From contig NJBP01000017.1 of NCBI GenBank assembly GCA_005223085.1, positions 1-35,147 on the forward strand: a DNA stretch of 35,147 nucleotides, read 5' to 3'. Origin of the DNA: Candidatus Aerophobetes bacterium Ae_b3b. Its GTDB lineage: Bacteria > Aerophobota > Aerophobia > Aerophobales > AE-B3A. Shown here one piece after another: positions 1-35,147 of the stretch. Below the pieces are notes generated by a model. That model saw nothing but the letters and a program-made list of their open reading frames with translations. It searched no databases and was not told the DNA's origin. A program made the translations under genes and the position numbers. The stretch's first letter is position 1. Every line of letters starts with the position of its first letter.

Positions 1-123
1 CGGCTGCCAAAATCGACCGTATCCACAATGATTACTAAATTTGGTTTTAAATTACCTCATTCCCATGGCTAATCTAAAACCAAATTTAGTAATCATTGTG
101 GATACGGTCGATTTTGGCAGCCG
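1..123. repeat. Perfect 49-bp inverted repeat at window edge
   Basis: Bases 1-49 are the exact reverse complement of bases 75-123, separated by a 25-base spacer. The right arm lies in the coding frame of the hydrogenase protease; the left arm is the antisense copy of the same codons. A perfect long hairpin inside a conserved coding region, exactly at the sequence end, is most simply a fold-back chimera or an assembly artefact, not genomic structure. The repeat itself is seen directly; its origin is inferred. Confidence 0.97.
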
Positions 124-361
124 TCCAGGGACCATAAAGCTCTTTCCCATCCGAAAAATTCCTCCGGGTAGCTTTTCTACCCATCGGCTCTCCTTGAGAT
201 TTCTTGGCTCTTATCTAGAGAAAGAAACACAAGCTAAGATTTACCTGCTTGGCATCCAACCCAAATCTATCAAATTGGAAGAAAAATTAAGCCTTGAGGT
301 AAAAAAGACTTTAAGCGATCTGGCTGATTTCTTCCAGAAAAATTGCTTTAAAAATGAATAG
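41..361 (+). CDS. NiFe-hydrogenase maturation protease (HycI/HyaD family), 5' end missing
   Basis: C-terminal half of an endopeptidase that trims the large subunit of NiFe hydrogenases after nickel insertion. The stretches VIIVDTVDFG, RPGTIKLF, STHRLSL and YLLGIQPKS match the central and C-terminal motifs of the HycI/HyaD family. The N-terminal nickel-sensing part, with its usual GN-GDDG motif, is absent. The listed ATG at 41 lies in the inverted-repeat arm and is not credible as a native start; family-like sequence begins near MANLKP (base 68). The gene overlaps hypF by 8 bases, so it belongs to the hyp operon. A hydrogenase structural gene may lie further left, off the window. Family assignment is firm, while the choice between HycI and other protease types is open. 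Confidence 0.8.
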   Translation: MVLNYLIPMANLKPNLVIIVDTVDFGSRPGTIKLFPIRKIPPGSFSTHRLSLRFLGSYLEKETQAKIYLLGIQPKSIKLEEKLSLEVKKTLSDLADFFQKNCFKNE

Positions 362-2696
362 GATTCTGACTGAAAGAAAGAAAAGATCTCGGAAAGAAAA
401 GTCAAAGAGACTTTTCATACATATTACGGGAATAGTGCAAGGAGTAGGGTTTCGGCCTTTTATTTATTCTCTGGCTACCAGGTATTCTCTATCTGGTTTT
501 GTCTTAAATGATACCTCGGGAGTCAAAATAGAGGTAGAGGGAAAAGAAAAAAATATGGCTGATTTTTTAAAGCATGTAGCTCTCGATGCTCCTCCTTTAG
601 CTTTAATCGAGAAAATAGACTGCCGGAAGCTTCTCCCCATAGGCTACCATCATTTCGAGATAAAAAAAAGTAAAAAGGAAAAAGAAAAATTTACCCTTAT
701 CTCACCTGATATTTCAATCTGTCCTGATTGCCTGCGTGAGCTTTTTGATAAAGCCGATCGGAGGTACCAGTACTCCTTCATTAACTGTACCAATTGCGGA
801 CCACGTTTTTCTATTATTGAGAACATCCCTTATGATAGGGCCCGCACTACCATGAGGGAGTTTAAGTTATGTCCGGAATGTCAGAAAGAATATGATGATC
901 CCCTTAATCGAAGGTTCCATGCTCAGCCCGATGCCTGTGAGGTTTGTGGTCCCCAGGTTAACTTATTTAATAATAAAGGAAGCAAAATTCATAGCTTCGA
1001 TCCCATAAAGACCTCGGCTGGCCTTCTCAAAAAGGGATATATTGTGGCTGTCAAGGGATTAGGAGGTTTTCATCTTGCCTGCGATGCGGCTAATAAGACC
1101 TCGGTTGAAACTTTGCGAAAAAGAAAATACCGGGAAGACAAGCCATTTGCCCTTATGGCTTTGGACGTGGAGAAAATAAAAGAGTTTTGTCGGGTCAATG
1201 AATACGAGCAAAGACTCCTCCTGTCACCTCGAAGACCTATCCTTATCCTGAGGAAGAAAAAAGACTGCCGGTTGCCGGATGAAATAGCACCCCATAATAA
1301 ATGCCTGGGGATGATGCTTCCTTATACGCCTCTTCACTATCTTTTATTGCGGGAGGCTGGCATGGTTTTGGTTATGACCAGTGGTAATATCTCGGATGAG
1401 CCTATAGCTTATAAGAATAAAGATGCCTTCAAAAGACTGGGTGGGATAGCCGATTATTTTCTTGTCCACAACCGAAAAATCCAGACGAGAATTGATGACT
1501 CTGTAACCAGAATCTTTAATAACCAGGAGATGATTCTCCGACGCAGCAGGGGATATGTGCCCCAGCCTATGAAAGTGAACCTTTTTTTTGAAGAGCCGGT
1601 CCTGGCTGTGGGAGGGGAGCTTAAGAATACCTTCTGTCTGGCTACCCGAAATTATGTCTTTCTTAGCCATCACATCGGGGATCTGGAAAATCTTTCTGCC
1701 CTTACTTCCTTTGAAGAGGGAATAGACCATTTTTTGAGGATATTTCATGCTTCGCCCCGAATAGTTGCCTGCGACTTACATCCCGATTATCTCTCCACCA
1801 AATTTGCCCGGGAGTATTGCCAGAATTCATCTTTTAAGCTTGAGCTTATTCCTATCCAGCACCATCACGCCCATATTGTAAGCTGCCTGGTAGACAACCA
1901 CTTCGAAGGGAAGGCAATTGGGGTAGCTTTTGATGGAGTTGGTCTGGGGACCGATGGGCGAATCTGGGGAGGGGAGTTTTTGGTGGCCGATTTAAGAGGG
2001 TTCGCCCGGGTAGCTCAGCTAAAATACCTGCCCCTGCCGGGGGGTGAAATGGCTATCAAAGAACCCTGGAGGATGGCGGTGACTTACCTCAATGAGGTCT
2101 ATGGACCTGATTTTCTGAGTCTTCCCCTTCCTTTTCTCGAAACTTTAAAGAAAGATAAAATAATGCTTCTTTTGAAGATCATAAAAAAAGGAGTCAACTC
2201 ACCTCTTACCTCATCCATGGGTAGATTATTTGATGCTGTCTCTGCCTTGACAGGCCTCAGAGATAGGGTAAATTACGAGGGTCAGGCAGCCATTGAGCTA
2301 GAGATGTTGGTGGAGGAGAAAGAAAAGGGTAGCTACCCTTTTGAAATTAGCTCTCAAGAAAAAATTATCCTCATTGATCCGAAAGCTATTATTGCATCCA
2401 TAGTCTCTGATTTAATAAATCATGAGCGGAAAGAAGTCATCGCTGCTCGTTTCCACAATACCGTAGCCAGAATCATCCTGCAAACCTGTAAGAAAATTAG
2501 AGAAAAAAAGGGTTTGAACGAGGTTGCCTTGAGTGGAGGAGTTTTTCAAAATGTCTACCTTTTGGAAAAAACCTGTGATCTCTTGACTAAAGCTGAATTC
2601 TCAGTCTATACTCATCACCAGGTCCCTCCTAACGATGGGGGGATCTCTTTAGGTCAGGCGGTAATCGCTCACAGCAGGAGTAGAAAATGTGCATAG
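354..2696 (+). CDS. hypF: Carbamoyltransferase HypF
   Basis: HypF makes thiocarbamate on HypE from carbamoyl phosphate, the first step towards the CN ligands of the NiFe site. At 780 aa it is full length. The domains follow the family order: acylphosphatase-like (about residues 19-110, VQGVGFRPF), two zinc fingers (Cys pairs near 123/126, 145/148, 173/176 and 195/198, including CPDC, CTNCGPRFS and CPEC), a YrdC-like domain (about 210-390, VAVKGLGGFHLACDA) and a Kae1-like carbamoyltransferase domain (HHHAHIVSCL near 503, GVAFDGVGLGTDG, ALSGGVFQN). The start at 354 overlaps the protease stop and has no clear Shine-Dalgarno, so translational coupling is likely. The end overlaps hypC by 10 bases. 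The cytosolic partner HypE is encoded 6.5 kb downstream. Confidence 0.97.
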   Translation: MNRILTERKKRSRKEKSKRLFIHITGIVQGVGFRPFIYSLATRYSLSGFVLNDTSGVKIEVEGKEKNMADFLKHVALDAPPLALIEKIDCRKLLPIGYHHFEIKKSKKEKEKFTLISPDISICPDCLRELFDKADRRYQYSFINCTNCGPRFSIIENIPYDRARTTMREFKLCPECQKEYDDPLNRRFHAQPDACEVCGPQVNLFNNKGSKIHSFDPIKTSAGLLKKGYIVAVKGLGGFHLACDAANKTSVETLRKRKYREDKPFALMALDVEKIKEFCRVNEYEQRLLLSPRRPILILRKKKDCRLPDEIAPHNKCLGMMLPYTPLHYLLLREAGMVLVMTSGNISDEPIAYKNKDAFKRLGGIADYFLVHNRKIQTRIDDSVTRIFNNQEMILRRSRGYVPQPMKVNLFFEEPVLAVGGELKNTFCLATRNYVFLSHHIGDLENLSALTSFEEGIDHFLRIFHASPRIVACDLHPDYLSTKFAREYCQNSSFKLELIPIQHHHAHIVSCLVDNHFEGKAIGVAFDGVGLGTDGRIWGGEFLVADLRGFARVAQLKYLPLPGGEMAIKEPWRMAVTYLNEVYGPDFLSLPLPFLETLKKDKIMLLLKIIKKGVNSPLTSSMGRLFDAVSALTGLRDRVNYEGQAAIELEMLVEEKEKGSYPFEISSQEKIILIDPKAIIASIVSDLINHERKEVIAARFHNTVARIILQTCKKIREKKGLNEVALSGGVFQNVYLLEKTCDLLTKAEFSVYTHHQVPPNDGGISLGQAVIAHSRSRKCA

Positions 2697-2899
2697 CTAT
2701 CCCGGTAAAAATAATAGAAATTAAGGGTAAATTAGGAATTGGAGAGGTAGGGGGAGTGAAAAGGAAGGTGAGTCTCCTCCTTTTAGATGAGGTAAAAGTG
2801 GGAGATTATGTCTTATTGCATGCGGGATTTGCCATAAGCAAAGTTAAGAAAGAAGAGGCGGAAGAGCTCCTTGAGATGCTAGCCTCTCTTGACGTGTAA
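2687..2899 (+). CDS. hypC: Hydrogenase assembly chaperone HypC
   Basis: HypC (70 aa) binds HypD and the hydrogenase large-subunit precursor and carries the Fe(CN)2CO unit between them. The protein begins MCIAIPVKI, with the essential Cys2 exposed after removal of the first Met, and has the small beta-barrel pattern of the HypC/HupF family. An AGGAG six bases before the ATG supports this start. It overlaps hypF and is followed 11 bases later by hypD, in the standard hypFCD order. Confidence 0.96.
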   Translation: MCIAIPVKIIEIKGKLGIGEVGGVKRKVSLLLLDEVKVGDYVLLHAGFAISKVKKEEAEELLEMLASLDV

Positions 2900-2910
2900 A
2901 GACTCAAGAA

Positions 2911-4005
2911 ATGAAGTATCTTAATGAATTTCGGCAAAAAGAACTAGTAGATAAGCTGGCCAAAGGGATTGGGCACTTAATGGCTGATATTGATAGAAAG
3001 GTTACCCTGATGGAGGTTTGTGGCACCCACACTATGGCCGCCTTCAGATATGGAATTAAGGATCTACTTCCCCACAATCTTCATCTTCTATCCGGACCTG
3101 GCTGTCCGGTATGCGTGACGGCTAATGACTATCTAGACAGGGCTATAGCTTATGCCCGCAAAGAAGGAGTGATTGTGGTTACCTTTGGAGACATGGTGAA
3201 GGTTCCTGGATCAAGTTCGAGTCTGGCTGAAGAGGCCTCTAATGGGGCTGAGATAAGAGTAGTTTATTCCAGTCTGGAAGCGCTCAAGATAGCTCAGGAG
3301 AATCGGGAAAAGAAAGTCATCTTTCTTGGTATCGGATTTGAGACAACCGCACCCACTGTAGCCTCTTCCATCCTCACGGCCGGCGAAGATAAACTTTCCA
3401 ACTACTTTGTCTTGAGCGGTCATAAAATAATGCCTCCCATAATGCGTGCCTTAGCCCAGGATCATGAGCTAAAGATAGACGGCTTCATTTGCCCCGGGCA
3501 TGTAAGTAGTATCACCGGGAGTAAAATATATGAATTTTTGTCTCGTGATTATGGGATTCCTTGCGTGGTAGCCGGGTTTGAGCCGATTGATATATTGCAA
3601 AGTATCTATTTGATTCTTTCCCAGATCAAATCGGGTCAGGCTAAGGTGGAAAATGAATATAATCGAGCCGTAACCTGGGAGGGGAATCTGAAAGCACAGA
3701 CACTGATGGCAGAAGTATTTAAGCCGGAAAGCTCTAATTGGCGAGGAATTGGAAAAATTGAGCAGAGTGGACTTAAAATCAAGGGAAAATATGAAAGTTT
3801 CGATGTCGAGAAAAGATACCCCGTAAGTATTGAAAAATCCCGAGAGAATCCTGGATGTATCTGCGGAGATATCCTTCGAGGTCTAAAAACTCCTCTGGAC
3901 TGCCGCCTTTTTAGGAAAGTCTGTCACCCCTCCCATCCTGTAGGAGCCTGCATGGTTTCAGCAGAGGGAACCTGCGCCGCCTACTACAAATATTCATCAG
4001 CCTAG
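2911..4005 (+). CDS. hypD: Hydrogenase formation protein HypD
   Basis: HypD is the Fe-S scaffold on which the Fe(CN)2CO group of NiFe hydrogenases is built, together with HypC and HypE. The 364-aa protein is full length and carries the family motifs LMEVCGTHT, SGPGCPVCVT (about residues 61-70) and GIGFETTAPT. Its C-terminal cysteine-rich 4Fe-4S segment runs NPGCICGD, DCRLF, KVCHPS, GACMVS, GTCAAYY. The Shine-Dalgarno is weak, so it is probably translated by coupling from hypC. In most hyp operons hypE would follow directly; here the next genes are on the opposite strand and hypE appears only at 9190. Confidence 0.97.
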   Translation: MKYLNEFRQKELVDKLAKGIGHLMADIDRKVTLMEVCGTHTMAAFRYGIKDLLPHNLHLLSGPGCPVCVTANDYLDRAIAYARKEGVIVVTFGDMVKVPGSSSSLAEEASNGAEIRVVYSSLEALKIAQENREKKVIFLGIGFETTAPTVASSILTAGEDKLSNYFVLSGHKIMPPIMRALAQDHELKIDGFICPGHVSSITGSKIYEFLSRDYGIPCVVAGFEPIDILQSIYLILSQIKSGQAKVENEYNRAVTWEGNLKAQTLMAEVFKPESSNWRGIGKIEQSGLKIKGKYESFDVEKRYPVSIEKSRENPGCICGDILRGLKTPLDCRLFRKVCHPSHPVGACMVSAEGTCAAYYKYSSA

Positions 4006-4084
4006 GATTGTCATTTCAATGTAGGAAAATCAAACTTCCCTCTTTATCGGATGTCTTGTCTGAACTAGAAATAATTTGATCCTT

Positions 4085-5734
4085 TTACCTGCTTAAAAAA
4101 TTTATCCTTCCCTTAAGCTGGGGTGAAATCGTTCCATGGTGCTGAATATAACTGGCTAGAATATCGGTAGTGACCGTGGTAGTGTTCTCTTTGGAAATAT
4201 CGTCTCTCAGAAAAATATAGTGGCCATCACCACCACTGGCAGTCCATCCGTTTACCAGTACCGTGTAGGTTGCGGATGAGTCCAGCGGAACCCATACCCC
4301 GTTCTGATAAACCTTGGCCCTGACAATCCTTGAACCCGGATTGGTTATTTTGGAAACGTCCCGGTCCGAATAAACTGCACAGAACGGTGGTTGGGTAATG
4401 TCAATTGTCATTCTGATGCCACCAACCTGGAAAAACCCACCTGAAGCCGACCTGCCGGTATCCGGGCATCCATCACCTTCGATCCTCAGCGCTGAGGCTG
4501 AGATCTCAAGTGTCTGTTTCAGATCAGCACCATTCATCTTAACGCTCATCACCTCATTTCTAAACGCCAGAATCTCGTTCACTGTGAGATAGGTCATTGG
4601 CCCAGCAGAATATATTTTGTCGCCGCGGATTGACCCGCTGTTAACCAAAGCGACATCCGCATGAGTGAACCACTCAAGCCACGAGTCTGCTATCAGGTTG
4701 CCGAGGTTTGACTCCTTACTACGAACCACATCTTTGCGCGCATCGAGATCAACCGTAGATTTACCAATAACCTGACCCAGGCGGTTGTTATAGTCCTCCA
4801 TATAGTGCGCCATAAGGTTGTGAATCTTAGTGTCATAACCTACTGTTGAATCGAGCAAGATTTTTTTCCAGGTGGGATTCACCATCTCACCATCCTCGAA
4901 TGTGAACTTGAGGACACCCAGATATTCACCCCTTACACCGTCTTGCACTATTATTGTATTGCCAGTCGTCTCATGCACATATATGTGGTCATGGCCACCG
5001 ATGATGATGTCTATACCATCTACTTTTTGTGCAAGCTCACGGTCAAGTTCAACGCCAATGTGGGTTAGACCAATTATGATGTCACATCCTTTATTTATCA
5101 GGTTATCCACCACATTCTGAGCTGGCGAGATGATATCTTGGTTTACACTAACGCCGCCGCCGGGCAATTTGCACATCCTTGGAAGATCAGGTGTCATCAT
5201 GCCGAAAACCCCGACCTTAATACCGGCGATCTCTTTGATCACATAGGGCTGTATTCGGTTTGCAAGTTCATTGTCATCAATAATTAGATTGACGGAGACC
5301 ACATCGAAATCCGCGAAATTGAGCGCTTTTTTGTAAACCTCAGCTCCGTTGTCGAACTCATGGTTGCCGGGTGTAACGATATCGTAACCTGCCAGACTCA
5401 TGCCACGCATCTCCGGCTCGCCGTGGAACAGCGAGAACAGGGGGGCAATCAAATCGTCGCCCGACGAAAGCAGTAGAGCGCCGTCCACCTGGCCACGAAC
5501 CTTTTTTGCGGCTGAGGCGATTCTTTCGAGTCCGCCGACTGTAAGTGCTTTGCCATCATGATCAACAGTATAAGGCGTCATACAACTCCGCAGGTCAGCG
5601 GTCGTCATGATAGCAATTGTGATTTCAACAGAAGGTCTGGCAGACTTTTTCTGACAGCCAGAAAATAGCAAAACTACCAGAGAGACCCCTAAAACGACAG
5701 TTACGAGTCCCCAACGCGATTTTTTACTTTTCAT
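4085..5734 (-). CDS. 5'-nucleotidase/UshA-like metallophosphatase lipoprotein
   Basis: A 549-aa predicted exported lipoprotein: N-terminal hydrophobic segment with lipobox LLFSGC (Cys27), then a calcineurin-like metallophosphatase domain (SGDD near 91, GNHEFD near 123, THIG near 224, GGHDH near 246) and a C-terminal 5'-nucleotidase domain (SNLGNLIAD, VALVNSGSIRGD, GGDGHYIF). Family members hydrolyse nucleotides or related phosphate esters at the cell surface. The first metal motif, normally D-x-H, reads D47-L-R49, so a metal-binding His is replaced by Arg. GGAGG five bases before the ATG supports the start. It lies 29 bases after the acetolactate decarboxylase gene, so the two probably share a transcript. 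Exact substrate unknown. Confidence 0.88.
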   Translation of the reverse strand: MKSKKSRWGLVTVVLGVSLVVLLFSGCQKKSARPSVEITIAIMTTADLRSCMTPYTVDHDGKALTVGGLERIASAAKKVRGQVDGALLLSSGDDLIAPLFSLFHGEPEMRGMSLAGYDIVTPGNHEFDNGAEVYKKALNFADFDVVSVNLIIDDNELANRIQPYVIKEIAGIKVGVFGMMTPDLPRMCKLPGGGVSVNQDIISPAQNVVDNLINKGCDIIIGLTHIGVELDRELAQKVDGIDIIIGGHDHIYVHETTGNTIIVQDGVRGEYLGVLKFTFEDGEMVNPTWKKILLDSTVGYDTKIHNLMAHYMEDYNNRLGQVIGKSTVDLDARKDVVRSKESNLGNLIADSWLEWFTHADVALVNSGSIRGDKIYSAGPMTYLTVNEILAFRNEVMSVKMNGADLKQTLEISASALRIEGDGCPDTGRSASGGFFQVGGIRMTIDITQPPFCAVYSDRDVSKITNPGSRIVRAKVYQNGVWVPLDSSATYTVLVNGWTASGGDGHYIFLRDDISKENTTTVTTDILASYIQHHGTISPQLKGRINFLSR

Positions 5735-5763
5735 ACCGTCCTCCCGGTATTAATATTCACTAT

Positions 5764-6549
5764 TTACTTTTCCACCTTCTCCAGTTCTTGATGTTTCTCT
5801 TTTTCTAAATCCGCTTTATAAAACTCGGCACCTTCCGGCAATACCATATAAAATTCAGAAGTATAATCAATTTCAATCCTCACATTTTGTAGCTGGCATT
5901 CCAATAAGTGTCCTCCCGCTTTTCTATCTTCGGTAATAAAATGAAGATGATAACCCGGAACATTTATCCCTTTTATATAGATAGGACAGCGAAACCCTGC
6001 TATTGTACCTTTTACATTATGAAACTCAAATATCGGCTGGTTCTTTACTACTTCAACAAGTGGAGGATATGGTTTGTTTTGCTTGGGGATACTCCTTGTC
6101 TTGATATACTTGAAAATTCCCTCTATTTTGAGAGCATAGAAAATATTTTTGGTTGGCAGCAAATTGTCTAAATGTTGTTGCAACTCTTTATAATCCACCG
6201 ACTTGTCTAACAATACCGTCTTATCCGGTTCAAAGTAAGTTACCACAGCAAATGGTGTTCTCATTGAGCCATCAACAAGATAGGCTATCCCATCTGCTTT
6301 TATTTGATAAAATTTGCCCTCCAATCCAATCATTTCTCCATCAAGGCCATTAAAAGTACCTAGTCCAAAGTCACCGTATCGTTTCAATTGTTCATAAGTC
6401 ATTTCTCCATCGTAGACCCCTTCTAAAAGAGCATTAACGGTTGAGGCTTGAAATAGAACATCTTTTTTTTCTTGCACACTTGAATATCCAGATATAGCTA
6501 CAACTATAACAAAAAATACTACCAGCCATAAATAACTAATGACTTTCAT
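5764..6549 (-). CDS. Alpha-acetolactate decarboxylase with export signal
   Basis: Acetolactate decarboxylase converts alpha-acetolactate to acetoin. The 261-aa product matches the family closely: LLEGVYDGEMTYEQLKRYGDFGLGTFNGLDGEM, and the zinc-ligand region PGYHLHFITEDRKAGGH with its three histidines. I chose the ATG at 6549 because AAGGAG lies just upstream; the ORF-track start 16 codons earlier has no such site. The first about 20 residues are a hydrophobic signal segment. It ends in ISGYSS, where a lipoprotein would read SGCSS; TAT instead of TGT would remove the lipidation Cys. No acetolactate synthase is seen nearby. Upstream of the nucleotidase-like gene, probably co-transcribed. Confidence 0.92.
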   Translation of the reverse strand: MKVISYLWLVVFFVIVVAISGYSSVQEKKDVLFQASTVNALLEGVYDGEMTYEQLKRYGDFGLGTFNGLDGEMIGLEGKFYQIKADGIAYLVDGSMRTPFAVVTYFEPDKTVLLDKSVDYKELQQHLDNLLPTKNIFYALKIEGIFKYIKTRSIPKQNKPYPPLVEVVKNQPIFEFHNVKGTIAGFRCPIYIKGINVPGYHLHFITEDRKAGGHLLECQLQNVRIEIDYTSEFYMVLPEGAEFYKADLEKEKHQELEKVEK

Positions 6550-6692
6550 TATTTCTCCTTTGGAATTGAACCGATTTAATGATTCGTAGAATCCCATTAA
6601 TACTGAAGCATCTCAACTATTTAACCTTCGCTGAACGAAATCAACATCAATGCCCCAGGGTCCGACCTTATATATACTCATGTCTTGTCGTT

Positions 6693-8009
6693 TTACTGGT
6701 CGATCTCGGCGAAGGTTTTGTCAAGCCAATCGAAGATACGCTGGTGAGAAAGCGCGCTGGCGCCAACCTGGCAATGTTCCCCGGCCGACTCTTCGCTGGT
6801 AAAGAACATAAATTCTTTGGGACATATCAGGGCGCTGTAAAGCTTTCGGGCTTGCCCGGGGAAGTCTCGGTCTGCCTCGGAATCACAAACCAATGTGGGA
6901 CAGGTAATTTTGTCCGCTATACCTCTCATTGTGTAATCAATGTATTTGAGCATCCACTCGTGCGGAGAGGCTACTCCAAACGTCCACATTCCCTGCTGTA
7001 TGGCCCATCTCAGTTGCGTATTCGACTTGGCCATTTCTATCATCTCGTCGTCAAAATCCGATGGGTTTTGCATCAGATACTCTTTAAGGTCTTCTGGGGA
7101 TTCTTGGGAATGAGCTGCCATGCCTTCGAAGACACTGAAGATTCCTCCATTGGCAATGCAGGCAGCGATGCGGTGCTCGTAGGCAGCAGCACGAGGTGCA
7201 AGATAACCGCCGAAGCTCAAGCCCATGAGGGCGATGCGGTTGGGATCGACTTCAGGCCTCGTCAATGCGTAGTCGACCACAGGCGTAACTACCTTCTCCC
7301 AGTCGGGTCGGAAATGAATCTTCTGCTCGCGTATGACCCTGCCCTGCCCGGGACCTTCGAATGCCAAGCAGTTATAGCCTCGCCGCAGAGCAGCCGCCGC
7401 ACCATCGAAGTAGAGTTCTTCAAGGGTTCCGTCAAAGCCTGTATGAAGGATCAGTGTGGGGCGGGGAGTACCCGAGTCATCCACGAGGAAAAAGTACCCA
7501 GGTAGGGTTGTCCCTTCATAGGGAATTTCCACAGCCTCGGCTGGGAATGGGAAGAACTGTGCTGCCCTGGCGAAACAATCATGGCTTTTTCCCCAGGTCT
7601 CCAAAATCCGTGGATCGGTAAGGTTTGCGTGAAGGAAGAACTCAGCCGAGCGATAGTACATGGAAGCCCGAAGATAGGTTTCACGGGCACTAACTCTATG
7701 CCCATCAGCCAAGCAGTTATTGGCGATCTCGCAGATCCGGTCGGCAGTCTTGAGCCACTCTTCGTACCAGCTTTCGAAATCTGCTTCTTTGATGCGGTGA
7801 GCTATGGATAGACATTCTCCGATGTCAGCGCCACCATAGTAGGTATGTCCAATCGCTCTCACCAGTTGGTATGAAAACGCGGGATCCTGAAACACGAGCT
7901 TCATTTGTGTGTCGCTCTCTCCGGGTTTTCCTGCTCCTTGGCTTGTGCAACTTAAGGTGAAAATTGTTGAGATTAGAACCAAAACCAATATAACATGCTT
8001 TAACTTCAT
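6693..8009 (-). CDS. Alpha/beta hydrolase lipoprotein (FrsA/dienelactone hydrolase-like)
   Basis: A 438-aa predicted lipoprotein with lipobox TLSC (Cys21), an alpha-helical N-terminal region (about 40-155) and an alpha/beta hydrolase fold from about 160. The nucleophile elbow is GLSFGG (Ser265); EAD (Asp380) and GEHC (His412) are plausible acid and base of the triad. The layout with a helical cap before the core resembles the FrsA/DUF1100 and 2,6-dihydropseudooxynicotine hydrolase groups. The substrate cannot be told from sequence. AGGAGG five bases before the ATG supports the start. By eye the gene is more GC-rich than the flanking hyp genes, in keeping with acquisition. First of three same-strand genes in the island. 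Confidence 0.85.
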   Translation of the reverse strand: MKLKHVILVLVLISTIFTLSCTSQGAGKPGESDTQMKLVFQDPAFSYQLVRAIGHTYYGGADIGECLSIAHRIKEADFESWYEEWLKTADRICEIANNCLADGHRVSARETYLRASMYYRSAEFFLHANLTDPRILETWGKSHDCFARAAQFFPFPAEAVEIPYEGTTLPGYFFLVDDSGTPRPTLILHTGFDGTLEELYFDGAAAALRRGYNCLAFEGPGQGRVIREQKIHFRPDWEKVVTPVVDYALTRPEVDPNRIALMGLSFGGYLAPRAAAYEHRIAACIANGGIFSVFEGMAAHSQESPEDLKEYLMQNPSDFDDEMIEMAKSNTQLRWAIQQGMWTFGVASPHEWMLKYIDYTMRGIADKITCPTLVCDSEADRDFPGQARKLYSALICPKEFMFFTSEESAGEHCQVGASALSHQRIFDWLDKTFAEIDQ

Positions 8010-8080
8010 ATCTTCCTCCTATAGATAATGCTGCAGGACGTCACCCAAATTCCTAATGTCCTTAAAATACTCGAAATAGT

Positions 8081-8100
8081 AATTACCTAACAGGGTAATT
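8081..8100. promoter_or_regulatory. Inverted repeat upstream of the hydrolase gene
   Basis: AATTACC and GGTAATT, 7-bp perfect arms separated by TAACAG, lie about 70 bases before the hydrolase start. The position fits an operator, but no cognate regulator is in the island. Only the repeat is seen; the role is a guess. Confidence 0.35.
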
Positions 8101-8153
8101 CTATCATTCATTTCACTCTACCTTTTTTCTTTTCTTCCTTCGGTTAGAGTAGC

Positions 8154-8774
8154 TTAGCGTCGTCGATATTTTGCCATAATAAATGGAATGGCAAAGTAAG
8201 GAACCTCGCTCCAATCAGGAGTCAAAAAAGATAATCCAATGCAAACTAGCGAAATAGTGGGTATAACTAGATTTCTTTTTTTATTCAAGAGTATCATCTG
8301 TGCGCCTAGGCTAGGGTCTATGAGATGGCGTTTGCCCGTGGCATACGACCACTGCATATAGAATATCGATCCAATAGCGAGCAGATTGCATTCGAAAAAT
8401 AGTGCTGCAACTTGCACGTCACCGTGTTTCGCAGTCAGGGATGTGGAAAAAGGTATCAAAGCGATGAACATCAGGCCCAGAATGTTTATCCAGAGGAGCC
8501 TCTGGTCAATAGCTTTGATGAAATGGAACTGGCGGTGATGGACAATCCAGAAGATGGCTAAAAGGATAAAGCTCAGCGCATAATTGAAAAAATCAGGCCA
8601 TAGGCCTAGCACCAGTTTGGGTAGCACCTTGGCGGCTGCTCCCTCTGGTAGAGCTGGAATCTTAAGATTTAGAACCAACAAGGTCATTGCAATAGCGAAT
8701 ACACCATCGGTCAGTGCTTCGATGCGCTTAGTGCTCAATACAGAAATTAACCTCTTAGAACTCGATGTATTCAT
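8154..8774 (-). CDS. TMEM175-family potassium channel-like membrane protein (DUF1211)
   Basis: A 206-aa integral membrane protein with about six hydrophobic segments. The first helix, RIEALTDGVFAIAMTLLVL, matches the TMEM175 signature, in which the R-x3-FSD-like motif forms the pore-lining helix. Bacterial members conduct potassium with weak selectivity and usually carry one six-helix unit, as here. I chose the ATG at 8774 because AGAGG lies six bases upstream; the TTG start 15 codons earlier has no ribosome binding site. It ends 144 bases before the hydrolase start, both on the minus strand. No regulatory site recognised. Confidence 0.85.
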   Translation of the reverse strand: MNTSSSKRLISVLSTKRIEALTDGVFAIAMTLLVLNLKIPALPEGAAAKVLPKLVLGLWPDFFNYALSFILLAIFWIVHHRQFHFIKAIDQRLLWINILGLMFIALIPFSTSLTAKHGDVQVAALFFECNLLAIGSIFYMQWSYATGKRHLIDPSLGAQMILLNKKRNLVIPTISLVCIGLSFLTPDWSEVPYFAIPFIMAKYRRR

Positions 8775-8826
8775 GTGCGGCCTCTTTACTTTAGGTTGCT
8801 GACGTTGCCCGAGGAGCAATTAACGA

Positions 8827-8970
8827 TCACTTCTTCAGGAAGGTACTGGCAAATTTACTACACAGATACGTTCCTTTAAGGTGTACTGCAATAACACGAT
8901 CCCATTCTTCTTCCGGAATCAAGCTGAATACGGCGTTTGCCATAACACCTGCATTATTTACCTCCCACAG
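8827..8970 (-). pseudogene. Relic of a short-chain dehydrogenase/reductase
   Basis: Reading the minus strand gives about 47 residues, VNNAGVMANAVFSLIPEEEWDRVIAVHLKGTYLCSK and onwards, before a stop. NNAG followed by an EWDRVI-V-L-GTY stretch is the centre of the SDR fold. The N-terminal cofactor-binding half and the catalytic Tyr-Lys half are both missing, so this is a decayed fragment. It is too short for the ORF track. It lies at the hypE-proximal edge of the island that separates hypD from hypE. Confidence 0.8.
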
Positions 8971-9134
8971 GTTAAAGACTATATCTTAATCCCAGCCTCA
9001 TCATCCACTTATACTTAAAGAAAAATCTTATTCTGCCTGCGGATTATAGCTATACCTGGCCCATTTGGAAAAAATTTAGCATTATTAATGATATTGAAAC
9101 AAATAAGTTAGTCAACTCAGTGTAGCGCGAAAGC

Positions 9135-9161
9135 TTGACAAAGAAACTCAAAGACTATAAT
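9135..9161 (+). promoter_or_regulatory. Sigma70-type promoter for hypE-rex-rnfDG
   Basis: TTGACA (9135-9140) and TATAAT (9156-9161) both match consensus perfectly, but the spacer is 15 bases instead of the usual 17. It sits 28 bases before hypE, on the island side, so hypE and the genes after it could be transcribed independently of hypFCD. Confidence 0.6.
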
Positions 9162-9189
9162 CTTTCTATAAGAATATCTGGAAGGATGA

Positions 9190-10197
9190 ATGAAAGAAAA
9201 GATCCTCTTAGCCCATGGAAGTGGGGGAAAATTATCCCACGATCTTATAAGAGAGGTTTTCCTGCCCGCATTCGATAATAAATTCTTAAGAGAATTGACC
9301 GACTCCGCCGTATTTAATCGCCAGGGATCCAGGTGGGCATTCACTACTGATTCCTATGTCATCAGACCTCTCTTTTTCCCGGGGGGGGACATTGGAAAAT
9401 TAGCCGTAAGCGGAACCATAAATGATCTAGCCGTCATGGGGGCAAAGCCGATTTTTCTTTCCTGTAGCCTTATTATCGAGGAGGGACTGAGTCTTTCTAC
9501 TTTAAAAAGGGTTATCTCTTCTATGAGGCAAACAGCGGATGATGCCGGGGTCGAAATCATTACCGGGGATACCAAAGTGGTCGAGCATGGGAGTGCTGAT
9601 GGATTGTTTATCAATACCAGCGGGATCGGACTCCTCTCTACTAAGAGTGAAACCTCCTCGCCCAGAATTAAAGCAGGAGATAAGATCATCATCAATGGGA
9701 GCATAGGAGATCATTCCATTGCCACTCTCTCCGGGCGGGAAGAATTTGATTTTCGTACCCAGGTGAAGAGCGATTGTGCTCCCTTAAATGATTTAATTGG
9801 GAAGGTTTTGAGTCAATCCTCCGGGGTAAAGCTAATGCGTGATCCAACTCGCGGTGGGGTGGCGACCATATTAAATGAGATGGCTATGGAGCAAGAGTTT
9901 GGCATTGAACTATGGGAGGAAAGAGTTCCCATTAAGCAAGAAACTATAGCTATCTCCGAGATGCTTGGTTTTGATCCTCTCTATTTGGCTAACGAAGGGA
10001 AGGTTATATTTATTGTAGAGGATGAAGAAGCTAAAAAGGTCATCAAAATATTACGATCTCATCCTTTGGGAAAGCAGAGTGAGATCATTGGTAGGGTGAT
10101 CCTGGAACCCAGAGGAAAAGTGTATCTAAGAACCTGTATCGGTACTACCAGGGTACTGGATATGCTTTCTGGGGATCAGCTTCCCCGGATCTGCTGA
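9190..10197 (+). CDS. hypE: Carbamoyl dehydratase HypE
   Basis: HypE dehydrates the thiocarbamate formed by HypF on its C-terminal cysteine to thiocyanate, donating CN to HypCD. The 335-aa protein has the PurM-like N-terminal domain (AHGSGGKLSHDLI, TTDSYVI, GTINDLAVMGAKP, SGDTKVVE-like GDTKVV) and ends in the canonical PRIC, with the modified Cys as last residue. A GGAAGG site precedes the ATG. It is separated from hypD by 5.2 kb of opposite-strand genes and has its own promoter-like sequence. rex follows 22 bases later. Confidence 0.97.
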   Translation: MKEKILLAHGSGGKLSHDLIREVFLPAFDNKFLRELTDSAVFNRQGSRWAFTTDSYVIRPLFFPGGDIGKLAVSGTINDLAVMGAKPIFLSCSLIIEEGLSLSTLKRVISSMRQTADDAGVEIITGDTKVVEHGSADGLFINTSGIGLLSTKSETSSPRIKAGDKIIINGSIGDHSIATLSGREEFDFRTQVKSDCAPLNDLIGKVLSQSSGVKLMRDPTRGGVATILNEMAMEQEFGIELWEERVPIKQETIAISEMLGFDPLYLANEGKVIFIVEDEEAKKVIKILRSHPLGKQSEIIGRVILEPRGKVYLRTCIGTTRVLDMLSGDQLPRIC

Positions 10198-10219
10198 AGG
10201 AAAATTTTGAGGGAAAAGG

Positions 10220-10843
10220 ATGCCCAGATTTAAAGTGCCAGAGGTGACTGTAGAACGGCTCTCCATTTATCTTAGAGCCATCAAGAACCTAGAGGGGGAT
10301 GAGATTCTTTCTTCCCAGGAATTGGCTGACCTGGTGGGAACCTCCGATGGACAGGTGAGAAAGGATCTTGCCTATTTCGGGGAGTTCGGTGTTCCTGGTC
10401 AGGGCTACAGAATAGCAAAACTCAAGCAGGAAATTCGCCATATTCTGGGACTCGATTCAACCTGGGGAATAGCCATAGTGGGAATAGGAAATCTAGGAGC
10501 AGCACTTCTCACCTATCCCGGCTTTAAAAGAGAGGAATTTGAGATAAGAGCTGCCTTTGATAGGGATGAATCAAAAATTGAGAAGGTGTGGCGGGGAATA
10601 AAGGTTCAGCATGTAGACAAAATTCCAAAGGTTCTATCAGAGAGGCAAATAAAGATAGGTGTCATTACTACTCCGGCCACGTCTGCCCAGGAAGTAGCTG
10701 ATAAATTGGCAAAAGGTGGAGTAAAAGGAATCTTAAACTTTGCTCCGGTGAGAATATCCGTTCCTAAAGAGATAAGACTAAAGAACGTAGACTTGAGTAT
10801 GCAACTGGAAACTCTATCTTATTTTCTAAGAAAATTGACCTGA
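10220..10843 (+). CDS. rex: Redox-sensing transcriptional repressor Rex
   Basis: Rex senses the NADH/NAD+ ratio and represses fermentation and hydrogen genes when NADH is low. The 207-aa protein has the N-terminal winged helix (ERLSIYLRAI, LSSQELADLVGTSDGQVRKDLAYFGEFG) and a Rossmann NADH domain (VGIGNLGAALL near residues 90-100), of normal length. Within the run hypE, rex, rnfD, rnfG it links redox sensing to hydrogenase maturation and Rnf. No TTGTGAAATATTTCACAA-like Rex operator was found in the window, so its targets here are unproven. Confidence 0.96.
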   Translation: MPRFKVPEVTVERLSIYLRAIKNLEGDEILSSQELADLVGTSDGQVRKDLAYFGEFGVPGQGYRIAKLKQEIRHILGLDSTWGIAIVGIGNLGAALLTYPGFKREEFEIRAAFDRDESKIEKVWRGIKVQHVDKIPKVLSERQIKIGVITTPATSAQEVADKLAKGGVKGILNFAPVRISVPKEIRLKNVDLSMQLETLSYFLRKLT

Positions 10844-10854
10844 ATTAATCAGCC

Positions 10855-11814
10855 ATGGAAAAAGATAAAGCCACTCAAAGAATCCTCATTCTTTCTTCTT
10901 CTCCACACATCCGGGACAGGCTTACCGTAGCCAGACTGATGTGGGGAGTGATAATCGCCCTTAGTCCAGCTGTGGCAGCTAGTATTTACTTTTTCGGTCT
11001 CCAGGCAGTAAAGTTAATTGGCGTTTGTAGTTTGGCTAGCCTGGCTGCAGAATATATTTTCCTGTGGCTCAGAGGCAAGAGTTTTCCCAAAGAACCGAGC
11101 GCTCTCCTTAGTGGGCTTCTTTTAGCTTTGGTTCTTCCTCCTACTTTACCTTTATGGAGTGCTGCCTTAGGAGCGGTCTTTGCTATCATTGTGGGTAAAC
11201 AGATATTCGGGGGACTGGGGTACAATATATTCAATCCGGCCCTTATTGGAAGAGCCTTTCTGGCCGCTACCTTTCCCGTCCTCATGACCACCTGGGTAAA
11301 GTCTTTTAGCCTGGCAGCCATAACTACAGCTACCCCTCTGGGGCTCATGAAGTTTGAATCCCAGTCAACTTCTCTTATTAAACTTTTCTATGGCCATGTG
11401 GGAGGTTCATTAGGAGAAACCTCAGCTCTGGCTCTTCTTATAGGAGGAGCCTATTTACTCATTAGAAGATATATTGATTGGAGGACTCCCCTTTCCTATC
11501 TAGGTACTGTAGCCCTATTAAGCGGAGTATTTTATTTAATTAGCCCCCATCAGTATGGAACTCCCCTCTTTAGTCTTTTGGCGGGAGGACTGATGCTGGG
11601 GGCCTTCTTCATGGCCACCGATCCAGTTACCACACCGGTTACCAAGCTTGGTAGATGGATCTTTGGCCTGGGAGCGGGGATTGTGGTGGTAGTCATTCGT
11701 AATTGGGGAGGATATCCGGAAGGAGTAATGTTTTCCATTCTCCTTATGAACGCCTTTACCCCTTTATTAGATAGATATATCAAGCCAAAGATTTTCGGGA
11801 GCAAGGAGCTTTGA
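10855..11814 (+). CDS. rnfD: Rnf electron transport complex subunit D
   Basis: RnfD is a membrane subunit of the ferredoxin:NAD+ oxidoreductase that pumps Na+ or H+. The 319-aa protein has about nine or ten hydrophobic segments and the NQR2/RnfD/RnfE family motifs (SPHIRD at the start, GGLGYNIFNPALIGRAFL, TDPVTTPVT). The expected covalent FMN-threonine site is seen in TTATPL (about residue 160). It starts 11 bases after rex and ends by overlapping rnfG. rnfC, which normally precedes rnfD, is not in the window. Confidence 0.95.
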   Translation: MEKDKATQRILILSSSPHIRDRLTVARLMWGVIIALSPAVAASIYFFGLQAVKLIGVCSLASLAAEYIFLWLRGKSFPKEPSALLSGLLLALVLPPTLPLWSAALGAVFAIIVGKQIFGGLGYNIFNPALIGRAFLAATFPVLMTTWVKSFSLAAITTATPLGLMKFESQSTSLIKLFYGHVGGSLGETSALALLIGGAYLLIRRYIDWRTPLSYLGTVALLSGVFYLISPHQYGTPLFSLLAGGLMLGAFFMATDPVTTPVTKLGRWIFGLGAGIVVVVIRNWGGYPEGVMFSILLMNAFTPLLDRYIKPKIFGSKEL

Positions 11815-12362
11815 GGAAATCGGTCCAGATGGTTCTGGTTTTGTCCGTAGTGGGTGTTGTGTCTGGAGGAGCTCTGGTGGGAATATACCGGTATGCCCAA
11901 CCCCGAATAGAGGTGAACAGGGAAAGGGCTCTGAGGGTAGCTATCTTCGAGGTATTACCTGGGACAGAGAGTCACGAGACCATAGTGAAAGAAGGTAAAG
12001 CGATTTATAAGGGGTTCGATTCTTCAGGACGGCTCATTGGATATGCCTTTACGGGAAATGGACCGGGATATCAGGGTACCATTGAAGTGATGATTGGTGT
12101 GGATCCTGAGCTCGAAAAAACTACAGGAATAGAGGTTCTGGAATCGGTGGAGACCCCAGGTTTGGGAGCAAAGATCACTAAAAAGCTCTTCCGGGATAAG
12201 TTCAGGGGTCTCGTAGTCAGGCCCCTCATTGAACTCATTAAGGGCAAGCCCCCCGAAGAGCCTAATCAAGTCCAGGCCATAACCGGGGCTACCATTAGCT
12301 CCCAGGCCGTAATTGACATTTTAAATAAGACCATAAAAGAGATAAGGGAAATATTGAAATAG
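11811..12362 (+). CDS. rnfG: Rnf electron transport complex subunit G
   Basis: RnfG is a single-span membrane flavoprotein facing outside the cytoplasm that passes electrons within Rnf. The 183-aa protein has one N-terminal transmembrane helix and an FMN-binding domain. The flavinylation motif ITGATIS lies near the C terminus, where FMN attaches to the Thr of S/T-GAT-S/T. It starts with TTG, overlapping the rnfD stop, with AAGGAG five bases upstream. rnfE, rnfA and rnfB would be expected next, but coding stops here. The partial operon needs partners elsewhere in the genome or is a remnant. Confidence 0.94.
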   Translation: MRKSVQMVLVLSVVGVVSGGALVGIYRYAQPRIEVNRERALRVAIFEVLPGTESHETIVKEGKAIYKGFDSSGRLIGYAFTGNGPGYQGTIEVMIGVDPELEKTTGIEVLESVETPGLGAKITKKLFRDKFRGLVVRPLIELIKGKPPEEPNQVQAITGATISSQAVIDILNKTIKEIREILK

Positions 12363-12500
12363 ATTGTTAGCTGGTGCGCTCTAGGAGAGACTGTTGCCTT
12401 CAGAATCTGTGAATTTCAAGTCCTTATCTCGAAAACCCGCCTTGATAGCCCCTGCGAAGATAAATTTCTACTCAAGCAGGACTTCCTCCTCCATTTTATC

Positions 12501-12630
12501 TTAAACTTCCCTTCTTCCCGTTGGAGCAAGCTCAGGTGCTCTTTTAAACCAGTTCCTGGTAGCAAGACATATCTTTACCAACATAAGCATTATGGGAACC
12601 TCAACTAAAACTCCCACCACTATAGCCAAG
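12501..12630 (-). pseudogene. Relic of the 3' end of a second ACR3 arsenite transporter gene
   Basis: Minus-strand codons read [29 protein letters not shown], almost the same as the end of the intact ACR3 gene at 14022-15107, then continue RAPELAPTGRREV to a stop. Bases 12544-12630 match 14032-14118 with six differences in 87, all transitions. The rest of the gene is missing. This is a true gene fragment, not chance, and it lies where the Rnf operon breaks off. Confidence 0.88.
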
Positions 12631-12642
12631 AGAAGATGTAGT

Positions 12643-12704
12643 TTGACAAACACTAAACTTTATTTAAACTTATTGGTAAAAGATGTATCAACGAGTTTAA
12701 ATAA
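12643..12704 (+). promoter_or_regulatory. Possible promoter and inverted repeat before the VIT-like gene
   Basis: TTGACA (12643-12648) is followed after 16 bases by TAAACT, a moderate -10 match. Perfect 11-bp inverted arms, TTATTTAAACT (12660-12670) and AGTTTAAATAA (12694-12704), overlap the -10 and the expected transcription start, as an operator would. The function is inferred from position only. Confidence 0.4.
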
Positions 12705-12721
12705 GTAGTGAAAAAACAGAA

Positions 12722-13198
12722 ATGAAACATTCAATAAAAACGGGGTTTAGCTTTGGTTTAACTTCGGGAATAATCACAACACTTGGACTAATGGTTGGTT
12801 TACATTCTAGCACTCACTCAAAACTTGTGGTCATTGGCGGCATATTGACCATAGCAATAGCAGATGCTTTTTCAGACGCATTTGGTATTCATTTCTCTGA
12901 GGAATCAGAAAATAAGCATAGTGCAACAGAGATTTGGCAATCAGCAATTTCCACCTTTTTTTCTAAACTTGCTATTGCATTGACATTTATTGTTCCCCTT
13001 TTGTTACTTCAGCTTTCAATAGCGGTTGTAGTAAGTGTGATTTGGGGGTTATCTGTACTAGCTATTTTTAGTTTCTTTGTTGCTAAGGAACGAAGAGTAA
13101 AACCCTGGTGGGTGATCACAGAACACTTGATTATCGCATTAATAGTCATAGTTATAACGCATTATGTTGGTGATTGGATTGGGTCAACTTTCGGCTAG
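12722..13198 (+). CDS. VIT1/CCC1-like iron/manganese transporter
   Basis: A 158-aa membrane protein with about four or five hydrophobic segments. GFSFGLTSGIITTLGLMVGLHSSTHSKL followed by IADAFSDAFGIHFSEES resembles the first helices of the VIT1/CCC1 family, which move Fe2+ or Mn2+ across membranes. It is shorter than typical members (about 230 aa) and lacks an obvious cytosolic metal-binding insert. The ATG has only a weak purine run upstream (AAAAAACAGA). It sits alone between an ACR3 relic and an unrelated two-gene unit, in a stretch that looks assembled from pieces. Confidence 0.7.
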   Translation: MKHSIKTGFSFGLTSGIITTLGLMVGLHSSTHSKLVVIGGILTIAIADAFSDAFGIHFSEESENKHSATEIWQSAISTFFSKLAIALTFIVPLLLLQLSIAVVVSVIWGLSVLAIFSFFVAKERRVKPWWVITEHLIIALIVIVITHYVGDWIGSTFG

Positions 13199-13412
13199 GT
13201 AGATTTACTTTCTTCTTGTGGGAGCAAGTTCGGGTATCCTCGTGTACTTGTACGCTGGTCCGACAGTAACCCAAGAACACCAGGATTTGGTCCCGTGATA
13301 ATCTCAGTGCTTTAGAGAGTTCTGAAAACTTCAAAGTGCTCATCTGAACACAAATCGAAGGACTTCTCAAATGTCGGGCTGTTTAATTAACTTGCTTTAC
13401 GATGTCTTAGAG

Positions 13413-13441
13413 TTGACAAAGTAAAATTAAAGTGCTATAAT
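13413..13441 (+). promoter_or_regulatory. Perfect-consensus sigma70 promoter
   Basis: TTGACA (13413-13418), a 17-base spacer and TATAAT (13436-13441), the ideal bacterial promoter. Transcription should start near 13448, so the GTG at 13442 used by the ORF track cannot be the real start of the HTH gene. Confidence 0.88.
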
Positions 13442-13474
13442 GTGGATAAGTTTAAAGATATGAGGGAGAATGAA

Positions 13475-13651
13475 GTGACAGTGCTAACCCTAAAGGAAGT
13501 TGCACAGAGATTGAAACTTCATCCCAACACTCTTCGAAGATACGCCAAACAAGGAAAACTACCAGCAATGAAGTTTGGCAGAGTCTGGAGAATAGAAGAA
13601 GAGGATCTTAAGGACTTTATGAGAGCGATGAAACAAGAGGTGAAGAGATGA
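13475..13651 (+). CDS. Small excisionase-type helix-turn-helix protein
   Basis: About 58 aa, almost entirely a MerR-like/excisionase HTH domain: LTLKEVAQRLKLHPNTLRRYAKQGKLPAMKFGRVWRIEEEDLKDFM. Such proteins bind DNA as regulators or as recombination directionality factors. I chose the GTG at 13475 because GAGGGAGA lies just upstream and because the promoter -10 ends at 13441; the ATG at 13460 is a second possibility. No integrase is seen, so a regulatory role is more likely than excision. The next gene follows after 16 bases and is probably co-transcribed. Confidence 0.8.
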   Translation: MTVLTLKEVAQRLKLHPNTLRRYAKQGKLPAMKFGRVWRIEEEDLKDFMRAMKQEVKR

Positions 13652-13667
13652 AGCCCGGAGGAGATAA

Positions 13668-14012
13668 GTGGTGGTGAACTACTCTCAACTTACTATGGAT
13701 GACACGTTGAAAGAAATTGGCTGTCATAATTTGATGGAAAGATGCCCTAAATCTCTAAGGTGTAGTGCGCCCCTATGTCCTCTTGACCCCGGCATAAACA
13801 AGAGGATCTATTTGAAGGGTGACCCAATCTGCAGGTTATCTTTTGAAGAATTAATAATAATTCTCAACAGACGATTCAAAAAGCAATATAAGGAATTTAT
13901 AAAAGTTTGCCTGGAAAAGGAAGCGAGATTTAGACCTCTGAAGGTAGTCCAGAAGAAGAAACACCCAGAATACGAACAGTTAGAATTGAAAAGCTTACTG
14001 ATACAGGGTTAG
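13668..14012 (+). CDS. Cys-rich protein of unknown function, paired with the HTH gene
   Basis: A 114-aa protein I do not recognise. Near the N terminus it has CHNLMERCPKSLRCSAPLCPLDPG: five cysteines in about 20 residues, followed by CRLSFEE, which suggests a zinc or Fe-S site. The C-terminal half is basic and helical. It starts at GTG (three GTG codons in a row) after a strong GGAGGAG, 16 bases behind the HTH gene and under the same consensus promoter. A two-gene unit of DNA-binding protein plus metal-binding protein could be a small sensor system; that is inference. No membrane segment or signal peptide. Confidence 0.6.
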   Translation: MVVNYSQLTMDDTLKEIGCHNLMERCPKSLRCSAPLCPLDPGINKRIYLKGDPICRLSFEELIIILNRRFKKQYKEFIKVCLEKEARFRPLKVVQKKKHPEYEQLELKSLLIQG

Positions 14013-14021
14013 AAAGAGCTA

Positions 14022-15107
14022 TTACACTGCCTTGAACCAATTCCTGGTAACAAGACATATCTTCACCAGCATAAGCATTATGGGAACCTCAACTAAAACT
14101 CCCACCACTGTAGCCAAGGATGAACCTGAGGCAAGGCCAAAAAGCATGGTGGAGGTGGCAATTGCTACCTCAAAATGGTTGGATGCTCCAATCATGGCAG
14201 CAGGGGCAGCATTTTCGTAGGTAAGGCCTAAAAGTTTTGCCAGAACATAACCTATGGCAAAGATGAAGCAGATCTGGACAAATAGAGGTATAGCAATAAG
14301 ACCTATGCTCTGAGGATGTTTCAGGATGACCTCACCCTTAAGGGAAAAAAGAACAACTAAGGTGACCAGAAGAGCCATAATGGAGACTGTGGTAAGCCGA
14401 TGCACAAATCTTTCCTCAAACCATTCTATACCTTTTTTCTTGATAATCTGTTTGCGAGAGAAATATCCCGCTAAAAGAGGAAGTCCCACATATATTAGGA
14501 CAGATAAAACTATAGTTTGCCAGGGAATAGGCATCCTGTTGACTCCTAATAAAAATCCTCCTAAGGGAGCGTATAAAAAAAGCATAGTCAAAGAGTTAAT
14601 TGCTACCATAATCAGAGTAAGACCATCATTTCCCCGGGCAAGATAGGACCACATCAGTACCATGGCCGTGCAAGGGGCGATTCCTAAGAGGATAGCACCT
14701 GAGATGTAGGAGCGATACAAAGGTACCTCCTGTCCGCGGATAATCTCTGTCCCCGGGATAAGGGGACGAAACAAAATTCCCAGAAAAAAAGAGGCAATAA
14801 AAAACATGGAAAACGGTTTTATAGCCCAGTTAACAATTAAAGTTAAAAATACGGGTTTGGGAGCCTTCCCTGTTTTTATCACCTGGGAAAAATCAATTTT
14901 AACCATAATTGGATACATCATGAAGAAAAGACAGATAGCAATGGGAATGGAAACCTGGGCAATACTCATTTTATCTAACCAAATGGAGAATGAGGGGAAG
15001 GCTCTTCCTATAAGGATTCCTACAATAATACACAGGGCTACCCATCCGGTCAGGTATTTTTCAAATATACTTAGTTTTTTCTCCTGAGCTTTTCTTTCAG
15101 AAGCCAT
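14022..15107 (-). CDS. acr3: ACR3-family arsenite efflux transporter
   Basis: ACR3 exports arsenite, driven by the membrane potential or proton gradient. The 361-aa protein has about ten transmembrane helices and the family motifs [18 protein letters not shown] (with the conserved Cys of helix 4) and [11 protein letters not shown] (helix 9). GAGGAG six bases upstream supports the ATG. Last gene of the arsR-led operon, 11 bases after the CcdA-like gene. Its 3' end is duplicated as a relic at 12544-12630. Confidence 0.95.
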
Positions 15108-15118
15108 TTTTCACTCCT

Positions 15119-15811
15119 CTATGAAAATAGAAAATAAAGACCAACGAGTATCACCAAAACCCCACCCACCTTTCTTAATATGGAGTTAACCTTCTGGGCT
15201 CCTTTTGACTCTATCAAGGTTTTTGCTGCACCCATAGACGTGCCAGCAACAAGGATGAGTAAACAATGCCCCAGGGCGTAAAAAAGTAATAAGATGCCTC
15301 CGTAGAATAAACTGCTCCCCCTTGCAGCAATATAGGTCAAAAGCAGCGCCAGGATGGGAACGGCACAAGGAGCAGATACGATTCCAAAAAGCATACCTAA
15401 GGCCAACGAGCTGAGTTTACCTTTCCCCAAAAACTTCGTGTTTACCGGTATGGAAAAGCTAAATTGTAAAAAACCCAACAGGTGTACCCCCATAGCTAGA
15501 GCTATGAAGGCAACGATGTACTTCCAATAACTACCCACGTCGCCGAAAAGTTTCCCCCCGAGGGCAGCAATTATTCCCAAGATAGTGAAAGTGATGGAAA
15601 GACCGAGTACGAAAAGGCCAGAGAAAATAAGTGATTTTCTGATTCCTACGGTTTGTTCATTGCCAGTGATAAAGCCAATCATAAGAGGAACCATTACGAG
15701 AACGCACGGATTGGAGGCAGTTAAAAGTCCCCCTAAGAATGCAGCCAGAGGGGCAAGCCAATGATTGGTCTGGATAATCTGGTTTATGTTTCCTAGTAGA
15801 TTTTCCAGCAC
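15119..15811 (-). CDS. CcdA/DsbD-like transmembrane thiol-disulfide carrier
   Basis: A 230-aa protein with six predicted helices of the CcdA/DsbD-beta family, which pass electrons from cytosolic thioredoxin to exported thioredoxin-fold proteins. The two redox cysteines are in place: NPC (Cys36) in helix 1 and SAPC (Cys149) in helix 4. It starts with GTG, overlapping by one base the stop of the SurA-thioredoxin gene (TAGTG), with AGGAG eight bases upstream, so the two are translationally coupled. The likely electron acceptor is that upstream-encoded protein. A different CcdA homologue is present at 22929-23666. Confidence 0.88.
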   Translation of the reverse strand: MLENLLGNINQIIQTNHWLAPLAAFLGGLLTASNPCVLVMVPLMIGFITGNEQTVGIRKSLIFSGLFVLGLSITFTILGIIAALGGKLFGDVGSYWKYIVAFIALAMGVHLLGFLQFSFSIPVNTKFLGKGKLSSLALGMLFGIVSAPCAVPILALLLTYIAARGSSLFYGGILLLFYALGHCLLILVAGTSMGAAKTLIESKGAQKVNSILRKVGGVLVILVGLYFLFS

Positions 15812-16827
15812 TATTTGACTCCTATGTCTTTAAACTTTTCTTTTATAGCTTTTTTGCTCATAAATCCTTCATGACGATAGATTTCTTTCCCTTGAGCATC
15901 AAAAAATATCTGTGTGGGGATGAGCCTTATATGATGACGTCTGGTAAGAGCGGGATGCTCATCGATTTCAATAATAAGAATAGATGTTTTCTCTTTATAT
16001 TCGGCAGCTAGTTCCTCAAGAACGGGCTTCATTTGTTTGCAGGGTATGCAAACACCCCGTCCAAAATCAGCCAGTACGGGCTGGCCTTTTTTAAGGGCTT
16101 CATCAAGCGGATTTTTCATTTTTGCCATCCGTTGGGCTTTCAGCCACTCCTCGTTCCTGGTGATTTTTGCTTTGCTTTTTAGCTCTTCTATCCATGCCTC
16201 CAGTTTTTCCTTCCTTCTTTGCTGGAGAAGATAAACCTTCAATTGAGCCTTTACTTCCTGGAAGGACTTTCCTGGGATTTCACTCTTAAGCTCCTGGTAT
16301 AGCTTTCTTATTTCCTGCGGTGAGACCTCCACTTCCTCGGTTATACCTTGAATCAGCTCCTGAATGAGGATCTCTTTTCTGCGTTCTTTATCCTTCTCAA
16401 TTTTCTCTTGAACCTCTTTCTCATTTTCTAATCCTTGTCTCTCAGCCTCTTGAAGTAGGATTTCCTTTATGATGAGCTGATTGAGAAGTTCTTCCTTGTC
16501 ATGCTCAAAAATCTCTCGATATTGAGCGGAAAGATTCGCCAATTCTTGGTCAAACGCTTCAGAGGTAATGATTTTCCCATTGACTTTGGCCAGTATTACC
16601 ATCTTTTTGTCTTCTGGTATGACGACTTTGGAAGGGAACTCTGAGACCTCTTCTTCTTTTTTGGGTAAATCCATCTCCTTTTGGCTCTTTTGCTCAGGGA
16701 CTGGCGTGACTATTCTCGATTCGTCGGGGACAGACGACTGACGAGCTTTGTTAAATAGAAAGCCTCCCAGGAGAACGAGGGCTATCACCACTAGAACTAT
16801 TATGTTCGTCCAAATCTTTTTATTCAT
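15811..16827 (-). CDS. Membrane-anchored SurA-like/thioredoxin fusion protein
   Basis: A 338-aa protein with one N-terminal transmembrane helix (about 9-25) and a charged linker (30-75). A SurA/trigger-factor-like chaperone domain follows (about 78-220; VNGKIITSEAFDQEL, ELLNQLIIKEILLQEAE, highly helical), then a C-terminal thioredoxin domain (about 245-335) with active site C260-I-P-C263 and cis-Pro segment LIPTQIFF. The topology places both domains outside the cytoplasm. The peptidyl-prolyl isomerase domain usual in SurA is replaced by thioredoxin. It overlaps the CcdA-like gene, which probably reduces it. Five bases separate it from the MtrA-like gene. The fusion is one continuous ORF; its exact role is inferred. 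Confidence 0.85.
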   Translation of the reverse strand: MNKKIWTNIIVLVVIALVLLGGFLFNKARQSSVPDESRIVTPVPEQKSQKEMDLPKKEEEVSEFPSKVVIPEDKKMVILAKVNGKIITSEAFDQELANLSAQYREIFEHDKEELLNQLIIKEILLQEAERQGLENEKEVQEKIEKDKERRKEILIQELIQGITEEVEVSPQEIRKLYQELKSEIPGKSFQEVKAQLKVYLLQQRRKEKLEAWIEELKSKAKITRNEEWLKAQRMAKMKNPLDEALKKGQPVLADFGRGVCIPCKQMKPVLEELAAEYKEKTSILIIEIDEHPALTRRHHIRLIPTQIFFDAQGKEIYRHEGFMSKKAIKEKFKDIGVK

Positions 16828-16832
16828 CTGGG

Positions 16833-17534
16833 TTATTCCTCTCTTGGTTCTCTTTTCTTTCGTTCTTCTACCCTTTTCTTCACCAATGTCATTATATCTT
16901 GGAGCTTTTGCACTTGTCTACGTTCCTGTTCATCCTTTGGCTCAGCCTGGGGTCGAGTTACTCTCCAGGTAATTTTCCTGCATACAGCTTTGCCAGGATA
17001 GGCACCTGGATCGTACAAGATGTAGGCTCGAAACTGAGTGGGCTCTTCTTGATAACAAGACCAAACTGCTTGTCTAACCATATCGGGATGTCCCTCATTG
17101 AGAAGATTGACCAACTTGACCTGTTTTCTGAATCTCTCAACATCTTCAGCAGGGATGTTGAAAAGATAGGGAGTAGGAGCCTTGGTACCCACAATCCGTT
17201 TTCTTTGATCTATTCCATTTTGGAAGAGCGCAATGAAGGATTCACCGGTAAGGTGTCCAGGTGATTCCGGGCCGGCAAGAACCAAGTAACGAATATTGGG
17301 ATTTGCCACGACATTACAGATTATTTTTTCTATTCCAATGTTTTCAGTTTGGAGTGTCCCTGATAGAGCAGCGCCACTTTCCACACCAGTCCTCACCAGT
17401 GTTTCAATCCCGGGAGGGATATTGTCGTAGGGATGCATTAAAATTATCACCACAGCAACAGGCGAGTAATCGTTACCTCTCAAATAGCGGCCTTCCTCTG
17501 GAGGATATCCAGAGGGGACTTCAACCTTTCTCAC
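16833..17534 (-). CDS. MtrA-like corrinoid protein (tetrahydromethanopterin S-methyltransferase subunit A homologue)
   Basis: MtrA carries the cobamide prosthetic group of the methanogen Mtr complex. This protein matches its soluble domain: [85 protein letters not shown]. The His in SPGHLTGES aligns, from memory of the family, with His84 of MtrA, the lower cobalt ligand. The C terminus is a charged helix, not the MtrA membrane anchor, so it should be cytosolic. I prefer GTG 17534: it overlaps the thioredoxin stop (GTGA) with AGGAGG ten bases upstream; ATG 17558 would add eight residues. No other Mtr subunits are present. Placement inside an arsenic operon is unusual. Confidence 0.85.
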   Translation of the reverse strand: [233 protein letters not shown]

Positions 17535-17776
17535 CTTTCTTGAGCCTCCTGTAGCCATTTTTTTATCTTCTCCGGAGGTGCTATCTCGCCTGAGGATTTG
17601 ACCTTACCGTCAATTGCCAGAGCCGGAGTCATCATTACCCCGAATTTAGTAATCTCCTTTATGTCCTGCACTTTTTCAATCTCGGCATCAACTCCAAGCT
17701 CCTCAATTGCTTTTCTGGCATGAGCTTCTAGTTTTTTACACCTGGGACAGCCTGTTCCAAGAATTTGCACTTTCAT
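17531..17776 (-). CDS. Small thioredoxin (redox-active disulfide protein 2 family)
   Basis: An 81-aa thioredoxin-fold protein, MKVQILGTGCPRCKKLE, with a C-P-R-C active site, the cis-Pro stretch MMTPALAIDG and little else, as in the TIGR00412 family. Such mini-thioredoxins are often found next to DUF318/ArsP permeases. GGAGG precedes the ATG, 26 bases after the permease stop. Its 3' end contains the AGGAGG that serves the next gene. It probably supplies cytosolic thiol reduction to this operon. Confidence 0.92.
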   Translation of the reverse strand: MKVQILGTGCPRCKKLEAHARKAIEELGVDAEIEKVQDIKEITKFGVMMTPALAIDGKVKSSGEIAPPEKIKKWLQEAQER

Positions 17777-17802
17777 AACTTACATCCTCCTTGTTTCAAT
17801 AT

Positions 17803-18831
17803 TTAGAAAACAAAATTTCCAAAAATCATTCCTATAAAAGTGGACATAATAACCACAAGTCCTATGTAAACTAAGGCTCTTTTTGTTCCCATGATACTTC
17901 TTATAACCAGCATATTAGGCAGGGATAATGCAGGTCCTGCCAGAAGTAAGGCTAAGGCGGGACCTTTTCCCATACCAAGACCTAAAAAGGCTTTCAGAAT
18001 AGGAACCTCGGTTAAGGTAGCGAAATACATTAAAGCGCCTGCCACTGAGGCGATGAAGTTAGATCTCAAGGCATTTCCTCCCACCCAGGTTTGGATTACC
18101 TCAGGTGGAAGTATCGCTTTAATTATCCCGGCAGCAAATACTCCGACCAAAAGCCAGGGTAGGATAAGTCGTACAAATTGCCAGGTCGATGCAAGCCAGG
18201 ATAGAATTTCTTCTTTTGTGAAATATAGCTTCAGCAGAACAATTAAACCCATCAACAGAAAAACCACTATCCACCACTTTCCCCAGGCTCCCAAAATCAG
18301 TATAGCTACAAGATCGGCAAAGAAAAAAAGGATTACCAGACCACTTTTTTGAGGTTTGTTTGACGTAGCTGTAAGAGAAAATTCTATTTTTTCTTTTCTT
18401 CTTTTCTCAAAAACCCATGACATAATAAGGCCAATGATTATGGAAAAACTAACTGCACCGGCTGCTCTTGCTATACCTAAATCAACTCCTAAAAGGCGGG
18501 CAGAGTAAATGATAGCCAGGAGATTTATGGCCGGGCCTGAATATAAAAAAGTGGTGGCAGGTCCTATTCCTGCCCCCATAGTGTAAATTCCAGAAAAAAG
18601 AGGCAAGATAGTACAGCTACAAACAGCAAGGACTGTTCCTGCCACGGAGGCAACAGCATAGGATAAAGCTTTGTTGGCCTCTGGTCCAAAATACTTTAAA
18701 ATGACTTCTTTTTTCACCATACTGCTTATGGCACCTGCTATAAAGAAAGCAGGGACAAGACAGGTTAAAACATGGAAAGACAAATACTCAAGGAGTGCTT
18801 CTACTCCGGATAAAAGAACGGATGTCCACAT
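17803..18831 (-). CDS. ArsP/DUF318-type permease
   Basis: A 342-aa membrane protein with about ten helices and the family signatures VCSCTILPLFSGIYTMGAGIGPATTFLYSGPAINLLAI and ATLTEVPILKAFLGLGMGKGPALALLLAGPALSLPN. Characterised ArsP members export trivalent methyl and aromatic arsenicals. The Cys pair in CSC is compatible with binding soft ligands. It follows arsR by 54 bases; its own Shine-Dalgarno is weak (AAGGCG). Preference for organic arsenic rests on family knowledge and the neighbouring ACR3, which would deal with inorganic arsenite. Confidence 0.88.
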   Translation of the reverse strand: MWTSVLLSGVEALLEYLSFHVLTCLVPAFFIAGAISSMVKKEVILKYFGPEANKALSYAVASVAGTVLAVCSCTILPLFSGIYTMGAGIGPATTFLYSGPAINLLAIIYSARLLGVDLGIARAAGAVSFSIIIGLIMSWVFEKRRKEKIEFSLTATSNKPQKSGLVILFFFADLVAILILGAWGKWWIVVFLLMGLIVLLKLYFTKEEILSWLASTWQFVRLILPWLLVGVFAAGIIKAILPPEVIQTWVGGNALRSNFIASVAGALMYFATLTEVPILKAFLGLGMGKGPALALLLAGPALSLPNMLVIRSIMGTKRALVYIGLVVIMSTFIGMIFGNFVF

Positions 18832-18885
18832 TGTTTTCGCCTTTATGTTTTAATGCTCAGATATGCATATAATGCGCAAAAAAAA

Positions 18886-19197
18886 TTAGCTCAACAGAGC
18901 AACCTTTTCCCTTGCCACCTTCTTCACAGAGCAAAGAGCGAGATCAACTATTTTATATACATTCTCATCCTCTACCCTGTAATAAACACTTACCCCTTCT
19001 TTTCGGGAGGAAAGTATCCCTGCTCTTTTTAATGCAGCAAGATGACGGGAGACATTGGACTGCTCTTCTTTTAGATAAGGTACAATCTCGCATACACACC
19101 TTTCGCCTTTTTTGAGGTAGTATAGGATTTTAATCCTTACAGGGTGAGATAAGGCCTTGAAATACTCTGCCTGGACTTCAAAAACTTCACTCTTCAC
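18886..19197 (-). CDS. arsR: ArsR-family arsenic-responsive repressor
   Basis: A 103-aa winged-helix repressor: FKALSHPVRIKILYYL, the metal-binding helix GERCVCEIVPYL with Cys34 and Cys36 (the CxC of classic ArsR), and the recognition helix EEQSNVSRHLAALKRAGIL. Arsenite or similar thiophilic ions would release it from DNA. It starts at GTG 19197 with GGAG eight bases upstream. First gene of the seven-gene operon, with a consensus promoter and a palindrome just upstream, so autoregulation is likely. Confidence 0.95.
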   Translation of the reverse strand: MKSEVFEVQAEYFKALSHPVRIKILYYLKKGERCVCEIVPYLKEEQSNVSRHLAALKRAGILSSRKEGVSVYYRVEDENVYKIVDLALCSVKKVAREKVALLS

Positions 19198-19221
19198 TCT
19201 TGCTTCTCCTTTCTCTATGAT

Positions 19222-19243
19222 TATATGATTAAATGCTCATATA
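19222..19243. promoter_or_regulatory. Probable ArsR operator
   Basis: TATATGA-TTAAATGC-TCATATA: 7-bp perfect inverted arms with an 8-base spacer, an AT-rich arrangement like known ArsR/SmtB sites. It lies directly after the -10 of the arsR promoter, covering the transcription start, where a repressor blocks initiation. A related half (TTAATGCTCAGATATGCATAT) is in the arsR-arsP gap near 18850. Confidence 0.72.
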
Positions 19244-19245
19244 GT

Positions 19246-19273
19246 ATTATAAATAAGTTTATCTTTCTGTCAA
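19246..19273 (-). promoter_or_regulatory. Promoter of the arsenic operon
   Basis: On the minus strand TTGACA (19273-19268), a 16-base spacer and TATAAT (19251-19246), both perfect. It is 49 bases before the arsR start and abuts the palindromic operator. Confidence 0.85.
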
Positions 19274-19436
19274 GGACTGGATCTCCCAGGAAGGCTCCCC
19301 AAATTGTACTTAAAATCTTAAGCTTTCTCGGGCGAAAAGCCCTTCTCTACCTTGTCATCTTCTCCAGTCCTCTTTAATTTAGTAGATTGGAAAAAAGATA
19401 CAAAAATTTTGGGCAGTGCTCCAGCTATCCAAGACG

Positions 19437-19465
19437 TTGACAAGCTACATGAATAGAAGTATATT
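19437..19465 (+). promoter_or_regulatory. Promoter for the RseC-like gene
   Basis: TTGACA (19437-19442), 17-base spacer and TATATT (19460-19465; 5 of 6). It starts the plus-strand unit divergent from the arsenic operon, about 35 bases before the TTG start. The rest of the 303-base gap to arsR shows only a short GGGC/GCCC hairpin at 19330-19342 and no gene. Confidence 0.75.
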
Positions 19466-19500
19466 TACGCAAGGATAAAAGTTTATTGTAGGAGCTTAGA

Positions 19501-19935
19501 TTGCAGAAAGAAAGGGAAGGAGAGTGGGGATCAGTTACTGCTGTTTCTCCTGGAAAGGCAAAGGTCAGACTCAAGCGAAAATCATTATGTGAGAAATGTG
19601 GGATTTGCATGGGGTGGGGAAAAGATTTTATGTTGATGGAAGTGGATAACTTGAAGGGAGCCAGGGTAGGGGATAAAGTTAGAATTGAGACCCTGCCCGG
19701 CAAGATCCTTAAAATATCCTTTATTGTATTTATGGTACCCTTGCTTGGTCTGTTATTTGGGATTTTCTCGGGACAACTACTCTCCGGGTGGCTGGGTCTA
19801 CGGTCTTTGTGGCAGGCTGGGTTGGGCATCACTTTCTTTCTTCTTGGTTTTCTTGGGGTTCGCTGGTACGATAAAAAGGCTCAGAAAGGTGAAGGTTATT
19901 GCCCCCGCATAGTTCAAATCGAGGGGGAGGAGTAA
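19501..19935 (+). CDS. RseC/MucC-like membrane protein (SoxR-reducing system family)
   Basis: A 144-aa protein with an N-terminal Cys cluster, LCEKCGICMGWG (Cys30, 33, 36), a small beta domain, and two transmembrane helices (about 74-95 and 105-122). This is the RseC/MucC layout; RseC proteins belong to the membrane system that reduces SoxR and are frequent beside rnf genes. Here rnfDG lie 7 kb away, so the link is only suggestive. It starts at TTG with GGAG seven bases upstream. DUF2007 protein follows after 4 bases. Confidence 0.82.
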   Translation: MQKEREGEWGSVTAVSPGKAKVRLKRKSLCEKCGICMGWGKDFMLMEVDNLKGARVGDKVRIETLPGKILKISFIVFMVPLLGLLFGIFSGQLLSGWLGLRSLWQAGLGITFFLLGFLGVRWYDKKAQKGEGYCPRIVQIEGEE

Positions 19936-19939
19936 GACA

Positions 19940-20161
19940 TTGGTTGAGATTTATTCGACAGTCGATCTTCTGAAGGCGCGGTTGATTAAATCCCTGCTCG
20001 GGGATAACGGAATAAAATGTATTCTGGCTGATGAGAACATGGCTTTGATCTATGGTACTTCCATTCCTTTTGGAGGAATCAAAATTCTGGTCGAGGAAGC
20101 AGAAGAGGAAAAAGCCCGAATGCTCATTTCCTCAATTAAACCCTTACCTGACAACAAATGA
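19940..20161 (+). CDS. DUF2007 domain protein
   Basis: A 73-aa protein, IYSTVDLLKARLIKSLLGDNGIKCILADEN, then GIKILVEEAEEEKARMLI, which is the complete DUF2007 fold (PII-like/ACT-like small domain; proposed signal transduction, function unproven). It starts at TTG after GGAGG with a 9-base spacer, coupled to the RseC-like gene. Its stop overlaps an ATG (ATGA) that opens only 24 codons, probably not a gene. Confidence 0.8.
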   Translation: MVEIYSTVDLLKARLIKSLLGDNGIKCILADENMALIYGTSIPFGGIKILVEEAEEEKARMLISSIKPLPDNK

Positions 20162-20408
20162 AAAAAACCATATCTCGGCAAATTTTGGATGAGAGGATGG
20201 TTAAGGAGCCATCATTTGAAAATAAGAATTGATCTACTCAAGATAATGAGAAAACTCAGACATAAAGGTAGAAGAGAACAAGTGTTTACCAGCAAGAGGA
20301 CTTATGGTCGTCAAAGAGACAAAAAGAAATGGGAAAAATTGCCATGATCAGCATGTGGATTGAAGCGTTCGTTTGAAAATCAGGCATCTCAATTAAGGAG
20401 GTTACCCG

Positions 20409-20702
20409 ATGTGGTTTGGCATAGTACTGGTCATTGTGGGAATTCTTCTTCTATTAAAGACTTTGGGAATTCCCATAGCCGGAAATCTCTGGGGAATTTT
20501 TTGGGCATTAGTCCTGGTCGCAATTGGAGTCAGCATTGTCACCCACCGAACCAAGTGGGGTCAACGGTGGGATTTTCTCTCGTGGTCTCAGCAGCATCGC
20601 CGTCAAAAGGAAGCAGTGGAGGCTCTTAAGAGACGTTACGCCCGGGGAGAGATCACCAGAGAGGAATTTGAAAGAATGAAGCAGGATCTTTCTGAAGAAT
20701 AG
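20409..20702 (+). CDS. Small membrane protein with SHOCT domain
   Basis: A 97-aa protein with two hydrophobic helices at the N terminus (WFGIVLVIVGILLLLKTLGI and GIFWALVLVAIGVSIV, as in LiaF/DUF5668-type domains) and a C-terminal SHOCT module, EALKRRYARGEITREEFERMKQDL. SHOCT is a short helical domain thought to promote oligomerisation. AAGGAGG seven bases before the ATG fixes the start. One of three SHOCT proteins in the window. The 247 bases upstream hold no recognised gene. Confidence 0.85.
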   Translation: MWFGIVLVIVGILLLLKTLGIPIAGNLWGIFWALVLVAIGVSIVTHRTKWGQRWDFLSWSQQHRRQKEAVEALKRRYARGEITREEFERMKQDLSEE

Positions 20703-20856
20703 AGAGGATCTAAGTTCGAAAACCAGCTTTAAAATCGTAAAAAATCAACTCTTAGGAAGAATTTGAAAAAAGGCCTTTTAGCCTATAGGTCTTTCAAGAA
20801 AACCCTTAAGCTAAGGGCCTCACCAGCATTACAGGATACAGAAAAGGAGGATTATC

Positions 20857-21780
20857 ATGGCTAATGGCATTCCTGAGCTAAGAAGGAGGAAAGAGACCGA
20901 TCGCCGACTCTCTTTCGGGATTTACCTGGTAATTATTTTGATCTTGGTGGGTTTAATGATTGCCATAGCTGCCTCAATGGGAATCTACTGGGCCAATCAG
21001 ATGCCCTCGAGGGCTCAGTATCCGTTTGGTCTCCATCCTTACTTTCGTCCCCCTTCCTACTTCGATCCCTGGTTGCCACCTTACCTGGCTGGATGGATCA
21101 TAGCTGTGGTGGCAATTGGAATTGCTCTGTCCATCGTCAACTGGTGGTACCAGTGGCAACTATACTCGAGAAGAAATGACCACATCGAGCGAGCCAAGCG
21201 GCTCAAAATGAGTCTTTCCCGCTGGCTGAGAGGAAAACACCAGATTGATCTGGCTGACTGGACCAGCTCCGACATGCAACTGAGTCTCCGGGAACAACTT
21301 CGCAGCACTGGTTTTTTCGTTCTCTGGGTTATTTTTAGTTACGTCTTCGGCCTGGTGGGATTCATCCTCACTCTGGTCTGCTGGTACTGGCTCACTCTCG
21401 ATTATGCTATTCACGAGCGGGGAGAGCTGGAGTTCTTTCGGCGGGTATCGGGGAAACTAAAGGAAAAAGGGATTTCCTTTGATCCTGAGATTCTACATCC
21501 GCTGATTCCCCGAAATATGGCCTTGTACATTGTTTTGATGATTATTCCTGGGGTCAATATTGTCTGGGGTATCTGGTGGTGCTATGTGCTCTTCCGCGAT
21601 CCGAACCTTCATTTTGAAACCCATGAACACTGGGAGTTTCAACTGGAAAAGATTACTGGCGAGCCGGGTCCTTCAGTCATGACTGAATCACCTTTGCAGA
21701 TCCTCAAACGCCGTTACGCCCGGGGAGAGATTACTAAGGAAGATTTCGAGAGAATGAAGAAAGACCTTTCCGCTGGGTAA
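20857..21780 (+). CDS. Multi-pass membrane protein (DUF4234-like) with SHOCT domain
   Basis: A 307-aa protein with about five hydrophobic segments and aromatic-rich loops (YFRPPSYFDPWLPPY). The pattern LREQLRSTGFFVLWVIFSYVFGLVGFI followed by NMALYIVLMIIPGVNIVWGIWWCYVLFRD recalls DUF4234-type membrane proteins. The C terminus is a SHOCT module, ILKRRYARGEITKEDFERMKKDL, nearly identical to those at 20409 and 32178. GGAGG precedes the ATG. Function unknown; a role in envelope organisation or stress is only a guess. Confidence 0.78.
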   Translation: MANGIPELRRRKETDRRLSFGIYLVIILILVGLMIAIAASMGIYWANQMPSRAQYPFGLHPYFRPPSYFDPWLPPYLAGWIIAVVAIGIALSIVNWWYQWQLYSRRNDHIERAKRLKMSLSRWLRGKHQIDLADWTSSDMQLSLREQLRSTGFFVLWVIFSYVFGLVGFILTLVCWYWLTLDYAIHERGELEFFRRVSGKLKEKGISFDPEILHPLIPRNMALYIVLMIIPGVNIVWGIWWCYVLFRDPNLHFETHEHWEFQLEKITGEPGPSVMTESPLQILKRRYARGEITKEDFERMKKDLSAG

Positions 21781-21809
21781 GGAAGATACAGGCTCTCAAA
21801 AAGGATTTT

Positions 21810-21837
21810 TTGACATTTCCCACTTTTTTGGTAAAAT
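21810..21837 (+). promoter_or_regulatory. Promoter of the HU gene
   Basis: TTGACA (21810-21815), 16-base spacer and TAAAAT (21832-21837; 5 of 6), 34 bases before the HU start codon. Confidence 0.72.
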
Positions 21838-21871
21838 ATAACCGACTCAAAATTCACAAAGGAGGAACGCA

Positions 21872-22144
21872 ATGAACAAAGCAGAACTAGTAGAGGAAGT
21901 AGCCGACCAGACAGGATTAACAAAGAGGGTATCTAGGGAGGCGATTGATGCAATCATCTCAGCTATAACCGACTCCCTGGCTAGAGAAGAAAGAGTTACT
22001 CTAGTCGGCTTCGGTAGTTTTCAGGTCATGCAGAGAAAGGCAAGGAGGGGAAGGAACCCTCAGACGGGAAGAGAATTACAGATCCCGGCAAAGAAGGTCC
22101 CGAAATTTAAAGCAGGAAGAGGTTTAAGAGAAGCTGTGGAGTAA
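21872..22144 (+). CDS. HU-family DNA-binding protein
   Basis: A 90-aa histone-like protein: MNKAELVEEVADQTGLTK, VTLVGFGSFQVMQRKARRGRNPQTGRELQIPAKKVPKFKAGRGLREAV. Both the dimerisation helices and the DNA-bending beta arm (RKARRGRNPQTG) are intact, with the intercalating Pro. It bends DNA and organises the nucleoid. AAGGAGG precedes the ATG. Convergent with the tlpA-like gene; the gap holds a 9-bp hairpin. Confidence 0.96.
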   Translation: MNKAELVEEVADQTGLTKRVSREAIDAIISAITDSLAREERVTLVGFGSFQVMQRKARRGRNPQTGRELQIPAKKVPKFKAGRGLREAVE

Positions 22145-22230
22145 AATACCAAGGTGTCTAACAAAAGAATATTATTAACCTCTAAGCTTTTAAAAGAGGG
22201 ATATGTATGGAGGTGAGGATAAAGTAAGTC

Positions 22231-22253
22231 ATTTTTGCTGGAGAAGCAAAAAT
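22231..22253. terminator. Hairpin between convergent HU and TlpA-like genes
   Basis: ATTTTTGCT-GGAGA-AGCAAAAAT, a perfect 9-bp stem with 5-base loop, placed between two converging genes. There is no downstream T-run outside the stem, so a bidirectional terminator is likely by position but not certain. Confidence 0.45.
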
Positions 22254-22294
22254 AGAGTGGATTAGGAGGTCCGAGGTCATCTTTTTTCCTCTCT

Positions 22295-22879
22295 TCACCT
22301 TGATTTTGGCAGAAGATGCTCTATTAATTTAAAAGCATCGTCACTGGCCCAATGTCTTGCTCCCAAGGCCTTGCCTACTATTCTTCCCCTCGGATCAAGG
22401 AGATAAGTGGTGGGGATAGCCGTGATCCCATAAGTGTTTGCTACTTCACCCCCGGAATCTAAAAGTACGGGGAAAGTATAGCCGTTCTCTTTCACAAAGG
22501 AGCTTACCTCATCTTTTCTCTCTCTAAGATCCACCGCCAGAATAACAAAATCTTCGTCCTTAAATTTCTGCCAGAGTTTCTCCATATCGGGCATTTCTAT
22601 ACGACAGGGAGGACACCAGGTAGCCCAGAAGTTGAGGAAAATGACCTTTCCCTCAAAATCCCTTAGGCTCACGGCAGATCCTTTCAGATCCTCCAGCGTA
22701 AAATCCTTTGCTTTTACCGGAGGGTTAATCTTTTGAATACCCAGAGATGAAAAGAAATCCTTGTATCTCTCTTCCTCCACTTTCTTCATTTTTACAGACA
22801 ATGTGTAAAGATAGAGAGAAATAAGGGAAACAGCTACTAGTAAAATGACCCCTACTATGATCCATTTTCTTGGCTTCAT
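22295..22879 (-). CDS. TlpA/ResA-like membrane-anchored thioredoxin
   Basis: A 194-aa protein with one N-terminal helix (about 6-27) and an AhpC/TSA-thioredoxin-like domain with active site W-C89-P-P-C92 and cis-Pro segment AIPTTYLLDPRG. Members reduce disulfides outside the cytoplasm, for example in apocytochrome c. It lies 49 bases after a ccdA gene on the same strand, the usual electron-relay pair. No cytochrome c genes are in the window, so the client is unknown. Confidence 0.93.
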   Translation of the reverse strand: MKPRKWIIVGVILLVAVSLISLYLYTLSVKMKKVEEERYKDFFSSLGIQKINPPVKAKDFTLEDLKGSAVSLRDFEGKVIFLNFWATWCPPCRIEMPDMEKLWQKFKDEDFVILAVDLRERKDEVSSFVKENGYTFPVLLDSGGEVANTYGITAIPTTYLLDPRGRIVGKALGARHWASDDAFKLIEHLLPKSR

Positions 22880-22928
22880 CGCCTTCTCTCTCCATTGAGT
22901 TTCAGGTCGCCCAACTTAGCCTGATCCC

Positions 22929-23666
22929 TTAAAAACTGAATCTACTCAAAAAGGGGAACCACCGATTAAAGATGGCCGTTAAAATCAAGAAATAATTACT
23001 CATTAAGAGAATTCCTACCCCTATGAGAAAGATACCGCTAATTAAGGAAATTAATCGAAGGTGTCTCTTTAGTTTCTGATAACGCTCTAAGAAAGCCTCC
23101 AATCCCCAGGAACATAAGAAAAAGGGTAAGGCAAAGCCGGCTGAGTAAACTCCCAAAAGAGCTATGCCCGACCACATAGAATTAGTGGTAGAGGCATAAA
23201 AGAGGATAGAGGCAAGAATAGGGCCGATGCAGGGGGTCCAACCAGCAGCAAAGGCTACTCCCACTAAGGAAGAGCCAAGATAGCCCATCGGCTTTTCCTT
23301 AAGATGAAACTTCCTCTCCTTTTGAAGAAAATTCAGATTAATCAGCCCGGTAAATTGAATACCCAGGAGAATAATAAAGGCTCCTCCTATTCTGGATATC
23401 CATCCCTGGTATTTAATGAGAATCTTTCCCGCCAGAGAAGCTGAGGCTCCCAGAAGAATGAAAATAAGGGAAAAACCCAGAATGAACATTAAAGAGTGAA
23501 TTATGGTGATTTTTCTTACTTTGGGCTTTCTTTCCTCCCTGATTAGCTCATCCAGAGAGATTCCGGTAATAAAGGAAAGATAAGAAGGAAGGAGAGGGAG
23601 AACACAAGGGGAAAGAAAGGAAAGGATTCCTGCCCCTAAGGCAATAACGAAGGATACATTTTCCAT
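22929..23666 (-). CDS. ccdA: Cytochrome c biogenesis protein CcdA
   Basis: A 245-aa membrane protein with six helices and both redox cysteines (LSPCVLPLLPSYLSFITG in helix 1; GWTPCIGPILASIL in helix 4). It moves reducing equivalents from cytosolic thioredoxin across the membrane to exported thioredoxins, here most likely the TlpA-like protein encoded next. Longer and more typical than the CcdA-like protein of the arsenic operon. The 219 bases between it and the exported protein gene show nothing recognisable. Confidence 0.93.
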   Translation of the reverse strand: MENVSFVIALGAGILSFLSPCVLPLLPSYLSFITGISLDELIREERKPKVRKITIIHSLMFILGFSLIFILLGASASLAGKILIKYQGWISRIGGAFIILLGIQFTGLINLNFLQKERKFHLKEKPMGYLGSSLVGVAFAAGWTPCIGPILASILFYASTTNSMWSGIALLGVYSAGFALPFFLCSWGLEAFLERYQKLKRHLRLISLISGIFLIGVGILLMSNYFLILTAIFNRWFPFLSRFSF

Positions 23667-23885
23667 TCTACTATTGGATACAGAGAATTATTTCCCTGGA
23701 CTGAGGGCAAGTTTCATCCGTCGATTCTAATCTCGGGTTTTCATCTACCCAAAAACCAAATCTTATAGCCCTGAATATCAAGTTAGACAGTACCGTAACT
23801 CCTTAATTTGTCAACTTCCTTTCTTTTCCTTTCTTTTAAATAACCAGAGCTATTACGGCAGTAGTGAGTCCCCCTTCAACTTAAT

Positions 23886-24494
23886 TTACCGAGCAAATGA
23901 ACCATAGTCGAAATTTAGCCTCCAGGGAATCTGATAGCCGACTAAATTTCCTTGATAAGTTCCCACTGATTCCTGGTGATAGGGGCCAAGATAGGCTCTC
24001 GCTTCAATATAGTGTCCTCTTCCGGTATACGTCCAGGAGACAGCCTGTTCATATCCGGGGTAAAGACTTAACTCCATTCCGTTGATATTTACTAAAATGT
24101 ACCAATCGGTGGCATTTCTGACAGTGACAACGGTGGTGGAAACGGAAGGAGTGTAAGTAGGTTGTGGTGAAGGAACATAGACATAGCGGGGAGGTGGTGG
24201 AGAAACATGGACCACCTCTCGGGGACGCCGACCTGCCTCCGAAATCGCTTTGGACAAAAAATAAATTCCCCCGATGACTATTAATCTGTCGATATCTTTG
24301 TCGGTGAATCTTATTCTTATGGTCTTCTTTTGTCTGGGCCTACGGTACCTGTAATCGCGGTCGTGCCGCCGTTTGTCATCCCTCCGGGTACGCGCTGAGG
24401 CTACCGGGGCGGCCACAATCACTGAGGAAATCAAGATCGAGCCCACCATAATACTTACCAAAGCCAAGGCTATTCTTCTTTTTCCCATAAACAT
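23886..24494 (-). CDS. Exported protein of unknown function
   Basis: A 202-aa predicted secreted or periplasmic protein. An N-terminal signal peptide (ALALVSIMVGSILISSVIVAAPVASA, signal peptidase I site likely after ASA) is followed by a very basic segment (RTRRDDKRRHDRDYRYRRPRQKK). A helix, a proline-rich stretch (PPPPRYVYVPSPQPTYTPS) and a beta-rich C-terminal domain (VTVRNATDWYILVNINGMELSLYPGYEQAVSWTYTG) follow. I chose the ATG at 24494 because AGGAGG lies seven bases upstream; the track start 24 codons earlier lacks this. I do not recognise a family. Confidence 0.75.
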   Translation of the reverse strand: MFMGKRRIALALVSIMVGSILISSVIVAAPVASARTRRDDKRRHDRDYRYRRPRQKKTIRIRFTDKDIDRLIVIGGIYFLSKAISEAGRRPREVVHVSPPPPRYVYVPSPQPTYTPSVSTTVVTVRNATDWYILVNINGMELSLYPGYEQAVSWTYTGRGHYIEARAYLGPYHQESVGTYQGNLVGYQIPWRLNFDYGSFAR

Positions 24495-24703
24495 CTGGAT
24501 ACCTCCTTTGAGTACAGATTTTTCCCCTGTACCCCTCTTTAACTTTTTACTTTGATATGGTTTCAAACTTGTTTATCCTTGTGATTTGTTTAAGGATCAT
24601 CTCTTTGATATCCTATTTTATTTGGTGCAGCTTTACTGTCCATTTTATTAGACTCCCAAAAATAGCCAATGTTCCATATAAAACTGGGGGGGCAAAAGCA
24701 ATC

Positions 24704-24750
24704 TTGACTTTCTATTTTTTTAGGTATTATATGTATAGTTGTGCAACTAT
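24704..24750 (+). promoter_or_regulatory. Promoter and operator-like palindrome of a lost regulator gene
   Basis: TTGACT (24704-24709) with TATTAT 15 bases on or TTATAT 17 bases on, followed by ATAGTTG-TG-CAACTAT (24735-24750), perfect 7-bp arms. The layout, palindrome just after the -10 and before an ArsR-like start, is that of an autoregulated repressor. Confidence 0.55.
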
Positions 24751-24774
24751 GAAAAAGTTGTCAGGGGCAATGAG

Positions 24775-24873
24775 ATGGAAGAATATACTGAGATGTTCAA
24801 AGCTCTGGAGCAAGAAAAACCTATTCATCATAGCCAGTTCCCTAATTTTACTTACCGCTGGTTTGATTGGTGA
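24775..24873 (+). pseudogene. N-terminal fragment of an ArsR-like regulator
   Basis: ATG opens MEEYTEMFKALEQEKPI and stops after 32 codons. EYTEMFKAL is the usual first-helix sequence of ArsR-family repressors (compare EYFKALSHPV in the arsR of this window), but the expected HTH is missing. An operator-like palindrome lies 25 bases upstream. The similarity is short, so the call is tentative. Confidence 0.45.
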
Positions 24874-24999
24874 ATTTATCGCCTTCCAAAGAATTAATAG
24901 CTCAGCTATTGTTCTTGGCGGTGCTTGGTATCGCTGGCCAGAGCATAATCAGAAGGGGATTCTTTTCTCTGGTAAAAAATCTCTGGTAAAAAAAGCCTT

Positions 25000-25161
25000 A
25001 ATGGTGACACAAAATCTTTTGGTGAGCTGGTGGAAAAGTATCGCCAAACTGTCTACGCTCTCTGTTACCACAGACTTGGCAACTTCCAGGATGCCCAGGA
25101 CCTCGTGCAAGAGATCTTTTTGAAAGATTTTGCACAGCATTCCCTAGGTCGGGATCCTTAG
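25000..25161 (+). pseudogene. Fragment of a sigma-70 family (ECF-like) sigma factor
   Basis: The frame reads NGDTKSFGELVEKYRQTVYALCYHRLGNFQDAQDLVQEIFLKDFA, then stops. This is region 2.1-2.2 of an ECF sigma factor (the core-binding DAQDLVQEIFLK helix is plain). Region 4, the rest of region 2 and any start codon are missing. A clear gene remnant that the ORF track misses because it lacks a start. Confidence 0.85.
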
Positions 25162-25412
25162 CTCTAACCGTAAGTTTTGCTCTGCTCCTTAACACTTTGG
25201 TTATTCTTCTCGGCAAAATTTTTGACGTCTTGCAAACTCCCTTCACCACCTCCCTTCAGATTTCATCTATCTGCCAATTGGGAAGTACAAGTTGTGGTAG
25301 CTCGTCTAGACCAGCACAATCCTCCTTTCCTTCCTGGCTTTCTAAGTGGAATCGAGGACTCAGGTTAAATTTTTATCTTCATATATAATAACTAAATTTC
25401 TCAGGAAAATAT

Positions 25413-26267
25413 TCACTTACCAAAAATTTCCCCACCCTTTATGCTAACAGTTACCTCTTTAAATGGTATGTCCATGCCTGAGACAGAAATCGCCGATTTA
25501 ACAATGCTCACCAACCCAAAACAGCAAGGCACCTCCATATGGGCGCAGGTCATAGATTTTATATTGTTATCCTTTAAGATCTGGGTAATTTTTTCTTTAT
25601 AAAATTCAACGTCATCCAATTTAGGGCATCCTACCAGTAAAATCTTTCCTTTTAGTAGCTCATCGTGAAAATCCGCATAGGCAAAGGGGACGCAGTCTGC
25701 GGCTATCAATAAATGAGCATCCTTTAAATAGGGAGCAATTGACGGAACAAGCATAATCTGAATTGGCCACTGCCTGAGTTCGGATATTCCTTTAGAGATG
25801 GTTTTCTTTTTTTCAGTTATCTCTGCTTTCTCTCTAAAATCCATTACCTTTGAGCCGGGGCATCCAGAAAAAGCTGACATATGCTTGTCCCCGCTGCGCA
25901 GGGGTTCTTCTTTAAGAGGAACTTCTATATTCCTCTCTTTCAAGAAATCTGTTGCCTGGTTAAGATATTCACTCTGGCCGTGTTCTTTAAGATGTTCTAA
26001 GTGTGCTTTAATTACATTCTTTCCCTGCCTTGCAATATTTCTCATAACCTTTCTTTCATTGTATTCCTCTGCCTCTCTTTCCTCGATAGTGATGGCGCCT
26101 TGAGGGCAACTTCCTAGGCAGGCGCCTAAACCATCGCAGAATAGATCACTTATAAGTCTTGCTTTCCCATCTATAATCTGCAGTGCCCCTTCCGGGCAGT
26201 CGGGAATACACAGGCCACAGCCATCACACTTTTCTTCCTCTATCCTTATTATCTTTCTCTTTGCCAT
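25413..26267 (-). CDS. Two-cluster ferredoxin with C-terminal Cys-rich domain
   Basis: A 284-aa iron-sulfur protein. Residues 14-60 form a dicluster ferredoxin (CDGCGLCIPDCPEGAL and CDGLGACLGSCPQGAI; the second motif has the spacing CxxxxxCxxxC, not the standard CxxCxxC). The C-terminal 150 residues contain FSGCPGSK, LIAADCVPFAYADFHDELLKGK, LLVGCPKLDD and CAHMEVPCCFGL, conserved cysteines that could bind another cluster. Similar ferredoxins occur widely in strict anaerobes, partner unknown. It closes the Rrf2-NifU gene series on this strand, which suggests Fe-S-dependent electron transfer. Confidence 0.85.
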   Translation of the reverse strand: MAKRKIIRIEEEKCDGCGLCIPDCPEGALQIIDGKARLISDLFCDGLGACLGSCPQGAITIEEREAEEYNERKVMRNIARQGKNVIKAHLEHLKEHGQSEYLNQATDFLKERNIEVPLKEEPLRSGDKHMSAFSGCPGSKVMDFREKAEITEKKKTISKGISELRQWPIQIMLVPSIAPYLKDAHLLIAADCVPFAYADFHDELLKGKILLVGCPKLDDVEFYKEKITQILKDNNIKSMTCAHMEVPCCFGLVSIVKSAISVSGMDIPFKEVTVSIKGGEIFGK

Positions 26268-26335
26268 AAGAATATCCTCCTTTTTGATCCCGAATACTTC
26301 TTTAGCGTTCTTCTTTCCACATTTTCTTCTACCCT

Positions 26336-26398
26336 TTATTCTGCCAAAGGTTCAGCTTTTTCCTCGAGCGAAAAACAAGACCCCACTTTTTTCTCCAT
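26336..26398 (-). CDS. Possible 20-residue leader peptide or mini-gene
   Basis: ATG at 26398 opens MEKKVGSCFSLEEKAEPLAE then stops. A good GGAGG lies six bases upstream, better than for some real genes here, and the ORF sits between the HD gene and the ferredoxin gene on the same strand. No homology can be claimed; it could be chance or the start of a lost gene. Confidence 0.3.
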   Translation of the reverse strand: MEKKVGSCFSLEEKAEPLAE

Positions 26399-26422
26399 GG
26401 TTTTCCTCCCTTTGCCAGGTGC

Positions 26423-26833
26423 TCATACTTTATCCGCCTGAAGGAGCATCTTCAGATGTCTATCTTCGATGTGCTCGCGGTGGTGAACCGACACCAGATA
26501 GGAGACCTTTCTAACCACCTCAGGTTCTATCCCCATAGTCTCGAGTACCTCCTCGGTAACTTTAGCTCCTACGTCAGAATGAAGTTTGATTTTAAGAGCT
26601 TGATGGCTGATATTATCCACATAATCGCCCCGATAAGGTACTGAATAGCCTATGTCGTGAAGATATGCAGCCAGAAGCAATATGGTCTTATCCTCGGGAT
26701 CATCGATTTCTTTGGCTATCCTTTTCATATTGGCTACAACTTTCAAGGTATGGTCATAATACCTGGGGACAGTCTTTAAGAATATTTCTTTTACCTTTTT
26801 CTTAAGCTTTTTTTCAACCTGATCCAGTTCCAT
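26423..26833 (-). CDS. HD-domain phosphohydrolase, short C terminus
   Basis: A 136-aa HD-superfamily protein: YYDHTLKVVANMKRIA (first His), AAYLHDIGYS (the HD pair, about residues 57-58) and SVHHREHIED (later His). Metal-dependent phosphohydrolases of this kind act on nucleotides or signalling nucleotides. The protein stops at LLQADKV, where the final conserved Asp of HD domains (usually A-D-x-L/x-D) is just reached, so the usual C-terminal helices are missing. GGGAG eight bases upstream supports the ATG. Possibly co-transcribed with the zinc-ribbon gene 210 bases upstream. Confidence 0.82.
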   Translation of the reverse strand: MELDQVEKKLKKKVKEIFLKTVPRYYDHTLKVVANMKRIAKEIDDPEDKTILLLAAYLHDIGYSVPYRGDYVDNISHQALKIKLHSDVGAKVTEEVLETMGIEPEVVRKVSYLVSVHHREHIEDRHLKMLLQADKV

Positions 26834-27043
26834 GGGATCTTCTCCCTGATTGATCCTTTTTTTATTCTTAGGCTATTTTCCACAGTCTATTAGCCTCATC
26901 CCTCTTTAAATCCCTTTTTTGAATAGGTTAGTTCAACCCCCTCATTAGGTGAATTGATTCACTCATAAATAAGATGAAAATAGTCTTATTAAAGGCTAAA
27001 AAAATACCTTCTCGCCTTACTTCTTTTTTTAAAGAAGACTTTT

Positions 27044-27280
27044 TCATCCCTTTTTCCCCTTTAATTGCCTCCACATCTCTGAACCCAGGCATTGCTCGGC
27101 GGCCCTGCACCAATCAATACAGGAAGGAGTTTTCTTCCTATAGACTTCTTTACCACAGTGAAGGCATCTTGCCCTTAACTCATCTGAGAAAATCTCCACC
27201 TGGTGACCACAACCAGGACATCGGTAAAGCCCTGCCTTTAAGTTCCTCTCAGATTGACCGGGACAGCGATAGACCCTCAT
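27044..27280 (-). CDS. Small zinc-ribbon protein
   Basis: A 78-aa protein with CPGCGHQVEIFSDELRARCLHCGKEV, a four-Cys zinc ribbon, followed by TPSCIDWCRAAEQCLG, three more cysteines in a helix-like stretch. Similar small proteins appear beside HD and NifU genes in anaerobes; function unknown. I prefer ATG 27280, five bases after GGAGG, over the GTG at 27283. Eleven to fourteen bases after nifU, so the same transcript. Confidence 0.78.
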   Translation of the reverse strand: MRVYRCPGQSERNLKAGLYRCPGCGHQVEIFSDELRARCLHCGKEVYRKKTPSCIDWCRAAEQCLGSEMWRQLKGKKG

Positions 27281-27294
27281 CACAACCTCCCTTT

Positions 27295-27516
27295 TTAGAC
27301 CGCTTCCACCCTTTTTACTTCTGGAACTTCCTTTTTAAGAACTCTTTCAATCCCCGCCTTTAGAGTCATCGTCGCCATAGGGCAACCTCCACAGGCTCCG
27401 GTAAGTCTAACCTTGACTACTCCCTCATCGTTAACTTCAATCAGTTCCACATCTCCCCCGTCGGCTTGTAAGGATGGCCTTACCTTGGCCAGGGCTTTCT
27501 CAACCTTTTCTTGCAT
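27295..27516 (-). CDS. NifU-like Fe-S scaffold (C-terminal domain)
   Basis: A 73-aa NifU C-terminal domain protein, [24 protein letters not shown] and [22 protein letters not shown], with the cluster-binding Cys42 and Cys45. It assembles or carries 4Fe-4S clusters to client proteins. GGAGG precedes the ATG; the start overlaps the end of the Rrf2 gene by 17 bases, so the two are coupled and an Fe-S-sensing regulator controls an Fe-S carrier. Confidence 0.94.
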
Positions 27517-27925
27517 TTTGTTTTCCTCCCTCGATCAGATCCTTAATGGTAGTGCTGTTTAAAATTTCAAAAAAATTCTGCTGGGTTTTTCGCCAGAAAT
27601 TCGAGGCCATGCATTCACTAGAGCGAGGACAATTCTCTTTTTCTCGAAGACACCTGACCAAGCCCATTTCTTCTTCTAAAGGCTTAATTACCTCGGCTAC
27701 GGTGATATCTCTTGCGGAACGAGCAAGACTAACTCCTCCCCCTCTACCCTTGAAGGAATTAATTATACCAGATTTGACTAAGGTTTGGAATATCTTTCTT
27801 AAAAATTCTTCAGGGATCTCGGTGGCCCGGGAAATTTCGTCTAGAGAGTAGCGGCGATCTTCACTCCTCTGAGATAAATAAAGAACGGCCGCCATCCCAT
27901 AATCTGCTCCCTGGGTCAATTTCAT
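27500..27925 (-). CDS. IscR-like Rrf2-family regulator
   Basis: A 141-aa winged-helix regulator: [62 protein letters not shown], then Cys92, Cys99 and Cys105 ([15 protein letters not shown]). The three cysteines are at nearly the positions of the IscR cluster ligands (92, 98, 104), so a 2Fe-2S cluster is expected. It leads the nifU operon and has a GACT/AGTC palindrome at its own promoter, as in IscR autoregulation. Confidence 0.93.
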
Positions 27926-27942
27926 TAGATGTCCCTTAATTG

Positions 27943-27955
27943 GACTAATTTAGTC
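27943..27955. promoter_or_regulatory. IscR-type operator
   Basis: GACTAATTTAGTC (GACTAAATTAGTC on the gene strand), a perfect palindrome apart from its central base. It matches the GACT-N5-AGTC core of the IscR type 1 site as I know it, and lies just past the -10 of the Rrf2 gene. Confidence 0.75.
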
Positions 27956-27957
27956 TT

Positions 27958-27985
27958 ATTATAACAGAAAAATTATTCTTGTCAA
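27958..27985 (-). promoter_or_regulatory. Promoter of the Rrf2-nifU operon
   Basis: Minus-strand TTGACA (27985-27980), 16-base spacer and TATAAT (27963-27958), both perfect, 33 bases before the Rrf2 start and overlapped downstream by the IscR-type palindrome. Confidence 0.87.
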
Positions 27986-28097
27986 CCCCTTCTCCATTTT
28001 ACAGCTTGTACCATACCCAAAAAGGCCTGTGGCAACGGGAGCAAAGCTACATTTAATCTTTTTTTCATCAGCACTATGGCTTCCCCATACTCTTTTC

Positions 28098-30575
28098 TCA
28101 TTTTTCCTCGTCTCCCTTTAGGTAATCCGGACGAATGTTCACTTTCCTCAGGCGATTAGCATTGGTGACTACGCTTACGGAGCTAGAAGCCATGGCGATC
28201 TCGGCTATAACCGGATGAAGCAGCCCCAGCATGGCTATAGGAATGGCAGCAATATTGTAGCCAAAGGCCCAGTAAAGGTTCTGCTTGATCTTTCTAAAGG
28301 TAGCCCGAGAAAGTTTTATGGCGCTGACTACCCCGGACAGATTCCCACTAACTAGAGTTACATCTGAGGCCTCGATGGCAATATCGGTGCCGGTACCAAT
28401 AGCTATACCCACATTAGCTTGAGTTAAGGCGGGAGCATCGTTAATCCCATCTCCCACCATAGCCACTGTCCCTACCTCAACCTGGAGTCTCTTTATCTCA
28501 TCTACCTTGCCCTCTGGTAGAACCTCAGCTAAAATGCGGGGAATACCTACTTTCTTAGCTATAGCCTCGGCGGTACGTCGGTTGTCGCCAGTGATCATAG
28601 CGGTCTCTATACCCATCTTCTCCAGCTCTCCTATAGCCTCGACTGAGTCCTCCTTCAAGGTATCAGCTACCGCTATTACTCCAACTGTTCTGCCATCGGT
28701 GGCTACCAACATGGCTGTTTTAGCTTCTTCTTCCAATTGCTTTAATTCGGCCTCCATAACGGCAGCGCCTCTGGTCTGGACAACCAACTTCCGGCTGCCT
28801 ACTAAAGTCTCTTTCCCATCAAGCTTAGCCTTTACTCCTTTACCGGCAACTGCCTCAAATCCTTTAGGCTCAACAAGACTTATCCGCTTTTCCTCTGCTT
28901 CTTTTACGATAGCCTGTCCCAGCGGATGCTCAGACCCCATCTCTACGCTGGCCGCCAGACGGAGAACTTCCTCAGCCTTAAATCCATCTGCCGGTATAAT
29001 ATCGGTCACTCCGGGCTTTCCCTTGGTAATGGTCCCGGTCTTGTCGAAGACCACCGTGTGAACATTCTTAAGGGTCTGAATAGCGGCACCTTCCCGGATA
29101 AGGATACCATTCTCAGCTCCCATTCCGCTTCCCACCATCAAGGCAGTGGGAGTAGCCAGTCCCAGTGCACAGGGACAGGCAATAACTAACACGGCTACGG
29201 TGGCAAAGATAGCCAGGGTAAATATTCCCAAGGTGGGATTAACCCAGGGAAGAAAAGAGGTAGCCCACACCCCTACCACTTTTAAAGCACCAGGAAAGAT
29301 AAACCAGAAAACAAAGGTCAGAGCTGCTACTATTAAGATGGTAGGGACAAAGTAACTGGTAACCCTATCAGCAAACTCCTGGATAGGGACCTTGGATCCC
29401 TGACACTCCTCAACCATCTTGATGACTTGAGATAAGAAGGTATCCTTTCCTACTTTGGTTGCCTTCACCTTTAAGAGGCCCTGTTGATTCACTGTAGCTC
29501 CAATAGCCTCATCTCCCTTTTTCTTGCGTAGTGGCATGGACTCACCCGTAGCCATAGATTCATCAATAGAACTCTCACCTTCTATTATCTCTCCATCGGT
29601 AGGGATCTTCTCGCCCGGACGCACCACCATCATATCCCCTAGCTTGACCTCCTCAATAGGAATTTCCTTCTCCTTACCATCTACCAGAATGCGAGCAGTC
29701 TTGGCCCCTAATTCCAACAGCTTCTTAATAGCTTGCGAAGCTCTTCCCTTGGCCATGGTTTCAATGTATCTTCCGGTCAGATGAAAGGCAAAGATCATAG
29801 CCGCTACCCCGGCGTAGTTGGCTATAGGAAAGAAAAGAGTAGCAAAACCGGTAGCATAGGATGCTGTTGTGCCCATGGCGATAAGGACATCCATATTAGC
29901 GCTTCGGTGAAGGATAGCCCTTCCCGCAGAGCGCAGGGTGGGCCAGCCTATCCAGAACATAACCGGTGTGGCTAAAATGACCATTCCTAAATCAAAGACC
30001 AACCTGGAGGGCCAGGCTTTGCCCAGGATCATCTCCGGGATCATCCAGGCGATAACAGGCACAGTAAAGCCCCAGGCCCAGAACATTCGTTTTCTGGCCT
30101 CGAGCATCTTTCGCTCCTCCTCGCCTACTCCTTCCTCTTTTACCTCTTCCTGACCGATTACTTGGTAACCGGTCTCCTCTATCGCCTCCGCTATCTTCTC
30201 TGGGGTAATCTGGATTGGATCGTAGGAGATAGCTGCCTTCTCCGTAGCAAGGTTAACATGAGCCTCCTGTACACCCTCGGTTTTCTTCAAAGCTTTCTCG
30301 ATCGTCTGAGCGCAGGAAGCACAACTCATCCCCCCAATCTTTAGACTAAGTTTCTCGCTTTTCAAGGCCACATCGTAGCCTGCTTCTCTCACTGCCTCAA
30401 TCAAATCCTTATTAGTGACCATTTTGGGATCGAATTCCACATAAGCTTTTTCGGAAGCAAAATTGACATTAGCCGAATGAACACCTTTCTTTTTCTTCAA
30501 ATTCTTTTCAATCGACTGGGCGCAAGAAGTACAGGTCATACCCTTGATTGGTAAATCAACTTTTTTACTGGCCAT
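28098..30575 (-). CDS. copA: Copper-exporting P-type ATPase CopA
   Basis: An 825-aa P1B-type ATPase that pumps Cu+ out of the cytoplasm. It has two N-terminal heavy-metal domains (MTCTSCAQ and MSCASCAQ), the membrane metal site ACPCALG, the phosphorylation site [32 protein letters not shown] and [10 protein letters not shown], and the C-terminal helix residues YNIAAIP and [16 protein letters not shown] typical of the Cu+ subgroup. I chose ATG 30575, after AAAGGAGG, over the track start six codons earlier. Last gene of the copper operon, after CsoR and two YHS-like proteins. Confidence 0.97.
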
Positions 30576-30684
30576 TCTAAAGCCTCCTTTCATCAGGCAA
30601 AGAATCTTCTTAACCCACCTTTTCTAGTAAAAGCAAAACTTATTCTCTCTTTGAAACCAAGAGCGTGGTAACCATAGCTCTTAC

Positions 30685-30867
30685 CTAACCGCAACAATTG
30701 CTATTGTTTTCCTCTGCCTTTATATACTTCAATGGATCGTCATCGAATTTGTTCTTACAGGCCTGAGCACAGAAGTAAAAAGTCTTATCCATATACTCAG
30801 AGGTTGCAGCGGCCGTCTTCTCACTAATCTTCATCCCGCATACCGGGTCTTTTACTTTGCCAAACAT
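30685..30867 (-). CDS. YHS-domain protein
   Basis: A 60-aa protein consisting of a YHS/TRASH-type metal-binding domain, VKDPVCGMKISEKTAAATSEYMDKTFYFCAQACKNKFDDDPLKYI, with a CC near the C terminus (NSNCCG). The conserved Cys residues (DPVCGM, FC-x3-C) suit copper or other soft metals. It lies between csoR and copA on the same strand; a copper-carrier or buffer role is inferred from context. Confidence 0.9.
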   Translation of the reverse strand: MFGKVKDPVCGMKISEKTAAATSEYMDKTFYFCAQACKNKFDDDPLKYIKAEENNSNCCG

Positions 30868-30918
30868 TTATCTCACCTCTTTTCTCTTAGATCCAAATCC
30901 CAAAGGGCTTTAGAAAAA

Positions 30919-31188
30919 TTATCTAATAAATTTATAGATGGTCTCCATTAGCTCTCCAATGATTGGACCACCGCCATCAGATTTGATGGCATTGGCTACA
31001 CAGCTTTCAATATGGCGCTTCATGACCTCGAGGCTTACCTGATCCAGGGCCCTCTGAGCTGCGGTAACCTGATTGATGATGTCAATGCAGTACCTTTCTT
31101 TTTCCACCATCCTCTGGATTCCCCTAATCTGTCCCTCAATTTTTCTCAATCGGGGGAGAACGTCTTGTTTGGTTTCCTGGTTAATCAT
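30919..31188 (-). CDS. csoR: CsoR-family copper-sensing repressor
   Basis: An 89-aa all-helical repressor. The Cu+ ligands of CsoR are in place: Cys34 (RYCIDI), His59 and Cys63 (RHIESC), with helix pattern LPRLRKIEGQIRGIQRMVEKERYC. Copper binding releases it from DNA. It sits in the operon it should control, and a palindrome at that operon's promoter is the likely target. FrmR/RcnR relatives have other ligands, so copper is the best call. Confidence 0.94.
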   Translation of the reverse strand: MINQETKQDVLPRLRKIEGQIRGIQRMVEKERYCIDIINQVTAAQRALDQVSLEVMKRHIESCVANAIKSDGGGPIIGELMETIYKFIR

Positions 31189-31283
31189 CGGGTTATACCT
31201 CCTTTTAAATTCGTAACCTTCCTAATTTTCATAAATGGACACACCGGATCTTTCCAGCCATCAAATGGAACTTGCCTTCTTGT

Positions 31284-31496
31284 TTAATGACATGTTCTAG
31301 GTTGTCCATCGCTTGCCTCGCCGAGTCTTGCGATCAGCCCCTTCTTTTTCTGTCTTCCCATGAACTTCGGGAGATCATCTTTGACGGTCTGTCTGCAGGC
31401 AGCACCGTGAAAATAGAAGGTTTTACCGTTTAAACTGCACCGGTACTGTGTGCTCTTTTTAACCTTGACTCCACACACCGTATTCATATACATCAC
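31284..31496 (-). CDS. Small YHS/TRASH-like metal-binding protein
   Basis: A 70-aa protein with NTVCGVKVKKSTQYRCSLNGKTFYFHGAACRQTVKDDLPKF, clearly YHS-like but with FHGAAC where the partner at 30685 has FCAQAC, so one Cys is replaced by His. The C terminus ends TCH. GTG 31496 (AGGAGG nine bases upstream) and ATG 31493 are both possible starts. First gene of the copper operon. Confidence 0.78.
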   Translation of the reverse strand: MMYMNTVCGVKVKKSTQYRCSLNGKTFYFHGAACRQTVKDDLPKFMGRQKKKGLIARLGEASDGQPRTCH

Positions 31497-31543
31497 TCAT
31501 GTTAGCCTCCTAAGGAAATATGTTATACTTTTTTACCCCTTAC

Positions 31544-31553
31544 CTGTATACAG
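31544..31553. promoter_or_regulatory. Probable CsoR operator
   Basis: CTGTATACAG, a perfect 10-bp palindrome next to GGTAAGGGGTA (gene strand), touching the -10 of the copper operon. CsoR sites are usually G/C-tract palindromes with TAC/GTA edges, so the match is partial and the position is the main argument. Confidence 0.5.
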
Positions 31554-31579
31554 TATAATCACATTTTATAAAATGTCAA
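31552..31579 (-). promoter_or_regulatory. Promoter of the copper operon
   Basis: Minus-strand TTGACA (31579-31574), 16-base spacer and TATACT (31557-31552; 5 of 6), 56 bases before the first gene. The spacer contains ATTTTATAAAAT, itself an inverted repeat. Confidence 0.8.
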
Positions 31580-31940
31580 GGGGGTAAGTTCAGGAGTTTC
31601 CCCAAAACTTCACATAGTTTTCCTCTAGATGTTGAATTAAAGAGGTATTGAGAAGATGGGAAAGGGGAAAGGGATTTTTCCGCGTGACACAGCTTAAGAT
31701 TTTGAATAGAATTTGGGAAAGCTCCTGATGATGACCTAAAAGGGCCTGGAGGGCTCTGGTGAAGATTCCTTTTTTAATGCATATCCCGGGGTCTATCTAA
31801 TCTCATTGTGTGGTCTTTGCGTTAATGGTATCTATGTTTGTATAGTGTTGAAGGTATTTGGATGAGTGAAACAAATCGCAAACATACGCCATACGATGTT
31901 CATAGTCTTTGAGGAATTAGACCTGTGCTCGCCATTATTC
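31580..31940. other. Non-coding gap with a possible minus-strand coding remnant
   Basis: No start-to-stop gene is supported. On the minus strand 31796-31590 is open for about 68 codons with protein-like composition (IFTRALQALLGHHQELSQILFKILSC, SLIQHLEENYVKFWGNS) but has no start codon and no family I recognise. It may be the tail of a lost gene upstream of the copper promoter. Confidence 0.4.
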
Positions 31941-32135
31941 TCAACAGTCCTCTTTCTGTTTTGCTGGACACTTCACACTCCCATAGGAACAAAATATACA
32001 GCAATCACCTTGCTTTGGTCCTAGGGGAGCCTTACAATTGGGGCATTGATAAAAAATTTGACAAGTATCTGTTGGCATTGTTTCCTCTTTCTCAAAATCA
32101 CATTGAGGACATTTCACTATGGACTTTAAGTGCAT
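31941..32135 (-). CDS. GDCCVxC-type zinc-binding protein
   Basis: A 64-aa protein with two Cys pairs, CPQCDF and CPNCKAPL, and the signature GDCCIFCSYGSVKCP, matching the GDCCVxC small-protein family, usually found near copper and mercury resistance genes. It probably binds a soft metal. GGAG eight bases upstream supports the ATG. It sits between the copper operon and the third SHOCT gene. Confidence 0.85.
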   Translation of the reverse strand: MHLKSIVKCPQCDFEKEETMPTDTCQIFYQCPNCKAPLGPKQGDCCIFCSYGSVKCPAKQKEDC

Positions 32136-32177
32136 AATTACGTCTCCTTCTGGTAAGTTGCATTGGGTATATGACGT

Positions 32178-32501
32178 TTAACTTTGCAAATCCTTTTTCA
32201 TTTGCTCAAATTCTTCCTTGGTAATCTCACCCCTGGCGTAGCGTCTCTTTAAAATATCTATTGACGTTTCTCTTGGAGTTTTCCGAAACGAACTATCATA
32301 ACTCCTCGGTTTTGTACTTTGTAAAATAAAATAAACCACCACAACGATTACAATAAGGAATAGTATCCACATGAGTGTTCCTCCATACCAAAAATTCATC
32401 ATATGCCCCCAGCCATGCATATGCCCCTCATCATTGCCATTGGCAAAAGCTATAACCGGCCAAATAAAAGATATCGCCCACAAGAAAAATAATTTCTTCA
32501 T
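32178..32501 (-). CDS. Exported or membrane SHOCT-domain protein
   Basis: A 107-aa protein: signal peptide (KKLFFLWAISFIWPVIAFA), a His/Met-rich segment (EGHMHGWGHMM), one transmembrane helix (GTLMWILFLIVIVVVVYFIL) and a C-terminal SHOCT module (DILKRRYARGEITKEEFEQMKKDL). I chose ATG 32501 behind AAAAGGAGG; the track start is eight codons earlier. The His/Met segment beside copper genes suggests metal contact, which is an inference. An extended -10 (TGTTATAAT, 32542-32550) lies upstream. Confidence 0.82.
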   Translation of the reverse strand: MKKLFFLWAISFIWPVIAFANGNDEGHMHGWGHMMNFWYGGTLMWILFLIVIVVVVYFILQSTKPRSYDSSFRKTPRETSIDILKRRYARGEITKEEFEQMKKDLQS

Positions 32502-32541
32502 TGTCTTGTTCCCTCCTTTTGGCAAAATTTCGCCTGCCTAC

Positions 32542-32550
32542 ATTATAACA
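32542..32550 (-). promoter_or_regulatory. Extended -10 promoter element
   Basis: TGTTATAAT on the minus strand, a TGn extended -10 with a perfect TATAAT, 40 bases before the SHOCT gene at 32501. No convincing -35. Confidence 0.5.
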
Positions 32551-32668
32551 TACCCAAAAATTCTCTAATGGCGTCCTCCAATGATAAGTTAAGGTAAATA
32601 TGGCTAGTTGTCAACTTATATCCTATTTTATTTCACTATTCTAAGGTGCTCTGGCTCCTCTCTCAATT

Positions 32669-32813
32669 CTATTCCAATCTGACTTTACCATAGGTTTCTT
32701 TTACGTCTTTCCTTTTCATTATACCTAAGCGACCAATAGCTGGGCTTAAGCCTAAGGAACCCCACATAAGTAGACTGGCAAGGAAACCAGCAAAGCCGAT
32801 TCTTCCCGTTCAT
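32669..32813 (-). pseudogene. Frameshifted small membrane-protein ORF after acs
   Basis: Directly after the acs stop, ATG at 32813 opens MNGKN, then the hydrophobic sequence IGFAGFLASLLMWGSLGLSPAIGRLGIMKRKDVKETYGKVRLE continues in another frame to a stop at 32669. Removing one base in AAGAATCGG would join them to about 48 residues. It may be a small membrane partner gene with a frameshift, or an error in the assembly. The frames are seen; the joining is inferred. Nothing else is recognised in the 315 bases between acs and the SHOCT gene. Confidence 0.45.
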
Positions 32814-32816
32814 CAG

Positions 32817-34766
32817 TTATGCTTCATATTTCTCCTCGTATTTCTGTTTGAGCATGGCCATCACGGAAGGGTCCGCCAAAGTGGTGGTATCCCCCAAAGC
32901 CCTACCTTCAGCGATATCCCGAAGCAGACGCCTCATGATCTTGCCGCTCCTCGTCTTGGGGAGCTCATGTGCGAAGAAGATATCGTCAGGTCGGGCTATA
33001 GGTCCTATTTTTTGGGCCACATGTTCTCTCAACTTCTGAACCATCTCGACTGATCCTTTAAAACTACTCTTCAAAGTTACAAAGGCGGCGATAGCTTGTC
33101 CTTTGATCTCATGGCTTTTCCCGATCACCGCGGCTTCCGCAACTGCGGGGTGGTCAACGAGGGCACTCTCCACCTCCATCGTGCTCATACGGTGACCGGC
33201 AACGCTCATCACATCGTCCACCCGTCCCAAAAGCCAGAAATATCCGTCCTCGCCCTTTTTGCATCCATCACCTGTGAAGTAAACACCGGGGAACCGTTTC
33301 CAATACTGCTCGACATATCGCTGAGGATCGCCGTAAATGGTGCGTAACATGGCTGGCCATGGTCTGGTTAAGACCAGATATCCTCCATCGGTGGGCTTGC
33401 CAGCCTCATCCACCACCTCAGCTTCTATCCCTGGGAAAGGTCTGGTAGCTGAGCCAGGCCTCAGAGAGGTTACTCCGGGAAGGGGAGTTATGAGGATCAT
33501 ACCGGTCTCCGTCTGCCACCAGGTGTCCACCACAGGACAACGTCCACCACCTATGTTCTGGTAATACCACATCCAAGCCTCAGGATTTATAGGTTCACCC
33601 ACGGTCCCCAGCAGACGGAGTGAGGAAAGGTCATGCCTTTTAGGGTATTCATCCCCCCATTTCATGAAAGCCCTTATAGCGGTAGGTGCGGTGTAGAGTA
33701 TAGTCACACCGTATTTTTCCACTATGGTCCAGAACCGGTCCTTATCGGGATAATTGGGCGCCCCTTCGTACATCACCACCGTAGCTCCGTTGGCTAAAGG
33801 TCCGTAGATGATGTAGCTGTGACCGGTGACCCACCCTATATCAGCAGTGCACCAGTAGACATCCTCGTCTTTCAAATCGAAGACCCATTTAGTAGTGATG
33901 TAGGTCCCCACCATATAGCCGCCGGTGGTGTGCACTACGCCTTTGGGTTTGCCAGTAGTGCCACTGGTGTGGAGGATGTAGAGGATGTCCTCAGCATCCA
34001 TCTCCTCAGGCTGACAGTACAGAGGCGCGTTTTCCATAAGTTGATGCCACCATACATCTCTTCCAGAGGTCATGGGCACACGTGTGGCATTCATAACACC
34101 GCGATGGACTACCACCACATTCTTGACAGTCGGACAGTTCTGTAGCGCTTTATCAGCGTTATACTTGAGGTTAACTACGTTTCCTCGTCTAAAGCCACCA
34201 TCAGCGGTGATGAGGACTTTGGCTTGAGCGTCGTTGATTCGGTCGCAAAGCGATTCTGCGGAAAAACCCCCAAACACTACGCTATGAGGAGCGCCGATAC
34301 GGGCGCAGGCTAAAACGGAGATAACCATCTCGGGGATCATCGGCAGGTAAATGGTGACCCGGTCGCCTTTCTTCACACCCAGGGATTTAAGTACGTTGGC
34401 GAACTTACTAACCTTTCGGTAAAGGTCATAGTAGGTTAACACCTGATTTTCACCCGGTTCCCCTTCCCATATGATAGCAGCTTTATTTCGTCGCCAGCTG
34501 GATATATGCCGGTCAACACAGTTATAGCAAGCATTTATCTTGCCTCCTAAAAACCACTTGGCAAAGGGAGGAGTCCACTCCAACACCTTTTCCCATCTCT
34601 TGAACCAATGTAGACTTTCTGCCGTACTTGCCCAGAACCCTTCAAAATCCTTTTTCGCCTCCTCATAGACCCTATCCGACTGGACGTGAGCGGAGGAACG
34701 GAAAGATTCCGGAGGACAGAAAACTCGTTCTTCCTGTAAAAGGGTTTCTATTGCCTTTTTTGACAT
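32817..34766 (-). CDS. acs: Acetyl-CoA synthetase (AMP-forming)
   Basis: Activates acetate to acetyl-CoA through acetyl-AMP. The 649-aa protein is full length, with the ACS N-terminal lid ([24 protein letters not shown]), P-loop [61 protein letters not shown] and the acetylation-site motif [18 protein letters not shown] precedes the ATG. No acetate transporter or patZ/acuA-like gene is seen. In an anaerobe it could serve acetate uptake or run in reverse; sequence cannot tell. Confidence 0.98.
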
Positions 34767-34798
34767 CCTTAATTCCTCCTAAATATGTGTGATTACTA

Positions 34799-34828
34799 AT
34801 CATACCATTATGAACAGACTTTTGTCAA
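34799..34828 (-). promoter_or_regulatory. Promoter of acs
   Basis: Minus-strand TTGACA (34828-34823), 18-base spacer and TATGAT (34804-34799; 5 of 6), 33 bases before the acs start. Confidence 0.7.
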
Positions 34829-34884
34829 TCATCTACGAGGTTTGATCATCTCATATTGTGGGTAAGTGAAGGCAAGCTCGGTCA

Positions 34885-35147
34885 CTATCTTCCCCGCCTG
34901 ATATACACATCTTTTGCCATCTCCTCATCCATGGCCACTTGAGTCTGACCAATTTGCAAAAGGTAAGAGGGAAATTTCTGAATTATCTGGATGGGCATTC
35001 CCGGTAAAATTCCCATAGCTATGAGCTTCTGAAGTTCTTTGTCATTCTTGCTATGAAGATACACTATTCTTCCCCTTTGCCCCGCATCCAGCTCAATTAA
35101 AGAAGAGACAATGGGATATATAGCCCGCTTGGTCTTTCCACAACATC
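34885..35147 (-). CDS. FeoA-domain C terminus of a DtxR-like metal regulator, cut by the window end
   Basis: The minus strand is open from the window edge: CGKTKRAIYPIVSSLIELDAGQRGRIVYLHSKNDKELQKLIAMGILPGMPIQIIQKFPSYLLQIGQTQVAMDEEMAKDVYIRR. The stretch from LDAGQRGRIVYL to the end is a FeoA/SH3-like domain, as found at the C terminus of DtxR/MntR-type repressors and in stand-alone FeoA. The Cys-Gly lead-in before it fits the DtxR dimer-domain joint. The N-terminal HTH lies beyond the window, so the regulator call is an inference. Missed by the ORF track because it has no start codon. Confidence 0.72.
   Translation of the reverse strand, partial: CCGKTKRAIYPIVSSLIELDAGQRGRIVYLHSKNDKELQKLIAMGILPGMPIQIIQKFPSYLLQIGQTQVAMDEEMAKDVYIRRGR

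Follow-up and report, generated by a model that had tools for sequence, protein, structure and literature searches.

An ArsR-controlled arsenic operon with an MtrA-like, putative cobamide-binding protein in an Aerophobota bacterium

The window analysed here, a 35,147-nucleotide contig (NJBP01000017.1) of Candidatus Aerophobetes bacterium Ae_b3b, carries a seven-gene operon in which genes for arsenic efflux and thiol chemistry accompany a gene for a soluble MtrA-like protein. Our analysis suggests that this protein may transfer methyl groups to or from arsenic in an oxygen-independent way. We give about an even chance to the reading that the locus is an ArsR-controlled ars/organoarsenical operon with its own cobamide methyl carrier, which would allow O2-free methyl transfer between arsenic and the one-carbon pool; we infer the transfer itself, its arsenic substrate and its direction.

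All seven genes lie on the minus strand, in the order arsR, ArsP-family permease, arsE, MtrA-like gene, SurA-like/thioredoxin gene, CcdA-like carrier and acr3, overlapping or separated by short gaps. The coordinates confirmed this arrangement, claimed in a preliminary description of the sequence, together with the consensus promoter ahead of it. Because the whole gene set is conserved in other genomes, a chance arrangement is excluded. The features are:

19246..19273, minus strand: promoter TTGACA-16 nt-TATAAT, matching the consensus at 12/12 positions and kept in loci L003 and L091
19222..19241, minus strand: inverted repeat ATATGA-N8-TCATAT between the -10 box and arsR, read from the sequence
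18886..19197, minus strand: arsR, ArsR/SmtB repressor with a CVC motif (NF033788, 94.5 vs cut-off 55)
17803..18831, minus strand: ArsP-family permease (PF03773, E = 5e-81)
17531..17776, minus strand: arsE, MTH895/ArsE-type mini-thioredoxin with a CPRC motif (TIGR00412, 107.6 vs 62; PDB 1ilo, E = 1e-20)
16833..17558, minus strand: MtrA-like soluble protein, putatively cobamide-binding (PF04208, E = 7e-43, 146.6 vs 25; NF002126, 195.5 vs 161)
15811..16827, minus strand: membrane-anchored SurA-like/thioredoxin protein with a GVCIPCKQ motif (SurA_N PF13624 and thioredoxin PF00085)
15119..15811, minus strand: CcdA/DsbD_TM-type thiol electron carrier (PF02683, E = 2e-20)
14022..15107, minus strand: acr3, arsenite efflux permease (TIGR00832 equivalog, 393.9, above the cut-off of 282.8)

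The inverted repeat, mostly conserved in L003 and L091, which are two other Aerophobota genomes, is a candidate ArsR operator, and the operon may be inducible by arsenite. The ArsP-family permease is a putative organoarsenical exporter; it scores below the SaoE and SO_0444 equivalog cut-offs, PF03773 includes other permeases besides ArsP, and a sequence search for a PDB relative that might give a clue to the substrate found none. The SurA-like/thioredoxin protein is probably extracytoplasmic, while the CcdA-type carrier occupies the position of ArsG in relatives, without matching the ArsG model. Profile searches of the window genes detected neither ArsF nor ArsG (NF040494/NF040495), the ArsE partners named for aromatic arsenicals in the NCBI models. 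Among related loci, L007 has both above cut-off, L049 and L056 have ArsF, and L052 and L077 have ArsG. What had initially been called a thiol relay matches this named arsEFG module in part, a module that the preliminary description had not recognised. ArsE here, with ArsF and ArsG in relatives, speaks for an organoarsenical setting.

The MtrA-like frame probably starts at GTG 17534, where GTGA overlaps the stop codon of arsE; we prefer this start because homologues begin at that position. Its His102 corresponds to His84, the cobalt ligand of M. fervidus MtrA, and the pocket equivalents are E72 (Glu54), Y25 (Tyr18), T71 (Thr53), N73 (Asn55), G75 (Gly57) and N82 (Asn64); the equivalents of His84, Thr53, Asn55, Gly57 and Asn64 are invariant among homologues. 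The AlphaFold2 model (pLDDT 90) found cobalamin-loaded MtrA (5laa) as its best Foldseek match (E = 9e-20, TM 0.93 over the target). Sequence comparison and predicted structure thus indicate a retained cobalamin pocket and bear out the earlier claim that the probable cobalt-ligand histidine is kept; cobamide binding by the window protein is a prediction.

Membership of the Mtr complex is not indicated. The protein scores 143.8 against the Mtr-complex equivalog TIGR01111, below the cut-off of 249.15, its C-terminal helix is charged rather than the membrane helix of Mtr-complex MtrA, and MtrH (PF02007) gave no match in the source genome (88.6% complete) and was therefore rejected as a partner. 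PF04208 is its sole Pfam match, so that it carries neither the CdhD-type PF03599 corrinoid domain of HgcA-type proteins nor an Fe-S domain. The family alignment contains no invariant cysteine pair for As(III), and the single invariant Cys168 also occurs in methanogen MtrA. Selenocysteine or other recoding of the one TGA in a relative's MtrA (G083) was considered and rejected, this TGA being a natural stop. Soluble cytoplasmic MtrA homologues had already been noted, without a function, in methanogens, other archaea and bacteria (PMC4915002), and the initial statement that MtrA is known only from the Mtr complex was therefore incomplete.

The association with arsenic genes extends well beyond the window. 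We compared 80 homologue loci from many phyla of bacteria and archaea. At 51 of them, acr3, arsP, arsE, arsM or arsC lies no more than 7 kb away, and the order of the genes varies; two or more core ars genes lie nearby in 40, and 36 are directly adjacent. Ars-linked members are scattered over the homologue tree, and direct neighbours of MtrA are more often Acr3 than ArsP (16 vs 6). To guard against bias from a query that itself belongs to an ars operon, we also counted linkage across sampled whole genomes of three groups; it amounted to 4/4 in Aerophobota, 8/10 in Dehalococcoidia (linked to acr3) and 7 of 12 MtrA copies in Spirochaetota. These counts agree with the 51/80 result, and the neighbourhood check proposed at the outset was thus positive. 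Of the unlinked loci, only eight have 4 kb or more of sequence on both sides. At least eight MtrA loci have no ars gene nearby, and one homologue adjoins methylamine methyltransferase genes; the family may therefore be broader than arsenic. A plasmid search for relatives returned distant MtrA-DUF4346 proteins only.

Relatives also place the protein close to one-carbon metabolism. Eleven Chloroflexota MtrA proteins have a PF04060 domain whose nearest counterpart is the Fe-S domain in the gamma subunit of the corrinoid iron-sulphur protein (CFeSP), and in Dehalococcoidia it is the ars-linked MtrA that bears this fusion. At locus L063, mtrA-FeS and acr3 lie immediately next to two HGD-D genes and two genes for BcrAD/BadFG ATPases. 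The Wood-Ljungdahl methyl branch is present in nearly all MtrA carriers, and CFeSP is found in 10/11 MtrA-positive vs 20/236 MtrA-negative Spirochaetota (p = 1.6e-9) and in 9/10 vs 72/187 Dehalococcoidia (p = 0.0017). Fusion and co-occurrence support methyl-transfer chemistry rather than passive arsenic binding, in line with the methyl-transfer role first proposed.

That proposal had also drawn on the lack of arsM. The operon indeed lacks it, but two arsM-like genes lie on other contigs of the same genome and arsM occurs inside or near 16 related MtrA loci, so we rejected its absence as an argument for an alternative methylation route. ArsM is weakly enriched in MtrA-bearing Dehalococcoidia (9/10 vs 111/187, p = 0.048). 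The initial interpretation therefore stands in part: the pocket, the widespread neighbourhoods and the fit with methyl transfer were upheld, whereas the arsM premise was not.

In the reading that we prefer, the MtrA-like protein would bind a cobamide base-off/His-on via His102, and methyl groups would move, O2-free, between arsenic and a one-carbon pool of methyl-tetrahydrofolate and corrinoid Fe-S protein. In the demethylating direction, cob(I)amide would take CH3 off a thiol-bound methylarsenical and pass it to the Wood-Ljungdahl pool, Acr3 would expel the arsenite so formed, and ArsP would expel any methylarsenical left undemethylated; on either side of the membrane, ArsE and the CcdA-thioredoxin pair would hold arsenicals in a trivalent, thiol-bound state. 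Specifically, O2-independent, cobamide-dependent demethylation by an MtrA-type carrier (with the CFeSP Fe-S fusion in Chloroflexota), stripping CH3 from methylarsenite or dimethylarsenicals into the Wood-Ljungdahl pathway, is a tentative possibility. We lean slightly towards this O2-free counterpart of ArsI, rather than towards methylation, because arsM is already available in the genome and at 16 loci, and because ArsI, the described C-As lyase, is an O2-dependent Fe(II) dioxygenase. The window operon encodes no methyltransferase partner, either MtrH-like or substrate-specific, which weighs against the preferred reading, as do the missing Fe-S domain and cysteine pair, the homologues outside ars loci and the fact that most of the genomes involved are MAGs.

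The opposite direction, rather doubtful in our view, would resemble HgcA: methyl-Co(III)-MtrA, charged from methyl-tetrahydrofolate, would donate CH3 to thiol-bound arsenite, and ArsP would export the methylarsenite. In the cobamide-arsenic chemistry reported so far, methylcobalamin is the methyl donor and arsenic the acceptor, in a side reaction of methanogenesis (PMC13262295); this favours methylation and speaks against demethylation. HgcA/HgcB provide a corrinoid plus Fe-S precedent that is at times flanked by acr3, arsC, arsM and arsR (PMC7438021), and the Fe-S fusion, the Wood-Ljungdahl link and the ArsP-family permease in the operon fit as well. Such methylation would, however, be redundant beside the SAM-dependent arsM in the genome and at many of the same loci, and the preponderance of Acr3 over ArsP as direct neighbour argues against it.

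Three further explanations dispense with methyl transfer to or from arsenic. MtrA could be a back-up methyl/cobamide carrier, or one that tolerates arsenic, and shield B12-dependent C1 metabolism from arsenicals; its near restriction to Wood-Ljungdahl genomes, the reductive-activation partners near it and the homologues outside ars loci, including the one by methylamine methyltransferase genes, would agree, yet the persistence with which it is found amid genes for arsenic and organoarsenicals makes this unlikely. A role for MtrA, whether cobamide-loaded or not, in binding methylarsenicals and delivering them to ArsP is suggested by the position of its gene beside ArsE and ArsP, but is very improbable given a family without a conserved cysteine pair, and would leave the Fe-S redox fusion and the C1 co-occurrence unexplained. 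Ars islands are mobile and some homologues lack ars linkage, so mtrA might have entered them by chance or horizontal transfer and have no arsenic role; linkage in many phyla of both domains with varied gene order, the three whole-genome counts and the tight gene overlaps leave this scarcely credible.

Anaerobes are proposed to use methylarsenite as a weapon against one another (PMC11653729), and straighthead disease of rice can result from dimethylarsenic in flooded paddies (PMC10579292). Methylotrophic methanogens demethylate arsenic, with corrinoid transfer suggested. A corrinoid carrier in ars operons of many anaerobic phyla would be a named candidate gene for anaerobic arsenic demethylation and would offer soluble MtrA homologues, hitherto without one, a role. 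Our literature search, for which subscription journals were mostly beyond reach, found no publication joining MtrA with ars operons, nor any linking corrinoids with arsenic demethylation.

Several known systems resemble parts of this operon. Methanogen Mtr-complex MtrA and its soluble homologues (PDB 5laa, 5l8x) share the fold, the cobalt-ligand histidine and most pocket residues; in contrast to the Mtr-complex protein, the window protein has no transmembrane helix and no MtrB-H partners, sits in an ars operon, and has an insertion of about 10 residues following beta-1, together with a shared C-terminal extension that contains a DPGA(Y/F)P motif. The corrinoid iron-sulphur protein (AcsC/CdhE) has the 4Fe-4S domain in common with Chloroflexota ars-MtrA, whereas its corrinoid-binding part comes from another family and the window copy lacks the Fe-S domain. 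The arsEFG organoarsenical module shares ArsE with the window, and ArsF/ArsG with its relatives, but the window has the SurA-like/thioredoxin protein and CcdA-type carrier in their place, and MtrA stands outside the named module. ArsI would share with MtrA the removal of CH3 from trivalent arsenic within ars operons, MtrA using cobalt without O2 where ArsI uses Fe(II) and O2. MtrA in ars operons parallels HgcAB for mercury, a corrinoid carrier with an Fe-S reductant sometimes found by ars genes, although HgcA is a member of the family with CdhD-type corrinoid domains, unrelated to MtrA, and acts on another metal.

The preliminary description had read seven minus-strand genes (14022-19273) as one operon, in the order arsR, ArsP-family permease, CPRC mini-thioredoxin, MtrA-like gene, SurA-like/thioredoxin gene, CcdA-type carrier and acr3. 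Gene order and coordinates were recovered as claimed, with family scores that fit the assignments, and the CPRC protein was identified as ArsE. The proposed consensus promoter is likewise present (12/12 match, 16-nt spacer); its hexamers and a downstream ATATGA-N8-TCATAT repeat are largely kept in two further genomes of Aerophobota, whose MAGs are the nearest MtrA-bearing relatives of the source genome (2.04 Mb, 88.6% complete; the window lies on its contig C76). Because most homologues begin there, GTG 17534 is the more likely start of the mtrA-like frame, creating a GTGA overlap with the arsE stop. Elsewhere the window encodes a second pair of CcdA and membrane-anchored thioredoxin-like proteins apart from the ars operon (22295-23666), hypF, hypD and hypE-like genes with a Rex-like regulator and RnfD/RnfG-like genes (354-12362; the Rnf set looks partial), and, as read from sequence, an Rrf2-type regulator with a heavy-metal P-type ATPase bearing two N-terminal metal-binding motifs (27500-30593).

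The MtrA-like protein matched MtrA families only and falls into soluble subfamily NF002126; its score is too low for TIGR01111, the equivalog model for the subunit of the Mtr complex. MtrA had been considered known only from that complex, a statement that does not hold, as Wagner et al. already noted soluble bacterial homologues, without assigning them a function (PMC4915002). In cobalamin-loaded Methanothermus fervidus MtrA, the cobalt ligand His84 is held by Glu54, Tyr18, Thr53, Gly57 and Asn64 touch the nucleotide tail, and Asn55 touches the ring (PMC4915002). The window equivalents are H102, E72, Y25, T71, G75, N82 and N73, respectively, so the probable cobalt-ligand histidine is kept, as proposed. 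All of the ~79 homologues keep the His, Thr, Gly and two Asn; the Glu varies in some. The AlphaFold2 model (pLDDT 90) best matched cobalamin-loaded MtrA (PDB 5laa; TM 0.93 over the target). Since residues and model agree with this structure, the pocket is retained, and the protein would bind a cobamide. Common to the family are extra residues following the first strand and an extended C-terminus that bears a DPGA(Y/F)P motif. MtrA of three Methanobacteriota MAGs (L053, L070, L072) has a long C-terminal extension that reads as winged-helix-like; a Pfam search of the L072 protein gave no match for it.

A scan of genome contigs yielded 80 homologue loci, in bacteria (including Aerophobota, Bipolaricaulota, Spirochaetota, Actinomycetota, Chloroflexota, Planctomycetota and Thermodesulfobacteriota) and archaea (including Methanomicrobiales, ANME-1 (Methanophagales), Bathyarchaeota and Nitrososphaerota). 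MtrA does stand beside arsenic genes elsewhere: at least one core ars gene (acr3, arsP, arsE, arsM or arsC) lay within 7 kb in 51/80 loci and two or more in 40/80, and 36/80 had one immediately adjacent on the same strand, acr3 being the commonest direct neighbour. Of the 29 unlinked loci, 21 have a short flank on one or both sides, and some of these resemble ars fragments, such as L058, where an ArsR gene is accompanied by others that look like arsD and arsA. Gene order around mtrA differs among loci, so a single transferred block does not account for the linkage; in the tree, linked and unlinked members interleave (19 label changes).

Other settings were also seen. In Spirochaetes locus L061 (1783-4522), the MtrA-like gene adjoins genes for an MtmC-like corrinoid protein and the monomethylamine methyltransferase MtmB. 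Spirochaetota genome G246 holds two paralogues (L110 and L119), of which one lies within an ars operon and the other does not, a natural pair for comparison. On small Planococcus plasmids (L082, 2435-6819; L083, 352-4736), an MtrA-like core with the His kept is fused to PterinBD-DUF4346; genes for an ArsR/SmtB regulator, a small cation transporter and a heavy-metal P-type ATPase immediately precede the fusion. A further plasmid-borne copy is:

L084, 5695-6876: MtrA-like core, His kept, Paraburkholderia megaplasmid

The Planococcus plasmids give MtrA domains a second metal-resistance setting.

To counter the bias of a query taken from an ars operon, the gene was also counted in samples of whole genomes. 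In Aerophobota, mtrA occurs in 4/17 genomes; all four carriers have arsR-arsP-arsE beside it and possess acr3 (4/4 vs 6/17 overall, p=0.006). Among Dehalococcoidia (E<1e-40), 10/197 genomes carry mtrA, with acr3 nearby on the same contig in 8/10; acr3 is present in 74/197. Spirochaetota have 12 copies among 11/247 genomes, 7/12 in ars loci (L030 itself included).

A methyl carrier requires a C1 pool, which is superfluous for a passive arsenic binder. CdhD-family matches, representing the corrinoid iron-sulphur protein (CFeSP), exceeded the cut-off in 33/36 carriers examined, two being duplicates of others. With genome relatedness uncorrected, CFeSP occurred in 10/11 Spirochaetota carriers and 30/247 genomes (p=1.6e-9), and in 9/10 Dehalococcoidia carriers vs 72/187 non-carriers (p=0.0017). 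The association extends to unlinked members and thus argues for methyl-cobamide chemistry, not arsenic specifically. Eleven Chloroflexota MtrA proteins have a C-terminal PF04060-type Fe-S motif (two confirmed by Pfam), whose closest solved relatives are the gamma subunits of CFeSP (2h9a, E=4e-10). The role of this domain in CFeSP is in the reduction of Co(II) to Co(I). Several islands with MtrA hold a stand-alone PF04060 protein. In L063 (1-5832), two genes for HGD-D proteins and two for BcrAD/BadFG-type ATPases precede an mtrA-FeS fusion, with acr3 ~12 bp on; this low-potential, ATP-driven type of reductant may possibly serve the corrinoid.

The operon lacks arsM, as described; the genome does not, having two arsM-like genes on other contigs:

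L107, contig C65, 6541-7398: arsM-like, exceeding the NF008823 arsenite methyltransferase cut-off
L108, contig C78, 7995-8656: arsM-like, truncated at the contig end

Methyl transfer fits in both directions. Methylation, from the MtrA cobamide to arsenic, has precedents in the side reaction by which methylcobalamin methylates arsenic in methanogens (PMC13262295) and in the corrinoid system HgcAB next to ars genes (PMC7438021), but arsM already exists in this genome and in 16 related loci. We slightly favour demethylation for that reason, because methanogens remove methyl groups from dimethylarsenate, a reaction for which corrinoid transfer has been suggested (PMC10579292), because ArsI requires O2 (PMC12607644), and because Acr3, which would export the product of demethylation, is the commonest direct neighbour. 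The window contains no substrate-specific or H4folate-specific methyltransferase, and no MtrH was found in the 88.6% complete genome; AcsE-like enzymes encoded elsewhere could fill the role. At L016 (3977-5086), a URO-D superfamily protein lies ~260 bp past acr3-mtrA; this superfamily includes the MtaA-type methylcobamide transferases.

In related loci, ArsF and ArsG partners exceed NCBI cut-offs, under model names referring to aromatic arsenicals (L077: arsR-arsP-mtrA-arsE-(ArsF-like)-arsG); in the window, the SurA-like/thioredoxin protein and CcdA-type carrier take their place. ArsP is a methylarsenite permease according to work cited in PMC10060404; the window permease has the Pfam family alone in common with it. 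The literature searched nowhere joined MtrA with arsenic operons, or corrinoids with arsenic demethylation. The component proteins belong to known families, and their combination is a new form of ars operon.
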